From Nonomuraea gerenzanensis (GTDB lineage: Bacteria; Actinomycetota; Actinomycetes; Streptosporangiales; Streptosporangiaceae), in the NCBI RefSeq assembly GCF_020215645.1, contig NZ_CP084058.1, positions 8,308,001 through 8,372,000 on the forward strand: a stretch of 64,000 nucleotides of DNA, read 5' to 3'. The stretch's first letter is position 1. Every line of letters starts with the position of its first letter. Both the position numbers and the translations under genes were made by a program. Positions 1-64,000 of this stretch are shown piece after piece. Under the pieces are notes generated by a model. That model saw only the letters and a program-made list of their open reading frames with translations, had not been told where the DNA came from and searched no databases.

Positions 1-114
1 CCACTGCTCGCACAGGTGGGACTCGGAGGGGATGGCCGAGCCCACCGGCAGCTCGCCCGAGCTGATGCGGCGGCGCAGATCCGACGCGACGCGTTCGTGG
101 AGAGGTGCGTCCAT
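1..114 (-). CDS. GntR-family transcriptional regulator, N-terminal part (runs off left edge)
   Basis: The first 38 codons read leftward from an ATG at 114 and match the start of a GntR winged helix: MDAPLHERVASDLRRRI, then a GELPVGSAIPSES stretch that is the classic wing segment. The effector domain lies outside the window, so the subfamily cannot be read. The gene is divergent from the FAD oxidoreductase and phosphonate transporter genes that start at 269. Regulators of this kind (PhnF-like, UTRA domain) commonly control phosphonate loci, so local control of the divergent operon is a reasonable inference. Confidence 0.85.
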   Translation of the reverse strand, partial: MDAPLHERVASDLRRRISSGELPVGSAIPSESHLCEQW

Positions 115-261
115 GTGACTTGACCATACAGGAGTGCGGACATTTCACGGAAGCCTTCCGATCTCCGCAATACCCATGTCACCTGCGTAAATGACGTGAC
201 GCAAACGCAAGATGACATGTCCGGTTCGGGATTGACGGCACCCGGCCGCGAACGGCAGCGT

Positions 262-277
262 ACTTATCATGACAAGT
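262..277. promoter_or_regulatory. Near-perfect 16-bp palindrome over the start codon of the FAD oxidoreductase gene
   Basis: ACTTATCATGACAAGT reads almost the same on both strands, with one mismatched pair (seventh-from-centre half positions 5/12). It contains the ATG at 269. Its place between a divergent GntR gene and the operon fits a repressor operator. A second perfect inverted repeat, CGGAAG-C-CTTCCG, lies at 148-160 in the same intergenic region. Confidence 0.4.
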
Positions 278-1402
278 CACCTGCCGTGGGACACGTCCCT
301 CGACGCGGCCGATCTCGTGGTCGTCGGCGCGGGCATCGTGGGGTTGGCCCACGCCGTGGACGCCGTGGCCCGAGGGCTGTCCGTCGTGGTCGTCGAGCGG
401 GACGAGCGCGCTGTCGGCGCCTCGGTACGCAACTTCGGCCACGGCTGCTTCACCGCCCAGGACGGCCGGGCCCTGCGGTACGCGATGGCCGCCAGGACCG
501 CCTGGCTGCGCCTGGCCAAGGAGGCCGGGCTCTGGCTGGACGAGAGCGGCACGGTCGTGGTCGCCCGCGCCGACGACGAGTACGCGGTCCTGAGCGAGTT
601 CGCCGCCGCCCGCGACGGGCAGGCGGTGCTGCTCGACGCGCGTCAGGTGGCCGGGCGGATCCCCGTGGGCCCCGGCGTGGTCGGCGGCGCCTGGCTGCCG
701 CTGGACGTGCGCGTGGACCCGCGCCAGGCCGTGCACGCCATCGCCGCCTGGCTGGCAGGTCAGGGCGTGCGCTTCCACTGGGCCACCTCCGCGCACCTCG
801 TCGAGCCCGGCCTGGTGACCACCAGCCGGGGCCGGATCAGGGCCGGGCACGTGGTCATGGCCGTCGGGCACGACGTCGACCGGCACTTCCCCGCCCTCGC
901 CGAGAGCGCCGGGCTGCGCCGCTGCGTGCTGCGCATGCTGCGCGTGGCCGACCCGCACGGGCGCCGGGTCGATCCCGCGGTGTTGTCCGGCTTCTCGCTG
1001 CTGCGTTACGGCGGCTTCGCGGCCTGCCCGTCGGAGCCCGCCCTGCGCGCCCGCCTGGAGAGCGAGCGGCCGGAGCTGACCGGCATCGGCCTGAACCTCA
1101 TGTTCACCCAGCGCCCCGACGGCGACCTCGTCGTCGGCGACACCCACGCCTACGCCGTGACCCCGGAGCCGTTCGGCGACGACGAGCTGGACCGGCACGT
1201 CCTGGCCGAGAGCGCCCGCCTGCTCGGGACCGGCCGGCTCACGGTGCGCGAGCGCTGGCGCGGCGTCTACGCCTCCGCGCCGGAGCCGTTCCTGGTCGCC
1301 GCCCCCATGCCGGGCGTGCGCGTCGTGTCGGTCACCTCCGGCATCGGCATGACCACCGCCCTGGGCCTGGCCCCCGAGGTCCTCGACGACCTGCTGGCCT
1401 GA
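269..1402 (+). CDS. FAD-dependent oxidoreductase of the phosphonate-associated (TIGR03364-like) type
   Basis: The 377-residue protein is a DAO-fold flavoenzyme. It has an N-terminal GAGIVG dinucleotide motif at residues 20-25, an acidic Glu at 43 ending the second strand, and the motif GASVRNFG at 50-57, which I associate with TIGR03364 oxidoreductases found beside phosphonate genes. It lies 37 bp upstream of phnD on the same strand. Enzymes of this group have been reported to oxidise N-methyl-2-aminoethylphosphonate, and some plain 2-aminoethylphosphonate, to phosphonoacetaldehyde, bypassing the PhnW transaminase. No PhnW, PhnX or C-P lyase gene is visible here, so any later step must be encoded elsewhere, perhaps left of the window. 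The substrate is inferred from context. Confidence 0.8.
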   Translation: MTSHLPWDTSLDAADLVVVGAGIVGLAHAVDAVARGLSVVVVERDERAVGASVRNFGHGCFTAQDGRALRYAMAARTAWLRLAKEAGLWLDESGTVVVARADDEYAVLSEFAAARDGQAVLLDARQVAGRIPVGPGVVGGAWLPLDVRVDPRQAVHAIAAWLAGQGVRFHWATSAHLVEPGLVTTSRGRIRAGHVVMAVGHDVDRHFPALAESAGLRRCVLRMLRVADPHGRRVDPAVLSGFSLLRYGGFAACPSEPALRARLESERPELTGIGLNLMFTQRPDGDLVVGDTHAYAVTPEPFGDDELDRHVLAESARLLGTGRLTVRERWRGVYASAPEPFLVAAPMPGVRVVSVTSGIGMTTALGLAPEVLDDLLA

Positions 1403-1439
1403 CCACCCCTGCGAACCACCCCTTCCGAGGAGAGACCCC

Positions 1440-2348
1440 ATGCGCGCACGACCTGCCCTGGCCGCCCTGGCCGTGCTTCCCGCGCTGCTGCTGACCGGCT
1501 GCGGCGGCGGTGGTGCCGAGGCGACCGGCTCGGCCGCCACCTGCCCCGACGGGAAGATCCGCTTCGGCGTCGAGCCGTACGAGGATCCGGCCAAGCTCAA
1601 GCCGGCCTACGAGACCCTCGCCGCCGCGCTGCAGAAGAGCCTGAACTGCCCGGTCGAGCTGAAGATCGTCGAGGACTACTCGGCCGAGGTGCTGGCCATG
1701 CGCAACGGCCGGCTGGAGATGGCCCAGTTCGGCCCGCTCGGCTACGTCTTCGCCAGCACCAAGGCCGACGCCCAGCCCGTCGCCTCCTTCGCCGACGCCG
1801 AGGGCGCGCTGACCACGTACACGGCCGGCATCTGGGTGCCCGCGGACTCGCCGATCACCTCGGTCAAGGACCTGAAGGGCAAGTCCCTGGCGCTGTCCAG
1901 CCCCGGCTCGACCTCGGGTGACGCGCTGCCCCGCTACGCGCTCAAGACGCAGGGCCTGGCCGAGGCCGACGTGAAGATCGACTACGCGGGCGGTCACCCG
2001 GAGGCGCTGCTGGCCCTGGCCAACGGCAAGGTGGACGCCGCCGAGATCAACAGCCAGCAGCTCGCCACCGCGCAGGCGGAAGGCAGCCTCGACCCCGCGA
2101 AGTACCGCCAGGTGTGGACCTCCGAGCCCATCCCGAACGACCCGATCACCGTGTCAGGCAAGCTCGACCCGGCTCTGCGCGCCGCGATCACCTCGGCGCT
2201 GCTGAAGCTGGGGCCGTCCGACGTCGCCAAGGTCGGCGCGTTCCTGGACGTGAACCCGCCCGGGCCGCTGGTGGCCGTCACCAAGGACACCTACCAGCCG
2301 CTGTTCGACCTGGCCACCGCGCTCGGCCTGACCGAGAAGGACGTATGA
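1440..2348 (+). CDS. phnD: Phosphonate/phosphate-ester ABC transporter substrate-binding lipoprotein
   Basis: The 302-residue precursor has a short hydrophobic signal ending in a lipobox LTGC (Cys21), so it should be lipid-anchored outside the membrane. The body follows the PhnD fold: an IRFGVEPYEDP opening, a KDLKGKSLALSSPGSTSGD ligand-loop region and a PNDPITV segment near residue 230. It follows the FAD enzyme with a GGAGAG ribosome site before ATG 1440, and its TGA overlaps the phnC start. It should deliver a phosphonate to PhnE/PhnC. The adjacent flavoenzyme makes an aminoethylphosphonate-type ligand the best guess. Confidence 0.88.
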   Translation: MRARPALAALAVLPALLLTGCGGGGAEATGSAATCPDGKIRFGVEPYEDPAKLKPAYETLAAALQKSLNCPVELKIVEDYSAEVLAMRNGRLEMAQFGPLGYVFASTKADAQPVASFADAEGALTTYTAGIWVPADSPITSVKDLKGKSLALSSPGSTSGDALPRYALKTQGLAEADVKIDYAGGHPEALLALANGKVDAAEINSQQLATAQAEGSLDPAKYRQVWTSEPIPNDPITVSGKLDPALRAAITSALLKLGPSDVAKVGAFLDVNPPGPLVAVTKDTYQPLFDLATALGLTEKDV

Positions 2349-3283
2349 CGATGACCTCGCCACAGGCGGTGGGCGTGCGCGCGGCGCCCGCGCTCGCCGT
2401 GCGCGGGCTGCGCAAGTCGTTCGCCGGCAGGACGGTGCTGGACGGGCTCGACCTGAGCCTGGCGCCCGGCGAGTTCGTCGCCCTGCTCGGCGCGAACGGC
2501 AGCGGCAAGTCCACCGCGCTGCGTTGCGTCGTCGGGCTGGAGCGCCCGGACGGCGGCGAGATCCTGGTCCACGGCCGGCCCGCCGACACGGCCTCGCTGC
2601 GCCGTCGGATGGCGATGATCTTCCAGCAGATCCACCTCGTGCACCGCCGCAGCGCGCTCGACAACGTCTGCGCGGGCGCCCTGGGACGGTTGCCGCTGCG
2701 GCGCTCGCTCACCCCGATCCTGTTCCCCCGCGAGCTGCGCGAGGAGGCCATGGTCTGCCTGGACCGGGTCGGCATGGCCGATCGGGCCGCCGAGCCGGCC
2801 GGGCGGCTGTCGGGCGGCCAGCGGCAGCGGGTCGCCATCGCGCGGGCGCTGTGCCAGCGGGCGGAGATCATCCTGGCCGACGAGCCGGTCTCCGCGCTCG
2901 ACCCGGCCGCGGCCGAGCAGGTGGTCGCCCTCCTCGCCGACCTCGCCCACGACCAGGGCCTGGCCGTCGCCGCCGTGCTCCACCAGCCCGACCTGGCCCG
3001 CCGCCACGCCGACCGCGTGGCCGGCCTGCTGCACGGCCGCGCCACGCTCGACGCCCCGGCCGCGACCCTCACCGCCACCGACCTCGCCACCCTGTACGCC
3101 CCGGACCACCGCCGGCCGGACCCCACCACCCCCGGCCCCACCGCCCCGGACCGCGCCGCCCCGCACCTCGCCGCGCCGCACCCCACCACCCCGCACCCCA
3201 CCACCCCGGACTGCGCCGCCCCGCATCTCGTCGCGCCGGAGCGCGCCCCGGCGCACCATCACGCCGATCAGGAGCCCCGATGA
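2345..3283 (+). CDS. phnC: Phosphonate ABC transporter ATP-binding protein with a Pro/Thr/His-rich tail
   Basis: ATG 2345 overlaps the phnD stop (ATGA). The 312-residue protein has Walker A GANGSGKST at 49-57, a Q-loop (MIFQQIH), signature LSGGQRQRVAIARAL and Walker B IILADEPVSALD. It should power phosphonate uptake with PhnE and PhnD. The final ~55 residues, from about HRRPDPTTPG onward, are an imperfect repeat rich in Pro, Thr, Ala and His, unlike a normal PhnC C terminus. The DNA there is a CCCCACCA-type low-complexity run (about 3118-3270). The tail ends in the overlap with phnE, so it is probably a slippage expansion between coupled genes. Confidence 0.9.
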   Translation: MTMTSPQAVGVRAAPALAVRGLRKSFAGRTVLDGLDLSLAPGEFVALLGANGSGKSTALRCVVGLERPDGGEILVHGRPADTASLRRRMAMIFQQIHLVHRRSALDNVCAGALGRLPLRRSLTPILFPRELREEAMVCLDRVGMADRAAEPAGRLSGGQRQRVAIARALCQRAEIILADEPVSALDPAAAEQVVALLADLAHDQGLAVAAVLHQPDLARRHADRVAGLLHGRATLDAPAATLTATDLATLYAPDHRRPDPTTPGPTAPDRAAPHLAAPHPTTPHPTTPDCAAPHLVAPERAPAHHHADQEPR

Positions 3284-4110
3284 GCAGCACCACCGCGGGC
3301 ACGCTTCCCCCCGACGACCGCCTCACCCCGCCCCGCCGGCGCCCCGTCACCACGGCCACCGCCACCGTCACCGTGGCCGTCGTGCTCGCCCACGTGCTGG
3401 CCTGGAACGGCACCGAGTTCTCCCCCGCCGCCCTCATCCAGGGCTGGCGCGGCATGGCGGACTTCGCCGGCCAGGCCCTGCCACCGGACCTGTCCTGGGA
3501 CGGGGTGCTGCTGCCCGGCCTCACGGCGGCGCTCGTCACGCTGGGCATCGGCCTGCTGGGCACCACGTTCTCGGTCCCGTTCGCACTCGTCCTCGCCCTG
3601 CTGGCAGCCCGTACGACGGCGCCGAACCGCTGGGCCTACCAGGCGGCCCGCTCGGTGCTGTCGTTCCTGCGCGCCGTGCCCGACGTCGTCTTCGCGCTGG
3701 TCTTCGTCACCGCCGTGGGCCTCGGCCCGTTCGCCGGCGTACTGGCGCTGATCTTCCACAACACGGGCGTGATGGGCAAGCTGTGGGCCGAGGCCATGGA
3801 GGAGATCGACCTCGGCCCGCGTGACGCGCTGCGCGTCGGCGGCGCGTCGGGCGTGCAGGCCGCCGCGCACGCGGTGCTGCCCGCGGTGGTGCCGCAGTTC
3901 GTCGGGCTGCTGCTCTACCGCTTCGACGTGAACGTACGCTCGTCGCTCGTGCTCGGCCTCGTGGGAGCCGGCGGCATCGGCTTCCTCGTCAACCAGTCGA
4001 TCAAGCTGTTCCGGTTCGACGAGCTGGTCACGCACCTGGCGATCGTCATGGTGCTGGTGGTCGCCGTGGACCAGCTCTCCGCGTACGTGCGCCGCCGCAT
4101 CGGCGGTTGA
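3280..4110 (+). CDS. phnE: Phosphonate ABC transporter permease
   Basis: The 276-residue membrane protein starts at ATG 3280, overlapping the phnC stop (ATGA). A polar ~25-residue N terminus is followed by about six hydrophobic segments. The permease coupling loop reads EAMEEIDLGPRDALRVGGAS, the EAA-type motif that docks on the ATPase. The segment RSVLSFLRAVPDVVFALVF is typical of PhnE. It is the last gene of the phn operon, only 4 bp from the stop of the convergent LysR gene. Confidence 0.88.
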   Translation: MSSTTAGTLPPDDRLTPPRRRPVTTATATVTVAVVLAHVLAWNGTEFSPAALIQGWRGMADFAGQALPPDLSWDGVLLPGLTAALVTLGIGLLGTTFSVPFALVLALLAARTTAPNRWAYQAARSVLSFLRAVPDVVFALVFVTAVGLGPFAGVLALIFHNTGVMGKLWAEAMEEIDLGPRDALRVGGASGVQAAAHAVLPAVVPQFVGLLLYRFDVNVRSSLVLGLVGAGGIGFLVNQSIKLFRFDELVTHLAIVMVLVVAVDQLSAYVRRRIGG

Positions 4111-4114
4111 GCGG

Positions 4115-5113
4115 TCAGCCACGACGGCGGCCACTCCTCTCCCGCCCGGACAGCCCGCTGGAGGCCGAGCCGACGCCCCGAGGGGCCCGGTCGGGATCGG
4201 GCACCCAGGAGCGCGGGTCGGCCGGATCCGGCAGGCGGGCGGGCCGCAGCTGGGCGAGCAGTGAGCGCAGGAGCGGGCGCGGGTTGCGCCGGGACCAGAC
4301 CACCGACCACGGCAGGAGCGGCACCGGATCGACGATCGGGATCCGGCGCAGCCCGCTCCCCGCGGCCTCGATGCTCATCTCGCCCAGCCCCACGGCGCTC
4401 TTCTCGGCCAGGAACTGCTCCACCAGGTGCCGCACCCCGATCGCGGGCGCGTTGAAGCGCAGCGGCGCGCCGAACCGGGCGGCGAGGCGTTCCAGGTAGC
4501 CGCGCCACTCGGCGGCGCCCGCCGGGTCCGGCATGGCGATGCCGCCCGCCCGCAGGTCCGCCGGCCGCAGCTCGGTCCTGCCGGCGAGCGGATGGTCCTC
4601 CGGGACGAACGCGGCCAGCGGCTCCAGGTGCACGAGCCGGTGCGCCAGCTCGGACGGCCAGGGCCCCGGCAGGTCGTGCGCCCGGCCGAAGGCGGCGTCG
4701 ATCTCCTGCCTGCGCAGCGCGGGCAGCGCGACCGCGAGCCCCTGCCGCATGCTCAGCTCCACCCGCAGCCGCGGATCGCGCTCGCTGGCCTCGCGCACCA
4801 GGCGCAGCGGCGTGAAGCGCTCGTCGTAGACGTCCACCCGGATCGGGTCGCCGGGCGCGCGCACGACCTCCACGGCCCGGTCGAAGGCCGCCACCGCCTC
4901 GGCCGCCGCGGGCAGGAAGCGCCGCCCGGCGGTCGTCAGCTCGATGGACCGGGTGGTGCGCTCGAACAGCGCGGCGCCCAGCGCGTCCTCCAGCCTGCGG
5001 ATGCGCTTCGACAACGCCTGCTGGGTGATGAACAGCCGCGCGCCGGCCCTGCCGAAGTGCAGCTCCTCCGCGGTCACCACGAAGGCACGCATGCCCGAGA
5101 TGTCCGCGTCCAC
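4115..5113 (-). CDS. LysR-family transcriptional regulator
   Basis: The GTG at 5113 gives a normal LysR N terminus (DADISGMRAFVVTAEELHFGRAG) with the winged helix-turn-helix in residues 8-67. An ATG at 5092 would cut into the first helix. The remainder is the two-lobed effector domain; total length is 332 residues. The C-terminal ~40 residues are polar, Arg/Pro-rich and beyond the usual LysR end. The gene is divergent from the metallo-hydrolase gene at 5226, and a palindrome lies between them, the standard layout for a LysR protein controlling its neighbour. No ligand can be deduced. Confidence 0.85.
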   Translation of the reverse strand: MDADISGMRAFVVTAEELHFGRAGARLFITQQALSKRIRRLEDALGAALFERTTRSIELTTAGRRFLPAAAEAVAAFDRAVEVVRAPGDPIRVDVYDERFTPLRLVREASERDPRLRVELSMRQGLAVALPALRRQEIDAAFGRAHDLPGPWPSELAHRLVHLEPLAAFVPEDHPLAGRTELRPADLRAGGIAMPDPAGAAEWRGYLERLAARFGAPLRFNAPAIGVRHLVEQFLAEKSAVGLGEMSIEAAGSGLRRIPIVDPVPLLPWSVVWSRRNPRPLLRSLLAQLRPARLPDPADPRSWVPDPDRAPRGVGSASSGLSGRERSGRRRG

Positions 5114-5128
5114 GGCAGGAGGATGGAC

Positions 5129-5147
5129 TGACAACGAACGGTTGTCA
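5129..5147. promoter_or_regulatory. Likely LysR operator in the divergent promoter
   Basis: TGACAAC-GAACG-GTTGTCA is a perfect 7-bp inverted repeat with a 5-bp centre and the T-N11-A core expected for LysR proteins. It sits 16 bp before the LysR start and 79 bp before the metallo-hydrolase start. Confidence 0.55.
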
Positions 5148-5225
5148 ATCCGGCCGGGATCGCTGTTGGACGCGGGCGTCCGGGACCGGGTTTCCTGGTC
5201 GTCGCAGCGAGGGGAAGGCGGAACA

Positions 5226-5921
5226 GTGGAGATCGTGGAGATTCGCCGGGAGTTGCACCTGGTGCGGCTGGCGTTCGGGCAGGCGTACCTGTGGCACGAG
5301 GCGGGGGCGCTCACGCTGGTGGACACGGGCATCGCCACCAGCGGTGACGAGATCGCCGAGGCGATCGGCCGGCTCGGCCTGCGCACGCAGGACGTACGCC
5401 GGGTCGTGCTCACCCACTACCACGAGGACCACTGCGGCGGCGCGGCGGCGGTCGCGGCGTGGGGCGAGGCAGAGGTGCTGGCCCACCGGGCGGAGGCGCC
5501 GGTGATCAGGGGCGAGGTGCCGGCGCCGCCGCCTGCCTTCACCGAGGAGGAGCGGGCGCTGCACCGCAGCCTCGGCGCCCACCTGCTGCCGCCCGCCCCG
5601 CCGTGCCGGGTGGACCGGGAGCTGGAGGACGGTGACCTGATCGCGTTCGGGGGCGGGGCGCGGGTGGTCGCCACCCCCGGGCACACGCCCGGCAGCATCG
5701 CCGTGCACCTGCCGCGGGCGGGGGTGCTGTTCACCGGTGACACCGTGGCGCACGTCGGCGGGCAGGTCATGCCGGGGGTGTTCAACCTGGACCGCGAAGA
5801 GCTGCTGCGCTCGTTCCGGCGGCTCGCGGAGCTGGACGCGCAGGTCGCCTGCGTGGGGCACGGCGACCCGATCACGGACGCGCGCGCCGCGCTCCAGAAG
5901 GCGGCCCAGGCGACTTTGTGA
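5226..5921 (+). CDS. MBL-fold metallo-hydrolase
   Basis: The 231-residue protein starts at GTG 5226 behind a GGGGAAGG ribosome site. It has the zinc motif HYHEDH (T-H-x-H-x-D-H), then GHTPGSIAVHL and FTGDTVAH, which supply further metal ligands, and a final GHGDPI. The order fits glyoxalase-II/lactonase-like MBL hydrolases of standard length. Its stop overlaps the next gene (GTGA) and it faces the LysR gene across the 5129-5147 palindrome, so LysR control is likely. The substrate is unknown; a lactone or thioester hydrolase is possible. Confidence 0.85.
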   Translation: MEIVEIRRELHLVRLAFGQAYLWHEAGALTLVDTGIATSGDEIAEAIGRLGLRTQDVRRVVLTHYHEDHCGGAAAVAAWGEAEVLAHRAEAPVIRGEVPAPPPAFTEEERALHRSLGAHLLPPAPPCRVDRELEDGDLIAFGGGARVVATPGHTPGSIAVHLPRAGVLFTGDTVAHVGGQVMPGVFNLDREELLRSFRRLAELDAQVACVGHGDPITDARAALQKAAQATL

Positions 5922-6328
5922 CAACGCCCGCGGTAGACGGTTCGGCTGCCGCCTCCTCGCCGACCAAGACGCCGCCCGGGCTCATCGGGCTGCGGGCCGG
6001 CGGCACCGGGTTCGCGCTGACCGTCGCGCGGGCGCTGTCCCACGACCCCGGCGACGAGGCGGGGCTGGCGGAGTGGGCCGAGCGGCTGCACGTCAGCGTC
6101 AAGACGCTGCAGCGCGACTTCGAGCGCGAGTTCGGCATGCCGTACTCGAAGGTGCGCACCAAGCTGCGGCTGAGCACGTCGCGGGTGCTGCTGGAGACCC
6201 GCCCGGTGGCCGAGGTGGCGCACCGCGTCGGCTACTCCAGCCCGTCGGCGTTCATCACGGCCTTCACCAAGGAGTACGGCTGCACGCCCGGCCGCTACGC
6301 CGAGCGCGAGTACGACAGCGCCGGCTGA
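5918..6328 (+). CDS. Short AraC-type HTH regulator lacking a sensor domain
   Basis: The GTG at 5918 overlaps the metallo-hydrolase stop (GTGA), so the two are translationally coupled. Residues ~50-130 form the double AraC helix-turn-helix (SVKTLQRDFEREFGMPYSKV and VAHRVGYSSPSAFITAFTKE). Only ~45 residues precede it, so the usual cupin or other ligand-binding domain is absent; full AraC proteins run 250-330 residues. It may be a stand-alone DNA-binding protein or a C-terminal remnant still translated through coupling. Its 3' end overlaps the convergent LAL gene by 34 bp. Confidence 0.75.
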   Translation: MTTPAVDGSAAASSPTKTPPGLIGLRAGGTGFALTVARALSHDPGDEAGLAEWAERLHVSVKTLQRDFEREFGMPYSKVRTKLRLSTSRVLLETRPVAEVAHRVGYSSPSAFITAFTKEYGCTPGRYAEREYDSAG

Positions 6329-9075
6329 GCCGACTGCAACAGCTTGGCGCTGATCTGCTTGCGGGAGACGATGCCAAGCTTGGCGAAGACCTTGCGCAGG
6401 TGCCACTCGACGGTGTGCGGGCTGATGAAGAGCTGGGCTCCGATCTCGGGGTTGGTCAGCCCGTCGCCGGCCAGGCGGGCGATCTGCGCCTCCTGGGCGG
6501 TGAGCGCGGCGCGCTCGTCCGGCGTGCGTCTGCGCACCGTCTCGCCGGTGGCCTGCAGCTCGCGCCTGGCCCGCTCCGCGAACGCCTCCGCCCCCATCGC
6601 GCTGAGCGCCTCGTAGGCCAGGCCCAGCTGCTCGCGCGCGTCGACGCGGCGGTTCTCCCTGCGCAGCCACTCGCCGTAGAGCAGCCGGGCGCGGGCCAGC
6701 GACGTGCGCACCTCGGTGCGGCCGAGCCGCTCGATCGCCTCCTCGTAGCGGGACTCGGCGGCCGGGCCCTGGCTCACCTGGGCCAGCAGCATGGCCGAGG
6801 TGCCCAGCGCCCAGTCGGTGCCGCCGGCCCTGGCCAGCTCGTCCAGCTTGCCGGCGGCCTCGGCGGCGCGGGCCGGCCTGCCGCTCCTGGCGGCGGCCTC
6901 GACCAGCTCGATCATCGAACGCATGTACGTGCCGCCGAGCTCCTGGGGGTGCTCCGCGCCGCGCTCGGCCGCGACGTAGGCCTCCTCGTAGCGGCCGAGG
7001 CCGTTGCCGAGCACCGCGGCGGCCCACTGGGTGGCGGTCAGCACCTTACCCTCCCCCTGGATGGCCGGGTCGCGCATGATCGCCTCGCTCACCTCGCGGG
7101 TCACGGCCTCCCGGCCCGTCCACGCCGCGAGCACCAGGGCCGCGTACTGGGCCAGGTGGCGGCTGCCCGTCACCTCGCCGATCGTCGCCGCCTCCGCGAC
7201 CAGCTCGCCTGCGGTGTCGAGCTCGCCGGCCAGGACCCGGTTGGCCACCAGCATGTGCAGCGCCGACGGCAGCACGGCCAGCGCGCCCGTCTCGCGGGCC
7301 AGGCCGACGAGCCGGGTCGAGAGCGCCGTCCAGGTCTCGAAGTCCCACACGTTGTGCGCCATGCGGGCGGCGAACGGAAGCCAGCCGAGCCCCTCCTCCT
7401 TGGCCACGCCGCCGGTGCGGAAGGCGTCCAGGGCCTGGCGGACCAGCGGCACGCCCGCCGCGTACCCCTCGGTCGTCGCCCTGGCCACGCCGTTCAGCAG
7501 CAGGTCGTTGCGCTCCGGCGGCGGGCCGGGCGGCGCGGCGAGCGTCGCCTCGGCGATGTCCGCCGCCTGCGCGCCACTGGGCAGGCGGCCGGCGGCCATG
7601 GCCGCGTTCAGCGCGTCGCGGTAGGTCTCGCGGGCCAGCCCCGCGTCCAGCGGCTCCAGCCGCTTGGCGGCCTTGAGCAGCAGCGGCAGGGCGGCTCCCG
7701 CGCTGGTCGCGGCGAAGGTGATCCGGCCGCGCAGCAGGTCGGCCTGGGCGCGGTCGCGATCGTCCAGCGGGCTCAGCTCGGCCGCGTCCAGCAGCTCGAA
7801 CGCGGCGTCGTAGCCGCCGGCCCGGTACTTGGCCGTGGCCGCCGCCAGCCCTCTGACGCCGCGCTGCCGGGGGTCGGGGGTCAGCTCGGCCGCCCGCTCC
7901 AGGAACGCGGCCGCCGCCGCCACGCCGCCGCGCGCCTGCGCCCGGCCGGCCGAGCGCTCCAGCTCGGCGGCCACGCCCTCGTCGGCGGAAGGCGCGGCGT
8001 TGGCCAGGTGCCACGCCCGGCGGTCGGGGTCCGTCTGCGGGTCGGTCGCCTCGGCCAGCGCGCGGTGCACCCGCTGCCTGTCCTCCAGGGGCGCCGCCCG
8101 GTAGGCCATCGACCGGACGAGGGGGTGGCGGAACCGTACGCGGGTGCCGATCGTGATCAGGCCCTCCGCCTCGGCCGGGGCCGCGGCGGCCGGCTCGATG
8201 TCCAGCAGCTCCGCCGCCTGGGTCAGCAGGGTCACGTCGCCCACCGGCTCGGCCGCCGCGACGAGCAGCAGCAGCCTGGTGTCGGCGGGCAGCGCGCGGA
8301 CGCGCCGCAGGAAGCTCTGCTCGATCTGACCGGCCAGCGGCCGCGCGTCTGGCCGCCCGAACCCGCCCGCCAGCTCCGCGGGCGTCAGCCCGCGCGGCAG
8401 CTCCAGCAGGGCCAGCGGGTTGCCCTGCGCCTCGGCCACGATGCGGTCCCTGACCCGCTCGTCCAGCCGCCCGGGGGTGACGGAGTCCAGCAGGGCGCGG
8501 GCGTCGCCGTCGCTGAGCCGGCCCACTTCGAGCTGCGGCAGCCCGGCCAGCTCGGGCTCCAGGCACGGCTCGCGTACCGCCAGCACCAGCCCGACCCGCT
8601 CGGCGAGCAGGCGCCGCGCCACGAAGGCGAGGGTCTGCGCGGAGACCCGGTCCAGCCACTGCGCGTCGTCGACCAGGCAGATCAGCGGCTCCCTGTCGGA
8701 GGCGTCGGCGAGCAGGCTGAGCACCGCCAGGCCCACCAGGAACCGGTCAGGGGGCGTGCCCGCGCACAGGCCGAACGCCGTCCCCAGCGCCTCGCGCTGC
8801 GGCTCGGGCAGCCGGTCGAGCCGGTCGAGGAACGGGGCGCACAGCTGGTGCAACCCGCCGTAGGCCAGCTCCATCTCCGACTCCACGCCCGCCGCCCTGG
8901 CGATCCGGCAGCCGGCCGCGCTGCCGCGCGAGTACTCCAGCAGCGCCGACTTGCCGATGCCTGCCTCGCCCCGCAGGACCAGCACCGCGCTGCGGCCACC
9001 CTGGACGGTCGCCACCAGCCCGTCGAGCGCCTCGCACTCGCCCTGCCGGCCACGCAACCTGGCTTCCCTGCTCAC
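6295..9075 (-). CDS. LAL-type LuxR transcriptional regulator (ATPase/TPR/HTH)
   Basis: The 926-residue protein opens with an AAA-like ATPase: Walker A GEAGIGKS at 36-43 and Walker B LICLVDDAQW near 145. A long helical TPR-like middle follows. It ends with a LuxR/NarL HTH (LTAQEAQIARLAGDGLTNPEIGAQLF, about residues 860-905). This is the MalT-like LAL architecture, in which an inducer and ATP drive activation. The GTG start at 9075 overlaps the stop of a decayed oxidoreductase frame, and the stop lies inside the end of the AraC-type gene. Its target genes are unknown. Confidence 0.88.
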   Translation of the reverse strand: MSREARLRGRQGECEALDGLVATVQGGRSAVLVLRGEAGIGKSALLEYSRGSAAGCRIARAAGVESEMELAYGGLHQLCAPFLDRLDRLPEPQREALGTAFGLCAGTPPDRFLVGLAVLSLLADASDREPLICLVDDAQWLDRVSAQTLAFVARRLLAERVGLVLAVREPCLEPELAGLPQLEVGRLSDGDARALLDSVTPGRLDERVRDRIVAEAQGNPLALLELPRGLTPAELAGGFGRPDARPLAGQIEQSFLRRVRALPADTRLLLLVAAAEPVGDVTLLTQAAELLDIEPAAAAPAEAEGLITIGTRVRFRHPLVRSMAYRAAPLEDRQRVHRALAEATDPQTDPDRRAWHLANAAPSADEGVAAELERSAGRAQARGGVAAAAAFLERAAELTPDPRQRGVRGLAAATAKYRAGGYDAAFELLDAAELSPLDDRDRAQADLLRGRITFAATSAGAALPLLLKAAKRLEPLDAGLARETYRDALNAAMAAGRLPSGAQAADIAEATLAAPPGPPPERNDLLLNGVARATTEGYAAGVPLVRQALDAFRTGGVAKEEGLGWLPFAARMAHNVWDFETWTALSTRLVGLARETGALAVLPSALHMLVANRVLAGELDTAGELVAEAATIGEVTGSRHLAQYAALVLAAWTGREAVTREVSEAIMRDPAIQGEGKVLTATQWAAAVLGNGLGRYEEAYVAAERGAEHPQELGGTYMRSMIELVEAAARSGRPARAAEAAGKLDELARAGGTDWALGTSAMLLAQVSQGPAAESRYEEAIERLGRTEVRTSLARARLLYGEWLRRENRRVDAREQLGLAYEALSAMGAEAFAERARRELQATGETVRRRTPDERAALTAQEAQIARLAGDGLTNPEIGAQLFISPHTVEWHLRKVFAKLGIVSRKQISAKLLQSAQPALSYSRSA

Positions 9076-9474
9076 GCTGGCCCCCGCTCTCGACCGATCG
9101 ATCGCGAGAGGCGACCGACCTTCGATTTTATGGTGGCCTCACACCCCGGCCGTTCGCCCTCCGGCCCCCGCCCCAGGTTCTGCATCAGCGACCCGAACCC
9201 CACGCCCAGCACCCCGATCCCGGCGGAGCCGTGGCAGTAGGGGCAGTGGAAGGCGGAGCGGCCCCACAGCTCCGCCACCCCGCGCGGGCCGGGCAGGTCG
9301 TCGGTCAGGCCGGTGGCCAGCAGCAGCAGCAGCCGCTGCGCCCGCGCCGTCGGGGGCGTTGCGGCCCTCCCCGGCGTCGATCAACAGCACCGTGCGATGG
9401 ACCCGTTCCAGGGTCAGCGCGGCGGCCGTCCCGGCCGGGCCGCCGCCGACGGCGTCGTACATGTCTGCCTCCAT
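9072..9474 (-). pseudogene. Broken thioredoxin-reductase-like FAD/NAD(P) oxidoreductase
   Basis: From ATG 9474 (or 9462) one frame reads MYDAVGGGPAGTAAALTLER and LLIDAGEGRNAP, the FAD-binding start of a thioredoxin-reductase-like protein with two Val missing from the usual DAVVVGGGPAG. After that the frame is lost. A second frame from about 9330 reads LLATGLTDDLPG, GVAELWGRSAFHCPYCHG and IGVLGVGFGSLMQNL, carrying the CPYC redox motif, and then stops at 9072. About 50 residues between the two blocks and the whole C-terminal half are missing against a normal ~300-residue enzyme. The second-frame stop overlaps the GTG of the LAL gene, so this remnant may still affect its translation. Confidence 0.75.
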
Positions 9475-9537
9475 GAGCGGTGATCGCTGGACGGGGAGGC
9501 AAGTCTGCACGTTGATGTCAACATGAAGTCAAGCGGA

Positions 9538-10203
9538 TCAGCCGCCGGGGCGCACCAGGCCGCTCTCGTAGGCCAGGATGACGAGCTGCACCCTGTCGCG
9601 CACCTCCAGCTTGGCGATCGCCCTGGTGATGTGGGTCTTGGCGGTGAGCGGGCTGATGACCAGGCGTTCGGCGATCTCGGCGTTCGACAGGCCGAGCGCG
9701 ACGAGCTTGACCGCCTCCAGCTCCCGCGAGGTCAGGGCCGCCAGCCGCTGCCCCGCGCCGGGCGAGAGGTCCTGCCGGTGGGCGAACTGCTCGACGACGC
9801 GGCGGGTGACGCCCGGCGACAGCAGCGCGTCCCCGGCCGCGACGGCGGCGACCGCCCTGCGCAGCTCGGCGGGCTCGACCTCCTTGGTGAGGAAGCCGCT
9901 GGCGCCGGCGCGCAGGGCGGCGAAGACGTGCTCGTCGCTGTCGAACGTGGTCAGGATGATGACGCGGCAGCCGGGCACCCCCGGGCCGGTGACGATCCGG
10001 CGGGTGGCGGCGATGCCGTCGGTGCCCGGCATGCGGATGTCCATGAGGACGACGTCGGGCCGGGTGCTCGCGGCCAGCCGGACGGCCTCGTCGCCGTCCT
10101 GGGCCTCGCCGACGACCGTGATGTCCCGCGAACGCGCCAGCAGGCTGCGGAAGCCGGCCCGTACGAGTGCCTGGTCGTCGGCGAGGAGCACCTTGATCGT
10201 CAT
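9538..10203 (-). CDS. NarL/FixJ-family response regulator
   Basis: The 221-residue protein has a receiver domain with acidic pocket DD at 9-10, phospho-acceptor Asp55 (VVLMDIRMPG) and a conserved Lys after TTFDSDEHVFAALRAG. A C-terminal LuxR HTH follows (LTSRELEAVKLVALGLSNAEIAERL). Its ATG overlaps the stop of the kinase gene (ATGA), so the pair is translationally coupled. Its targets, perhaps including its own operon, cannot be read from the sequence. Confidence 0.92.
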   Translation of the reverse strand: MTIKVLLADDQALVRAGFRSLLARSRDITVVGEAQDGDEAVRLAASTRPDVVLMDIRMPGTDGIAATRRIVTGPGVPGCRVIILTTFDSDEHVFAALRAGASGFLTKEVEPAELRRAVAAVAAGDALLSPGVTRRVVEQFAHRQDLSPGAGQRLAALTSRELEAVKLVALGLSNAEIAERLVISPLTAKTHITRAIAKLEVRDRVQLVILAYESGLVRPGG

Positions 10204-11375
10204 ACCGCCGAGCCTGCCACAGGGATCTCGGCCCGCACCGCGAAGCCGCCGGGAACCGGCCCGGCGGTGAGCGTGCCCCCGAGCGCGCTCACCCGCTCCC
10301 GCATACCGGCCAGGCCGTGGCCGTCGATGATCTCGGTGGCGCCGCGCCCGTCGTCGGTGACCTCGACCATGACCCAGCCAGGCCGGTAGTCGATCGTCAC
10401 CCCGGCCCGGCTCGCGCCCGCGTGCTTGAGCGTGTTGGCGAGCGACTCCTGGACGACGCGGTACAGGGCGATGGCCGGCATGGCGGGGACGGCGGCGGGG
10501 TCGCCGCGCTCGTCCAGCGTCACCTCCAGCCCGGCGGCGCGGGCGTCGGCGATCAGCGTGCCCACGTCGGACAGCCCCGGCTGCGGCGCGGTGTCCCCGG
10601 AGTCGTCGCGCAGGGTCGCGATGAGGGAGCGCAGGTCGGTCATCGCGCGGTTGCGCACGTCCTTGGCCACGCGCAGCGCGGTGGCCGCCGCCGCCGGGTC
10701 CTGGTCGTCCAGGGCGTCGGCGGCGACGTTGAGCTGGACGCCGACGAGGGCCAGCGTGTGCGCGATGACGTCGTGCACCTCGTGCGAGACGCGCAGCCGT
10801 TCCTCCGCCACACGGGCCCGCTCGTCGCTCTCGCGCAGCCGCTCCCGCCAGCGCATCGCGGCGGCGTAGGTGAGGCCGCCGGCGATGAGGACCGCCAGCA
10901 GCAGCCCCTCCCCCGCGACGTGGAAGACGTAGCGGAAGACGTTGTTGTCGATGATGGGGTAGGCGTCGATCGCGGAGTGGACGAGCTGGGCCACCCCGAC
11001 GACGGCCACCCAGCGCACGTGGCGCGTGGTGGCGGCGGTGAAGTAGGCCACCGCGATGGGCCAGATCCAGCCGGCCGGGGACCACATCCCCAACACGTTG
11101 TGATAGACCACCATCCCGGCGACCGACAGCAGCAGCACCGTCATCGGCCGGCGACGCCTGACCAGCAGGAGCGCCCCAAGGTACAGGCCGACCTGGATCG
11201 GCCCGTCCCAGGGGCTGAGGGAGATCGGGCCCACCCACCGGTTGTAGATGCCGGTGGCCAGGGCGACCGCGACGAAGAAGACGAAGGTGATGACGGCCAG
11301 CGCGACGTCGGTGATCCCGGCGAGGTGCCGGACGGGAGCGGGAGCGGGAGCGCGTCGTGGCAGCACTTCGGCCAT
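10200..11375 (-). CDS. Sensor histidine kinase (HisKA_3 type)
   Basis: The 391-residue protein has about four to five membrane segments in residues 20-170 and little extracellular mass, suggesting membrane or intramembrane sensing. The dimerisation/phosphotransfer helix EERLRVSHEVHDVIAHTLALV places the phospho-His at 201. The HATPase domain follows, with VVQESLANTLKHAGAS (N box) and DDGRGA / GHGLAGMRERV (G boxes). This is the DesK/NarX-like class that pairs with NarL regulators. Upstream on the same strand is a small secreted protein gene, separated by a hairpin. Confidence 0.92.
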   Translation of the reverse strand: MAEVLPRRAPAPAPVRHLAGITDVALAVITFVFFVAVALATGIYNRWVGPISLSPWDGPIQVGLYLGALLLVRRRRPMTVLLLSVAGMVVYHNVLGMWSPAGWIWPIAVAYFTAATTRHVRWVAVVGVAQLVHSAIDAYPIIDNNVFRYVFHVAGEGLLLAVLIAGGLTYAAAMRWRERLRESDERARVAEERLRVSHEVHDVIAHTLALVGVQLNVAADALDDQDPAAAATALRVAKDVRNRAMTDLRSLIATLRDDSGDTAPQPGLSDVGTLIADARAAGLEVTLDERGDPAAVPAMPAIALYRVVQESLANTLKHAGASRAGVTIDYRPGWVMVEVTDDGRGATEIIDGHGLAGMRERVSALGGTLTAGPVPGGFAVRAEIPVAGSAV

Positions 11376-11400
11376 GCGCGGGCGCCCTTTCTGAGGAGGG

Positions 11401-11420
11401 GACGGGGCCGGGGCCCCGTC
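11401..11420 (-). terminator. Hairpin between the secreted-protein and kinase genes
   Basis: GACGGGGC-CGGG-GCCCCGTC is an 8-bp perfect stem with a 4-nt loop and no U-run. It could terminate most transcripts of the secreted-protein gene or attenuate read-through into the kinase gene 25 bp further on. Confidence 0.5.
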
Positions 11421-11435
11421 CGGTGGACGTTCGGA

Positions 11436-11846
11436 TCAGACGTGGGTGACCAGCAGGGTCACGCCCGCCTCGCCGCCGCAGTCGACGAAGACGGGCCCGA
11501 CGCCGTTGCCGATCCTGGGCGAGAGGGTGCCCTTGGCCACGAACCCCTTCGGGTCATCCTTGACGATGCGGAGGTTCTCCAGGACCGGGCGCTCCCTGTC
11601 GATGCCGGCGATCACGGCCTTGAGCCCCTTGCCGCCCCCGCAGTGGCCGGTGATCGTCACCTCCTGGCCCCGCTCGGCCGTGGGGTTGGGGCTGACCTGG
11701 ACCACCGCCCTGGCGCCCTTCGGCGGCTTCGGCGCTGACGCCGGAGCCGAGGTGTCCGTGACCGCACCGGCCTGCGCACCGGCCGATCCGATCAGTCCCG
11801 CCGTCAGACCCAGCGCGGCGATCGTGGTGACGACTCTCTTGACCAT
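11436..11846 (-). CDS. Small secreted protein of unknown function
   Basis: The 136-residue product starts at ATG 11846 behind GGGAGGAA. It has a clear Sec signal peptide (VKRVVTTIAALGLTAGLIG, then AGAQAGA), a short Pro/Lys linker and a ~95-residue beta-rich body with exactly two Cys (GHCGGGK and VDCGGE), probably one disulfide. The body ends in hydrophobic VTLLVTHV. It precedes the kinase/regulator pair on the same strand, so it could be an extracytoplasmic partner or simply a target of that system. I do not recognise the family. Confidence 0.75.
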   Translation of the reverse strand: MVKRVVTTIAALGLTAGLIGSAGAQAGAVTDTSAPASAPKPPKGARAVVQVSPNPTAERGQEVTITGHCGGGKGLKAVIAGIDRERPVLENLRIVKDDPKGFVAKGTLSPRIGNGVGPVFVDCGGEAGVTLLVTHV

Positions 11847-12013
11847 GGTGAGTTCCTCCCGATGCGTTCTGCTCGGGGAGCCACGCTAGGGCGGGCCGCT
11901 CCACGGGCGCGTCGTCCGCCGGCCGTCACTGGGGCTTGCACCGATCGCCGTACGGCCTGCACCAGAAGGAGTAGGCGCGGTCGCGCACGACGGCCGAGGC
12001 CGTCGTGTCAGAA

Positions 12014-12046
12014 GTTTCACCTGACGGCACTCGGCACTGGTGAAAC
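12014..12046. promoter_or_regulatory. Inverted repeat GTTTCACC...GGTGAAAC upstream of the MFS gene
   Basis: The arms are perfect 8-bp inverted repeats at 12014-12021 and 12039-12046, 17 bp apart. The centre holds a short direct repeat GGCACT-CGGCACT. It lies in the 308-bp region 11847-12154, which holds no convincing gene. The spacing would put the half sites on the same helix face region, as expected for a dimeric regulator. Confidence 0.35.
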
Positions 12047-12071
12047 GCAGTGTGATGTACGACACTCTTCC

Positions 12072-12099
12072 TAGAACTCTGTTTTAGAACAGGGTTCTG
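12072..12099. promoter_or_regulatory. Two tandem TAGAAC-NNN-GTTCTA-like operators before the MFS gene
   Basis: TAGAAC-TCT-GTTTTA at 12072 and TAGAAC-AGG-GTTCTG at 12085 are two 13-bp-spaced copies of a palindromic site, overlapping by two bases. Taken together, 12073-12098 also forms an 11-bp inverted repeat with one mismatch. The arrangement resembles TetR/AcrR-type operators and lies 56 bp before the MFS start. Confidence 0.45.
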
Positions 12100-12154
12100 G
12101 GGGTTTCCCACGTCCGACGCACCACGGGGGACACCAGAACGCGAGGAGAAAGTC

Positions 12155-13582
12155 ATGGTGAAGGCCGCCGCCCGCGAACGCCGCAAACTCGGATCACCGC
12201 CGCGAGGCGGCATCACCGCCACCGATCCCAACCCCTTCGGCTGGGGACCGTTCGTCGTGCTGTTCATCGTCGGCATGGTCGATCGCATCGAAGCCAACCT
12301 CATGTCCGGCGTGCTGCCCCTGATCCAGGCCGAATGGGGGTTCAGCGACACGGCCGCCGGATCCATCCCGACCGCCGCCGCGCTGGCCGCCGCCGCCGTC
12401 GCGCTGCCCGCCGGCTACCTCGCCGACCGGTACAACCGCACCAGGATCATCGCGGTCGTCGTCCTCTGCTGGGCCCTGGCCACCCTGGGCAGCGGCCTGG
12501 CCACCGGCTTCGCCGCCTTCTACCTCATGCGGGTCCTGCTCGCCGCCGCCGAGAACATCGACAACCCCGCCGCCAGCAGCCTGCTCGCGGACTTCTACCC
12601 CGCCGCCACCCGCATGCAGGTGTACGGCTGGACCCGGATGACCACCTACCTCGGCGGCGTGGGCACGCTGCTGGGCGGCCTCATCGGGCAGGCCTTCGGC
12701 TGGCGGGCCGCGTTCCTGCTGATGGCCGTCCCGGGAGCGCTGACCGCCGTCCTCGTCTGGCGGCTGCGCGAGCCGGAGCGCGGCCAGATCGACAAGATCA
12801 TGGCCACCGCGACCCCCGCGACCGCCACCGTGCCCCGGCAGGCGCCGCCGCCCGGCGCGCTGGAGCCGCCGCAGGCCGGCCCGCCGCAGGCCGGCCCGCC
12901 GCAGGCCGACCCGGCGCCCATCGGCACCGTGAAGCCGCCCTTCTGGCCCCAGGTACGCCAGGTCCTGGCCACCCGTACCCTGGTCCTCGTCTCTCTCGGC
13001 GTGATGATCCTGACCCTCGGCCTCGGCGGCGTCTACTTCTGGCTGCCGTCCCTCATGGTCCGGGCCTTCGGCATGGAGACCGGCGTGGCCAGCAGCATCA
13101 GCGGCGGCGTCACCATCGTGGGCGTGCTCGGCGGCACCCTGCTCGGCTCCCACCTCGGCAAGCGGGTGCACGGCCGGGTCAAGGGCGGCCGGCTGCTCGT
13201 CGGCGGCTCCGGCATCACCCTCGGCTCGTCCCTGCTCGGCGCCGCCCTGCTGATGAGCGATTCCGTGGCGCTGGTGATCCTGCTGCTGCTCGCCGTGACG
13301 ATCTCCTCCACCGCGATCCCGACCTGCACGGCCTGCATCGCCGACGTGGTGGGAGCCGGGTCGAGGGGCGTCGGCTTCGCCGTCCTGCAGTTCCTGCTGA
13401 CGATCGGCGTCGCCTTCGGCCCGCTCATCGTCGGCATGGCCTCCGACGCCTCCGGCTCCCTCCTCACCGCCATGTACGCGCTGATCGTGCCGATGGTGCT
13501 GGGCGGCCTGGTGGTGCTGACCTCGCGTGGCTCGTACGAACGGGAGGCGGCCCGCGTCCTCGACGAGGCCCGCGACTGCTGA
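12155..13582 (+). CDS. MFS transporter, spinster-like
   Basis: The 475-residue protein has about 12 hydrophobic segments. The MFS signature between segments 2 and 3 is GYLADRYNRTRI, and the opening FIVGMVDRIEANLMSGVLPLI resembles spinster-type carriers. The central loop carries a Pro-rich repeat (QAGPP, three times) not needed for transport. The gene is single, preceded by strong candidate operators, and followed by a hairpin at 13590-13614. The substrate is unknown; lipids, drugs or small metabolites are possible for this group. Confidence 0.85.
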   Translation: MVKAAARERRKLGSPPRGGITATDPNPFGWGPFVVLFIVGMVDRIEANLMSGVLPLIQAEWGFSDTAAGSIPTAAALAAAAVALPAGYLADRYNRTRIIAVVVLCWALATLGSGLATGFAAFYLMRVLLAAAENIDNPAASSLLADFYPAATRMQVYGWTRMTTYLGGVGTLLGGLIGQAFGWRAAFLLMAVPGALTAVLVWRLREPERGQIDKIMATATPATATVPRQAPPPGALEPPQAGPPQAGPPQADPAPIGTVKPPFWPQVRQVLATRTLVLVSLGVMILTLGLGGVYFWLPSLMVRAFGMETGVASSISGGVTIVGVLGGTLLGSHLGKRVHGRVKGGRLLVGGSGITLGSSLLGAALLMSDSVALVILLLLAVTISSTAIPTCTACIADVVGAGSRGVGFAVLQFLLTIGVAFGPLIVGMASDASGSLLTAMYALIVPMVLGGLVVLTSRGSYEREAARVLDEARDC

Positions 13583-13586
13583 TCGC

Positions 13587-14666
13587 TCAGCGGGAGGCCA
13601 GGACGGCCTCCCGCACGTCGAACCGGCCTTTCAGGAACCCGTGCCGCCGCCCCAGCTCGGCCAGCCGCCGCAGCCCCGGCAGGTCGATCGCGGTGGGGTA
13701 GCCGCCCTGCTTGATCGCCGCGGTCTGCGCGCGGGGAATCTTGACGTAGTACGGCAGGACCGCCTCCACCTCCCGGGGGTCATCCGCGATCACGCGGTGC
13801 GCCTTGCCGAGCGCGCGCTGGAAGGCCGCCAGCGTGGCGGGGTTGCGCTGGATCCACGTGTCGGCGGCCATCCACCCCTGCCCCGGCAGCCCCGCGAACT
13901 CGCCGGTCATCAGGTCCTTCAGCACCCGCATCTGGCCCTGCTGGACCCCCTGCGTGATGTGCGGCTCGGTCGCCAGCGCGGCGTCGAACCGGCGGCGGTC
14001 CATCGCCATGCCCATGTCGGGCAGCGGGGTCTCGACCAGCTTGACGTCGTCCAGGCTCAGCCCGGCCTGCTCCAGCAGGCCGGCGAGCGCGAACTCCTCC
14101 GTGCTGCGCAGGTACGGGACGCCGATCTTCTTCCCCTTGAGCCCGGCCACGCTCCTGATCCCGGACCCGGGCCTGACGACGAGCGCGGAGGTCCCGGCCC
14201 TCGCCTGGTACAGCCCTGAGACGAGCTTGAGCGGATGGCCCTGCTCGACCGCCTTCATGGTGGTCAGGTAGTCGGTCTGGGAGAGGTCCAGCTCGCCGCT
14301 GAGCACCTTGGGCACGCCGGCGGGGCCGCCGACGATGATGTGCGGCGTCACGGACAGCCCCTCCTGCTCGAAGTAGCCCTTGGCGACGGCCACGAACAGG
14401 GGCGCCGACGCCGCGCTCGGGACGGCCCCGACCTCGATCGTGGTCTGCTCGGGCCTGCTGACCGGCGCGGCCGGCTCCCGTGGCGTCTCCGGCAGCACGC
14501 GGATGCCGAGCCAGGCGGCGAGCACCGTCACCACGACCACCGCCGCGGCGGCGAACGCCGTGCGGTTGCGCCGCCTGCGCTGGTGGATCACCATCGCCCG
14601 GGCAGCCAGGTCCCGCTCCGGCATGTCGTCCGCGATGCGCTCGAACGCGTCCTTCAGCCAGGTCAT
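13587..14666 (-). CDS. Membrane-anchored solute-binding protein coupled to an ECF sigma factor
   Basis: The 359-residue protein begins with a ~35-residue cytosolic segment ending in RRRRNR, then one membrane helix (about 36-55), then a Pro-rich linker. The outside part is a full periplasmic-binding domain of the NMT1/SsuA type: EVGAVPSAASAPLFVAVAKGYF, GELDLSQTDYLTTMKA, LKGKKIGVPYLRSTEEF. There is no lipobox and no permease or ATPase gene beside it. ATG 14666 overlaps the sigma stop (ATGA), the position usually held by an anti-sigma factor. It therefore looks like a ligand-sensing anti-sigma factor rather than a transporter component; the role is inferred. Confidence 0.75.
   Translation of the reverse strand: MTWLKDAFERIADDMPERDLAARAMVIHQRRRRNRTAFAAAAVVVVTVLAAWLGIRVLPETPREPAAPVSRPEQTTIEVGAVPSAASAPLFVAVAKGYFEQEGLSVTPHIIVGGPAGVPKVLSGELDLSQTDYLTTMKAVEQGHPLKLVSGLYQARAGTSALVVRPGSGIRSVAGLKGKKIGVPYLRSTEEFALAGLLEQAGLSLDDVKLVETPLPDMGMAMDRRRFDAALATEPHITQGVQQGQMRVLKDLMTGEFAGLPGQGWMAADTWIQRNPATLAAFQRALGKAHRVIADDPREVEAVLPYYVKIPRAQTAAIKQGGYPTAIDLPGLRRLAELGRRHGFLKGRFDVREAVLASR
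13590..13614. terminator. Bidirectional hairpin between convergent genes
   Basis: GCGGGAGGCC-AGGAC-GGCCTCCCGC is a perfect 10-bp stem with a 5-nt loop. It begins 8 bp after the MFS stop and lies within the last codons of the convergent solute-binding gene. Confidence 0.55.
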
Positions 14667-15193
14667 CGGTGCGTCTCCTTCGCCTCGGCCGGATCCATGA
14701 CGGGAAGGTTCGGCGCCAGCTCGGGCGCCAGCGCGCGCAACCGCGCCAGGGCGTGGTGCGTCTGGCTCTTCACGGTGCCGACCGAGCACTCCATCAGGTC
14801 GGCGACGTCGCGCTCGGTCCGGTCCTCGAAGAAGCGCAGGACGAGCACCGCGCGCTGCTTGGGCGTGAGCCGCATCAGCGCCTGCCGGAGGGTGATCCGC
14901 AGCACGGCCGCGTCCTCCGGCCAGTGGGCCCGCTCGGGGGGCTCCGCGCTCGACACCTCGCCGGAGGCGCGCCGCCGGCGCCACGAGATGTACTGGTTCA
15001 CCATGGCCCTGCGCGCGTACAGGTCGAGCTTGTCGATGTGGCGTAACTTCGGCCAGCGCGCGATCATCCGGACCAGCACGCTCTGCACGAGGTCCTCGGC
15101 GAGATGCTCCTCGCCGGTGAGCAGGTAGGCCAGCCGCAGCAACGAGCGCTGGTGAGCATCGACGAACGCCCGGAAGCCGGCATTGCGATCCAA
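14663..15193 (-). CDS. ECF RNA polymerase sigma factor (actinobacterial SigE-family)
   Basis: The 176-residue protein has region 2 (LLRLAYLLTGEEHLAEDLVQSVLVRM, QYISWRRRR) and region 4 (LTPKQRAVLVLRFFEDRTERDVADLMECSVGTVKSQTHHALARL). The start is a TTG at 15193, chosen because GAGGAGAG lies 4-6 bases upstream and gives the full first helix. Translational coupling to the membrane-anchored binding protein suggests that partner controls it. It is divergent from the DUF2804 gene across ~110 bp. Confidence 0.9.
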   Translation of the reverse strand: MDRNAGFRAFVDAHQRSLLRLAYLLTGEEHLAEDLVQSVLVRMIARWPKLRHIDKLDLYARRAMVNQYISWRRRRASGEVSSAEPPERAHWPEDAAVLRITLRQALMRLTPKQRAVLVLRFFEDRTERDVADLMECSVGTVKSQTHHALARLRALAPELAPNLPVMDPAEAKETHR

Positions 15194-15294
15194 CGTCTCT
15201 CCTCAGTTTCGGTCAATCTCCAGACGCTGCCGGAAGGCCGAAAGGTTGGAGCCTGGTCGCAGCCGGGCGCGGACGCCACCGGGCGGCGGGCCGC

Positions 15295-15300
15295 TACTCT
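15295..15300 (+). promoter_or_regulatory. Leaderless -10 element of the DUF2804 gene
   Basis: TACTCT lies exactly 6 bp before ATG 15307 and no ribosome-binding sequence is present, the pattern of a leaderless transcript. Similar TATCGT elements precede the GNAT gene (16336-16341, 7 bp before GTG 16349) and the hydrolase gene (54244-54249, 6 bp before GTG 54256). Confidence 0.5.
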
Positions 15301-15306
15301 GCCCCC

Positions 15307-16290
15307 ATGGTGACGCACGAGCGGGAGATCACGGAGCCCGTCGACCTGTGCCTGCCCGGCGGGCGGCTCAACCCGGAGGCGGTCGGCTGGACGCGGCGCC
15401 CGCTGCACCGGGCCAACCTGCGGGGCTGGGGCCGCACCAAGCGCTGGGAGTACTGGGGCGTGGTCACCCCCGATCACGTGATCGGCCTGGTGGCCTCGTC
15501 GCTCGACTACGCCGGCGTGCACGGGCTGTACGTGCTGGACCGGGCCACCGGCGAGGAGACGTCCAAGGACGTGGTGGTGCCGCTGGCGCGCGGCACGGTG
15601 CTGCCGGAGCGCAGCGGCGCGGGCACCGCGTCGGCACGCGCGAACGGGCTGGCCATCGACATCGGCCAGCACCCGGGGGGCAGCACGGTGCGGGCGGTGG
15701 CGCCCGGCGTGGAGGTCGAGCTGGAGATCCCGGTGCCCGACGGGCACGAGTCGCTCGGCGTCGTGGTGCCCTGGGGTCCCGGCCGCTTCCAGTACACGGT
15801 CAAGGACGTCGGGCGTCCGGTACGCGGCCGGTTGCGGCTCGGGCAGGCCGAGCACGAGATCAGCGAGCGGGACTCCTTCGCCGTGCTGGACCACGGGCGC
15901 GGGCGCTGGCCGTACTCGGTCGTGTGGAACTGGGCGGCGGGCAGCGCGCCGGGGCGGGCCGTCCAGCTCGGCGGCAAGTGGACCGACGGCACCGGGATGA
16001 CGGAGAACGCCCTGTTCGTCGGCGGGCGGCTGCACAAGATCGGCGAGGAGCTGGCGTGGCAGTACGATCGCGGCGACTGGCTGAAGCCGTGGCGGATCAC
16101 GGGCACGCGGGTGGAGGCCGTGTTCACGCCGTTCCACGAGAAGATCTCCCGTACGGAGCTGGGGGTGGTCGGCTCCGAGACGCACCAGTGCTTCGGCCAC
16201 TTCAGCGGACGGGCGCAGGCCGACGACGGCACCTGGATCGACCTCGACGGCCTGACCGGCTGGGCGGAGGAGGCCCGGCAGCGCTGGTGA
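15307..16290 (+). CDS. DUF2804 family protein
   Basis: The 327-residue cytosolic protein matches DUF2804 by its landmarks: an opening that ends in GWTRRPLHRANL, the pair KRWEYWGV and GRWPYSVVWNWAAG, and a C-terminal HQCFGHFSGR. The fold is expected to be mostly beta and no enzymatic role is established. It stands alone between a divergent sigma gene and a GNAT gene. The absence of a ribosome site and a -10-like hexamer 6 bp upstream suggest leaderless translation. Confidence 0.8.
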   Translation: MVTHEREITEPVDLCLPGGRLNPEAVGWTRRPLHRANLRGWGRTKRWEYWGVVTPDHVIGLVASSLDYAGVHGLYVLDRATGEETSKDVVVPLARGTVLPERSGAGTASARANGLAIDIGQHPGGSTVRAVAPGVEVELEIPVPDGHESLGVVVPWGPGRFQYTVKDVGRPVRGRLRLGQAEHEISERDSFAVLDHGRGRWPYSVVWNWAAGSAPGRAVQLGGKWTDGTGMTENALFVGGRLHKIGEELAWQYDRGDWLKPWRITGTRVEAVFTPFHEKISRTELGVVGSETHQCFGHFSGRAQADDGTWIDLDGLTGWAEEARQRW

Positions 16291-16348
16291 CCTCTGGTGC
16301 CGCCGGACGGGCGGGCCAGGGGCGGGGCGACGCACTATCGTGCGAACC

Positions 16349-17239
16349 GTGAGCGACGTGATCGAAGCCCACCGCGAGCGCGTGCGAGCCGCCGACCCCC
16401 TGGTCACCGTCGCGGACCTCGGCGGCGCCGACCTCATCGAGACCGCAGACGCCCTCGGCGCACCCTCGGTGACCGTGGCCGCGCCCGACGCCCCGACCGT
16501 GCGCTGGGGCCCGCTGACCACCCACACCCTGCACGCCAGGGTCGCGGGCGGCGACCCGGCGAGGGCACTCGGCCACCTCCTCGACCGCTGGATCTCCACC
16601 CTCCACACCGAACCGGACGCCGGGCTCGTCGTGAGCTGGCCGAGCCGGGACACCGCGCCGGTCGCGGCCCTGGTCAGGCGGGGCTTCGCGCCGCGCACCG
16701 TGCTCGCCGTCCGCCTCGCCCCCGCCTCGGCCGCCCCCGCCCGGCCGTCCCCCGGCGTGCGGCGGGCCGAGTGGGACGATCTGGACGTGATGTGCCGCCT
16801 GTACCTGGAGCTGATCGACTACGAGGCGCAGTTCGGCTGGGTGCCGCCGGCGCTGCCCTCGACGGCCGCCGCCGCCCGGGCCGAGCTGGCGGGCAAGCTC
16901 GCCCGCGGCGACGGCTGGTGCTGGCTGGCCGAGCGGGACGGCGAGGTCACCGGCATGCTCTCCGTCCACCACCCCGATCACGCCGGACAGATCGCCCCCG
17001 CCGTGCGGGCCTCCCCCGTGGCCTACGTCGGCTCCCTCTACGCGCGGCCCGGCAGCAGGGGCCGCGGCACCGGCGCCGTGCTGGCCGGCCACGCGCACGC
17101 CGTGGTGGCGGCGGCGGGCGTCGAGACCGTGCTGGTGCACTACGTGGCCGCGAACCCGCTGTCCGTGCCCTTCTGGTCCCGCCAGGGTTACCGGCCGCTG
17201 GTCACGACGTGGGGGCGGTGGCTGCGGCAGCCGGTGTAG
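16349..17239 (+). CDS. GNAT-family N-acetyltransferase
   Basis: The ~296-residue protein has two related halves; the second, from about residue 160, contains the GNAT core. It reads WCWLAERDGEVTGMLSV, then AYVGSLYARPGSRGRGTGAVLAGHAH (acetyl-CoA pyrophosphate loop R-G-R-G-T-G) and a final FWSRQGYRPL. I chose GTG 16349 because TATCGT lies 7 bp before it, fitting a leaderless start; GTG 16340 is also open. The acceptor substrate is unknown. A 15-bp tandem repeat follows the stop. Confidence 0.82.
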   Translation: MSDVIEAHRERVRAADPLVTVADLGGADLIETADALGAPSVTVAAPDAPTVRWGPLTTHTLHARVAGGDPARALGHLLDRWISTLHTEPDAGLVVSWPSRDTAPVAALVRRGFAPRTVLAVRLAPASAAPARPSPGVRRAEWDDLDVMCRLYLELIDYEAQFGWVPPALPSTAAAARAELAGKLARGDGWCWLAERDGEVTGMLSVHHPDHAGQIAPAVRASPVAYVGSLYARPGSRGRGTGAVLAGHAHAVVAAAGVETVLVHYVAANPLSVPFWSRQGYRPLVTTWGRWLRQPV

Positions 17240-17247
17240 GCGCGGCG

Positions 17248-17307
17248 GATGCAGGTGGGGCCGATGCAGGCACGGCCGATGCAGGTGGGGCCGATGCAGG
17301 TGGGGCC
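17248..17307 (+). repeat. Four tandem copies of a 15-bp unit
   Basis: The unit GATGCAGGTGGGGCC occurs at 17248, 17263 (three changes), 17278 and 17293, with a degenerate fifth copy at 17308. The array fills the short gap between the convergent GNAT and VOC genes. It has no obvious coding role. Confidence 0.85.
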
Positions 17308-17327
17308 GGTGCCGTCACTGCCGGTGG

Positions 17328-17945
17328 TCACTCCGGCAGTTCGCTGCCCGCCTGTTCGCGTACCAGGTAGTCGGCGTACCAGTCCGGCCAGTCCGGGTCC
17401 TCGGCGCCCAGGCGCGCCTCGTGCTCGCCGTGCGCGGCGGCGGCGCGGCGCAGCGCCGCCGCCAGGTCGGCGGTGGAGGCGAACGTGGTGGCGGACGCGT
17501 CCAGCCGCCCCGGCAGCCGGGTGGTGACCTCCTGGAGGACCCAGCCGTTGCCGTCCGGGTCGCTGAAGGACAGGAACGAGCCGTAGCTGCCGCGCGCCGG
17601 GTCCGGCCCGGCCACCCGGGCGTCGGGGCCCGCGTGGTGGAAGACGCCCCCTGCGTCGTGGAAGACCTCGCTCGGGTTCGCGCCGAGCCGCCGGAGCTCA
17701 CCGTGCGCGGCCACGATGTCATCGACGACCAGGTGCAGCCCCTGCGCGGAGCCCGGCGCCTGGGAGGTGACCGAGGTGCCGAAGATGACCGAGGCCGGCG
17801 AGCCGGGCGGGGTCACCTGCACCACCCGGAAGTCCTCGGAGGTGGCGAGGTCGGCGTCCAGCCGCCACCCCAGCCCCGTGTAGAAGTCCTTGGCCCCGTC
17901 GACGTCCGTGACGGGCACCACGACGACTTCGAGTTTCATGTCCAT
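17328..17945 (-). CDS. VOC-family (glyoxalase/bleomycin-resistance-like) protein
   Basis: The 205-residue protein starts at ATG 17945 (a second ATG at 17939 is close). The VOC half motifs are clear: LEVVVVPVTDVDGAKDFYTGLGWRL at the start, then HLVVDDI and SFSDPDGNGWVLQEV. About 65 residues beyond the VOC domain form a helical C-terminal extension rich in Ala and Asp/Trp. It lies on the same strand downstream of the SnoaL-like and SDR genes but is separated from them by a hairpin. The substrate is unknown. Confidence 0.82.
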   Translation of the reverse strand: MDMKLEVVVVPVTDVDGAKDFYTGLGWRLDADLATSEDFRVVQVTPPGSPASVIFGTSVTSQAPGSAQGLHLVVDDIVAAHGELRRLGANPSEVFHDAGGVFHHAGPDARVAGPDPARGSYGSFLSFSDPDGNGWVLQEVTTRLPGRLDASATTFASTADLAAALRRAAAAHGEHEARLGAEDPDWPDWYADYLVREQAGSELPE

Positions 17946-17973
17946 GATTCGCGCCCCCTGCGCTGATGAGAGT

Positions 17974-17993
17974 GGCCGGCGTGACATCCGGCC
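17974..17993 (-). terminator. Hairpin between the SnoaL-like and VOC genes
   Basis: GGCCGG and CCGGCC form a 6-bp stem around an 8-nt loop, followed on the other strand side by T-rich bases. It is a weak candidate terminator for the SDR/SnoaL-like operon. Confidence 0.35.
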
Positions 17994-18017
17994 TTTCCCG
18001 GTACGGGTCGTTGGTGG

Positions 18018-18383
18018 TCATTCGAGGCGGGAGACCTGGTAGTGGGCGATGCGCCAGCCCTCGGCCGTCCGGCGTACCAGCACGCTGAGCCACGCGTGCA
18101 GGGTGGGCCGGTCGGTGAAGGAGAAGTCCACGGCCAGGTAGCCGAGGACGAGGCCGGCGGCGAGCGCCCGGGTCTCCAGGATGCGGTAGCCGGCGCTCAG
18201 GCCGGGTGGCTGGGAGTCGTAGTAGGCGGCGATGCCGGGCCTGCCGACGCTGTACGGGCGCAGCCCCTGGAAGATCGCGTCCTCGGTGAACAGGGCGGCG
18301 ACCTGCTGCGGCCGGTGCGTGCCGACGCCCGCCCGCCACTGGTCCATGACGTCCCTGAGCACTGTCTCCATATCCGTGTTCAT
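18018..18383 (-). CDS. SnoaL-like (NTF2-fold) protein
   Basis: The 121-residue protein has the NTF2/SnoaL pattern: DVMDQWRAGVGTHRPQQVAALFTEDAIFQGL, AYY in the pocket region, and the final VRRTAEGWRIAHYQVSRL strand typical of this fold. It begins 2 bp after the SDR stop, so the two are one operon. Members include cyclases, isomerases, hydratases and non-enzymatic binders, so no reaction can be assigned. Confidence 0.82.
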   Translation of the reverse strand: MNTDMETVLRDVMDQWRAGVGTHRPQQVAALFTEDAIFQGLRPYSVGRPGIAAYYDSQPPGLSAGYRILETRALAAGLVLGYLAVDFSFTDRPTLHAWLSVLVRRTAEGWRIAHYQVSRLE

Positions 18384-18385
18384 GC

Positions 18386-19099
18386 TCAGTGACCGGCGCT
18401 CATACCGCCGTCGACGTGCAGGATCTCGCCGGTGACGAAGGGCGCGTGCTCCAGGAAGAGCACGGCGTCCACGACGTCGCCCAGCTCGCCCATCCGGCGC
18501 ACCGGATGCAGCGCCGCCAGGGATTCGTGCGTCTCCTCGGGGTGCATGGGCGTCTTGATGGAGCCCGGCGAGACGGCGTTGACGCGGATGCCACGCGTGG
18601 CGTACTCGATGGCCAGGGACTTGGTGGCGGCCTGCAGGCCGCCCTTGGTCAGCGAGGCCAGCACGGACGGGACCCGCGCGTCGGCGTTGTCGACCAGGCT
18701 CGTGGTGATGGTGACGACGTGGCCGCCGCCCTGATCGAGCATGCGGGCGACGGCGAGCTGGGTGGGGTGGAAGAAGCCGTCGAGGTTCACACCGCGCACG
18801 GCGGTGTAGTCGTCGCCGGTGTAGTCGGTGAACGGCTTGGCGACGAAGATGCCCGCGTTGTTGACCAGGGTGTCCAGGCGGCCGAACCGTTCCACGGCCG
18901 CGGCGACCGCGCGCTCGGCGGTGGCCCGGTCGGCCACGTCGCCCTGGACGGTGACGAGGTCCGGGTCGGTGGACGGGGCTATGGTGCGGGAGACGGCGAC
19001 GACGGCGTGGCCGAGCTTGCGGTAGGCCTCGACGACGCCGGCGCCGATGCCCTGGGAGGCGCCGGTGACGAGGATGACCTTCTGCTGCTGAGTGCTCAT
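18386..19099 (-). CDS. SDR-family protein lacking the catalytic tyrosine
   Basis: The 237-residue protein has the Rossmann motif TGASQGIG (12-19), LVNNAG at about 78-83, and the C-terminal FVTGEILHVDGGMSAGH typical of classical SDRs. The active-site serine is at 134 (TTS) and the lysine at 152, but the position four before that lysine is Ala148 (ASLTK) instead of Tyr. Classical YxxxK chemistry is therefore not possible unless another residue substitutes. It precedes the SnoaL-like gene and follows a 20-bp palindrome. It could be a non-canonical reductase or a binding protein. Confidence 0.85.
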   Translation of the reverse strand: MSTQQQKVILVTGASQGIGAGVVEAYRKLGHAVVAVSRTIAPSTDPDLVTVQGDVADRATAERAVAAAVERFGRLDTLVNNAGIFVAKPFTDYTGDDYTAVRGVNLDGFFHPTQLAVARMLDQGGGHVVTITTSLVDNADARVPSVLASLTKGGLQAATKSLAIEYATRGIRVNAVSPGSIKTPMHPEETHESLAALHPVRRMGELGDVVDAVLFLEHAPFVTGEILHVDGGMSAGH

Positions 19100-19118
19100 G
19101 ATGACCCTTCCTCCTTTG

Positions 19119-19138
19119 ATAGACGATCGGTCGTCTAT
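19119..19138. promoter_or_regulatory. 20-bp inverted repeat before the SDR gene
   Basis: ATAGACGA-TCGG-TCGTCTAT has perfect 8-bp arms and a 4-bp centre, ending 20 bp before the SDR start. The form is typical of TetR-family operators. A TetR gene lies 1.1 kb away at 20223-20843, so it is the first candidate to bind here; the LysR product next door is the alternative. Confidence 0.55.
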
Positions 19139-19214
19139 TCACGTGCCTGAAGATAGGCCACCAGGTCACCGTGATGCCAGGACTGGAAAGCTCTCAGCTA
19201 GGAGGTTGATCCTC

Positions 19215-20126
19215 TCAGTGCCGGTGCGGGTCGTCCTCGGGCAGCCAGGCGTCCCGGTCGTGGATGCCGAGGTCGCCGTCGGCGCGCAGGGCCTCCACGA
19301 CGTCCAGGACCGAGGTGCGGTCCTCGTCGCGCCGCCACACCAGCGACCAGGTCCAGTAGACCCGCGGCGCGACGACCTGCCGCCGCACCAGGTCCGGGGG
19401 CAGCGGTGCGGTCTGGCCCTTGGGCGAGTTGACGACGGGGCGGCGGCAGCGCCGCACGTGGTCGAAGAAGGCCGGGCCGGTGATGCCGCCGTCGGCGATG
19501 CGCACCGCGCGGGCGCCGGTGCCGGCGGCCATCTCCTCGGCGAAGGCGTTCCACGACGACCAGGAGGTGACGTCGTCGTCGAGCAGGATGCTGGTGCGCG
19601 CGGCCGGGACGTCACCGGTGTCCTGCCCGGTGGCCACCGCGTAGAGCCGGTCGGCGCCGATGAGCTGGGCGTTCAGGCCGCGTTCCGCCAGGTCGCGGGC
19701 GCGTACCCAGCAGACCGCCAGATCGAGGCCGCCGTCGGCGACGCGGGCGGCCTGGGTGTGCGAGGGCGCTACCCAGGCGTCGAGGTGCACCTGGGCCACC
19801 GCCGCCGTACGGGCGCCCAGGTCAGGCGGCAGCCAGTTGACGTAGCCGAGCCTGACCGGCTCCGAGCCGGACAGCCTGCGGGCGCGGCTGCGCAGGTCGT
19901 CGGCGCGCTCCAGCAGGGCCCGGGCGTCCGCCAGCAGCGCCGCGCCGGCCGGGGTGAGCGACACCGAGCGGCGGTCGCGGTCGAACAGGCGCACGCCGAG
20001 GTCCCGTTCGAGCGCCTTGATCTGCTGGGACAGCGAAGGGCCTGCGATCAGCAGCCGGGCGGCGGCGCGGCCGAAGTTCAGCTCCTCGGCGACGGCGACG
20101 AAGTATCTAAGCTGGCGCAGCTCCAC
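19215..20126 (-). CDS. LysR-family transcriptional regulator
   Basis: The 303-residue protein starts at GTG 20126 with ELRQLRYFVAVAEELNFGRAAARL and QQIKALERDLGVRLFDRDRRSVSLT, a complete LysR winged helix. A two-lobed effector domain follows. The C terminus ends in a His/Asp-rich stretch. It lies upstream of the SDR gene on the same strand, with ~115 bp between them. Its ligand is unknown. Confidence 0.88.
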   Translation of the reverse strand: MELRQLRYFVAVAEELNFGRAAARLLIAGPSLSQQIKALERDLGVRLFDRDRRSVSLTPAGAALLADARALLERADDLRSRARRLSGSEPVRLGYVNWLPPDLGARTAAVAQVHLDAWVAPSHTQAARVADGGLDLAVCWVRARDLAERGLNAQLIGADRLYAVATGQDTGDVPAARTSILLDDDVTSWSSWNAFAEEMAAGTGARAVRIADGGITGPAFFDHVRRCRRPVVNSPKGQTAPLPPDLVRRQVVAPRVYWTWSLVWRRDEDRTSVLDVVEALRADGDLGIHDRDAWLPEDDPHRH

Positions 20127-20222
20127 GCCGCCATGCTACTGGGAGCCTTCGCCTACCAGCGCTGATCCGCCACGCTGCGAGGCCTCGCGCCGGCCGTCCC
20201 GCATGGGGAGCGCACCGGCGCG

Positions 20223-20843
20223 TCAGAGACCGGCGGCCACCTCGCTGGGGGCGCCGGCGCCCAGCAACGCCAGGCAGCTCGCCCACAGGGCGCCCATCCG
20301 CTGCGGGTCGTTGTGCAGCTTGGCGAACAGCACCTGCCCCTCCAGCTGCGCCACCACCGACCGCGCAGCCTGCCGCGTGTCGGCCACGCCCGCCTCCCCC
20401 CGCTCGACGGCCTCGGCGACGACCGTCGCAATCAGCTCGACCTGCGCGTCGAAGATCTCCTGCAGCCGCACGCGGATGGCCTCGGTCTGGGTGCTCAGCT
20501 CCAGCGTCAGATTGCCGAACAGGCATCCCGCGACGCTCCCGCAGGTGCGCTGCCCGGAGCGCAGGGTGGCCTCCGTCGCCTCGAAGAGCTGCCGCAGCCG
20601 CTGCAACGGCGCCTCCTGGCCGTCCAGGATCCGCTTCCAGTCGCGCTCCTGGGCGGCCCAGTGCTCGTCGATGACCGCCAGCGCCAGCGCCTGCTTGGAC
20701 TCGAAGAAGTAGTAGAAGCTGCCCTTCGGCACGCCTGCCGCCTTACAGATCTCGGCCACGCCCAGCGCCGAGTAGCCACGCAGCTCGATGAGCGATCGCG
20801 CGGCGTCGAGGAGCTTGGCCCTGGCATCGCTGGTCCGTCCCAT
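20223..20843 (-). CDS. TetR-family transcriptional regulator
   Basis: The 206-residue protein has the TetR HTH in residues 8-55 (ARAKLLDAARSLIELRGYSALGVAEI, KAAGVPKGSFYYFFESKQALA). An all-helical ligand domain contains QRTCGSVAGCLFGNLTLEL, a TetR_C (QacR/AcuR-like) feature. ATG 20843 is preceded by a perfect 8-bp palindrome GACCGGTC (20859-20866), a possible autoregulatory site. It lies beside the metallo-hydrolase gene that starts at 21004 on the other strand, so that gene is a likely target. Confidence 0.9.
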   Translation of the reverse strand: MGRTSDARAKLLDAARSLIELRGYSALGVAEICKAAGVPKGSFYYFFESKQALALAVIDEHWAAQERDWKRILDGQEAPLQRLRQLFEATEATLRSGQRTCGSVAGCLFGNLTLELSTQTEAIRVRLQEIFDAQVELIATVVAEAVERGEAGVADTRQAARSVVAQLEGQVLFAKLHNDPQRMGALWASCLALLGAGAPSEVAAGL

Positions 20844-21003
20844 CTCTGAAATGTACTTGACCGGTCGGTTACCCCGCTGGCGCGAGGAGGCCCGCGGCGG
20901 TGTGTCGTCCCGTGCGCCGCCACGCGATGAGGGATCCTGAGGACTGTGGGCCCGGAGGTCACACCGGGCCGAGACGTCACCACGTCGAGGAGGCCATGAA
21001 CTC

Positions 21004-21828
21004 GTGCCCGCGAGCGCGCCGACACACCACCACAGGCTGCCCCGGCAGGACTGCGCGGCGACCGTGCTGGGCGGCCCGACGACCGTCATCGACGTCGGCG
21101 GCCTGCGCATCGTCGTGGATCCGACGTTCGACGACCCGGGGCCGCACGGCTACCTCACCAAGACGCGGGGCCCGGCGGTGCGCGAGGACGCGCTGGGGCC
21201 TGTCGAGGTGGTGCTGGTCAGCCACGACGCGCACCCGGACAACCTCGACGACCGGGGCCGCGCCTTCGCCATGGCCGCGCCGCGGGTGCTCACCGTGCCG
21301 GGCGCGGCCGGGCGGCTGGGGCCGCGGGCGGTCGGCCTGCCGGCCTGGACCGCGTTCGCCGTGCCACGCCCGGACGGCGGCGGGGAGCTGACCGTCCTGG
21401 CGGTTCCCGCCGTGCACGGGCCGGAGGACGGCGAGCGCGACGCGGACGGCAACGTCAATTGCGAGGTCACCGGCTTCGTGCTGTCCGGCCAGGGCGTGCC
21501 CACCGTGTACGTGAGCGGCGACAACGCCTCGATCCGGGCCGTGGCGGAGATCGCCCGTCGCGTGCCGGGGATCGACGCGGCGGTGCTCAACGCCGGGGCG
21601 GCTCGCGTCCCGGGCAAGTTCAGGGGGCGGCCGGTGTCGATGAACGGCCACCGGGTAGCGGCCGCCGCCGCGATCCTGGGCGCCCGCGTGGTGGTCCCGG
21701 CCCACTACGACGGGTGGACGCACTTCTCGCAGGGGCGGGCGGAGGTGGAGACGGCGTTCGACGAGGCGGGCCTCGCCGCGCTACTACGCCTGACCGAGCA
21801 CGGCTCCTGGTCGTCACTGCGCGGCTGA
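21004..21828 (+). CDS. MBL-fold protein with a variant metal motif
   Basis: The 274-residue protein starts at GTG 21004, 10 bp after a GAGGAGG site. It has the UlaG-like MBL layout: TVLGGPTTVIDVGGLRIVVDPTFD at the start, PTVYVSGDNAS and VVPAHYDGWTHF later. The metal motif reads SHDAHPDNLDDRG rather than H-x-H-x-D-H, so one His position is replaced and a D-N-L-D cluster is present. This variant looks like a family trait and metal binding may still occur. It is divergent from the TetR gene. The substrate is unknown. Confidence 0.78.
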   Translation: MPASAPTHHHRLPRQDCAATVLGGPTTVIDVGGLRIVVDPTFDDPGPHGYLTKTRGPAVREDALGPVEVVLVSHDAHPDNLDDRGRAFAMAAPRVLTVPGAAGRLGPRAVGLPAWTAFAVPRPDGGGELTVLAVPAVHGPEDGERDADGNVNCEVTGFVLSGQGVPTVYVSGDNASIRAVAEIARRVPGIDAAVLNAGAARVPGKFRGRPVSMNGHRVAAAAAILGARVVVPAHYDGWTHFSQGRAEVETAFDEAGLAALLRLTEHGSWSSLRG

Positions 21829-21834
21829 GGCCCT

Positions 21835-21925
21835 CTGGACGATCAGCCGCTGAAGCCGCCCTCACCCCTGGACGATCAGCCGCTGAAGCCGCCCCCGCCC
21901 CTGGACGATCAGCGGCTGCGGCTGC
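21835..21925. repeat. Three 33-bp tandem repeats at the 3' end of the TOPRIM gene
   Basis: Units starting at 21835, 21868 and 21901 share CTGGACGATCAGCCGCTGAA and a variable C-rich end. The third copy contains the stop codon of the TOPRIM gene, so the other two are duplicates of its coding end placed downstream, each repeating the same TGA context. Confidence 0.85.
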
Positions 21926-22487
21926 CCAGCAGGTGGGTCATCAGCAGGTCCAGCGGACGCGGGACCCGATCGAGATCGAGCGCCGCGACGAGCAGCCCCG
22001 AATAGCGGATCTTGCGCCCGCTGCCCGCCCCCATGAACCGGCGCAACTGAGCATGCGTGTTGCTCCCCCGCCACGCGGGCTGCCTCTGCATCGTACGGAA
22101 CGACCCCAGCTCACCTCCCGCCTCGACGACCTGCTCGACGGCATCGGTACCGAGGGCACGGATCAGCTCGTCCTCCAGGTCGGCGACGCACACGAAGAAC
22201 CCGAGCGCCTCCAGCCCGCTCCGGCCGAGCCCGGCCCCGAGGCCGGCCCGCTCGATGGCCCGGCTGAAGTCCCCCTCCTCCCCCATGTCGCACAGCCCCG
22301 CCAGCCGGAGATCATGACCGGCGGGCCCGTATTCGCGCAGGTACGTCCCGATGTTGGTGGCACCGCCCATCGCCACGAGGGAGATGCCTTCGGCCGCCAG
22401 GTCGAGGCCGCGGCGCTCGGCCAGCACCTCGACGGCCGCCTGGTCGCTGGCTCCTTCGACCAGGACCACGGTGTGCGTGTCGCTCAT
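21909..22487 (-). CDS. Orphan TOPRIM protein (OLD-nuclease-like)
   Basis: The 192-residue protein has TOPRIM landmarks: VVLVEGASDQAAVEVLAERRG with the catalytic Glu, then VAMGGATNIGTYL, and LAGLCDMGEEGDFSRAIE in place of the usual DxD. OLD-family proteins normally carry an N-terminal ABC-type ATPase; here only the TOPRIM part is present and no ATPase or Gabija-like helicase is adjacent. The C-terminal half matches actinobacterial stand-alone proteins of this kind. A nuclease or nucleotidyl role is possible but unproven. Confidence 0.7.
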   Translation of the reverse strand: MSDTHTVVLVEGASDQAAVEVLAERRGLDLAAEGISLVAMGGATNIGTYLREYGPAGHDLRLAGLCDMGEEGDFSRAIERAGLGAGLGRSGLEALGFFVCVADLEDELIRALGTDAVEQVVEAGGELGSFRTMQRQPAWRGSNTHAQLRRFMGAGSGRKIRYSGLLVAALDLDRVPRPLDLLMTHLLGSRSR

Positions 22488-22543
22488 GACCCAAGCCTGG
22501 CACCCCGGCCCGCGGCCGTCGCGGGCCACCCCCGGATCTGGGA

Positions 22544-22879
22544 TCAGACCGAGTACGTGCAGCGCAGCGACTGGCTGGCCCCCTGGGCGTGGCCGAGGTA
22601 GGTGGCGCCGGGGTAGAGGTGGGCGCACGCGGCGGCGGCGCTGCCGGGGCCGAGGTACGTGGTGCCCGTGCCGCTGCTGCTCCAGCGGTGGCAACCCAGG
22701 CTGCCGTTGTAGAAGCCGATGGTGGAGGACGAGTTCACCTGGGCGGAGCAGTAGTCGCCGAGCGAGATGGGGCTGTGGACCACCTCCACGACCGCCGCCT
22801 GCGCGGCGGGGGCGGCGAGCGCGAACGTGCCGAGGCAGGCGAGCGCGGCGGCGGACAGGGTGAGGACACGACGGGTCAC
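22544..22879 (-). CDS. Small secreted cysteine-containing protein
   Basis: The 111-residue product has a Sec signal peptide (TRRVLTLSAAALACLGTFA, then APAAQA). The ~80-residue mature domain has four Cys (DYCSAQV, LGCHRW, AACAHL, LRCTYSV), enough for two disulfides, and many Ser/Gly/Tyr. It is monocistronic between the TOPRIM and aminopeptidase genes. I do not recognise the family; an exported structural or inhibitor-like protein is possible. Confidence 0.7.
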   Translation of the reverse strand: MTRRVLTLSAAALACLGTFALAAPAAQAAVVEVVHSPISLGDYCSAQVNSSSTIGFYNGSLGCHRWSSSGTGTTYLGPGSAAAACAHLYPGATYLGHAQGASQSLRCTYSV

Positions 22880-22989
22880 GGGAACCTCCGGGCATCAGGG
22901 GGCAACAGTGGCATGACAGGGGGACGCGCACCGCGGGCACGCCGCGTTGATCGCAGTATTAAATAGGAAAGCTTCCTATGCAATAGGGG

Positions 22990-24261
22990 TCAGACCAGTG
23001 CGGGCAGCGGTTTGTCGTGCAGCCACGCGGACAGCAGCGGCCCGACCGGCCGCGAGGTGTGCCGCTGGACGTGCCCGGCGAACTCCCGCGTGGTGACGGT
23101 CCCGTGCCGGTGCTCGGCGGCCCACGAGCGCAGGGCGGCGAAGAACGCCTCCTCGCCCATGGCCCGGCGCAGTGCGTGCAGGGTCAGCGCGCCGCGCTTG
23201 TACACGCGGTCGTCGAACAGCGCCGCCTCGCCGGGGTCGGCCAGGACGAAGTTCTGCGGGAGCAGGGAGAGGCGGTGCCACCACCGGTGGGCGTGGTCGC
23301 CGGCGGGCGGGCCGCCCGACGCCTCGGACCAGAGCCACTCGGCATAGGCCGCGAAGCCCTCCTGCAGCCAGATGTCGCTCCAGCAGGCCACGGTGAGGCT
23401 GTTGCCGAACCACTGGTGCGCCAGCTCGTGCGCGACCAGCCGCTCGCAGCCGCGCACGCCGTCGACGTGGTTGCGGCCGAAGATCGACATGCCCTGGGCC
23501 TCCACCGGGATCTCCAGGTCGTCGTCGGCCACCACGACGGTGTAGCCGGCGAACGGGTAGGGCCCGAACAGGTCGCCGAACAGCGCCATCATCTCGCCCT
23601 GCCGGCCGAAGTCGTGGCGCACCCGGGTGGCCAGCCGGGGCGGGTGGGCCAGCCGGGCGCCGCCGTACTCGGAAATCTGGTAACGCCCGATCTGCACGCT
23701 GGCCAGGTAGCTGGCCATGGGTTCGGCCTGGTCGTAGATCCACGTCGTGGTGCCGGGCCCGCGCCGCCTGGCCACCAGCGCCCCGTTCGCGATCACCTGG
23801 TACGCCGACGCGGTCGTCACCGAGATCCGGTAGGACGCCTTGTCGCCGGGCCGGTCGTTGCAGGGGAACCAGGACGGCGCGCCGATCGGCTGACCGGCCA
23901 CCAGCGCGCCGTCGCTCAGCTCCTCCCAGCCCAGCCCGCCCCAGGGGCTCGGCACCGGCATCGGCTTGCCCGAGTAACGCACCTCCACCACGGCCTGCTC
24001 CCCGGCGGGCAGCGGCCGAGGCGGTGTCACGCGCAGCTTGCCCCGGTCGTGCTGGTAGCGCGCGGCCACGCCGTCCACCGTGACGCCCGAGACCCGGAGC
24101 CTGCCGAAGTCCAGGGACAGCTCGCCGAGGGGCTCGGCGGCCGACACCGTGAGCCGGGCGGTGCCGTCGAGCCGGTTGGCCGCGACCCGGTAGACCAGCC
24201 TCAGGTCGTAGTGCGCGACGCCGTAGCGGTGGTCGCCGTGCCCGGGGAAGTACGGTGTCAT
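22990..24261 (-). CDS. M1-family zinc aminopeptidase coupled to the Pls-like synthetase
   Basis: The 423-residue protein has the gluzincin site HELAH at 278-282 with third ligand Glu301 (H-E-x2-H-x18-E), and a downstream VYKRGALTLHAL with the catalytic Tyr. The GAMEN loop appears as EAQGMSIFG. It is shorter than classic M1 enzymes (~850) because the C-terminal helical domains are reduced. There is no signal peptide. ATG 24261 overlaps the stop of the NRPS-like gene (ATGA), so the two are made together. In epsilon-polylysine producers, polymer-degrading aminopeptidases of this class accompany Pls, so trimming, degradation or self-protection are candidate roles. Confidence 0.85.
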   Translation of the reverse strand: MTPYFPGHGDHRYGVAHYDLRLVYRVAANRLDGTARLTVSAAEPLGELSLDFGRLRVSGVTVDGVAARYQHDRGKLRVTPPRPLPAGEQAVVEVRYSGKPMPVPSPWGGLGWEELSDGALVAGQPIGAPSWFPCNDRPGDKASYRISVTTASAYQVIANGALVARRRGPGTTTWIYDQAEPMASYLASVQIGRYQISEYGGARLAHPPRLATRVRHDFGRQGEMMALFGDLFGPYPFAGYTVVVADDDLEIPVEAQGMSIFGRNHVDGVRGCERLVAHELAHQWFGNSLTVACWSDIWLQEGFAAYAEWLWSEASGGPPAGDHAHRWWHRLSLLPQNFVLADPGEAALFDDRVYKRGALTLHALRRAMGEEAFFAALRSWAAEHRHGTVTTREFAGHVQRHTSRPVGPLLSAWLHDKPLPALV

Positions 24262-27200
24262 CGCCACGCCGAGATCGGGTTGCCGAACCAGCGGGTGCGG
24301 CCCGGCACGTTCTCGCCCCGCATCACCAGGGAGGCCGGGCCGATCGTGGTGTCGGTGCCGACGAGCGAGGCCGGCAGCACCACGCCGTGCGGGCCCAGCG
24401 TCGCGCCCGCCTCGAGCGTGACCGTGTCCATGCTCATGACCCGGTCGTGGAAGAGATGTGTCTGCAGGACGCAGCCCCGGTTGACGCACGCGCCGTCGCC
24501 CAGGGTCACCAGGTCCGCCTCGGGCAGCCAGTACGTGTCACACGTGACCCCATGTCCGATGCGTGCCCCGAGCGAGCGCAGCCACACGTTGAGCGGCGCG
24601 GTTCCCAGCCACGGCTGCGCGAACCAGGGCGCCGCCAGCACCTCGACGAAGTTGTCCGCCAGCTCGTTGCGCCACACGAACGAGCTCCACAACGGCCGGT
24701 TCCCCGCCCTGATGCGGCCGACCAGCACCCACTTGGCGGCCGTCGCGACCGCCGCCGCGACCACGCCCGCGCCCGCCAGGACCGCGCCGCCCAGCGCGAT
24801 CGCCGCGGCGAAGCCGTACAGGGAGGCGAGGGCCTCGAACGCGGCGGCGGCCAGGACGGCGAGCGCGACCGTGCCCATGGCGGGCAGCACGCGGAACGCC
24901 TCGACGAGGGCCCGGGCCGCCCTGTACCGCGCGGGCGGGTCGTAGGTGCGGTTCCTGTCGCCCTCCTCCGCGGTGCGGTGCAGCTTCATGGGCGGCATGC
25001 CGACGTACGAGGAGCCGGACTTGGCCTTCTTCGGCGTCGCCGACAGCACCCCGACCAGCCCGTCCTTGGGCACCTTGCGGCCGGGGGCGGTCATCCCCGA
25101 GTTGCCGAGGAAGGCCCGCTTGCCGATCCGCGCGGTCGCGATGCGCATCCAGCCGCCGTCCAGCTCGTACGGGGCCACCATCGTGTCGTCGGCCAGGAAG
25201 GCGCCGTCGCCCACCGACGTCATCGTGGGCAGCGCGAGCACCGTGGACAGCTCGACGCCCCGGCCCACCTTCATGCCGAGCGCCCGCAGCCACGCGGGGG
25301 TCAGGACGCTGGCGTACAGGGGGAACAGCCACACGCGGGCCGCGGCCATCAGCCGGCCGGTCGCCCAGGCCTGCCACGCCTGGCGGCTGTGCACCGGGTG
25401 CTGCCCGGCGTGCAGGCCCAGGCCGAGCAGCCGCACGCTGGCCAGCGTGAGCAGGGCGAAGGCGGCCATGCCGGCGATCGTCGCAAGCGGCACGCCGGCC
25501 AGGGCGGCGATGAGCGCCTCGCCGAGGGTGCGGGCCTGCCGGGCGAACCAGGCCAGGACCGCGAGGGCCGCCCCGGCCGCGGCGACCGGGAGCAGGCTGA
25601 GCACGAAGGCGGTCACGCCGTACACCGCCGTCCACAGGGCGGAGCGGGCGGCCCGCTCCCCCGGCTTGCGCGACTTGCCCTGCCGGAACGCCGGCACCCC
25701 GGCCCACAGCTCGCCCGACGGCACGCCGCCGGTGACCGCCGACCCGGGCGCCACCTGGGCGTTCTTGCCGATCTTCGTGCCGGGCAGCAGCGTCGAGCGG
25801 GAGCCGACGGTGGCGCCGGCACCGATCCTGATCTCGCCCACGTGCAGCACGTCGCCGTCGTACCAGTGGCCGCTGAGGTCCACCTCCTGCTCGACCGACG
25901 CGCCCCTGCCCACCTTGAGCAGCCCCGTGACGGGCGGCGGCGAGTGCAGGTCGGCGTCGGCGCCCACCTGGGCGCCGAGCAGCCGGGCGTACCAGGTCAT
26001 CCAGGGCGCGCTGGCCAGGTCGGGCACGCCGAGCCTGGCCGCGAACTGCTCCGCGAACCACAGCTTGAGATGGACGGCGCCGCCGCGCGGATGGCTGCCC
26101 GGCCGCACGCCGCGCAGCAGCAGCCGGGCGAGCGCCGCCGACAGGCCGATCCTGCCCATCGGGGTGACGAACGCCAGCGCCCCGAGCGTCACCCACCACC
26201 ACGACAGCGCGGGCGCCCACGGCGGCGCGAGCACGTTGCCGAGCGCGGCCAGCGGCACGATCCAGCGCAGCGCGCCGACGGTGAGCAGCGGCACCATGAG
26301 CAGCGCCTGGATCAGCGCGGCCCGCCGGGGCATGGGCGTCACCGGTGGCCGGGCCGGCTCGGGGTCGCTGCCGATGGCCAGGTGGGCGGCCAGCCCGGCC
26401 AGCGTCGGATGCGCGTACACGTCGCCCACCGCCACGTCCGGGTGGTCGGCGCGCAGCACGGACACCAGCCTGGCCGCGGCGAGACTGGTGCCTCCGGCGG
26501 CGAAGAAGTCGTCGCCGGGCCCGTCCGGAGCCACCCCCAGGATGGCGGTCCACTGCTCGGCCAGCCGCGCCTCGGCGGGGCTCAGCTCCGCGGGGGCCTC
26601 GGCGGACGCGCTCTCCCCGGCCAGCGGCCAGGGCAGCGCGTCGCGGTCGATCTTGCCGGACGTTCTGGTCGGCAGGGACTCGACCGGGGCCAGCCGGGGC
26701 ACCAGCGCGGCGGGCAGCGAGTCGGCGAGCAGCTCACGGGCCTCGCCGGCGTCGAAGCCGGGGCCGGTGACGACGTACCCGACGAGGAGCTGATGACCGC
26801 CGCCCGCCGTACGCACGGCGGCGGCGGCACCCGTGACGCCGGGCAGCGCCTGTAACGCGGCGTCCACCTCACCCAGCTCGATCCGGCGCCCGCCCAGCTT
26901 CACCTGGTCGTCGGCCCTGCCCACGAACACCAGGCCCTCGGGCTCGGCCCTGACCAGGTCGCCGCTGCGGTAGGCGCGGGCCCAGCCCAGCGACGGCAGC
27001 GGCGCGTACTTCTCGGCGTCCTTCGCGGGGTCGAGGTAGCGGGCCAGGCCGACGCCGCCGATGACCAGCTCGCCGGTCTCCCCCATGGCGACCGGCTCGC
27101 CGTCGCCGCCGACCACGGCCAGGTCCCACCCGTCGAGGGGCAGGCCGATGCGTACGGGCTGCCCGCCGGTGAGCGGCGCCGCCGACGCCACGACCGTCGC

Positions 27201-28100
27201 CTCGGTGGGGCCGTAGGTGTTCCACACCTCGCGCCCGGGCACGGCCAGCCGCTCGGCCAGCTCGGGCGGGCACGCCTCCCCGCCGAAGATCAGCAGCCGG
27301 ATCCCGGTGAGGTGCTCGACCGGCCAGAGCGCGGCCAGCGTCGGCACGGTCGAGACGACCGTGATGTCCTTGTCCGCCAGCCAGGGCCCGAGGTCCATCC
27401 CCGTACGCACCAGCGACCTGGGCGCGGGCACCAGGCAGGCGCCGTTGCGCCAGGCCAGCCACATCTCCTCGCACGAGGCGTCGAAGGCCACCGACAGCCC
27501 GGCCAGCACCCGGTCGCCGGGGCCCAGCGGCCGCTCCCGCAGGAACAGCCCGGCCTCGGCGTCCACGAACGCCGCCGCCGACCGGTGCGTCACCGCGACG
27601 CCCTTCGGCTTCCCGGTGGAGCCGGAGGTGAAGATGATCCACGCGTCGTCGTCCGGCGCGGGCGGCCCCTCGCCGGCCCGGCCGCCCTCGCGCACGGTGA
27701 CCTCGCCGGTGATGACCGCGTCCACGCCGGCCTCGGTGAAGACCAGCTCGGCGCGCTCGTCCGGGTCGTCGGCGTCGACCGGCACGTACGCGGCGCCCGC
27801 GGCGAGCACGGCGAGGACGGACAGGTACAACTCGGCCGTCCCGGACGCGACCCGCACGCCCACCCGGGCACCCCGGCCGATCCCGGCCTCCGCCAGCTCC
27901 GCGGCCATCCTGTCCACCTCGGCGCGCAGGTCGCGGTAGGACAGGCGGACGGTGCCGTCGTCCAGCGCGGGCGCGTCGGGGTGCCTGCGCGTGGTCTCGT
28001 CCAGGACGTCGACCAGGGTGCGCGGGGGCGGGGCCAGCACGCCGGCGGGGTAGACCGCGGTCGCGGCCCTGGGACGTACGCCGACCGAGTCGCTACGCAA
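24258..28100 (-). CDS. Pls/PosA-family membrane non-ribosomal peptide synthetase
   Basis: The 1280-residue protein starts at TTG 28100 behind AAGGAG. Residues ~15-490 are an adenylation domain (TSGSTGKPKG 158-167, NTYGPTE 294-300, catalytic Lys483). A carrier domain follows with phosphopantetheine Ser539 (GGTSL). The C-terminal ~680 residues hold six membrane helices in three pairs, each pair followed by a left-handed-helix (hexapeptide-repeat) domain. This is the layout and length of epsilon-poly-L-lysine synthetase, which builds isopeptide homopolymers without a normal condensation domain. Aligning core motifs by eye to GrsA gives the pocket D207 A208 E211 S250 I271 G273 T295 V303 V304 K483, close to Lys codes I remember. 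A cationic homopolymer is inferred. Confidence 0.85.
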   Translation of the reverse strand: MRSDSVGVRPRAATAVYPAGVLAPPPRTLVDVLDETTRRHPDAPALDDGTVRLSYRDLRAEVDRMAAELAEAGIGRGARVGVRVASGTAELYLSVLAVLAAGAAYVPVDADDPDERAELVFTEAGVDAVITGEVTVREGGRAGEGPPAPDDDAWIIFTSGSTGKPKGVAVTHRSAAAFVDAEAGLFLRERPLGPGDRVLAGLSVAFDASCEEMWLAWRNGACLVPAPRSLVRTGMDLGPWLADKDITVVSTVPTLAALWPVEHLTGIRLLIFGGEACPPELAERLAVPGREVWNTYGPTEATVVASAAPLTGGQPVRIGLPLDGWDLAVVGGDGEPVAMGETGELVIGGVGLARYLDPAKDAEKYAPLPSLGWARAYRSGDLVRAEPEGLVFVGRADDQVKLGGRRIELGEVDAALQALPGVTGAAAAVRTAGGGHQLLVGYVVTGPGFDAGEARELLADSLPAALVPRLAPVESLPTRTSGKIDRDALPWPLAGESASAEAPAELSPAEARLAEQWTAILGVAPDGPGDDFFAAGGTSLAAARLVSVLRADHPDVAVGDVYAHPTLAGLAAHLAIGSDPEPARPPVTPMPRRAALIQALLMVPLLTVGALRWIVPLAALGNVLAPPWAPALSWWWVTLGALAFVTPMGRIGLSAALARLLLRGVRPGSHPRGGAVHLKLWFAEQFAARLGVPDLASAPWMTWYARLLGAQVGADADLHSPPPVTGLLKVGRGASVEQEVDLSGHWYDGDVLHVGEIRIGAGATVGSRSTLLPGTKIGKNAQVAPGSAVTGGVPSGELWAGVPAFRQGKSRKPGERAARSALWTAVYGVTAFVLSLLPVAAAGAALAVLAWFARQARTLGEALIAALAGVPLATIAGMAAFALLTLASVRLLGLGLHAGQHPVHSRQAWQAWATGRLMAAARVWLFPLYASVLTPAWLRALGMKVGRGVELSTVLALPTMTSVGDGAFLADDTMVAPYELDGGWMRIATARIGKRAFLGNSGMTAPGRKVPKDGLVGVLSATPKKAKSGSSYVGMPPMKLHRTAEEGDRNRTYDPPARYRAARALVEAFRVLPAMGTVALAVLAAAAFEALASLYGFAAAIALGGAVLAGAGVVAAAVATAAKWVLVGRIRAGNRPLWSSFVWRNELADNFVEVLAAPWFAQPWLGTAPLNVWLRSLGARIGHGVTCDTYWLPEADLVTLGDGACVNRGCVLQTHLFHDRVMSMDTVTLEAGATLGPHGVVLPASLVGTDTTIGPASLVMRGENVPGRTRWFGNPISAWR

Positions 28101-28368
28101 ACGCTGCTCCTTGGAGTCAGGCGGCCGATGCCCTGCACAACATCCGCATCATCCGCGCCGTCGTGGCGTTCGCGCCACCCAAGGCCCAACGGCTGCGGCG
28201 GTCGCGCCTATTCCACTCACTCAGAGGCCATCGAACTCCCGCACGTCAGGCCGAGGGGCGCGACACCCGTGCCCCAGAGGCTCAGTATGCGCCCCATCCG
28301 GCCGTTATCAGGAGGGCCATACCGCCGGCATACTCGCGCCGATCACAATGCCGATCGGAGGTGAACCG
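28101..28368. promoter_or_regulatory. Divergent promoter region between the Pls-like gene and the SARP gene
   Basis: These 268 bp separate the two divergent starts. They include a perfect inverted repeat GTGGCG-TTCG-CGCCAC at 28163-28178 and the ribosome sites AAGGAG (Pls-like) and GGAGGTG (SARP). No further gene is visible. SARP proteins bind direct heptamer repeats near -35; I see no unambiguous pair by eye. Confidence 0.45.
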
Positions 28369-29115
28369 ATGTTCCAACTGTTGGGACGCGTGGCGGTGCT
28401 CGACGGCGAAGGCCGCCCGATCGACGTCCGGGCCGCCAAGCAGCAGGCGATCCTCGCCGTCCTCGTGCTGCGCCCCGGCGCGGTGATCGGCATGGACCGG
28501 CTGATGACGGAGCTCTGGCCGGACGAGCCGCCGGCCACGGCCAGAGCGAGCCTGCAGACCTACGTCTACCGCCTGCGGCGCACCCTGGCCCCGCTCGCCG
28601 CGCACGGCGTCGACCTGCTCACCCTCGGCAACGGCTACACCCTGGTCGTCCCGGATCGGGCGGTGGACGTCAGGGCGTTCGAGCAGCGTTGCGCCCAGGG
28701 GTCGGAGGCGCTGGCCGCGGGCAGCGCGGCGGTGGCGGCCGGGCTGTTGCGGGAGGCGCTAGACCTGTGGCGCGGGCCGCTGGCGCCGGAGATCGACGTG
28801 GAGACCGTCCGCCGTGAGCGCAGGCGCCTGGACCAGGTGCAGCTGACCGCGTCCGAGTTGTGGGTGGAGGCGAAGCTGCAGCTCGGGTTGCACGACCGGG
28901 CGATCCCGGAGCTGGAGTGCCTGGTCGAGGCGCACCCGTTCCGCGAGTCGCTGTGGGAGCTGTTGCTGCGCGCGCTGGCGGCGCGTGGCCGGCGCGCGGA
29001 GGCGCTGGCCGCCTACGGGCGCATGCGGGACATCCTCAGTACGGAGCTCGGCATCGAACCGGCCGACCACCTGCGCCGGCGGCACCAGGACATCCTGCGC
29101 GGCGCGTCGTTCTAG
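28369..29115 (+). CDS. SARP-type regulator (winged helix plus BTAD)
   Basis: The 248-residue protein has an OmpR-like winged helix in residues 1-95 (MFQLLGRVAVLDGEGRPIDV, KQQAILAVLVLRPGAVI, LWPDEPPATARASLQTYVYRLRR). The bacterial transcriptional activator domain follows at ~100-245 (REALDLWRGPLAPEIDVE, YGRMRDILSTELGIEPADHLRR). This is the length of a minimal SARP, a class of pathway-specific activators of actinomycete specialised metabolism. It is divergent from the Pls-like gene and convergent with the Cys-rich peptide operon, so either or both could be its targets; the shared promoter favours the Pls-like gene. Confidence 0.9.
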   Translation: MFQLLGRVAVLDGEGRPIDVRAAKQQAILAVLVLRPGAVIGMDRLMTELWPDEPPATARASLQTYVYRLRRTLAPLAAHGVDLLTLGNGYTLVVPDRAVDVRAFEQRCAQGSEALAAGSAAVAAGLLREALDLWRGPLAPEIDVETVRRERRRLDQVQLTASELWVEAKLQLGLHDRAIPELECLVEAHPFRESLWELLLRALAARGRRAEALAAYGRMRDILSTELGIEPADHLRRRHQDILRGASF

Positions 29116-29126
29116 CTGACGGGAAA

Positions 29127-29152
29127 CCCCCTGGCCGGCGCCGACCAGGGGG
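29127..29152. terminator. Bidirectional hairpin between the SARP and peptide genes
   Basis: CCCCCTGG at 29127-29134 pairs perfectly with CCAGGGGG at 29145-29152 around a 10-nt loop. It starts 11 bp after the SARP stop and ends 12 bp from the stop of the second peptide gene on the other strand. Confidence 0.65.
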
Positions 29153-29164
29153 AGCTCCCCTTAC

Positions 29165-29350
29165 TTACGCGCACTGCTTCCTGATGTAGACCGAGCAGTC
29201 ACTGCGCCAGCACTTGTAGACAGCGCAACAGATGCCACCGCTGCACGTCGTGGTCTGCAGGATGCACCGTTCGGTGCACGCCGCCTGCGCCTCACCTGCC
29301 GGTACGACGAAGGCCACGACGCGGTCCGCCAAGGCACTGATCAACTTCAC
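29165..29350 (-). CDS. Cys-rich precursor peptide 2 (eight cysteines)
   Basis: The 61-residue peptide starts at GTG 29350, 6-9 bp after AAGGGTGGG, 24 bp downstream of peptide 1. The ~23-residue leader (KLISALADRVVAF, VVPAGEAQA) has no long hydrophobic core. It ends in A-Q-A-A-C-T, giving a possible signal-peptidase A-x-A site. The mature part has Cys at 25, 29, 36, 41, 42, 47, 52 and 60. The last four are spaced C-x4-C-x4-C-x7-C exactly as in peptide 1, and both begin CTxRC. Cysteines 36 and 41 are an extra pair. The operon offers an exporter, an S26 peptidase and redox proteins, so a secreted disulfide-rich peptide is inferred. Activity is unknown. Confidence 0.8.
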   Translation of the reverse strand: MKLISALADRVVAFVVPAGEAQAACTERCILQTTTCSGGICCAVYKCWRSDCSVYIRKQCA

Positions 29351-29374
29351 TGTCCCACCCTTCTGCGACCGGCT

Positions 29375-29533
29375 TCACTCGCACACGGTGACCGTGTTGA
29401 CGGTGCAGTCGCCGTTGACGCACCGCATCCTGTAGCACCCGTTGACCGGGCCGCTGACCACCGTGCACCTCGGGGTGCACGCCGCGTCGGCCTTGACCGT
29501 GGGGATCAGCCGGTCGATGAGCTTGTCCAGCAT
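29375..29533 (-). CDS. Cys-rich precursor peptide 1 (six cysteines)
   Basis: The 52-residue peptide starts at ATG 29533 behind GAGGAAGGA, 30 bp after the exporter stop. The leader MLDKLIDRLIPTVKAD is amphipathic and not a Sec signal. A-D-A-A-C-T marks the likely cleavage region, leaving a ~34-residue product. Cys lie at 19, 23, 33, 38, 43 and 51. The framework CTPRC, then C-x4-C-x4-C-x7-C, is shared with peptide 2, so the two are paralogues with diverged loops. No lanthionine, thioether or azoline enzyme is nearby, which favours three disulfides. Bacteriocin, protease inhibitor or signal are all possible. Confidence 0.78.
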   Translation of the reverse strand: MLDKLIDRLIPTVKADAACTPRCTVVSGPVNGCYRMRCVNGDCTVNTVTVCE

Positions 29534-29563
29534 TCCTTCCTCACCTCCCTCCTCTGTCGGGGT

Positions 29564-31402
29564 TCATCTGGGCGCGGTCTCACGGGAGTCCGTCCCGTGA
29601 TAGCCGCGGGCTTGGAGGCGGAAGAGGCGGGCGTAGGTGCCGTCCACCGCCATGAGGTCGTCGTGGCCGCCCCGCTCGGCGACGACGCCGTCGCGCATGA
29701 CGACGATCAGGTCGGCGTCGCGCACGGTGTTCAGCCGGTGGGAGATGAGCAGGCTGGTCCGGCCGGCGCGGTGCTCGCGCATGCGGGCGTGCACCTCGGC
29801 CTCGGCCTCCGGGTCGAGGCCGGAGCTGGGCTCGTCGAGGATCATCAGGTCCCGCCCGTCGCGCAGGAAGGCCCTGGCCAGGGCGGTCCGCTGCCACTGG
29901 CCGCCGGAGAGCACCACGCCGGTCGCGGCGTCCTCCCGGTCCTGCTCGCTGATGAACAGCCGCGTCAGCAGCGTGTCGTAGCCGCGGGGCAGGGCCGCCA
30001 GCAGTTCGTCCACCCCTGCCCGCTGGGCGGCGGCGCGGATCCTGCCCAGGTCGTCGCGGGCGGCGAGGTCTCCCACGCCGATGTTGTCGCGGGCGCTCAG
30101 GTCGTAGGTCATGTGGTCCTGGAAGACGCCGCTGATCCGCTCCCGCAGCGCCTCCGGCCGGACATCGCGCAGGTCCACCCCGTCCCAGAGGATCGTGCCC
30201 CGGCTCGGGTCGTAGAAGCGGCAGAGCAGTTTGACGAGCGTGCTCTTGCCGGCGCCGTTCAGGCCGACGAGGGCCACGGCGGCGCCGTACGGGAGGAGCA
30301 GGTCGACGCCGCGCAGGATCCAGGGATGCTCGTCGCTGTAGCGGAACCACACGTCGCGCAGCTCGATCCCCCGGCGCAGCGGCGGCAGCGGCACGGGCTC
30401 GGCCGGCACCGCGAGGTCGGGCTCTGCCCGGACCACCGCCACGTAGTGGCCGAAGAGCCGCAGGTTGAGATGGCTCAGCGCGATGCCGTTGACCAGGGTG
30501 TCGAGCCCGCCCTGCACCGCGACCACGGCGACGGCGAACATCGACACGTCCCCGGCGGTGAGCGTGCCGGCCCGGGCGGCGGCGATGGCCCAGACGAGCC
30601 CGCCCCCGGCCACCACGGCCGACAGCAGGGCGAGCGCCCCCTCCGCCGACAGCTCCGCGCGGTCCATGCGCCGCTTGCTCGCGTGCGCCGTCGCCAGCTC
30701 GGCCATGAGCCGGCCGCGCAGGAACCCGCCCAGATCGAACAGCCTGATCTCCTTGGCCGCCTCGATCGTGCTGAGCAGGCTGCCGTAGAAGAGCTGCCGC
30801 CGCTCCGCGGGGCCGATCTCCCACATCATGGCCGTACGCCGGCGCGACAGCCGGAGCTGCGCGACGAGGGCCGGAACGGCGGCGCACACCACGACCGCCG
30901 CCATGACCGGGCTGATCACCAGCACGGCCCCGAGGAAGCCGAGCACGCCGACCGCGGAGCGCAGCAGGCCGAACGCCTCGGTGACGATGCCGTCGGCCCT
31001 GGACGTCCCGTCCTGGGCCAGGCGCAGCCGGTCGAGGAAGGGCGGATCCTCGAACGGCCGGAGCCCGGGGAAGCGGGCGGTGGCCGCGAAGAGCCGGTCC
31101 GTCGTGGTGGCCGCCATGGCGCGGCCGAGCTGGTTGCCCAGGTAGCGGGAGCAGTGCGGCAGGATCGCGGCGGCGACGCCGGTGCCCGCCAGGCCCGCGG
31201 CCAGGCCGAGCAGCTCGGCCAGGGACGCCGTCCCGGTGAGGCCGTCGATGACGAGCTTGGTCAGCCAGGCCGTCGCGACCGGCGCCGCGGCGCTGGCCAG
31301 CAGCGTGATCGCGTACCCGGTCATCGGCCAGGCGGCGCCGCTCCAGGCGGTCGCCGCCGCCTCGCGCGCGCAGGTGGTCAGGCGCACCCCGTCAGCGGTC
31401 AT
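29564..31402 (-). CDS. ABC exporter (fused membrane and ATPase domains)
   Basis: The 612-residue half-transporter has an N-terminal six-helix membrane domain (about 20-320). The ATPase domain follows with Walker A VGLNGAGKST, Q-loop GVFQDHMTYDL, signature LSGGQWQRTALARAFL, Walker B LMILDEPSSGLD and the H-loop ISHRL. There is no N-terminal C39 peptidase domain, unlike bacteriocin exporters that also cut the leader. It overlaps the signal-peptidase gene by 11 bp and precedes the two Cys-rich peptides, so it is the likely exporter of those peptides. Confidence 0.9.
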   Translation of the reverse strand: MTADGVRLTTCAREAAATAWSGAAWPMTGYAITLLASAAAPVATAWLTKLVIDGLTGTASLAELLGLAAGLAGTGVAAAILPHCSRYLGNQLGRAMAATTTDRLFAATARFPGLRPFEDPPFLDRLRLAQDGTSRADGIVTEAFGLLRSAVGVLGFLGAVLVISPVMAAVVVCAAVPALVAQLRLSRRRTAMMWEIGPAERRQLFYGSLLSTIEAAKEIRLFDLGGFLRGRLMAELATAHASKRRMDRAELSAEGALALLSAVVAGGGLVWAIAAARAGTLTAGDVSMFAVAVVAVQGGLDTLVNGIALSHLNLRLFGHYVAVVRAEPDLAVPAEPVPLPPLRRGIELRDVWFRYSDEHPWILRGVDLLLPYGAAVALVGLNGAGKSTLVKLLCRFYDPSRGTILWDGVDLRDVRPEALRERISGVFQDHMTYDLSARDNIGVGDLAARDDLGRIRAAAQRAGVDELLAALPRGYDTLLTRLFISEQDREDAATGVVLSGGQWQRTALARAFLRDGRDLMILDEPSSGLDPEAEAEVHARMREHRAGRTSLLISHRLNTVRDADLIVVMRDGVVAERGGHDDLMAVDGTYARLFRLQARGYHGTDSRETAPR

Positions 31403-31832
31403 GCCGCGCCTCCAGCTTCCTCACGGTGACGGCGTGCAGGTCGGCGGCGCGAAAGTAGCCGTGCTGGCGCGAGTCGAAGCTGACCTCGCTGTTGTCACCG
31501 ATCAGGACGAACCTGCCCGCCGGGACGACGTCGTCGGCCACGACCCCGCGCACCCCGTCCGGGACCGGATCGCCCGGCAGGGCGGCGACCCGCTTGATCA
31601 GGAACCTGCTGCCGGTCGAGCGGGGGCTCAGGACGACGGCGACCTGCCCCCTGCGCAGCGCGGCCAGGCCCGCGCGCCGGGACAGGATCCGGTCCCCGTG
31701 GGTCAGCGCCGGGGCCATGCTGTTGCCCCGGACGCGGATCACCACGTACGTCGCCCGCAGCCGGACGACCAGCCCGGCCAGCCCGGCCAGCGCCGCCAGC
31801 CCGCACGCCGCCACGAGTGGCATCCGCCTCAC
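31392..31832 (-). CDS. S26-family signal peptidase of the peptide cluster
   Basis: The ~146-residue protein starts at GTG 31832, overlapping the TlpA-like stop (GTGA); ATG 31823 is an alternative. One N-terminal membrane helix is followed by the S26 catalytic site: Ser38 in RGNSMAPAL and Lys80 in FLIKRVAALPGD. The late motif GDNSEVSFDSRQHG completes it. It is short like Imp/plasmid-type S26 enzymes. Its place just before the exporter suggests it cuts the two peptide precursors outside the membrane at their A-x-A sites, replacing the usual C39 protease; this is inferred. Confidence 0.85.
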   Translation of the reverse strand: MRRMPLVAACGLAALAGLAGLVVRLRATYVVIRVRGNSMAPALTHGDRILSRRAGLAALRRGQVAVVLSPRSTGSRFLIKRVAALPGDPVPDGVRGVVADDVVPAGRFVLIGDNSEVSFDSRQHGYFRAADLHAVTVRKLEARHDR

Positions 31833-32332
31833 GGCGCCTCGACCTCGGCGGGCAGGGTGTGACCTGCGGTGACGACGGTGTGGCCGGCGTCGATCGTGAT
31901 GACCGTCGGGTACGCGCTCACCTTGAACGCCCGCTGCAGCGACCCCTGGGTCGGCTCGGTGACCACCAGCGCCACCTCCGCGAGCCGTTCGACATGAGCG
32001 GTGACGTCCTCCCCCGGACCGGCGGCCACCACGGCGAGCACGCCGTCCGAGGTGCGCCGGGCCCGCTCCACGAAGTGCGGGAGCAGGTCCTCGCAGGGCT
32101 TGCAGCCGTGGGAGAAGAAGCCGACCAGCGCGGGCGCGCCCAGCAGCTCGTCGGAGACCGGCTCGCCACTCGTGGTCATGGCGGCGAACCCCGGCATCCG
32201 CTCGCCGGGCGCGAGCCCGTCCGGCATCGCCGGGCCCTGCTCGCGCAGGCGGCGGATCAGGCCGATGGTCAGCAGCAGGTTCGCCATGCACAGCAGGGCG
32301 AGCAGCACGACGGCGGCGACCAGGTACTGCAT
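31829..32332 (-). CDS. Membrane-anchored TlpA-like thioredoxin
   Basis: The 167-residue protein starts at ATG 32332 with GGGGAGA 5 bp upstream, sharing one base with the MauE-like stop. One membrane helix (3-26) anchors a thioredoxin fold outside the cell. The active site is C77-K-P-C80 in GFFSHGCKPCEDLLPHF, and the cis-Pro loop is VSAYPTVITI. The CKPC sequence is seen in reductase or isomerase-like members. Beside MauE-like and Cys-rich peptide genes, formation or shuffling of peptide disulfides is the obvious role. Confidence 0.85.
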   Translation of the reverse strand: MQYLVAAVVLLALLCMANLLLTIGLIRRLREQGPAMPDGLAPGERMPGFAAMTTSGEPVSDELLGAPALVGFFSHGCKPCEDLLPHFVERARRTSDGVLAVVAAGPGEDVTAHVERLAEVALVVTEPTQGSLQRAFKVSAYPTVITIDAGHTVVTAGHTLPAEVEAP

Positions 32333-32847
32333 CACACTCTCCCCGTTCTGTCCAGGAACAACCCGGCCAGGTCGTCGAAGGCGGCGAACACGACGGCCCC
32401 CGCCAGCCCGGCCGGGATCGCCACCGCCACCGCCCCGGCGGCCGGTGGCCCATGCGAGAAGGCCAGCGCCGTCCCGCCCAGCGCCACCACCAGCAGCAGC
32501 AGGGCGTTGCGCACCAGGTGCACCGGGCCGAGCGGCACCGCGGACGGGCCGAAGCAGCGGCAGGTCATGCGCACGCCCCGCCGGACCGTGCGGGCGATCA
32601 CCAGGGTGAACGCGGCCAGCATGAGCCCGCCGAGCGCCAGGCCCACCCGCGGGATCACCATGAGCGCGGCCGTCGCCGCCTCCCCCGCCGCGACCACGGC
32701 GGCCACCGGGAGGCGCAGCCGCTCCGGCACCGGCACCAGGCCGGCCGCGAACGAGCGCAGGTCCGCGCGGCTGCGCAGCTTGCCGAACGCGGCGATGGCG
32801 AACACGGCACCGAGCAGGACCTGGCACGTGAGGAGCAGGACATCCAC
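32332..32847 (-). CDS. MauE/DoxX-like membrane redox protein
   Basis: The 171-residue protein starts at GTG 32847 and has about four to five membrane helices. Between helices 3 and 4 is C96-R-C98-F-G, the CxC-F-G motif of MauE-type proteins, which support disulfide formation during methylamine dehydrogenase maturation. No methylamine genes are present. As first gene of the peptide operon it could reoxidise the TlpA-like protein using membrane quinone, in the manner of DsbB or VKOR. That electron path is inferred. Confidence 0.8.
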   Translation of the reverse strand: MDVLLLTCQVLLGAVFAIAAFGKLRSRADLRSFAAGLVPVPERLRLPVAAVVAAGEAATAALMVIPRVGLALGGLMLAAFTLVIARTVRRGVRMTCRCFGPSAVPLGPVHLVRNALLLLVVALGGTALAFSHGPPAAGAVAVAIPAGLAGAVVFAAFDDLAGLFLDRTGRV

Positions 32848-32913
32848 GGTCCAGATATTTCCGGACCTCGCTAGCCGGGCCCTGGCGTGCCGCTAGCCCG
32901 GCCCTCGCTCGCC

Positions 32914-32973
32914 GCTCGCCGAACCGCCGCTCGCCGAACCGCCACCCGCCGAACCGCCACCCGCCGAACCACA
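32914..32973 (-). repeat. Four tandem copies of a 15-bp unit upstream of the peptide operon
   Basis: GCTCGCCGAACCGCC at 32914 and 32929 is followed by ACCCGCCGAACCGCC at 32944 and a partial copy at 32959. On the minus strand one frame reads GGSAS/GGSAG repeats after the GntR stop, but no gene uses it. The array lies between the GntR gene and the first gene of the peptide operon. Confidence 0.8.
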
Positions 32974-33026
32974 GCCCGGCGTGGCCGCCCGGCCGATCTT
33001 CCAGACGCTCGCGAAGAACCTCGCCG

Positions 33027-33725
33027 TCAGGCGTCCCCACCCTGACGTTTCGGCATCCCGTACGGGTCGTGCGGGGTGTCGGCGTAGGCCCACTGATGGT
33101 CGCGGGCGTGCCGGCAGGCCGCCTCCACCTCCCCGGCGCGCATGACCTCCAGCAACTCCCGGTGCTCCTCGGCCACCCGAGCCAGCTCCGGCCTGGTCAC
33201 CATCAGCGCGATGGCCGTGCGCGCCTCGATCTGCAGCGCCTCCCAGGCCCTGGTCAGCAGCCCGTTGCCCCCGGCCAGCACGACGTGCCGGTGGAACCGG
33301 GCGCTGGCCAGGCCGATGCCCGGAACGTCGTCGCCACGGGCGCAGCGCCGCATCTCTTTGACCGCCTCCTCCAGGCGGTCGAAGGGCAGCGTCCCGGACA
33401 GCATCGCCAGCCGCGTCGCGGTCTCCTCCAGCGCCGCCCGCAGGATGTACGCCTCGCGGATCGTCTGCTCGGCGAAGGGCAGCACCCGGCTGCCGTGACG
33501 GGGCTGGCCCTCGATGAGGCCGAGGCCCTCCAGCTGCCGCAGCGCCTCCCGGACCGGGGCCTGGCTCGTGCCGAACTCCAGCGCGATCTTCGTCTCGATC
33601 AGGCGGTCGCCCTCGCCCAGCTCGCCGGCGACGATCCGCTGCAGCAGGCCGTCGCGGATGCGCTGGCTCAGCGTCGGCCGCGCGGAACGCGGGGCGGTGG
33701 GCGGTTTCCCCGCAGGCTCGGACAA
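33027..33725 (-). CDS. FadR-type GntR regulator (FCD domain)
   Basis: I chose TTG 33725 because AGGAGG lies 5 bp before it; an upstream TTG at 33782 would run into the operator. The 232-residue protein has the GntR winged helix (SQRIRDGLLQRIVAGELGEGDRL, TSQAPVREALRQLEGLGLI) and a helical FCD domain with metal/ligand His residues (ARFHRHVVLAGGN, HRELLEVMRAG, ARDHQWAY). It is divergent from the molybdenum-hydroxylase operon across a perfect 16-bp palindrome, so it almost certainly represses that operon until a substrate or product binds. Confidence 0.88.
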   Translation of the reverse strand: MSEPAGKPPTAPRSARPTLSQRIRDGLLQRIVAGELGEGDRLIETKIALEFGTSQAPVREALRQLEGLGLIEGQPRHGSRVLPFAEQTIREAYILRAALEETATRLAMLSGTLPFDRLEEAVKEMRRCARGDDVPGIGLASARFHRHVVLAGGNGLLTRAWEALQIEARTAIALMVTRPELARVAEEHRELLEVMRAGEVEAACRHARDHQWAYADTPHDPYGMPKRQGGDA

Positions 33726-33782
33726 CAGGCCTCCTGTTCGCTGAGGGCCCTTGACTCTTGGATCATGCCATCTACTCTCCAA

Positions 33783-33798
33783 TTATCGATATCGATAA
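33783..33798. promoter_or_regulatory. Perfect 16-bp palindrome, probable operator of the hydroxylase operon
   Basis: TTATCGATATCGATAA is fully self-complementary and AT-rich in a GC-rich setting. It ends 11 bp before ATG 33810 and lies 57 bp upstream of the GntR start. A bound repressor would block the operon promoter and could also autoregulate the GntR gene. Confidence 0.65.
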
Positions 33799-33809
33799 CG
33801 GGAGCGTAA

Positions 33810-34607
33810 ATGCTGATATCGGTTGAGATCCCGGACAGCGCCGAGGCGGCCCAGGCCGGCCTTCAGCGCGGAGCCGTCCCTCTCGGCGGCGGCACCCACC
33901 TGCTGACCAGGACGAACGACGAAGCCGGCCCCGGCCTGCGGCTCGTCAGTCTGCGCAAGGCCGGGCTGCGTGGCATCGACGTGGCCGGCGCCACTGTGAC
34001 CATGGGGGCGGCCACCACGCTGGCCGACGTCGAGGACGACCCCCGGCTGGGCCGGCTCCACCCCTGCGTGCGCTCGATCGCCTCCCCGCCGGTCCGCAAC
34101 CTCGCCACGGTGGCCGGCAACCTGTTCGTGCCGCAGCCGTACGGCGACCTGGCCGCCGCCCTGCTCGCCCTGGACGCGGAGCTGGACGTGCTCGGCCCCG
34201 GCGGCGCGCGGCGCGAGCCGCTGGAACGGGTCGTCAAGGACGGCCTGCCCACCGGCGAGCTGGTGACCGGGATCCGGTTCACCGCTCCGGCGGACGGCAC
34301 GTTCCGGTTCTACAAGGCGAGCAGGCGGCGGCTCAACTCCGGCGCCATCGTCACGGTGGCGGCCCGGATCACGGTCGAGGACGGCCTGGTCGCCGACGTC
34401 CGGCTGGTGCTCGGCGGCCTCGCGCGCCGCCTGGTGCGGGCCGCCGGCGCCGAGCGCGTGCTGCTCGGGGCGCCGCTCACCGCCGGGACCGTCGCCCGGG
34501 CGGCGGTGGCGGACGCCATCGAGCCGTTCGACGACGCCTACGCCTCCGCCTGGTACCGCGCCCGCGTCTACCCCGTCCACCTGCGTCGTGCCCTGCTCGG
34601 GGCCTGA
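33810..34607 (+). CDS. Molybdenum hydroxylase FAD-binding subunit (CoxM/CutM family)
   Basis: The 265-residue protein starts at ATG 33810 after GGGAG. It has the two FAD motifs of this family: AVPLGGGTHLL near residue 25 and NLATVAGNLFVPQPYGD near residue 100. A CO_deh_flav_C-like end follows (RFYKASRRRLNSGAIVTVAARI). It passes electrons from the iron-sulfur subunit to an acceptor. It is the first gene of the operon and is followed after 11 bp by the 2Fe-2S subunit gene. Confidence 0.9.
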   Translation: MLISVEIPDSAEAAQAGLQRGAVPLGGGTHLLTRTNDEAGPGLRLVSLRKAGLRGIDVAGATVTMGAATTLADVEDDPRLGRLHPCVRSIASPPVRNLATVAGNLFVPQPYGDLAAALLALDAELDVLGPGGARREPLERVVKDGLPTGELVTGIRFTAPADGTFRFYKASRRRLNSGAIVTVAARITVEDGLVADVRLVLGGLARRLVRAAGAERVLLGAPLTAGTVARAAVADAIEPFDDAYASAWYRARVYPVHLRRALLGA

Positions 34608-34618
34608 AAGGGGAGCGT

Positions 34619-35110
34619 ATGCCCTCGACCATCGTCACGCTCACGCTGAACGGCACCGAGCGGGAGCTGATCGCCCGCCCCTCGACGACCCTGCTGGACG
34701 CCCTGCGCGAGACGTTCGGGCTGATGGGGGCCAAGCGCGGGTGCGGGCAGGGCGGCTGCGGCAGCTGCACGGTGCTGCTGGACGGCCGGCCCGTGGTCTC
34801 GTGCCTGATCCCCGTCGTGACGGTGGACGGCTCCGCCGTGGAGACGATCGAGGGCCTGGCCGACGGTGACCGGCTCACCGACGTGCAGCAGGCGTTCGTC
34901 GACCACTTCGCCACGCAGTGCGGCTTCTGCACCCCCGGGATGATCATGTCGGCCACGGCGCTGCTCGACCGGGAACCGGACCCGACCCGTCAGGACGTCG
35001 CCGAGGCGATCTGCGGGAACGTCTGCCGCTGCACCGGCTACGAGCCGATCATCACCGCCGTCCTGTCCGCCGCGGCACGCCGCCGCGCCGCCGCGAGGGC
35101 CGACGTGTGA
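34619..35110 (+). CDS. Molybdenum hydroxylase 2Fe-2S subunit (CoxS/CutS family)
   Basis: The 163-residue protein has the plant-ferredoxin cluster in GCGQGGCGSCTVLLDG (Cys42, 47, 50, with Cys62 from VVSC). The second helical cluster is in QCGFCTPGM and CGNVCRCTGY. The length and order are standard. Its ribosome site is AGGGGAG. Its stop overlaps the next start (TGATG), indicating tight coupling with the molybdopterin subunit. Confidence 0.93.
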   Translation: MPSTIVTLTLNGTERELIARPSTTLLDALRETFGLMGAKRGCGQGGCGSCTVLLDGRPVVSCLIPVVTVDGSAVETIEGLADGDRLTDVQQAFVDHFATQCGFCTPGMIMSATALLDREPDPTRQDVAEAICGNVCRCTGYEPIITAVLSAAARRRAAARADV

Positions 35111-36492
35111 TGGGCGGCCGGATCACGCCGATCGACACCGCCTACTTCAAGGGCGAGCGGTCGGGCGGCTTCTCCGTCATCGGCACCGCGGTGCAGCGCT
35201 CGGACGCCCGCGGCCACGTCACCGGCCGCACGGTCTTCTTCGAGGACCTGACGCCGCCGGGCCTGACCCACGTCAAGATCCACCGCTCCACCCGGCACCA
35301 CGCCCGCATCGACCGGGTGGACGTCTCCGGCGCGCTCCAGGTGCCGGGCGTGCTGCGCGTCATCACCCACCGGGACGTGCCGAACAACTGGTACGTCGTG
35401 CTGCGCCTGATCGGGGTCGGCCCCGACGACGAGCCGGTGCTGGCCGAGGACCGGGTCCTGTACCGGGGCGAGCCGATCGTCGCCGTGGTCGCCGAGACCG
35501 AGGAGGCGGCCCGCGAGGGCGCCGCCCGGGTCGTGGTCGACTACACCGACCTGCCCGCCGTGCTCGACGTCGAGGAGGCACTGGCCGAGGGCGCGCCGAT
35601 CATCAAGCAGGCGGGCACCAACCACTTCGTGTACGAGGGCCACCCCTGCCGCCGGATCCGCTTCGGCGACGTCGAGCGGGGCTTCGCCCAGGCGGACCGC
35701 ATCATCGAGGGCCGCTACAGCTCCTCCCCGATCGAGCACGCGCCGACCGAGCCCACCGGCTGCCTCGTCGTCCCCCAGGGCGACGGCCGGCTGCGCATCC
35801 ACAGCAACACCCAGGCCGCCTTCTTCACCCTCGACAACACCGCGCTCATCCTCGGCGTCCCGCCGACCAGCCTGCGCGTGGTCGGCGGCACCGTCGGCGG
35901 CGGCTTCGGCGGCAAGGTGGACGTCATCGTCGAGCCCCTCGCCTGCCTCGCCGCCCTGCTCACCGGCCGGCCCGCCAAGTACGTCTACAGCCGCGCCGAG
36001 GAGATGCAGGTGTCCTCCACCCGGGCGGCCGAGCGCATCCACATCAAGGACGGCGTCATGCGCGACGGCCGGATCGTCGCCCGCCAGGTCACCCTGTACG
36101 TGGACGCCGGCGCCTACTCCCGGCACAGCCCGTACGGCACCACCAAGGCGGCGGCGCACATGCCGGGCCCGTACACGATCCCGAACGTGCACGTGGACTG
36201 CTACTGCGTCTACACCAACCGGACGCCGTCCAGCGCCATGCGCGGGTTCGGCGTCACGATCGGCGACTTCGCGCTGGAGTCGCAGATGGACCACGTCGCC
36301 AGGGAGCTGGGCCTGGACCCGCTGCGGCTGCGGCTCACGAACGCCTACCGGGACGGCGACATGAAGGCACACCGCAAGATCGCGTCAGGCACGGCGCTGG
36401 TCGAGGTGATCCAGAGCGCCGCCGCCCTGGTGGGGCACGAGCTGCCGCCGGAGTACCTGGCGATGTCGTCGGCCGAGCGAGCGGAGGGCTGA
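35110..36492 (+). CDS. Molybdopterin subunit, N-terminal piece (CoxL/XdhB family, split)
   Basis: The 460-residue protein covers the a/b hammerhead domain (residues ~20-140) and the first molybdopterin-binding domain: VGGTVGGGFGGKVDV near 260 and SSAMRGFGVTIGDFALESQMDHVARELGLDPLRLR near 380-415. It ends at TGA 36490-36492 in a hydrophilic linker. Normal family members are ~770-800 residues; the missing half is the next gene. The AMRGFG loop differs from the CSFR loop of CO dehydrogenase, so this is an organic-substrate hydroxylase of unknown substrate. Confidence 0.9.
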   Translation: MGGRITPIDTAYFKGERSGGFSVIGTAVQRSDARGHVTGRTVFFEDLTPPGLTHVKIHRSTRHHARIDRVDVSGALQVPGVLRVITHRDVPNNWYVVLRLIGVGPDDEPVLAEDRVLYRGEPIVAVVAETEEAAREGAARVVVDYTDLPAVLDVEEALAEGAPIIKQAGTNHFVYEGHPCRRIRFGDVERGFAQADRIIEGRYSSSPIEHAPTEPTGCLVVPQGDGRLRIHSNTQAAFFTLDNTALILGVPPTSLRVVGGTVGGGFGGKVDVIVEPLACLAALLTGRPAKYVYSRAEEMQVSSTRAAERIHIKDGVMRDGRIVARQVTLYVDAGAYSRHSPYGTTKAAAHMPGPYTIPNVHVDCYCVYTNRTPSSAMRGFGVTIGDFALESQMDHVARELGLDPLRLRLTNAYRDGDMKAHRKIASGTALVEVIQSAAALVGHELPPEYLAMSSAERAEG

Positions 36493-36495
36493 GCC

Positions 36496-37512
36496 ATGAC
36501 GTTACGGCGGGGCCGCGGATACGCGGCGGTCAACTACCCGACCGGGATGAACCTCGGCGGCGACCCCTCGCAGGCGCTCGTGCACGCCACGACCATGGGC
36601 GGGTTCGTCGTCACGCTCTCCTCGGTGGACCTCGGCCAGGGGCTGCGGACGGTCGTCGCCCAGTGCGCGGCGGAGACGCTCGGCGTCCCGATCGAGAACG
36701 TCATCGTCGACACCGCCGACACCGACACCGGCCCGCACTGCATGGGCACGTTCGCCAGCCGCGGCACTCACCGGGTCGGCAACGCCGTGGTCATGGCGGC
36801 GCGCGAGGCCAGGGAGGTGCTGCTCCAGGTCGCCGCCGACGAGCTGGAGGTGGACGCGGAGGACCTGGAGACCGACGGCACCGGCTTCGTCCGGCTCAAG
36901 GGGGCGGCGGAGAAGAAGATCCACGTCAGCGAGGTCGCGCTCGCCGCGCACTTCCGTCAGGGCAGGACCATCTCCGGCCGGGGCATCTTCCTCAAGGAGC
37001 CGAGCACCCCGGTGCCGGAGACGGGCGAGATGGACCCGGACTCCTGCCAGGCGCACGCGTGCACGGTGGCCGAGGTCGAGGTGGACGACGAGACCGGCGT
37101 CATCGAGGTGCTGCGGCTCTACAACACCTACGAGGTCGGCCGGGCGCTCAATCCGGCCATCGCGACCCAGCAGGTCGAGGGCGGGGCCTGGATGGGGTTG
37201 TCGCACGCGTTGTTCGAGTCGACCGAGCCGTACTATCCGCACTCGCGCGAGCACGGCCCCGTGGACTTCGTCCAGTACCTGATGCCGGGGCCGGCGGACC
37301 TGCCGGAGCAGACCAGCATGCTGCTCGAACGGCCGGCCGACAACGGGCCTTTCGGGGCGAAGGGGATCGGGGAGATGACGGCGAACGCGCCGATCCCGGC
37401 GATCGCCAACGCGGTCTACGACGCGGTCGGCGTCCGGCTGACCAGCATGCCGTTCACCCCCGAGAAGGTGCTGCGCGGGCTCGACGAGCTGCGGGCCGGC
37501 CGTGCCGGCTGA
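36496..37512 (+). CDS. Molybdopterin subunit, C-terminal piece (CoxL/XdhB family, split)
   Basis: The 338-residue protein starts at ATG 36496, three bases after the previous stop, with GGAGGG upstream. It contains the second molybdopterin-binding domain: SSVDLGQGLRTVVAQCAAETLGV, TDTGPHCMGTFASRGT, and NGPFGAKGIGEMTANAPIPAIANAV, where the Glu in KGIGE is the expected catalytic base. Together the two pieces sum to 798 residues, one full subunit. The break falls between domains and has its own ribosome site, so a genuine two-chain subunit is more likely than a pseudogene. Confidence 0.88.
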   Translation: MTLRRGRGYAAVNYPTGMNLGGDPSQALVHATTMGGFVVTLSSVDLGQGLRTVVAQCAAETLGVPIENVIVDTADTDTGPHCMGTFASRGTHRVGNAVVMAAREAREVLLQVAADELEVDAEDLETDGTGFVRLKGAAEKKIHVSEVALAAHFRQGRTISGRGIFLKEPSTPVPETGEMDPDSCQAHACTVAEVEVDDETGVIEVLRLYNTYEVGRALNPAIATQQVEGGAWMGLSHALFESTEPYYPHSREHGPVDFVQYLMPGPADLPEQTSMLLERPADNGPFGAKGIGEMTANAPIPAIANAVYDAVGVRLTSMPFTPEKVLRGLDELRAGRAG

Positions 37513-38359
37513 CCAGGAGACGCTGGGCCGGCGGCTGGGCGAGGAGGGCTACCTGGCCGACGAGGGCCTGCTCACCGCCGTCCACCTGGCCGGGGTGCTC
37601 GGGCTTCCGCTGCTCCTGGAGGGGGAGCCGGGGGTCGGCAAGACGGAGGTGGCCAACGTCCTGGCCCGGGTCCTCGGCCGCGAGCTGATCCGGCTGCAGT
37701 GTTACGAGGGGCTGGACGCCTCCCAGGCCCTGTACGAGTGGGACTACCCGAAGCAACTGCTGTCGCTGCGGGCCGCCGAGGTCGAGGGGCGCGGCGTCGG
37801 CGACCTGTACCGCGAGGAGTTCCTCCTGCAGCGCCCGCTGCTGCGCGCGCTGCGGGCGGCCTCCGGCGCGGTGCTGCTGATCGACGAGATCGACCGCGCG
37901 GACAGCGAGTTCGAGGCGTTCCTGCTGGAGTTCCTCGGTGACTTCCAGATCACCGTCCCTGAGCTGGGCACCATCAGGGCGCAGAGCGTCCCGTTCGTCG
38001 TCCTCACCTCGAACCGGACCCGCGAGCTGCACGACGCGCTCAAGCGCCGCTGCCTGTACCACTGGATCCCCTTCCCCGACGCCGAGCGGGAGCAGGCGAT
38101 CCTCCAGGCGCAGGCGCCCGGCCTGGACGCCAGGAGCGCGGCCCGGCTCGTGGCCGCCGTGCACCGCATCCGCGGGCTGGCGCTGCTGAAGCGGCCCGGC
38201 ATCGCGGAGTCGGCCTCCTGGGCCCGCGGCGTGCAGGCGCTGGCGGGCGAGGGCGCGGGCTGGCCGGAGGCGATGCGCCGGGCGGCGGGGCTGCTCGTCA
38301 AGCACGAGGAGGACCTGGCCCTGGTCAGGCAGCATGCCGCGGAGGTGTTCGGTGACTGA
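37502..38359 (+). CDS. MoxR-type AAA+ ATPase (CoxD-like)
   Basis: The 285-residue protein starts at GTG 37502, overlapping the hydroxylase end by 11 bp. It has Walker A GEPGVGKT at 41-48, Walker B AVLLIDEIDRAD, sensor 1 FVVLTSNRTREL and an arginine-finger region LKRRCLYHWIPFPD. In CO dehydrogenase operons CoxD works with the VWA protein CoxE to finish the molybdenum active site; the same pair follows here, so cofactor maturation of the hydroxylase is the likely role. Confidence 0.9.
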   Translation: MPADQETLGRRLGEEGYLADEGLLTAVHLAGVLGLPLLLEGEPGVGKTEVANVLARVLGRELIRLQCYEGLDASQALYEWDYPKQLLSLRAAEVEGRGVGDLYREEFLLQRPLLRALRAASGAVLLIDEIDRADSEFEAFLLEFLGDFQITVPELGTIRAQSVPFVVLTSNRTRELHDALKRRCLYHWIPFPDAEREQAILQAQAPGLDARSAARLVAAVHRIRGLALLKRPGIAESASWARGVQALAGEGAGWPEAMRRAAGLLVKHEEDLALVRQHAAEVFGD

Positions 38360-39467
38360 GCAGGCCCTCGCCGGGCGCGTCCGCGATCATGTGCGGGGGT
38401 TCCTGCGCGACCTGCACGAGCAGGGCCTGCGCGTGCCGGTGGCCAGGCAGCGGGTCTTCCTCCGGGCGATCGAGGCCGTCGGGCCGCGCGACGCCACGCA
38501 TCTCTACTGGATCGGCGCGAGCACGCTCACCACCTCCCGCGAGGACCTGGAGGTGTACTCCCCCACGTTCGAGCGCTGGTTCGGGGAGTTGCCGGTACGG
38601 ACCGTCCCCGACCAGGAGCTTCCCGGCGAGGAGAGCCCCGCGCCGGGCGGCAAGGGGGACGAGGCCCCCTCGGCGGCGGTGTTCGGCGGGGCGGCGGGCC
38701 TCGCGGCCGGGTCCGGGGAGCGCGAGAGCCGCCCGGTGTTCGGCCCGGCGAGCGAGGACGAGCGCGCGGTGCTCGCGCTGCTGCGGCGGGAGCTGCCCGG
38801 CGCGATACCGGCGGTCCGGTCACGCCGCCGCCGGCCCGGCCGCCGGGGGCATTGGATCGACGTCGCCAGGGTGTGCCGCGAGTCCTGGCGCACCCACGGC
38901 GAGATCGTGACGTTGCGGCGGCGCCACCGTCCCCGGCGGCGGCGCCGGGTGCTGCTGCTCATCGACGTGTCCGGGTCGATGAAGCAGCACAGCGCCGGTT
39001 ACCTGCGCTTCGCCCACGCCGCGGTCGCCTGCCTGGACCGGGTGGAGGTGTTCACCTTCGGCACCCGGCTGACCCGCGTCACCGGGCCGCTGCGGGCGCG
39101 GGAGGTGGACGTGGCCGTCGGCTCGCTGAGCGAGGTCGTCCTGGACGCGGAGGGCGGGACCCGGATCGGCGGCGCGCTCCAGGAGTTCCTCGGCAACGCC
39201 CGGTACGTCACCATGGCGCGCGGCGCCCTGGTGATCGTGCTCTCGGACGGCCTGGAACGCGGCGACTGCGAGCCCATGCGGGCGGCCGTGCGGCGGCTGT
39301 CGCTGCTGGGGCACCGGTTGCTGTGGTGGACGCCGCTCGCCTGCGACCCGGCCTACCGGCCGGTCACGCGCGGCATGGCGGCCGTGCTCGGGGACGTGGA
39401 CGCGATCGCGGGCGTCCGTGACCTGCGGACGGCGTACGGGCAGGTGCAGACCTTGGCCAGGGAGTGA
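38352..39467 (+). CDS. CoxE-like von Willebrand factor A protein
   Basis: The 371-residue protein starts at GTG 38352, overlapping the MoxR end by 8 bp. A helical N-terminal region (1-190) with an acidic/Gly-rich linker precedes a VWA domain. The domain has MIDAS motif LLIDVSGSMKQH and later GTRIGGALQEF (Thr) and IVLSDGLERGD (Asp). CoxE-type proteins partner with MoxR ATPases as a metal-dependent chaperone pair. Its stop overlaps the amidohydrolase start (GTGA). Confidence 0.9.
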   Translation: MTEQALAGRVRDHVRGFLRDLHEQGLRVPVARQRVFLRAIEAVGPRDATHLYWIGASTLTTSREDLEVYSPTFERWFGELPVRTVPDQELPGEESPAPGGKGDEAPSAAVFGGAAGLAAGSGERESRPVFGPASEDERAVLALLRRELPGAIPAVRSRRRRPGRRGHWIDVARVCRESWRTHGEIVTLRRRHRPRRRRRVLLLIDVSGSMKQHSAGYLRFAHAAVACLDRVEVFTFGTRLTRVTGPLRAREVDVAVGSLSEVVLDAEGGTRIGGALQEFLGNARYVTMARGALVIVLSDGLERGDCEPMRAAVRRLSLLGHRLLWWTPLACDPAYRPVTRGMAAVLGDVDAIAGVRDLRTAYGQVQTLARE

Positions 39468-40375
39468 TCGTCATGTCGGAGCCGTACCGGGGCGACATCG
39501 TGGACGCCCACCACCACATCTGGCGGGCCCGGGACCTGCCCTGGTTGTCCGGCCCGATGGTGCCGCGCATCTTCGGGCCCTACGAGGCGATCAGGCGTGA
39601 CTACCTGATCGAGGAGTACCTCGCCGAGGCCACCGCCTCGGGCATCCGGCAGTCGGTCTACGTGCAGACGAACTGGCCGCTCGACCGGGTCGTGGACGAG
39701 GTGCGCTGGCTGCGCGAGGTGCACGAGGAGACGGGCTGGCCGACGGCCGTCGTCGCGGCGGCCGACCTGTTCGACGACGCCGCCCCGGAGGTCATGCGGC
39801 AGCAGGCCGCGCTGACCCCGCTGATCAGGGGGATCCGGCAGCAGCTGCACTGGCACGAGCGCCCGGAGTTCCGGTACGCCAGCGCGCCCGACCGCATGCG
39901 GGACCCGGTCCTCCGCAAGAACCTGGGCGTGCTCGCCGACCTCGGCTGGCTGTTCGAGCTGCAGGTCTTCCCCGAGCAGTTCCCGGACGCGCTCGCGCTG
40001 GTGACGGACTTCCCCGACCTCACCTTCGTCCTGGTGCACGCGGGCATGCTCATCGGCCCCGAGTACGCCGAGTCGTGGCGGGCCGGGATGGCCGCGCTGG
40101 CCGAGCGGCCGAACGTCGTCGTCAAGCTCACCGGGCAGGGCACCTTCGTGCACCGGGTGGATCCGGGCCTCATCTCCTCCGTCGCCGGCGAGGTGATCGG
40201 CTGGTTCGGCGCCGGCCGGGCCATGTTCGGCACGAACTTCCCGGTCGAGAAGCTCTGGACCACGATGCCGCACCTGGTCGGCACATGGAAGCAGGCGCTG
40301 GCCCACCTGACGCCGGCCGACCAGCGCGCCGTCTTCGCCGGCAACGCACAACGCATCTACCGATTGGGAGGCTGA
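39464..40375 (+). CDS. Amidohydrolase-2-family metal hydrolase
   Basis: The 303-residue protein starts at GTG 39464 (ATG 39473 is possible). It has the TIM-barrel amidohydrolase signature VDAHHHIWR at the first strand and FVLVHAGML and AMFGTNFPVEKLW near the end, the last supplying the catalytic Asp/Asn position. Members open lactones or cleave dicarboxylate rings. Placed after a molybdenum hydroxylase, it may hydrolyse the hydroxylated (lactam, lactone or cyclic) product. Confidence 0.85.
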   Translation: MIVMSEPYRGDIVDAHHHIWRARDLPWLSGPMVPRIFGPYEAIRRDYLIEEYLAEATASGIRQSVYVQTNWPLDRVVDEVRWLREVHEETGWPTAVVAAADLFDDAAPEVMRQQAALTPLIRGIRQQLHWHERPEFRYASAPDRMRDPVLRKNLGVLADLGWLFELQVFPEQFPDALALVTDFPDLTFVLVHAGMLIGPEYAESWRAGMAALAERPNVVVKLTGQGTFVHRVDPGLISSVAGEVIGWFGAGRAMFGTNFPVEKLWTTMPHLVGTWKQALAHLTPADQRAVFAGNAQRIYRLGG

Positions 40376-40376
40376 C

Positions 40377-40652
40377 ATGGCCCTGTTCGTCCTGACCTAC
40401 GGTTACCACGACACCCCGCTGCGGGCGGAGCGCCGCGAGGACCATCTCGCGCATCTGAACAAGCTCTGGGAGCAGGGCAGCCTCGTCGCGGCCGGCCCCT
40501 TCACGGACCTGACCGCCGGCCTGATCGTCCTGCGGGCTGAGGACGAGGCCGCGGCGCGGGCGCTCGTCGACCAGGACCCGTACACGCAGCTGGAGGTCAC
40601 CAAGGACCGTTCGCTGCGGGAATGGCGGGTGACGGTCGGCTCGCTGGACTGA
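40377..40652 (+). CDS. YciI-like dimeric ferredoxin-fold protein
   Basis: The 91-residue protein starts one base after the amidohydrolase stop. It shows the YciI pattern: LFVLTYGYHDTPLRAERRE, HLAHLNKLWEQGSLVAAGPF (conserved His and Gly-Pro), and ALVDQDPYTQLEV with its Asp-Pro. Related proteins (YciI, muconolactone isomerase-like) act as small isomerases or dehalogenases. As last gene of the catabolic operon it may catalyse a late isomerisation. A strong hairpin follows. Confidence 0.85.
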   Translation: MALFVLTYGYHDTPLRAERREDHLAHLNKLWEQGSLVAAGPFTDLTAGLIVLRAEDEAAARALVDQDPYTQLEVTKDRSLREWRVTVGSLD

Positions 40653-40666
40653 GACCACGGAGGAAG

Positions 40667-40701
40667 GAGCGGCCGGCGGCGCGAACGCCGCCGGCCCGCT
40701 C
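40667..40701. terminator. Strong bidirectional hairpin ending the hydroxylase operon
   Basis: GAGCGG-CCGGCGGCG and CGCCGCCGG-CCCGCTC pair over 15 bp with a single bulged G around a CGAA loop. It lies between the convergent YciI-like gene and the F420-type oxidoreductase gene. Confidence 0.7.
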
Positions 40702-40702
40702 A

Positions 40703-41131
40703 TCACCGGGGATCGAGCACGAACACCGGGATCTGCCTGTCGGTCTTCTCCTGGTACTCGGCGTAGGACGGGTAGGCCGCGACCGCCCGCTCCCACCACT
40801 CCGCCCGCTCGGCGCCCTCGACCTCGCGCGCGACGTACACCTTCGTAACGGTCCCGTCCTGCAACGGGAACTCCGGATGGGCCTTGATGTTGTAGTACCA
40901 GGTGGGGTGCTCGGGAGCGCCACCCTTGGACGCCACGACCGCGTACCTGCCCTCGTGCTCCACGCGCATCACCGGGGTGTAGCGCAGCTTGCCGGTCTTC
41001 GCGCCACGCAGGGTCAGCAGCACGATCGGCGATCCGAGGATGTCGATGCCCTCGGTGGTGCCGGTCTCAAGGATCTTCGTCGTCTGGTCCCGCACCCAGT
41101 CGCTGGGGCTGAACTCTACGGTCTCCGCCAT
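40703..41131 (-). CDS. Deazaflavin (F420)-dependent nitroreductase-family protein
   Basis: The 142-residue protein starts at ATG 41131. It matches the Ddn-like split-barrel family: [44 protein letters not shown] is the characteristic F420-phosphate and plane-binding region, followed by [22 protein letters not shown]. Members use F420H2 to reduce quinones or nitro compounds. It is monocistronic and divergent from the sugar-binding lipoprotein gene. The physiological substrate is unknown. Confidence 0.88.
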
Positions 41132-41268
41132 GACCGCAGTCAACAACGCGCACGGCACCCGCATTCCTGCCGGAACGGTGTGCGGGGCAGCGGGGGTCGG
41201 GGGTAGCCTGGCGATCTTGTTCGGCCTCCTTGCGAGTGCCGTCCCGAAGCCTGCTGGGAGGTAGGACC

Positions 41269-42543
41269 GTGAGCTCCGGCAAGACGAGGTCGCCGGCGGC
41301 GTCGCTGGCCGTCGCCGTGCTGATCGCCACTTCGGCCTGCGCGGGCGGGAGCGCGGGCGGCGAGGTCACCTTACGCTTCGCGTACTGGGGCAGCGACGTG
41401 CGGCAGCAGCGTACCGAAGAGGCGATCAAGCGGTTCGAGGCCAGGCACCCGCACATCGACGTCGTGGGCGAGTTCTCCGACTTCGGCAGCTACTACGACA
41501 AGCTCGCCACGAACGTCGCGAGCGGCAGCACGCCCGACGTCATCACGATCGAGATCCGCGGCCTGCGGGAGTACGCCGAGCGCGGCACCCTCGCCGACCT
41601 GTCCGGCGAGGTCGACACCGCCGGCATCGACAGCAAGGTGCTGGCGACCGGCGCCATCGAGGGCAAGCAGTTCGCGATCCCCACGGGCGTCAACGCCTGG
41701 TGCCTGGTCGCCGACCCGACGGCGATCAGGGGCGCGGGCCAGCGGCTGCCCGACGACACCAGGTGGACCTGGGAGGAGTACATCCGCCTGGCGGCCAGGA
41801 TCACCGCGCGGACCGGCGGCAAGGTGTACGGCACGCAGCAGGCCTTCAACCCGGCCTTCCTGCAGATCTTCGCCGCTCAGCGCGGCGAGCCCTTCTACGC
41901 GGGCAGCAAGCTGGGCATCTCGGCCGAGACGATCAAGGCGTGGTGGACCGTCCACCGCAGGCTGATCGAGACCGGGGGCTCCCCCGACGCCGCCAGGAGC
42001 GTCGCCCTCGGCGCCCGGAACGTCGACCGCTCCCTGTTCGCCACCGGCAACGGCGCCATGGGCATGTGGTGGAGCAACGAGTTCGGCGCGATCAACAAGG
42101 CGTCGGGCGGCAAGCAGATGGAGCTGCTGCGCATGCCCAAGGCCCGGCAGGCCGCCGCAGGCGGCATGTTCCTGCAGCCCGCGATGTTCTACACCGCCTC
42201 GGCGAAGTCGGCCCACCAGGCGGAGGCCGCCGAGTTCATCGACTTCATGGTCAACGACCCGGAGGCGGGCGCGATCATCCTCAGCGACCGCGGCCTGCCC
42301 GCCAACGCCAACGTGCTGGCGGCGGTCCGCGACAACCTGCCCGACGCCGACAAGAAGACGCTGGCCTTCCTGGACGAGATCAAGGACGAGCTCACCGACC
42401 CGCCCGCCGCCCCGCCGAAGGGCGCCAGCGCCATGGAGGACATCCTCAAGCGCTACACGGACGAGGTGCTGTTCGGCCGCATGGCCCCGGACGCCGCGGC
42501 CCGCAAGTTCATCACGGAGGCCAACGCCCTCATCGCCGGTTGA
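41269..42543 (+). CDS. Orphan extracellular sugar-binding lipoprotein (ABC family 1)
   Basis: The 424-residue precursor starts at GTG 41269 after GGGAGG. The signal ends at a lipobox-like TSAC, giving a lipid anchor. The body has the family-1 solute-binding layout: [42 protein letters not shown], and [24 protein letters not shown]. No permease or ATPase gene is adjacent; the neighbours face other ways. It may serve a distant transporter or a shared MsiK-type ATPase system. A carbohydrate ligand is likely but cannot be named. Confidence 0.85.
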
Positions 42544-42569
42544 CCCATGGCCGGCTCCTGGTGACGCGG

Positions 42570-43055
42570 TCAGCCGGCCGCCGGGTCGCTCCACACCTGC
42601 GTGACCGGGCCGTCAGGCAGCGTGATCTCCACCTGCCGGCACCACGTGCCCGCCGGCGTCCACCCCTCGGGCGGCCGGAAGCTGACCCGCAGCCGGCGGG
42701 CCGCCCCGGGGACCACCCCGCCCAGGTCGCGTGCCCCGTGCGCGGCCTCCTCGCCGTCGGTGTCGAAGGCTCCGCCGTTGCCGTCGCCGTACGGGGTGCC
42801 GAGATCGTCCTCGGCGGACAACATCCAGTACCAGAAGAACGGCCCCTTGGTCTCCGTCTCGTGCGGCCGCACGCCGGGGACGAACTCGTAGTGCAGCACC
42901 CCGCCGCCGGCCGACAGCTCCAGGCCGCGGGCGACCACGTGGTGGCCGTCCACCAGCTCCCCGAGGTCGAGGTCGAAGGCGAGGTCGAGCCGCCTCGACC
43001 CGCCCGTCCCGGCGAAGTACGCGTCGGTGGCCGTACGCGGCGGGATGTCGATCAT
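42570..43055 (-). CDS. Conserved hypothetical protein, beta-rich
   Basis: The 161-residue protein starts at ATG 43055 behind GGGAGGC. It is acidic, without membrane segments or signal, and rich in aromatic residues (KGPFFWYWMLSAEDD). It shows an alternating strand pattern, with a C-terminal immunoglobulin-like stretch (PPEGWTPAGTWCRQVEITLPDGPVTQVW). I do not recognise the family. It faces the lipoprotein gene and precedes nothing on its own strand within the unit. Confidence 0.65.
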   Translation of the reverse strand: MIDIPPRTATDAYFAGTGGSRRLDLAFDLDLGELVDGHHVVARGLELSAGGGVLHYEFVPGVRPHETETKGPFFWYWMLSAEDDLGTPYGDGNGGAFDTDGEEAAHGARDLGGVVPGAARRLRVSFRPPEGWTPAGTWCRQVEITLPDGPVTQVWSDPAAG

Positions 43056-43123
43056 GCCTCCCAGCATCGGGCACGGCCGGAAGCGCCCGCCAGCCAATAT
43101 CCGGCCTGCCTGGGACTGATCGG

Positions 43124-43768
43124 CTACCCCGGTGTCCCGCCCGGGCGCGGCCGGTGCCGGGCCTGCTCCCGTATCGCGATCTCCACCCTGTTCGCGTGAT
43201 CGCCCGCGGCCGCGAAGACCGCGGAGCTGTCCCGCGCCGCCTTCCCGCGCCAACCGCAAGCGCACACCGCCACGTACTGCCCGTCCTGGCCGCATTCCTC
43301 CACCCAGGCGCGGTGCCTTCGACCGCGCGCCTGCCATGTCATGCCGTGCAGCCCCATCACCAGCAAGGCCACCGCACCCCAGACGATGATCATCGCCGCG
43401 GTGCCCGCCCCTTCGGCCCTGCCCGGGTCGCCCAGGGGGATCGTCTCCCTCCGGTGGGGCACTTTCATCGCGAAGGCGACCATGACCGCTGCCGAAACGA
43501 CCAGGGCCAGCAGGCCGGAGGCCATCCGGCGTACCGGTCCGGCCAGGAGCAGGGCCGTGGGACCGGCCACGATGCCCGCTCCGATCGCGGCGCCCACGAG
43601 GACGCGCGGCCAGATCTCCGGCTGGCCGAGGGCCTGCTCCAGCAGGATCAGCGGGATCACCCCCAGCATCAGGGCGCCTGCCGGGAACACGATCCAGAAA
43701 TGCCGATCCAGGACGTCGTCCAAGAGATCGTCCATTCTGCCCATGCCAGGGAAACGGGTCGTGGACAC
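43124..43768 (-). CDS. Membrane protein with a C-terminal CxC domain
   Basis: The start is taken as GTG 43768 (GGGGGA 8 bp upstream); ATG 43744 and 43735 are alternatives. About four hydrophobic helices fill residues 25-145 of 214. A soluble tail follows, CGQDGQYVAVCACGWRGKAARDSS, ending in HANRVEIAIREQ. The CxCGW pattern with an upstream Cys looks like a small zinc ribbon or redox site. Function unknown. It precedes the hypothetical gene at 42570-43055 on the same strand. Confidence 0.65.
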   Translation of the reverse strand: MSTTRFPGMGRMDDLLDDVLDRHFWIVFPAGALMLGVIPLILLEQALGQPEIWPRVLVGAAIGAGIVAGPTALLLAGPVRRMASGLLALVVSAAVMVAFAMKVPHRRETIPLGDPGRAEGAGTAAMIIVWGAVALLVMGLHGMTWQARGRRHRAWVEECGQDGQYVAVCACGWRGKAARDSSAVFAAAGDHANRVEIAIREQARHRPRPGGTPG

Positions 43769-43816
43769 CGGCGGTTCCCCCGGGTGCCCGCTCCCGCGGG
43801 GGGGCGGAAGCACACC

Positions 43817-44704
43817 TCACCCGGGCGGGAGCCGGTCCGTCCACTCGGTGTCGATGCGCACCATGCCGTCCTGGGTCTGCGCGATGCCGCCCGTGAGGGG
43901 AGCCCATACGGACGTCTCACGGATCCGCCCGGTGTCCGGGTCGACGACCATGACGCCGTCGCCGGACGTCACCGGAACCTGGAGCCGCCGCCCGCCCTCG
44001 CTCTCGCCCAGATCGACGACGCCCGGCCGGGCGGCGAGCGCCCGGTAGGCGGCGGCGCGGACCTGGGGCGGGACCGGCGCCTCGCCGATCAGCGCGACCA
44101 GCGCCTCCAGGGCGGCACCGTCCTGCTCGGCGGCCGTGAGCGGCCCGCCGCTGGTGCGGACCCCGCTGCCGGCGACGGCCGACCTGAGCCGGGCGAACAG
44201 GGCGTCCTCCTCGGCGGGCAACGACCGCAGCTCCTCGAAGCTCATGCGCAGCGGCCCCACCGCGAACGGCTGAGGCTTCCCCGGCCATTCGAGGAGCCTG
44301 CCTTCCCCCTTGAGCCCCTTGCCCTTGAGCCAGAACCGGCCGTCCCGCCGGTACCAGTACTCCTGGGTCGGCGCCCCCTCCTTGGTGATGGTGATGTGCC
44401 AGTACGTCCCGTCGCCCTCCGGCGTGCGTTCCGCCGTGTCCGCGGCGACGAGCAGCACGTCCCGCGAGCTCATGACGGGCGGCCGGGGATCGGCGGAACG
44501 ATCCGGCACGATCAGGAACGCGGCGGCGACGGCCGCCGCGACCGCTGGGATCATGAGCCATCGCGCCCGCTGCCAGGCAGGGCGCCGGCGCCTCGCCGGG
44601 CTCGCGGCGCGCTCCAGCAGAGCCGCCCGGGCGGCGGTCCGAGCGGCCGGCGAGGGGGCGTCGGGGTGCGGGCGCGCGGCGTGCAGCAGCTCGATCTCGT
44701 CCAT
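43817..44704 (-). CDS. CU044_5270-family protein, candidate anti-sigma partner
   Basis: The 295-residue protein has a cytosolic N terminus of ~48 residues, one membrane helix (about 50-66), and an outside domain containing TYWHITITKEGAPTQEYWYRRDGRFWLKG and a conserved VDPDTGRIRETSVW end. This is the CU044_5270 layout. It starts 2 bp after the ECF sigma stop, so it is co-translated and may hold that sigma factor at the membrane. Direct anti-sigma activity is not shown for the family as far as I know. Confidence 0.8.
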   Translation of the reverse strand: MDEIELLHAARPHPDAPSPAARTAARAALLERAASPARRRRPAWQRARWLMIPAVAAAVAAAFLIVPDRSADPRPPVMSSRDVLLVAADTAERTPEGDGTYWHITITKEGAPTQEYWYRRDGRFWLKGKGLKGEGRLLEWPGKPQPFAVGPLRMSFEELRSLPAEEDALFARLRSAVAGSGVRTSGGPLTAAEQDGAALEALVALIGEAPVPPQVRAAAYRALAARPGVVDLGESEGGRRLQVPVTSGDGVMVVDPDTGRIRETSVWAPLTGGIAQTQDGMVRIDTEWTDRLPPG

Positions 44705-44706
44705 GG

Positions 44707-45306
44707 TCAGCCGTCCTTTCCGGCGGTCGCCGGCTCGGCGCCGTTCAGGCAGGCGCGCAGGGTCTTGCGGGCCCGGTGCAACCGGGTCCGGACGGCGGCG
44801 CCGGTGATGCCGAGCGCCTGGGCCGCCTCCTCGGAGCTCAGCCCGCCCCAGGCGACGAGCAGGAGCACCTCCCGGTGGGTGCGGGGGATCTGCGCCAGCG
44901 CCGCCATCAGGGGCGCCCGTTGCAGCTGGGCGTCGATGCGGCTCGCCACCTGGTCGGCGTGGCCCTCGTCGGCCCGGGCGAGAGGTGACCGGGCCAGCGC
45001 CCGGTAGCGCCGGGCCTCCGCCCGGTGGTGCCGGGCGATCAGGTTGGTGACGATCCCGTACAGCCAGGGCCGGGCGTCCTCGCGCGACAGGTCGTAGCGG
45101 TCGCGCCGGTCGAACGCGGTCAGGAACGTCTCCGCGGCCACGTCGTCGGCCAGGCTCTGGCCCAGCCGTTGTGCGGCGTACCCGTGGATCTGGAAGTAGT
45201 GGCGGTCGAAGAGCGCGGCGAACCGTTCCGGATCGTTCCGGGACTCCTCGATGATCGCCGCGTCACTGACCTCCTGGTCGGGAAGCGCCCGGGTCACCGC
45301 GACCAT
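44707..45306 (-). CDS. ECF sigma factor paired with a CU044_5270 protein
   Basis: The 199-residue protein has region 2 (RFAALFDRHYFQIHGYAAQRLGQSLADDVAAETFLTAFDRRDRYD, RPWLYGIVTNLIARHHR) and region 4 (LAQIPRTHREVLLLVAWGGLSSEEAAQALGITGAAVRTRLHRARKTL). The start is ATG 45306 with no good ribosome site. A small overlapping reading frame with 12-bp repeats lies just upstream. A similar pair occurs at 52461-54160 in this window. Confidence 0.9.
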   Translation of the reverse strand: MVAVTRALPDQEVSDAAIIEESRNDPERFAALFDRHYFQIHGYAAQRLGQSLADDVAAETFLTAFDRRDRYDLSREDARPWLYGIVTNLIARHHRAEARRYRALARSPLARADEGHADQVASRIDAQLQRAPLMAALAQIPRTHREVLLLVAWGGLSSEEAAQALGITGAAVRTRLHRARKTLRACLNGAEPATAGKDG

Positions 45307-45321
45307 ATCCGGATTTTTCGT

Positions 45322-45350
45322 GTCATTTCTCGGGTCATTTCTCGGGTCAT
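45322..45350 (-). repeat. 12-bp direct repeats in a short upstream frame before the sigma gene
   Basis: GTCATTTCTCGG occurs twice in tandem (45322 and 45334) with a third partial copy at 45346. Read on the minus strand this gives MTREMTREMTRKIRIWSR, a tiny frame that ends at 45294, overlapping the sigma start codon at 45306. It could be a leader peptide that couples translation, or a chance open frame. Confidence 0.5.
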
Positions 45351-45530
45351 CGTCTGCCTTCCGTTGCTTGACGGGCTGCCCTCCTTCGCCGATGGACGCT
45401 GAGGTGTTTCACCGGCGGCCCGCGCCGCTGCCGGACGTAACAGCACGATGATCTCCCAGGAGGTCGTACGGCCACGCACGAGCTCACCGGAGCCGGGCGT
45501 GCTCTCCTGGACGCGGCCTTACCATGACGT

Positions 45531-45560
45531 TTCGGGCCCCGGCCGTGGCCGGGGCCCGAA
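45531..45560. terminator. Very strong hairpin after the M23 gene
   Basis: TTCGGGCCCCGGC-CGTG-GCCGGGGCCCGAA forms a 13-bp perfect stem with a 4-nt loop. It ends 14 bp from the M23 gene stop. Confidence 0.75.
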
Positions 45561-45574
45561 GGTGAGCGTCCGCG

Positions 45575-46873
45575 TCAGCTCACGGTGGCGGGCTGGGCGG
45601 AGAGCAGGACCTGCGTCCAGCCACTGGCGTCCACGGTGCCCTGGCCGGACAGGTCGTCGCCCTGGCCGTCGTAGGGGTCGGCGTCGAAGTAGCGGTGCAC
45701 GGACCCGTTGGGGTGGTGACCGTAGTAGACGCCCCCGCCCGGGGAGAGCAGGTGGTCGAAGCCCTGCCAGGTGCTGTCACGCAACTGGTGCCGCTGCCAG
45801 CTGCCCGCGCCCGCGATGCGGTAGGAGATCAGCCAGCCGTCGGCGGTGGTGCCCAGCAACCAGTCCGGCCCCGTCGCGGTGAGCGTCTTCAGCGTGAAGC
45901 CGCTGCCGATCAGCGTGTTGCCGGTGATGTCGGCCAGCACCGGCTTGGCCGCGTTGACGTTGTAGCGGCGCAGCACACCGTCGGCGATGCCGTACAGATT
46001 GCCGCCGCCGTCGTAGGCGAGCAGATCATGCGTGTAGCCGTTACCGAGGAACACCGGCGGCTCGAAGATCAGCTCGTCGCGGTTGGTACGGATGTCGACC
46101 CGATACAGCCTGCCGCTCGGCTCATCACTGGTCACCAGCAGAGTGTTGAAGTTCAGCGTGGCCATCGCCTTCGGCGTGAACCCCAGCGGAGCGGCCGAGA
46201 CCACCGCACCATGCGTCCGGTCACCCGTCGCCCCGTCGATCGCCGTGTACGTCAGCCGCCCGTCCGGCAGCACCCCGTACACCGAGGCGAGCCCCTTGGG
46301 AGAGACCACGGAGCAGTTGCGGCTGGTGACGCTGCGCCAGGTGCGGCCGTCCGACTGGCCGTAGGTGACGCCGTCGAAGGTCGGCCTGACCCGCTCGGAG
46401 CCCGCGAACCCCCAGGAGGCGGAGCCGTCGCCGTCGGCGTCGTAGCCGAGCTCGAAGTGCAGGTGCGGGTGGCCGTTGGCGGTCGCGCCGTCCTTGCCGA
46501 CCCTGCCGATCATCGTGCCGCGCTGCACCCTTTCGCCGACCGACACCTCACGGGACTGCAAGTGGATGTAGGTGGTGAAGTAGCCGCCGCCGTGATCGAT
46601 CTGGATCATGTTGCCGGCGTTTCCGTGCTTGTAGGACTGGTTCACCCGGCCCGCGGCGGGGGCGATCAGGGTGGCGCCCTCGGTGCCGTGCTGGTCGGGC
46701 TCCTTCACCATGTCCAGCGCGGGGGCGTGCTGCCAGGTGTCCAGGCGCCACTGCTGGCCGCAGGGGAAGGGGAGCTGGAGGTCGGGAGCGGCCGTGGCCG
46801 CGTGGCCGGTCGTCGTTCCGGCGAGCCCGAAGGCGGTGACGAGCACCGTGGCCATGACGGATCGTAATAACAA
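45575..46873 (-). CDS. Secreted M23 peptidase-like protein with a tachylectin-type propeller
   Basis: The start is TTG 46873, chosen for AGGAGG 7 bp upstream. A signal peptide (LLLRSVMATVLVTAFGLA, then GHAATA) precedes an M23/LytM domain. Its zinc motifs are H-x8-D-like (TWQHAPALDM), GNMIQIDHGGGYFTTYIHL and HPHLHFELG. The C-terminal ~230 residues are a tachylectin-2-like beta-propeller with repeats such as LYRVD, LYGIADGVLRRYN and WLISYRI. Together they suggest a wall-targeted endopeptidase with a sugar-binding domain. It is monocistronic with a strong terminator. Confidence 0.85.
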   Translation of the reverse strand: MLLRSVMATVLVTAFGLAGTTTGHAATAAPDLQLPFPCGQQWRLDTWQHAPALDMVKEPDQHGTEGATLIAPAAGRVNQSYKHGNAGNMIQIDHGGGYFTTYIHLQSREVSVGERVQRGTMIGRVGKDGATANGHPHLHFELGYDADGDGSASWGFAGSERVRPTFDGVTYGQSDGRTWRSVTSRNCSVVSPKGLASVYGVLPDGRLTYTAIDGATGDRTHGAVVSAAPLGFTPKAMATLNFNTLLVTSDEPSGRLYRVDIRTNRDELIFEPPVFLGNGYTHDLLAYDGGGNLYGIADGVLRRYNVNAAKPVLADITGNTLIGSGFTLKTLTATGPDWLLGTTADGWLISYRIAGAGSWQRHQLRDSTWQGFDHLLSPGGGVYYGHHPNGSVHRYFDADPYDGQGDDLSGQGTVDASGWTQVLLSAQPATVS

Positions 46874-47047
46874 CGCGATTCCTCCTGATTTTTCCGCCAT
46901 TCGGTTCCGCGCCGAGGCCGAACGCAGAAGCCATTCATCGGCGCATTCCGTGGCGTCATCGGAATTCGTTCGTCCGCGGTCTTTCCGCGCAACCGAACGT
47001 AAGGAGTGGAGGTATGCCGTCGGTATGCCGAAGGGCAGGGCCGTGGT

Positions 47048-49894
47048 TCAGGCGAGATCGAGGCGGGCCAGCTCCCTGCGTGACCGGATGCCGAGCTTGC
47101 GGTAGGCCCGGTACAGGTGGTGCTCCACCGTACGCGGGCTGAGGAACAGGTGCGCGGCGATCTCCCGGCTGGTGCTCCCGTCCTTGGCCAGGCGTACGAC
47201 CTGGAGCTCCTGGGGCGTGAGCCGTTCCAGCGGGTCGGCTGCCGCCGGCCGGGCGGGCAGGACGGACTCCCCGGTCGCCTTCAGCTCCGCCTCCGCCCGC
47301 GACCGCCACGGCGCGGCCCGCAACCGCTCGAAGGTGCCCAGCGCCGCCCGCAGCGGCGCGCGGGCGTCGGCGCGGCGCCCGGAGCGGCGCAGCCACTCGC
47401 CGTACACCAGCTCGGTGCGGGCCTGCTCGAAGGGCCGGTCGGCGTGCTGGTGCGCAGCCAGCGCGCGCAGGTAGTCGTCCTCGTCGTCACTGAGCAGGCC
47501 GCGGCAGCGGGCGCTGACCGCCTCGGCCCACGGCTGTCCTCCTGCGCGCGCCCAGGCTTCCAGGCGGCGCAGGGGTGCCTCGGCCCGTTCCGGCTCGCCC
47601 AGCCGTACGGCCGCCTCGACCTGGTCCGCGCCGGCCGTGACCAGCACCGTCAGATGGCGCAGCGGGCCGCGCGCCGCGGCTTCGAGCCGCTCCAGCACCC
47701 GGTCGTAGCGTCCGAGCCCCAGGTCGAGCAGGCAGAGCGCGGCCAGGCCCGTCATGCCGCCGGCGTCCGGCTGGTCGCTGGCGAGCCGGACGCAGCGTCG
47801 CTCGTCGCCCTCGATCGCCGCCACCCTGGCCAGCACGGAGTGCAGCCGGGGCACCCGCTGGTGCATCCCGGTGTCGCGGGCGAGCTGGACGGCCTCCTCG
47901 ATGGACGCCTCGGCGTCGCGATGCCTGCCGGCCTGCACCTGGACCCCGGCCAGATCCTGCAGCAACTGCGGCAGCGCCCCGACCAGGCTCTGCCTGCGGA
48001 ACCTGGCCACCTCGGCACCCGCCAGGGCGGCGGCCGCGCCGTCGTCGGACAGGATCATCGCGCAGAAGGCGGCCCACTGCAGGGCGGCACCTTCCGGCAG
48101 GGCGTGCGGCATCTGACCAGCGGCGTCCGGCAACATGTGCGTACCCTGACCAGCGGCGTCCGGCAACATGTGCGTACCCTGACCAGCGGCGTCCGGCAGC
48201 ATGTGCGGCGCCTGACCGGCGGCGAGCGGAGCCTGACCGCTGACGTGCGGCAGGCTGTGCGGCGCCTGGCCGGTCGCGAGCGGCAGGGCCTGCGCGACGA
48301 ACTGGCCCAGAAGCGGCAGGGCTTGCGCGACGAACCGGCCCAGAAGCGGCAGGCCGCGCGCATAGTCGTCGTCGACCAGGTGCGCCAGCCCCTGGATCAT
48401 CGGATCCCGCACCCCCAGCCCGGCCAGCCGGGCAGCCGCGCTCCGGATCACCTCCGCCTCACCGCACACCCAGGCATACCCGGCCGCGGTCCGCAGCATC
48501 GGCACCACCCGCCCCGGCTCGGCGGCGGCACTCCGTTCCACCAGCAGCCGGGCGGCCACCCGCCCCGCCCCCCGCTCGAACTCCACCACCGCCCGCGTCT
48601 CGGTCAGCGTGGCGAGGCAGGCCGGATCGTCCAGCAGCGCCTCGGCCTGGCCGAGGAGGCGGTCGGCGTGGTCGGCCTGCCCGGACGAGAGCGCCAGCGC
48701 CGCAGCCCGGCCCAGCCGGGCGGCCCGGTCGCGCGGGTGCGGGGTGAAGAGCGCGGCCTGTTCCCACAGCCCGGCGGCGGCGGCGAAGGCGGTCCGGTCG
48801 TGGGCTCGTTCGGCGGCGCGCGTCAGCTCCACCGCCAGGTCCTCGTCGGGTGAGGTCGCCGCCGCGGCCCGGTGCCGGACGCGGCAGTCGTCGTCGGTGG
48901 CCGCGTCCGCCAGCGCCCGGTGCGCGGTGATCCGCCGCGCCAGCGGCGCGCTCTGGTAGGCGGCGGTACGGATCAGGGGATGGCGGAAGGCGATGGCCGC
49001 GGCGCTCACCTCGACCAGCCCGGCCTGCTCGGCCTGCGCCAGGTCCTCCGGCCCGACGCCGAGCGCGTCCGCGGCGCTCAGCAGCAGCGGCAGGTCGCCG
49101 CGGCCCTCGGCGGCGGCCATCAGCATCATCAGGCGGGTCCTGTCGGGCAGCAGGGCGATGCGTGAGCGGAAGGACGCGAGCACCCGGTCGGCGATCGGGA
49201 CGGGGCCGGCCGCCGCGTGGTAACGCCTCCGCTCGCGGGAGAACTCGATCAGCGCCAGCGGGTTCCCCTCCGACTCGGCGATCACCTGCTCCCGCGCCGC
49301 TGGGGTGAGACCCCGGTGGGCCAGCACCCGTTCGGCGTCCTGCTGCGACAGCCTCGACGGGCGCAGCTCCGGCAGGCCGGGCGCGGCGAACCCCTCCTCC
49401 CGCGCGGCGAACACCATCGCCACCTTCTCCTGCGTCAGGCGCCGGGCCGCGAACAGCAGCGCGTCGGCGGTGGCGTGGTCGAGCCAGTGCGCGTCGTCGG
49501 CCAGGCACAGCACCGGCCCGTCGTCGGCCAGCCGGGCCAGCAGCATCATCACGGCCAGCCCGGACAGGAACCGGTCCTGCCCGGCCGCGCCGCCCGAGCC
49601 GAGCACCGCGCGCAGGGCGTCCGCCTGGGCCGCGGGCAGGGCTTCGAGGTGGTCCTTGACCGGCCAGAGCAGCTGGACGAGCCCGGCGAAGGCCAGGTCC
49701 GCCTCCGTCTCGATGCCGGCGACCCGCAGGACGCGCACGCCGCCGCCGGCGCAGTGCTCGGCGGCCCAGTCGAGCAACGCCGACTTGCCGATGCCGGGCT
49801 CCCCGCGCAGGACGAGAGCGCCGCTGCGGCCACCCCGCGCGGCCTCCACGAGCTCCTCGATCGCGGCCTGCTCGCTCGCCCTGCCGTACAGCAA
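47048..49894 (-). CDS. LAL-type LuxR transcriptional regulator with internal repeats
   Basis: The 948-residue protein starts at TTG 49894. It has Walker A GEPGIGKS at 31-38, Walker B VLCLADDAHWLD, a TPR-like helical middle and a C-terminal LuxR HTH (LTPQELQVVRLAKDGSTSREIAAHLF, then SPRTVEHHLYRAYRKLGI). Near residues 510-600 the helices are interrupted by 11-residue repeats (HMLPDAAGQGT, three times, plus related units). It is divergent from the Old Yellow Enzyme gene, which is a natural target candidate together with the MFS gene behind it. Confidence 0.88.
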   Translation of the reverse strand: MLYGRASEQAAIEELVEAARGGRSGALVLRGEPGIGKSALLDWAAEHCAGGGVRVLRVAGIETEADLAFAGLVQLLWPVKDHLEALPAAQADALRAVLGSGGAAGQDRFLSGLAVMMLLARLADDGPVLCLADDAHWLDHATADALLFAARRLTQEKVAMVFAAREEGFAAPGLPELRPSRLSQQDAERVLAHRGLTPAAREQVIAESEGNPLALIEFSRERRRYHAAAGPVPIADRVLASFRSRIALLPDRTRLMMLMAAAEGRGDLPLLLSAADALGVGPEDLAQAEQAGLVEVSAAAIAFRHPLIRTAAYQSAPLARRITAHRALADAATDDDCRVRHRAAAATSPDEDLAVELTRAAERAHDRTAFAAAAGLWEQAALFTPHPRDRAARLGRAAALALSSGQADHADRLLGQAEALLDDPACLATLTETRAVVEFERGAGRVAARLLVERSAAAEPGRVVPMLRTAAGYAWVCGEAEVIRSAAARLAGLGVRDPMIQGLAHLVDDDYARGLPLLGRFVAQALPLLGQFVAQALPLATGQAPHSLPHVSGQAPLAAGQAPHMLPDAAGQGTHMLPDAAGQGTHMLPDAAGQMPHALPEGAALQWAAFCAMILSDDGAAAALAGAEVARFRRQSLVGALPQLLQDLAGVQVQAGRHRDAEASIEEAVQLARDTGMHQRVPRLHSVLARVAAIEGDERRCVRLASDQPDAGGMTGLAALCLLDLGLGRYDRVLERLEAAARGPLRHLTVLVTAGADQVEAAVRLGEPERAEAPLRRLEAWARAGGQPWAEAVSARCRGLLSDDEDDYLRALAAHQHADRPFEQARTELVYGEWLRRSGRRADARAPLRAALGTFERLRAAPWRSRAEAELKATGESVLPARPAAADPLERLTPQELQVVRLAKDGSTSREIAAHLFLSPRTVEHHLYRAYRKLGIRSRRELARLDLA
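48113..48360. repeat. 33-bp minisatellite inside the LAL gene
   Basis: Units beginning CTGACCAGCGGCGTCCGGCA start at 48113, 48146 and 48179; a diverged copy starts at 48212. A second 33-bp repeat (core TGCGCGACGAACTGGCCCAG) occurs twice at about 48290-48355. All units are multiples of three, so the frame is kept and the protein gains 11-residue blocks. Confidence 0.88.
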
Positions 49895-50049
49895 CCGATC
49901 AGGCCTTTCGTCGGGGAGTAGGTACGGCGACCAGCCGGGACACGTACGCGATCCCAGTAGTGCAGTACCGAAACCTTACCGATTCGGCCCGTGAAGGCCC
50001 ATTCGTAGCCTCGTGCCGCGAAGACGATCCCGTAACGAGGAGGATGATC

Positions 50050-51138
50050 GTGAACGAGCTTCTCACGCCTGTCACCGTCGGCGACCTGGAGCTGCCGAAC
50101 CGCCTGGTCATGGCGCCCATGACGCGCAACCGGGCGCGTGGCGGGCTCGTCGGCGAGCTGACCGCCGAGTACTACGCCCAGCGCGCCGCCGCCGGCCTGA
50201 TCATCACCGAGGGCACCCAGCCCTGCGTGATCGGCCAGGGCTACCTCGACACCCCCGGCCTGCACACGCCGGCGCAGGTGTCGGCCTGGCGGCTGGTCAC
50301 CGACGCGGTGCACCGGCGAGGCGGCCGCATCGCGGTGCAGATCATGCACTCCGGGCGGATCGGCCATCCCTGCCTGTATCCGGCGGGCGAGCTGCCTCTC
50401 GCACCGTCGGCGATCCGCTCAGGGGAGCGGCTCCACACCCCCGCAGGGCTGCTGGAGCACCCGACGCCGCGGGAGATGACGCTCGCCGACATCGACCAGG
50501 CCATCGAGGACTTCGCCTCCGCGGCCCGGCTGGCGATGGCGGCCGGGTTCGACGCGGTCGAGCTGCACGGCGCCAGCGGCTACCTGATCCACCAGTTCCT
50601 GTCGGACAACACCAACCGGCGCACCGACGCCTACGGCGGCTCGCCGGCCGGGCGCCTCAGGTTCGCCGTGGAGGTGGTGCACGCCGTGGCCGACGCGATC
50701 GGGCCGCACCGCACCGGCCTGCGCATCTCCCCCGGCATCACCTACAACGGCATGAACGAGAGCGACACGGAGCTGCTCTACACGCAACTGGCCCGCGCGC
50801 TGGCCCCGCACGACCTGGCGTACGTGCACGTCTCGGAGAACGACACCCGCGAGATCACCAAACTCATCCGCGAGCACTGGAGCGGCCCGCTCATCCTCAA
50901 CCCGCACCCATGGCGCGGCGACGATCCCGCCGGCCCCGCCGACGGGATCGAGGCACTGCGCTCCGGCCTGGCCGACGCGATCTCCTTCGGCCGGCTGTGG
51001 CTGGCCAACCCCGACCTGCCCACCAGGATCGCGGCGGGCGGACCGTACACCGAGGCCGACCCGAGCACCTTCTACGGCGGCGACCACCGTGGCTACACCG
51101 ACTACCCGGTGCTCTCCCCCAGCGGGGCCGACCGATGA
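50050..51138 (+). CDS. Old Yellow Enzyme-family FMN oxidoreductase
   Basis: GTG 50050 is preferred because GAGGAGG lies 6 bp before it; ATG 50044 touches that site. The 362-residue TIM barrel has the OYE motifs NRLVMAPMTRNRA, GLIITEGTQ, QIMHSGRIGHP, the pair ELHGASGYLIHQFLSDNTNRRTDAYGGS (His-x2-x-Gly/Tyr region) and DAISFGRLWLANPDLP. It uses FMN and NAD(P)H to reduce activated C=C bonds. Its stop overlaps the MFS start (ATGA). It is divergent from the LAL regulator. Confidence 0.92.
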   Translation: MNELLTPVTVGDLELPNRLVMAPMTRNRARGGLVGELTAEYYAQRAAAGLIITEGTQPCVIGQGYLDTPGLHTPAQVSAWRLVTDAVHRRGGRIAVQIMHSGRIGHPCLYPAGELPLAPSAIRSGERLHTPAGLLEHPTPREMTLADIDQAIEDFASAARLAMAAGFDAVELHGASGYLIHQFLSDNTNRRTDAYGGSPAGRLRFAVEVVHAVADAIGPHRTGLRISPGITYNGMNESDTELLYTQLARALAPHDLAYVHVSENDTREITKLIREHWSGPLILNPHPWRGDDPAGPADGIEALRSGLADAISFGRLWLANPDLPTRIAAGGPYTEADPSTFYGGDHRGYTDYPVLSPSGADR

Positions 51139-52334
51139 GCAACGCCTCCCCCGCCCGCGCCGGCGCTCCGGCCCGCGAGGTGCCGCCTGCCTGGCTGGCG
51201 CTGCTGGCGGGCCCGCTCTCCTTCGGGATCGCCGGGCCCAGCCTCATCCTGCCGGACGCCGCCCGCGACCTCGCGTCGACGCTGGGCGCCGTGACCTGGA
51301 TCGTCACCGCCTTCGGCTGGGCCATCGCGATCGGCACCCCCTTGCTGGCGGGCCTGCACAGCCATCAGGGCCTGCGCCGGGCGGTCCTCACCTGCGCCGC
51401 GCTGGTCGCCGTCGGCGCGGTGCTCGTGGTGAGCGTGCCCGCGCTGCCCGCGCTCGTGCTCGGCAGCGCCGCTCAGGGGCTCGGCACCGCCGGGTTCACC
51501 ACGATCGCCATGAGCCTGACCCGCTCGGCGCGTTCCATGGGGCTCGTCACGGCCTCGCTGGCGACGGTCGGCTCCGCCGCACCGCTGATCGCCGACCTGG
51601 CCGCGCAGGTGCTGTCCTGGCAGGCGGCCCTGGCGCTGCCCGCGCTGAGCCTGCTCGCCGTCCCCGGCGTGCTGCGTCACCGGCAGGACGACCCCGCGCC
51701 GCGGGCGCCCTTCGACCCGGTGGGGGCGGTGCTGCTGACGGCGGTGGTCACCGCGCTGGTGTTCGTGCCCCACGCGTGGGGGGTGGCGGGGGCCGCCGCC
51801 GTGGCCGGGCTCGGGCTGCTGGTGCTGCACCTGCGCTCCAGGCCCGACGGGTTCGTGCCCGTGTCGATCGTGCGTGCTCCGGTGTTCCTGCTGGCGTCCG
51901 GGCTGGCGTTCCTGCTGGCCGCGGTCAACTTCGGCATGATCTACCTGCTGCCCGCCCTGCTCACCGGGCAGGCGGGCTGGACCAGCGGGCAGGTGGGGGC
52001 CGCGATCCTGTGGCCGTTGCTGTTCGGGGGGCTGGCGTCGTACGGGGTGATCGCCGTCACCGCGAAGGCGCCGGTGAAGGCCGTCGCGCTGCTCTTCCCC
52101 GGGCTGGCGGCGGCGGGAGTCGGGCTGGCCTGCCTCAGCGCCTCGCCGGCCGTCCTGCTCGTCGCCCAGGCGCTCACCTCGCTGGCCGCCGCCTCCGGGC
52201 AGGGGGCGTTCGCGGCGCGCGCCGCCGGCGCGGTGCCGGACGGCGCCAGGTCGACGGCGATGGGCCAGTTCAACCTCTGCTACCTGCTCGGCGCCGCGTT
52301 CGGGCCCGCCATCGCCGCCGCGCTCGCCGGCTGA
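51135..52334 (+). CDS. MFS transporter coupled to the OYE gene
   Basis: The 399-residue protein has about 12 hydrophobic segments, with an early PSLILPDAARDLASTLGAVTWIVTAFGWAIAIGTPLLAGL pattern and GLRRAVLTCAAL in the segment 2-3 loop position. It resembles drug-efflux (DHA) carriers more than sugar carriers. ATG 51135 overlaps the OYE stop, so both act together, perhaps reduction and export of an electrophile; that is inference. A possible hairpin follows at 52354-52381. Confidence 0.82.
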   Translation: MSNASPARAGAPAREVPPAWLALLAGPLSFGIAGPSLILPDAARDLASTLGAVTWIVTAFGWAIAIGTPLLAGLHSHQGLRRAVLTCAALVAVGAVLVVSVPALPALVLGSAAQGLGTAGFTTIAMSLTRSARSMGLVTASLATVGSAAPLIADLAAQVLSWQAALALPALSLLAVPGVLRHRQDDPAPRAPFDPVGAVLLTAVVTALVFVPHAWGVAGAAAVAGLGLLVLHLRSRPDGFVPVSIVRAPVFLLASGLAFLLAAVNFGMIYLLPALLTGQAGWTSGQVGAAILWPLLFGGLASYGVIAVTAKAPVKAVALLFPGLAAAGVGLACLSASPAVLLVAQALTSLAAASGQGAFAARAAGAVPDGARSTAMGQFNLCYLLGAAFGPAIAAALAG

Positions 52335-52353
52335 CCCGGGCTCGGGGACTCGT

Positions 52354-52381
52354 CGGGCCGGCTGAGTGATCCGGCGGCCCG
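52354..52381 (+). terminator. Weak hairpin after the MFS gene
   Basis: CGGGCCG and CGGCCCG form a 7-bp stem around a 14-nt loop, about 20 bp after the MFS stop. It has no U-run. Confidence 0.35.
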
Positions 52382-52460
52382 GCCTGAAATTCTGCCGACG
52401 GCCGCGGACACGTACGAGATGAAAGCCCGCAGCGTCGGGAAGGCCTGACGAGGATGACGC

Positions 52461-53015
52461 GTGAGTGAACAAGACGACCGGTCCCGCTTCGAGGCGGTGT
52501 ACCGGCGGACCTACGAGCAGATCCTCGGCTACGCCGTGCGGCGGTGCTCCTCCCCCGAGGACGCCGCCGACGTCGTGTCCGAGACCTATGCGACCGCCTG
52601 GCGGCGGATGACGGAGCTGCCCGAGGGTGAGGCGGCCAAGCTCTGGCTGTACGGCGTGGCGCGCCGGGTCCTGGCCAACCACCGCCGCAGCGAGCGGCGC
52701 AGGCTGACCCGGCACGCCGAGCTCACCGAGGAGATCGAGCAGCTCTACCCCGCCCCCTCCGCCCCCAGGGCGCACGACGGCGTGGCCGAGGCGATGGACC
52801 TGCTCGCCGACAGCGATCGGGAGCTGCTGGCCCTGGCCCTGTGGGAGGAGCTGGACCCCGGCGAGATCGCCGCGGTGCTGGACTGCTCCCGCAACGCGGC
52901 CCGCATCCGCCTGCACCGGGCCCGCAAGCGCTTCGCCAAGGCCCTGGAGAAGACCCACCCGTCGGCCGCCGGCTTCGCCACAGCCCGGCCGCTCATCGAG
53001 AAGGAGTCGAGGTGA
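52461..53015 (+). CDS. ECF sigma factor (second CU044_5270-linked)
   Basis: The 184-residue protein starts at GTG 52461. Region 2 reads FEAVYRRTYEQILGYAVRRCSSPEDAADVVSETYATAWRR with LWLYGVARRVLANHRRS. Region 4 reads LALWEELDPGEIAAVLDCSRNAARIRLHRARKRF. Its stop overlaps the next start (GTGA). It is 184 residues against 199 for the sigma at 44707 and clearly diverged from it, so the two modules are old paralogues rather than a recent duplication. Confidence 0.9.
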   Translation: MSEQDDRSRFEAVYRRTYEQILGYAVRRCSSPEDAADVVSETYATAWRRMTELPEGEAAKLWLYGVARRVLANHRRSERRRLTRHAELTEEIEQLYPAPSAPRAHDGVAEAMDLLADSDRELLALALWEELDPGEIAAVLDCSRNAARIRLHRARKRFAKALEKTHPSAAGFATARPLIEKESR

Positions 53016-54160
53016 ACAGCGACCAGCTCTTCAAGGACCGGGCGCGCGTGCGGGACGAGGACCTGACCGGCCGGGCGTCCACCGCGGGGGCGGACGCGCT
53101 GCTGGCGGAGATCGTCTCGATGGAGCGCGTCCCCGCCCGGCGGCGGCTCCGGCTCTCTCCCGGCCGCGCGCTGCTCGGCCTGGCCGCGGCCGCCGCCGCG
53201 GTGGCGGTCATCGTGCCCATGACCTCGTCCGACAGGACGATCTCCGTCGAGCCCCGGCCCGGCACGTCGGTGTCCGCGACGGCCGAGCCGACCGCCCGGC
53301 AGATCCTGCTGGCCGCCGCCGTCGCCGTGGAGAAGGCGCCTTCGAGCGGCGACTACTGGCGTACCGCGACCGTCAACCGGTGGATGCTCACCGACCCCAC
53401 GCGCAGCTACGTACTCGAGGCCGGCCGGTCCATCGAGACGTGGCTCGCCAGGAAACCGGGCGCCCCTGGCTGGCACGTCCGGCAGGAGCTCGGCGTCAAG
53501 CCCGCGACCCCGCAGGACGAGGCGGCCTGGCGGGCGGCCGGGTCGCCCACCGTCTGGCGCTACCCCGAGGACATGAAGACGGAGAACCTGTTCGCCGTCC
53601 CGTCCAGGCCGCTGGAGGCGCAGGCGGGCGAGCGGACCGTCGAGCGGCTCGACTGGGACACGGTCGGCGACCTGGCGGGCGAATCGCTGACCTGGCAGCA
53701 GACACGCGCGATCCCGGACGAGCCCGAGGCGCTGCGCCACTACCTGGAAGAGCGCATCGGCCGGCTCGACCTGACCGGCTCCGGGCTGGACGAGGAGGAG
53801 GCCAGGGCGCACATCCTGCTCCGCGGCTGTGTGGACATCATCAGCACCGTGCCCGTCTCGTCCGGGACCCGCGCGGCCGCGTACCGGCTCCTGGCGTCCC
53901 TGCCCGGCATCCGGGCCGAGGGGGAGACGACGGACCCCCTGGGGCGGCGCGGGCAGTCGCTCCGCTACCAGGAGGAGATCGAGCCGGGCCTGTTCTCCGA
54001 GGTCACGCTCGTGGTGGAGCCCGCCGGCGGCCGGCTGCTCGCCGAGGTGCGGACGAACACCACCAGGCTCGCGGACGGGCGTCAGGCGGAGCTCCGGGTG
54101 TCCCGCTCGTTCGAGGAGGTCGGCTGGACCGGCGAACGGCCGGAGCCGCCCCGGAACTGA
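53012..54160 (+). CDS. CU044_5270-family protein, sigma partner
   Basis: The 382-residue protein starts at GTG 53012, overlapping the sigma stop. It has a ~50-residue cytosolic N terminus, a membrane helix (about 52-70: ALLGLAAAAAAVAVIVPM), and an outside domain with SSGDYWRTATVNRWML and a TLVVEPAGGRLLAEVRTNT end. Layout and coupling mirror 43817-44704, supporting a conserved sigma/membrane-partner module. Confidence 0.82.
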   Translation: MNSDQLFKDRARVRDEDLTGRASTAGADALLAEIVSMERVPARRRLRLSPGRALLGLAAAAAAVAVIVPMTSSDRTISVEPRPGTSVSATAEPTARQILLAAAVAVEKAPSSGDYWRTATVNRWMLTDPTRSYVLEAGRSIETWLARKPGAPGWHVRQELGVKPATPQDEAAWRAAGSPTVWRYPEDMKTENLFAVPSRPLEAQAGERTVERLDWDTVGDLAGESLTWQQTRAIPDEPEALRHYLEERIGRLDLTGSGLDEEEARAHILLRGCVDIISTVPVSSGTRAAAYRLLASLPGIRAEGETTDPLGRRGQSLRYQEEIEPGLFSEVTLVVEPAGGRLLAEVRTNTTRLADGRQAELRVSRSFEEVGWTGERPEPPRN

Positions 54161-54255
54161 GCCCGTCCCGGGGGCCGGTCGTGCGTGTTCTACGACTGCG
54201 GGGGCCATCGGAAAATGAGCGGCGTCCCGCGGCGGGCAGCCGTTATCGTGCCTCC

Positions 54256-55131
54256 GTGTTGCACACGCACGAGCGATTCGTGACCTCCGGCCCGCTCCGG
54301 ATCTGGACGGAGCGGGCCGGGGCTCCCGGGCAGCCCGCCGTCCTGATGGTCATGGGGTCGGCCGCCCAGGGTGTCAGCTGCCCCGACGCGCTGGTGAGCC
54401 GGTTGGTCGAGCGTGGGGTGCAGGTGATCCGGTTCGACCATCGGGACACCGGCCGGTCCAGCCTCGTCGACTTCGACGAACATCCGTACACGATCGCGGA
54501 CCTGGCGCGCGACTGCCTGGCCGTGCTGGACGGCCATGAGCTGGATGCCGCCCATGTGGCCGGGACCTCCATGGGGGGCATGATCGCGCAGTGGCTGGGG
54601 GTGCACGCGCCGGACCGGGTGCGGTCCCTGACGGTGATGTCCAGCTCGCCGATGGGTCACGATCCACGTCCTGTGTGGGCACGGGCGCGGGCCGGTGAGC
54701 CGGCCGACCCGGACGACCTGCCGCCGCCGTCGCCGGCGTTCCTCGCGCAGGTGGCGGCCGGGCTGCCGCCGGGCGTGGAGTCGGACGTGGCCCTGTTCCG
54801 GGTCTTCAACGGGCCGGTCCGGCCGTTCGACGAGCCGGCCGCCAGGGCGATGCTGGAGCTGGCGCTGTCACGGGCCACCGACCCGGCGGCCGCGGCCAAC
54901 CACCACCGGGCCGTGTGGATGGACGCCCCCGGCCTGCTCGCCCCGCTGTCGTCGATCACCGCGCCGACCTCGATCGTGCACGGCGACCAGGATCCGGTCT
55001 ATCCGCTCGCGCACGGCGAGGCCCTGGCTGCCGCGATCCCGGGCGCGGAGCTGCACGTCGTGCCCGGGATGGGCCATGTGATGACCTCACCGGGTCTGCC
55101 CGAGGAGGTCGCCGACCTGATCCGGCTGTGA
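54256..55131 (+). CDS. Alpha/beta-hydrolase
   Basis: The 291-residue protein starts at GTG 54256, 6 bp after TATCGT and with no ribosome site, so probably leaderless. It has the oxyanion region VLMVMGSAAQG, nucleophile Ser in AGTSMGGMIA, acid Asp in HGDQDPVYP and catalytic His in GMGHVMT. The layout resembles RdmC/DnrP-like esterases and other peptidase-S33-like hydrolases. It stands alone after a sigma module. The substrate is unknown. Confidence 0.87.
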   Translation: MLHTHERFVTSGPLRIWTERAGAPGQPAVLMVMGSAAQGVSCPDALVSRLVERGVQVIRFDHRDTGRSSLVDFDEHPYTIADLARDCLAVLDGHELDAAHVAGTSMGGMIAQWLGVHAPDRVRSLTVMSSSPMGHDPRPVWARARAGEPADPDDLPPPSPAFLAQVAAGLPPGVESDVALFRVFNGPVRPFDEPAARAMLELALSRATDPAAAANHHRAVWMDAPGLLAPLSSITAPTSIVHGDQDPVYPLAHGEALAAAIPGAELHVVPGMGHVMTSPGLPEEVADLIRL

Positions 55132-55234
55132 GCGGCGTGGGCGTGCTGTTGACCGTGCGCGTGGATCGAGTCCGGCGGGTTCTTCTGACGGTCGCCGTGG
55201 TTCTGCCTGCCGGCCAGGGCTGACAGGCGGAAGT

Positions 55235-55267
55235 GGCCCGTTCCGGAACCAACGAGGCGAACGGGCC
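55235..55267. terminator. Hairpin after the alpha/beta-hydrolase gene
   Basis: GGCCCGTTC at 55235-55243 pairs with GAACGGGCC at 55259-55267 (9 bp). An inner perfect palindrome GTTCCGGAAC lies at 55240-55249, so alternative pairings are possible. Confidence 0.5.
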
Positions 55268-55279
55268 GTTCATCCGGAC

Positions 55280-55495
55280 ATGAGCGCTGAGTCGAAGATT
55301 GACAGATTCCGGCGCCTGCCCGAGCGGCCGGACCCGGCCGCGTGGCAGGCCGGGCGGGACGAAGGGCCGTTGCCGCAGGCGATCGCCGAGCCGGTGGACG
55401 TGGGCGACACGGGCATGCGGTGGGTGGCGCCGGAAGTGGAGGCGTCCCGGCGGATCAGCGACGCGATCGTCCGCCACCGCACCTCTCAGGACTAG
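55280..55495 (+). CDS. Small hypothetical protein
   Basis: The 71-residue frame from ATG 55280 is acidic and polar (MSAESKIDRFRRLPERPDPA, then WQAGRDEGPLPQAIAEP). It has no signal or membrane segment and no strong ribosome site. Base composition fits a coding frame. No family is recognised and it could be non-functional. Confidence 0.45.
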   Translation: MSAESKIDRFRRLPERPDPAAWQAGRDEGPLPQAIAEPVDVGDTGMRWVAPEVEASRRISDAIVRHRTSQD

Positions 55496-55507
55496 GAACG
55501 TCCGGCA

Positions 55508-55582
55508 GTGACGGGCGAGGAGACGTGGCGGGCCGTCGGACGGCTCGCGGAACGCTTCGTGCAGCCGACCGATGATCGATGA
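55508..55582 (+). CDS. Very short open frame, possibly a gene remnant
   Basis: GTG 55508 opens a 24-residue frame (VTGEETWRAVGRLAERFV, then QPTDDR). No ribosome site is evident. It lies directly after the small hypothetical gene and may be a relic or chance frame. Confidence 0.2.
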   Translation: MTGEETWRAVGRLAERFVQPTDDR

Positions 55583-55672
55583 CGGCGACGACACCCAGCA
55601 CGACGACCAACCGCCGCCATGGCGGCCCGCCCGTTTTCGCCACACGGTACCCGTGTGAGCCTCAGGAACCCG

Positions 55673-56236
55673 TCAGTTCGTCAGCGTGAGCGGGTTGACC
55701 AGGTCGGCGTAGACCAGCAGCCCCGCCATGACCACCATCACCAGCGCCGCCGCGTACGTCAGCGGCAGCACCTTGGCGATGTCCACGTACGCGGGCGCCG
55801 GCCGCCGCATCACCTTGGCGTAGCCCCGCTTGAGCCCCTCCCAGAGCCCGCCCGCGACGTGCCCGCCGTCGAGCGGCAGCAGCGGGATCAGGTTGAACAT
55901 GCCGATCGCCAGGTTGAAGCCGGCCAGCAGGCTGACGGAGGTGGCGAGCTTGTCCTCGTCGGACAGGTCGGAGGCGAGGATCTCGCCGCCCAGGCGGCCC
56001 GCGCCGACCATGCCGACCGGGCCTTCGGGGTCGCGTTCCTCGCCGGAGAAGGCCGCGTGCCAGACGCCGGTCATCTTCTCCGGCAGGTTCACGATCGAGC
56101 CCGCCACCCTGGCCGTCTGCGCGCCCAGGTAGCCGAACACCTCGCCGACGCCCTGCGGCTGCCTCACCTGGGTGGGGCGCACGCCGAGGAAGCCGACGTT
56201 CCTGTCGACCTTCCCGGGGTCCTCCAGGCTCGCCAT
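55673..56236 (-). pseudogene. C-terminal fragment of an M50/RseP-type intramembrane metalloprotease
   Basis: The 187-residue frame matches the last part of a site-2 protease: VGFLGVRPTQVRQP, a membrane helix, LLAGFNLAIGMFNLIPLLPLDGGH with the third zinc-ligand Asp, and a final membrane helix. The N-terminal half with HExxH and the PDZ domain is absent; the upstream base pairs belong to the phosphatase gene end. Full RseP homologues are ~400 residues or more. It is either a decayed copy or an inactive partner protein; a pseudogene is the simpler view. Confidence 0.75.
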
Positions 56237-56284
56237 GCCACCGGCCTGCTTCCGGTTGCGTGGGTACGCGGGCCCGGCCCGTGA

Positions 56285-58795
56285 TCAGTGGAGCTGGATG
56301 CCCACGAGGCAGGTGTCGTCGTCGGTGTCGGATCTGCTGTGGGTCAGCAGGTGGTCCAGCCGGTGGCCGAGGCCCGTGCTCGGGTGCGTGGCCGTGCGCA
56401 GGAGCTGCTGCTGGGCCTGGTGCAGGGGCAGGTCGCGGCGCTCGATCAGGCCGTCGGTGTACATGAGCAGCACGTCGTCGGCGGCGAGCTGGATCTGGCT
56501 CTCCTCGTACGTCATGTCCGACAGCGCGCCGAGCAGGACACCGCTGATCATGTCCAGCTCGGCGGCCCGGCCGTCCCTGATCAGGACGGGCGGCAGGTGC
56601 CCGGCCCTGGCCCAGCTCAGCACCTGCGTCTCGGGGTCGTACAGCCCGCAGATCGCCGTGGCGGTCACGTTCTCGGTCAGGTGGTGGGCGACCATGTTGA
56701 GCCAGGCCAGCAGCTGGCCGGGGCCCGCGCCGGTGGCGGCCAGGCCGCGCAGGGCGTTGCGCAGCACGACCATGCCGGTGGCCGCCTCGATGCCGTGCCC
56801 GGCCACGTCGCCCACGGCCAGCAGGATCTTCTTGGACGGCAGGATGACCGCGTCGTACCAGTCGCCGCCGACCAGGTGCTCCTTCTCGGCCGGCCGGTAG
56901 CGTACGGCGACGTCCAGGCCGAACGCCTCCACCGGCTGCTGGCTGGCCGGCATGATGGCCCGCTGGAGCTGCAGCGCCAGCCGGTTGCGCTCGGCCGCCT
57001 GCTGCTCGGTGTGGGCGAGCTGGTCGCGGGTGGCCGCGAGCGCCATCTCCGTCCAGTGCTGGGAGGAGATGTCCTGGTACGCGCCCCGGATGGCCAGCAG
57101 CAGCCCGTCGTCGCTCAGCGCCGGCTCGGCCACCACCCTGATGTGGCGGGCGATGCCGTCGCGCCGCTGCAGCCGGAACGCGGCCGAGGCGGGCTGGCGG
57201 TGGTGCAGCACCGTGCGCAGGAAGCGGCCGATGACCACCGCGTCGTCGGGGTGGGCGTGCTGGGCCAGCAGCTCCAGCGGGATGGGCGGCTCGCCGGGAG
57301 CCATCCCGTACAGGGAGTAGAGCTGGCTGTTCCAGGTGATCTCGCCGGTGAGCGCGTTCTCCTCGAAGCCGCCGATGCGGCCCAGGCGCTGGGCGTGCTG
57401 GAGCAGGCTGGCCAGGCGGGTGGCCTCGTCCTGCAGCCGCCAGATCATCAGCACGTCCTCGCCGTGGCGGGTGATGCTCACGTGCGCGACGCTGGCCAGC
57501 GGCACCTGGTCGACCAGCGCGATCAGCGTCACCCGGTCGGACTGGAACGGCTCGCCGGTCGCGTGCACCCGCTCGATCTTGGAGAACAGGCCGTCGTCCT
57601 GCGCGGCCAGCGGGTACGCCTCCAGCAGCCGCGAGCCGGTCACCATCGCGGCCGGCCGCCCGGCCGGGTCGGCGAAGCGCCGGTTGGTGTGGCGGATCCG
57701 GAAGTCGGTGAGCCGGCCGTCGGCGCTCAGGCAGGGCCGCAGCACCATGGCGGCGTCGGGCAGCACGTCGGCCAGGTCGGTCAGCTCCGACGGCGGTGCC
57801 ACGTCGGGCGCGCCGACAGGACGCTCCAGCGTGTGCGCGCACAGCTCGGCCAGCGCCTCGATCTGCTTGACGATCTGGGGCGACGGCTTCTCCAGCGGCT
57901 CCGGCCAGCTGATCTCCAGCACGCCCAGCACGCGGCCGCCGGTGCCGGCGGGCACCGACGCGCGGCCCCCGCCGGGGGTGGCGTGCCAGCCGATCGAGGG
58001 CAGGCCGACGTCCGACAGCGCGCGCAGCCAGATCGCCTTGCGTTCGGTGAGCGCCTGCCGGGCGGGGGTGGCCACGCCGGGCGGCACGTAGCGCCAGCGG
58101 GCGGCCTCGGCCTCGTTGAAGCCGGCATAGCCGGCCAGGGCTAGTGAGGCGTCGTGGCCGGCCGCCCAGATGGCGACTGCGGTGGCACCGAGCGGGGTGA
58201 GCGCGTGCTGCAGCAGCGACTCGGCGACGGCCTGCGCGTCGCCCGCCTGCAGCATGCCGTTCTCGGCGCTGCGCATGCGCACCGCCACGCCCGCACCGCC
58301 TCCCCCACCGGCACCCGCACCGCCTCCCCCACCGGCACCTGCGCCGCCTCCCGCGCCGCCTCCCGAGGCGGGCCCTGAGGCGGCGCGATCACGCTCGGCC
58401 GGGGACAGCGCCTCGCGTGAACGGGCCGCGTTCAGAAACTCCCTGGCCGTCTCGCTGATGCGATCCCTGGCGGCGTGGTTGATGATGTCGGCCGACATCT
58501 CGATGGGCGAGACCCCCGCCTGCTCGGCCAGCGTCGCGATCTGCCGCGCGGCCTCGGTGAGGCCGCAGCCGAGCCGCTCGATCAGGATGCCCTTGGCCAC
58601 CTCGATCAGCGCCCGGCCCTCGGCCGCGTGCTGGGCCTCCCGCACCGCCTCGCGCAGCCGTTCGATGGTCGCCGCCAGGCGGCCGACGTTGGTCGCCGCC
58701 AGTCGGCCGACGTTGGTGGCCGCGCCCGCGTCCGGAAGCTCCGGGTAACCGGCGGTGCCGGGGTCCGGCGCAGCCGGGTGCTGGAGGTCGTGCAC
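56285..58795 (-). CDS. SpoIIE-type PP2C phosphatase with ANTAR-like, GAF and PAS domains
   Basis: The 836-residue protein starts after a duplicated octapeptide (ATNVGRLA, twice). Residues ~45-125 resemble an ANTAR RNA-binding domain (EGRALIEVAKGILIERLG, GVSPIEMSADIINHA). A Gly/Ala-rich linker (~145-170) follows, then a GAF domain (~185-335), two PAS domains (~345-585) and a SpoIIE PP2C domain (~605-836) with VGGDWYDAVI, VGDVAGHGIEAA and LLMYTDGLIERRD metal motifs. It is the downstream partner of the hybrid kinase gene (59 bp), suggesting a stress-signalling or partner-switching role. Confidence 0.85.
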   Translation of the reverse strand: MHDLQHPAAPDPGTAGYPELPDAGAATNVGRLAATNVGRLAATIERLREAVREAQHAAEGRALIEVAKGILIERLGCGLTEAARQIATLAEQAGVSPIEMSADIINHAARDRISETAREFLNAARSREALSPAERDRAASGPASGGGAGGGAGAGGGGGAGAGGGGGAGVAVRMRSAENGMLQAGDAQAVAESLLQHALTPLGATAVAIWAAGHDASLALAGYAGFNEAEAARWRYVPPGVATPARQALTERKAIWLRALSDVGLPSIGWHATPGGGRASVPAGTGGRVLGVLEISWPEPLEKPSPQIVKQIEALAELCAHTLERPVGAPDVAPPSELTDLADVLPDAAMVLRPCLSADGRLTDFRIRHTNRRFADPAGRPAAMVTGSRLLEAYPLAAQDDGLFSKIERVHATGEPFQSDRVTLIALVDQVPLASVAHVSITRHGEDVLMIWRLQDEATRLASLLQHAQRLGRIGGFEENALTGEITWNSQLYSLYGMAPGEPPIPLELLAQHAHPDDAVVIGRFLRTVLHHRQPASAAFRLQRRDGIARHIRVVAEPALSDDGLLLAIRGAYQDISSQHWTEMALAATRDQLAHTEQQAAERNRLALQLQRAIMPASQQPVEAFGLDVAVRYRPAEKEHLVGGDWYDAVILPSKKILLAVGDVAGHGIEAATGMVVLRNALRGLAATGAGPGQLLAWLNMVAHHLTENVTATAICGLYDPETQVLSWARAGHLPPVLIRDGRAAELDMISGVLLGALSDMTYEESQIQLAADDVLLMYTDGLIERRDLPLHQAQQQLLRTATHPSTGLGHRLDHLLTHSRSDTDDDTCLVGIQLH

Positions 58796-58854
58796 GTGCT
58801 CTCCTTGCCTGGTGACGAGGCCTGGTGACGGGGCGGTGGGGGACGGTACGCGGG

Positions 58855-63111
<4,257 letters not shown>

Positions 63112-63339
63112 GTCCCGCCTCTTCGCTCTGCCCGTCAACTTGAGCTGCCGCTCTTGTGCGTCCGTCGCTCCGTGGTGCCGAGGGCACGACTACCGACCTG
63201 TCTGTGCCTTCGTCACCGTTTTGTGAGGGTACTAGATCGCTGCACTGCTTCCCCCGCCTTCGGCCTGCCACAACGAGCCGCGGAGCCCGTGCTGGACGTG
63301 CGTGGCGCGGATCCCGTGACGATGCCGCCCGGCACCGTG
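63112..63339. other. Intergenic region between the hybrid kinase and ROK genes
   Basis: These 228 bp lie upstream of the kinase start and downstream of the ROK stop. I see the kinase ribosome site but no clear hairpin, palindrome or further gene. Any promoter is not identifiable by eye. Confidence 0.5.
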
Positions 63340-64000
63340 TCACCGTACGGCGGCCAGGGTGTTGAGGGGGTCGTCCAGGAGTCTGGCGAAGGCGAGCTCG
63401 GCGGCCCCGGCGAGCGTGGTGTCGTCACCGAGGGCCGTCACGGCCAGGAGCACCCGCTCGCGCGACACCGGCAGGACATGCGCGTCGATCCGGGCACGGA
63501 CGCGCGCCGCGGCACCCGGATAGACGTCGCGGAGCATCCCGCCGAAGACCACGAGCGCCGGGTTGAACAGGTTGATGAGGTTGACGACGCCGACGCCGAG
63601 CCAGTCGCCGACGCGGTCCAGGGCCTCCCGCGCCCGGGGCTCACCGGCCTCGGCGAGGGCGACCACGGCCTGGATGCCGTCGCGTCCGATGAGGTCGCCG
63701 GCCCGTCCCGCGTAGTCGAGCAGCGCCTGCTCCCCCACCTCGGCCTCCAGGCACCCGCGCGACCCGCACAGGCAGGGGCGCCCGTCGAACGGGTTCACCA
63801 GCATGTGCCCGAGCTCGCAGCCGTAGCCCGCGTCGCCGTCCAGAAGTCTGCCGCCGACGATGATCCCGCCGCCGACGCCGACGTCCCCGTGCAGGTAGAT
63901 GAGGTTGTCGACGTCGCGTCCCGCGCCGCGTACGTGCTCGGCGACCGCGCCCAGATGCGCCTCGTTGCCCACCTCGACGGGCAGCCCGAGGCCCAGCCCG
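63340..64000 (-). CDS. ROK-family protein, C-terminal part (runs off right edge)
   Basis: The visible ~220 residues are the second half of a ROK fold: LPVEVGNEAHLGAVAEHV, NLIYLHGDVGVGGGIIVGGRLLDG, and the zinc/ROK signature LVNPFDGRPCLCGSRGCLEAEVG, then NLINLFNPALVVFGGM. The N terminus lies beyond 64000, so a DNA-binding domain (repressor, NagC/XylR type) cannot be told apart from a sugar kinase. The VEVGNEAHLGA form favours an actinobacterial ROK repressor. Confidence 0.85.
   Translation of the reverse strand, partial: GLGLGLPVEVGNEAHLGAVAEHVRGAGRDVDNLIYLHGDVGVGGGIIVGGRLLDGDAGYGCELGHMLVNPFDGRPCLCGSRGCLEAEVGEQALLDYAGRAGDLIGRDGIQAVVALAEAGEPRAREALDRVGDWLGVGVVNLINLFNPALVVFGGMLRDVYPGAAARVRARIDAHVLPVSRERVLLAVTALGDDTTLAGAAELAFARLLDDPLNTLAAVR

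Follow-up and report, generated by a model that had tools for sequence, protein, structure and literature searches.

A compact operon for two cysteine-rich peptide precursors in Nonomuraea gerenzanensis and its relatives among the actinobacteria

Results

Gene content of the locus

The window, a 64,000-nucleotide stretch of the Nonomuraea gerenzanensis genome, contains a compact operon of six genes that all lie on the minus strand. In order of transcription, the first gene (32332–32847, GTG start) encodes a MauE-type redox membrane protein that matches PF07291 with 79.8 bits (cut-off 27) and carries a CRCF motif in loop 3. It is followed by a gene for a TlpA/ResA/MauD-like, membrane-anchored thioredoxin-fold protein with a CKPC motif (31829–32332), whose AhpC-TSA match reached 24.8 bits, below the cut-off of 26, and whose matches to the ResA and MauD models fell far under their cut-offs. 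The third gene (31392–31832, GTG start) encodes an S26 signal peptidase, likely the leader peptidase, with the Ser and Lys motifs (PF10502, 64.8 bits; TIGR02227, 67.5 bits, cut-off 47), and the fourth (29564–31402) an MsbA/ABCB-like ABC exporter of 612 residues (ABC_tran, 94.9 bits). Two small genes for Cys-rich precursors close the operon. Precursor P1 (29375–29533) has 52 amino acids and six cysteines, with a predicted cut between the leader MLDKLIDRLIPTVKADA and a 35-residue core; precursor P2 (29165–29350, GTG start) has 61 amino acids and eight cysteines, with a predicted leader of 23 residues ending in AQA and a core of 38. Neighbouring genes overlap by 1, 4 and 11 nt and are then separated by gaps of 30 and 24 nt, confirming the compact minus-strand layout of the original prediction.

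On the same strand, a GC-rich hairpin lies 3' of P2 (29121–29159; −34.9 kcal/mol, z −3.69). It is a possible terminator, and a consensus terminator scan did not call it. A convergent gene on the plus strand (28369–29115, with the start chosen inside the open reading frame 28111–29115) encodes a SARP-family protein with BTAD and Trans_reg_C domains, a possible regulator of the peptide operon. Near six of the loci in our neighbour comparison there was a counterpart, visible through an antisense frame that we interpreted as SARP. The scanned flanks hold nothing unusual: an M1 peptidase and a Pls/PosA-type NRPS-like protein lie to one side, and a GntR regulator with a molybdopterin dehydrogenase set lies to the other.

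The locus was also predicted to lack any classical RiPP-modifying enzyme. Class-defining enzymes of the lanthipeptide, lasso, sactipeptide and YcaO types were indeed absent from the nine operon-region proteins and the 20 flanking ORFs scanned, and a lanthipeptide or lasso class was rejected on this ground. The double-glycine/PCAT (C39) bacteriocin class was rejected as well, because the exporter protein gave no match to the C39 peptidase domain and neither the P1 nor the P2 leader has a GG before the core.

Conservation of the two precursors

P1 and P2 both recur 3' of the exporter in Streptosporangium sp. KLBMP 9127, Nonomuraea sp. G32, N. deserti and N. fuscirosea (L004–L007), and N. ceibae (L008) has diverged versions of the two. 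In the first search, P2 was found beside a P1-type gene in nine of ten loci (L010–L019; 3 kb examined in each). Using same-length pairs only, we obtained pN/pS ratios of 0.51 for P1 (12 sequences) and 0.35 for P2 (10 sequences). The P1 leader had a much lower ratio than the P1 core (0.13 versus 0.64), and the two parts of P2 were alike (leader 0.39, core 0.32). Synteny and pN/pS led us to reject the possibility that P1 and P2 are chance ORFs; as judged from these comparisons, they are real, conserved genes under purifying selection. The original prediction had been staked on conservation of the small frames beside the larger genes. The frames are conserved, and the idea survived.

From inputs of only five or six sequences, AlphaFold modelled the core of each precursor as a three-stranded sheet, with block pLDDT values of 82–89 for P1 and, from residue 31 on, 84–90 for P2. 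The leaders scored 51–58 (P1) and 42 (P2), and the leader helices are unreliable at these values (42–58). Comparison of the P2 model with solved folds gave no convincing match.

A common leader, hypervariable cores and even cysteine counts

Across the precursor family, the leaders share a common motif, approximately LxDRLLxRLxP-x3-AxA, which is followed by a hypervariable core. At position −8 relative to the proline, 108 of 123 leaders have Asp; at −7, 109 of 123 have Arg or Lys, with hydrophobic positions between. The frequencies of the proline and of AxA are partly circular, because the same pattern placed the leader/core cut; at least four precursors (L169, L170, L192 and L132) have leaders without the proline. 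By the cut used, cores start directly after AxA. They range from 22 to 75 residues (first 89 cores) and vary in spacing and sequence. The cysteine motif CTxRC...C-x4-C-x4-C-x7-C, originally proposed as a search pattern, fits the P1 subfamily but does not hold family-wide: the family trait is the leader. A conserved leader joined to a variable core is one of the features by which RiPPs are recognised, and this family displays it.

We then counted cysteines. The number was even in 172 of 175 unique cores (4, 6, 8, 10 or 12, and 2 in one truncated-looking copy); the count as scored was 171, and one core (L204|5238) was recounted by hand where the pattern had cut inside the core. This set excludes a false match (L039), L132, whose leader does not fit the pattern (8 Cys when counted by eye), and the precursors of L190–L192, and it includes the truncated-looking L214, with its 2 Cys, as is. 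Only three cores are odd: a related pair of 7-Cys peptides that share the locus L074, and one 9-Cys peptide (L170). When the first batch was reduced at 70% similarity, 79 of 83 cores were even, with the false match counted as odd; 47 further cores, added later and taken mostly from previously unused genomes, gave 46 even as scored and 47 after the recount. Within the range of 5–10 Cys, 156 of 159 scored cores were even; among the other small ORFs of these loci, 92 of 264 were. A wider control, of other small ORFs with at least 4 Cys, gave 342 even counts in 517, a figure inflated by the cut at four. The cores share ancestry, which makes formal parity probabilities too strong, but core cysteines seem to have come and gone two at a time. 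The even parity implies that cysteines are paired and supports disulfides; the 7-Cys peptides of L074 could possibly form a covalent dimer.

Linkage and distribution of the cassette

The redox, protease and export genes were expected to be linked to the peptides. We fetched 69 loci around precursor-profile matches, 23 of them clusters from the search of 98 related genomes (without the P1/P2-type clusters, which were already known) and 46 clusters of the class-level search; most matches weaker than ∼1e-3, any second precursor within a cluster, G445:C68:55262 and two later-fetched G011 clusters lie outside this set. With helper-gene profiles built from the same loci in which the helpers were counted, we found the ABC exporter in 67, S26 in 64, TlpA in 62, and MauE in 54. 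All four were present in 50 loci and none in a single one, and the expected linkage is borne out. Linked genes for modification, export and leader removal, another hallmark of RiPPs, are therefore found together in 50 of the 69 loci. The median distance from a precursor frame to the nearest helper domain was 101 nt; it was below 500 nt in 79 of 87 cases, and two more precursors had no helper. In the 69 loci and five reference loci, helper pairs usually shared a strand (TlpA/ABC 63/66, MauE/TlpA 56/58, S26/ABC 51/68), and gene order varies. Another 40 loci had all four helpers in 18 cases and none, within the stretch fetched, in nine, one of which (L215) had no precursor on re-scan. Orphan precursors exist and may be served in trans.

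The N. gerenzanensis genome carries the same helpers at a second locus too, where the precursor is a different one with 4 Cys. As a control, five other MauE regions of this genome (L139–L143) contained no family precursor, S26 or ABC gene, and gave one TlpA-like match.

A profile of 14 precursors matched 30 of 98 related genomes, including 28 of 54 in the genus of the window; the two outside it were judged false. A 21-row profile (E 0.01) matched 44 of 393 genomes of the class, where several inspected weak matches had no partner genes and inspection took in only a minority of the other matches weaker than ∼1e-3. A 38-row profile (E 0.001) matched 42 of 248 genomes of a second family (f20), 19 of 61 Streptosporangiaceae and 5 of 396 genomes phylum-wide. 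The second family would be the Streptomycetaceae, as suggested by the resemblance of the L169 precursor (genus g142) to that of Embleya (L192). Inspected matches without partner genes were rejected, both outside these two families (L034, L039, L067, L068 and L175) and within f20 (L134 and L174). L132 (family f21) is a real exception outside the main families, with an ABC exporter and a MauE–TlpA fusion. Named plasmids of Streptomyces clavuligerus, S. nigrescens and Embleya carry a precursor together with all four helpers; in the S. clavuligerus plasmid annotation, the precursors and the TlpA-like protein are hypothetical proteins. By sequence comparison, the peptide operon is a member of a large, varied and chemically uncharacterised actinobacterial operon family.

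Catalytic motifs, loss of MauE and predicted membrane topology

The catalytic motifs of the helpers are well kept. The CxCF motif was present in 57 of 58 MauE family members examined, CxxC in the two cysteine columns of 64 of 68 TlpA rows, and the Ser and Lys motifs in all 69 S26 family members examined. The TlpA-like protein of the window is 43–75% identical to six cassette relatives, and its nearest solved relatives are ResA proteins, which are reductases. Its CKPC motif and its kinship to ResA suit a putative reductase or isomerase no less than an oxidase. In one genome of a third family (L132), MauE (CRCF) and TlpA (CRAC) are fused in a single frame.

The six-gene set is intact in the window but not everywhere. 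Beside TlpA, the MauE gene has an internal deletion in L004, is truncated in L006 and has almost vanished from L007, although TlpA, S26, ABC and both peptides remain. Thus, the local MauE is dispensable in these loci. In the N. gerenzanensis genome, six MauE genes exceed the family cut-off, and where the local MauE is lost another genomic copy may stand in.

Folding of the peptides had been placed outside the membrane. The distribution of charge suggests otherwise. In 64 of 67 TlpA proteins, the stretch that directly follows the single membrane helix holds more Lys and Arg than the one in front of it. In 57 MauE proteins with loops placed by hydropathy, the fraction of Lys and Arg per five-residue bin was 0.14–0.30 in loop 1 and 0.08–0.36 in loop 3, which holds the CxC, versus 0.03–0.08 in loop 2 and 0.00–0.03 in loop 4. 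By the positive-inside rule, both biases suggest that the redox sites of TlpA and MauE face the cytoplasm. The even parity supports the disulfides of the earlier proposal, whereas the predicted topology runs counter to their formation outside the membrane.

Discussion

We think it likely that the operon encodes two ribosomally made, disulfide-rich peptides that are secreted. The ABC exporter would recognise the leader and carry the precursor across the membrane, and S26 would cut after AxA to free the 35-residue core of P1 or the 38-residue core of P2. The TlpA-like protein would make or correct three disulfides in P1 and four in P2, with MauE acting as its redox partner in the membrane; another MauE of the genome might stand in when the local one is lost. 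The calculated masses of the predicted cores are 3706.63 Da (P1) and 4221.88 Da (P2) in reduced form, and 3700.58 Da and 4213.82 Da with three and four disulfides, respectively. The same cassette and a conserved leader accompany hypervariable cores across actinobacteria, and we propose that one generic machine would serve many different cores. We found no further modifying enzyme in the gene set, and the best reading of it is that disulfide bonding would be the main modification of the peptides. We file them as a variant of leader-guided ribosomal peptides, outside any named class. The hypervariable cores and the joint occurrence of P1 and P2 lead us to guess that a bacteriocin-like role is the most likely use, although one comparison of cassette neighbours revealed no constant immunity gene.

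Could the leader be an ordinary Sec signal, the exporter serve something else such as immunity, and the peptides be plain Sec-secreted defensin-like proteins? AxA is the usual signal peptidase I site, and the P2 leader is fairly hydrophobic (VVAFVVP). Besides this AxA site, the leaders of the family have charged residues inside them: the P1 leader, of 17 residues, contains Asp and Arg, and Asp and Arg/Lys recur at −8 and −7 across the family. A dedicated S26 would also be unnecessary under this reading. We regard the Sec explanation as improbable. It is very improbable that the cysteines bind zinc or copper instead of forming disulfides, in a cassette for metal trafficking. Counts of 4, 6 and 8 would also suit metal sites, and TlpA/ResA-like proteins serve cytochrome and copper maturation, but the hypervariable Cys spacing, the linked redox proteins, the small leader-cleaved cores and the strand-rich models of P1 and P2 argue against such a function. 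Finally, many cores are rich in Ser, Thr and Cys, as they might be in lanthipeptides or another known enzyme-modified RiPP with the enzyme encoded elsewhere. No such enzyme occurs among the operon-region proteins or the 20 flanking ORFs, one comparison of cassette neighbours revealed no recurrent fifth gene, and even parity is unexpected for thioether chemistry; we give this reading hardly any credence.

The most serious alternative keeps the disulfides but changes the membrane side. A cytoplasm-facing MauE–TlpA pair could act before export, either by oxidising the peptide on the inner face, so that it is exported folded, or by keeping the precursor reduced until export. The charge biases of TlpA and MauE point this way, and the L132 fusion, as we read its sequence, would place the CxC loop and the thioredoxin domain on one side. 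But the positive-inside rule is only a rule of thumb, and the RRLR could be conserved for some different purpose. Two CxxC proteins of the genome (L182 and L185) look by eye like ordinary exported lipoproteins, although they are not close homologues. The bacterial cytoplasm is reducing and S26 active sites face outward, which also counts against this arrangement, and we consider it possible, if rather unlikely. More doubtful is the bolder form, a peptide class with a dedicated membrane disulfide relay as its only class-defining chemistry: TlpA/MauE facing the cytoplasm would oxidise before or during ABC export, a private signal peptidase would then release the product, and rare members with an unpaired cysteine (the two 7-Cys peptides of one locus) would be covalent dimers.

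How does the reading that we favour, a pair of disulfide-rich peptides made by a leader-guided cassette, compare with known systems? Sublancin-type glycocins and pediocin-like bacteriocins also combine an accessory thiol oxidoreductase with ABC export of a small peptide, but they differ in C39/double-glycine leader processing, in having few disulfides and, in glycocins, in glycosylation. The laterosporulins, also bacteriocins, count among the closest known systems. For the maturation of methylamine dehydrogenase, we are aware of neither leader peptides nor a comparable ABC exporter or S26, and the substrate there is an enzyme subunit. It shares with our cassette a MauE and a MauD/TlpA-like partner, and its MauE is speculated, in the part of PMC7794033 considered here, to form disulfides in the beta-subunit of the enzyme.

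The original prediction held that the logic of the operon differs from that of known systems, and this was partly anticipated. As far as the consulted sections of its report go, decRiPPter (Kloosterman et al. 2020, PMC7794033) yielded three MauE candidate families in Streptomyces, one of them with MauD, whose precursors have at least 8 Cys; its strict filter required a transporter, a peptidase and a regulator. A disulfide role was suggested for MauE, and the genes were proposed to modify the precursors. As here, MauE lies beside Cys-rich precursors, and P2 has eight cysteines; unlike here, a leader motif, S26, mechanism, parity and product are not described in those sections. Compared by description, these families are probably an earlier sight of our operon family. 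In our searches of an open-access library, only PMC7794033 combined MauE and RiPP, and we found no product or mechanism for the operon family. An analogous set of genes occurs in the staphylococcal TMcin cluster (PMC13252029), which, from the portion of the paper used, combines a leader peptide, a DsbA-like thiol oxidoreductase, ABC export and a dedicated protease, and whose product needs its disulfide for activity. It is the closest worked-out analogue that we found, but as described in that portion TMcin is a transmembrane-helix peptide with one disulfide, an S2P protease and a separate ATPase/permease ABC. In our operon, the cores are modelled as beta sheets, the protease is S26 and the oxidoreductase is TlpA/ResA-like.

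If a leader-guided machine does fold cores of 4–12 cysteines with very different spacing, it would be a bacterial counterpart of venom-peptide factories. Such a machine would amount to a natural collection of disulfide scaffolds; it could also serve to produce peptides of this kind and might yield bioactive products. MauE/MauD-type proteins, whose roles are called unclear in the part of PMC7794033 drawn on here, would gain a small, testable substrate. With copies of the cassette on the plasmids of S. clavuligerus, the proposal can be tested in a workable strain.

Genomic surroundings of the cassettes

Within the window, short GC-rich repeats resembling GGTTCGGCGGGTGGC lie between the GntR gene and MauE (32890-33000). 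A molybdopterin dehydrogenase set (CO/xanthine dehydrogenase-like), together with genes for an AAA ATPase and a CoxE-like protein, occupies positions 33810-39467, and a Pls/PosA-type NRPS-like protein is encoded at 24258-28100 (TIGR02353, 705 bits). A SARP regulator sits between the latter gene and the operon.

The same genome carries a second cassette (L003, contig 1, ~5.54 Mb), whose core differs, with 22 residues and 4 Cys. Upstream of this cassette, on the opposite strand, we found a gene that is common to five related loci (L003, L070, L071, L075 and L085) and that appears to encode a LuxR-type regulator.

Variation in helper genes and precursors

In three close relatives, the MauE gene immediately upstream of TlpA has lost sequence: it carries an internal deletion in L004, is truncated in L006 and has almost vanished from L007, whereas both peptides and the other cassette genes are kept. 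A natural fusion of MauE to a TlpA-type thioredoxin domain was found at L132 (6993-7979), a locus from a third family.

Helper genes were absent from the fetched stretch around the precursors of L193, L197, L206, L209, L211, L213, L214 and L230, and at L100, which has four consecutive precursors, the sole helper signal was a weak ABC match. It is possible that the precursors of these loci, L100 included, are matured in trans.

At L074, one cassette is flanked by two homologous precursors with 7 Cys each, the sole odd-Cys pair that we observed. The two L074 peptides possibly form a covalent heterodimer.
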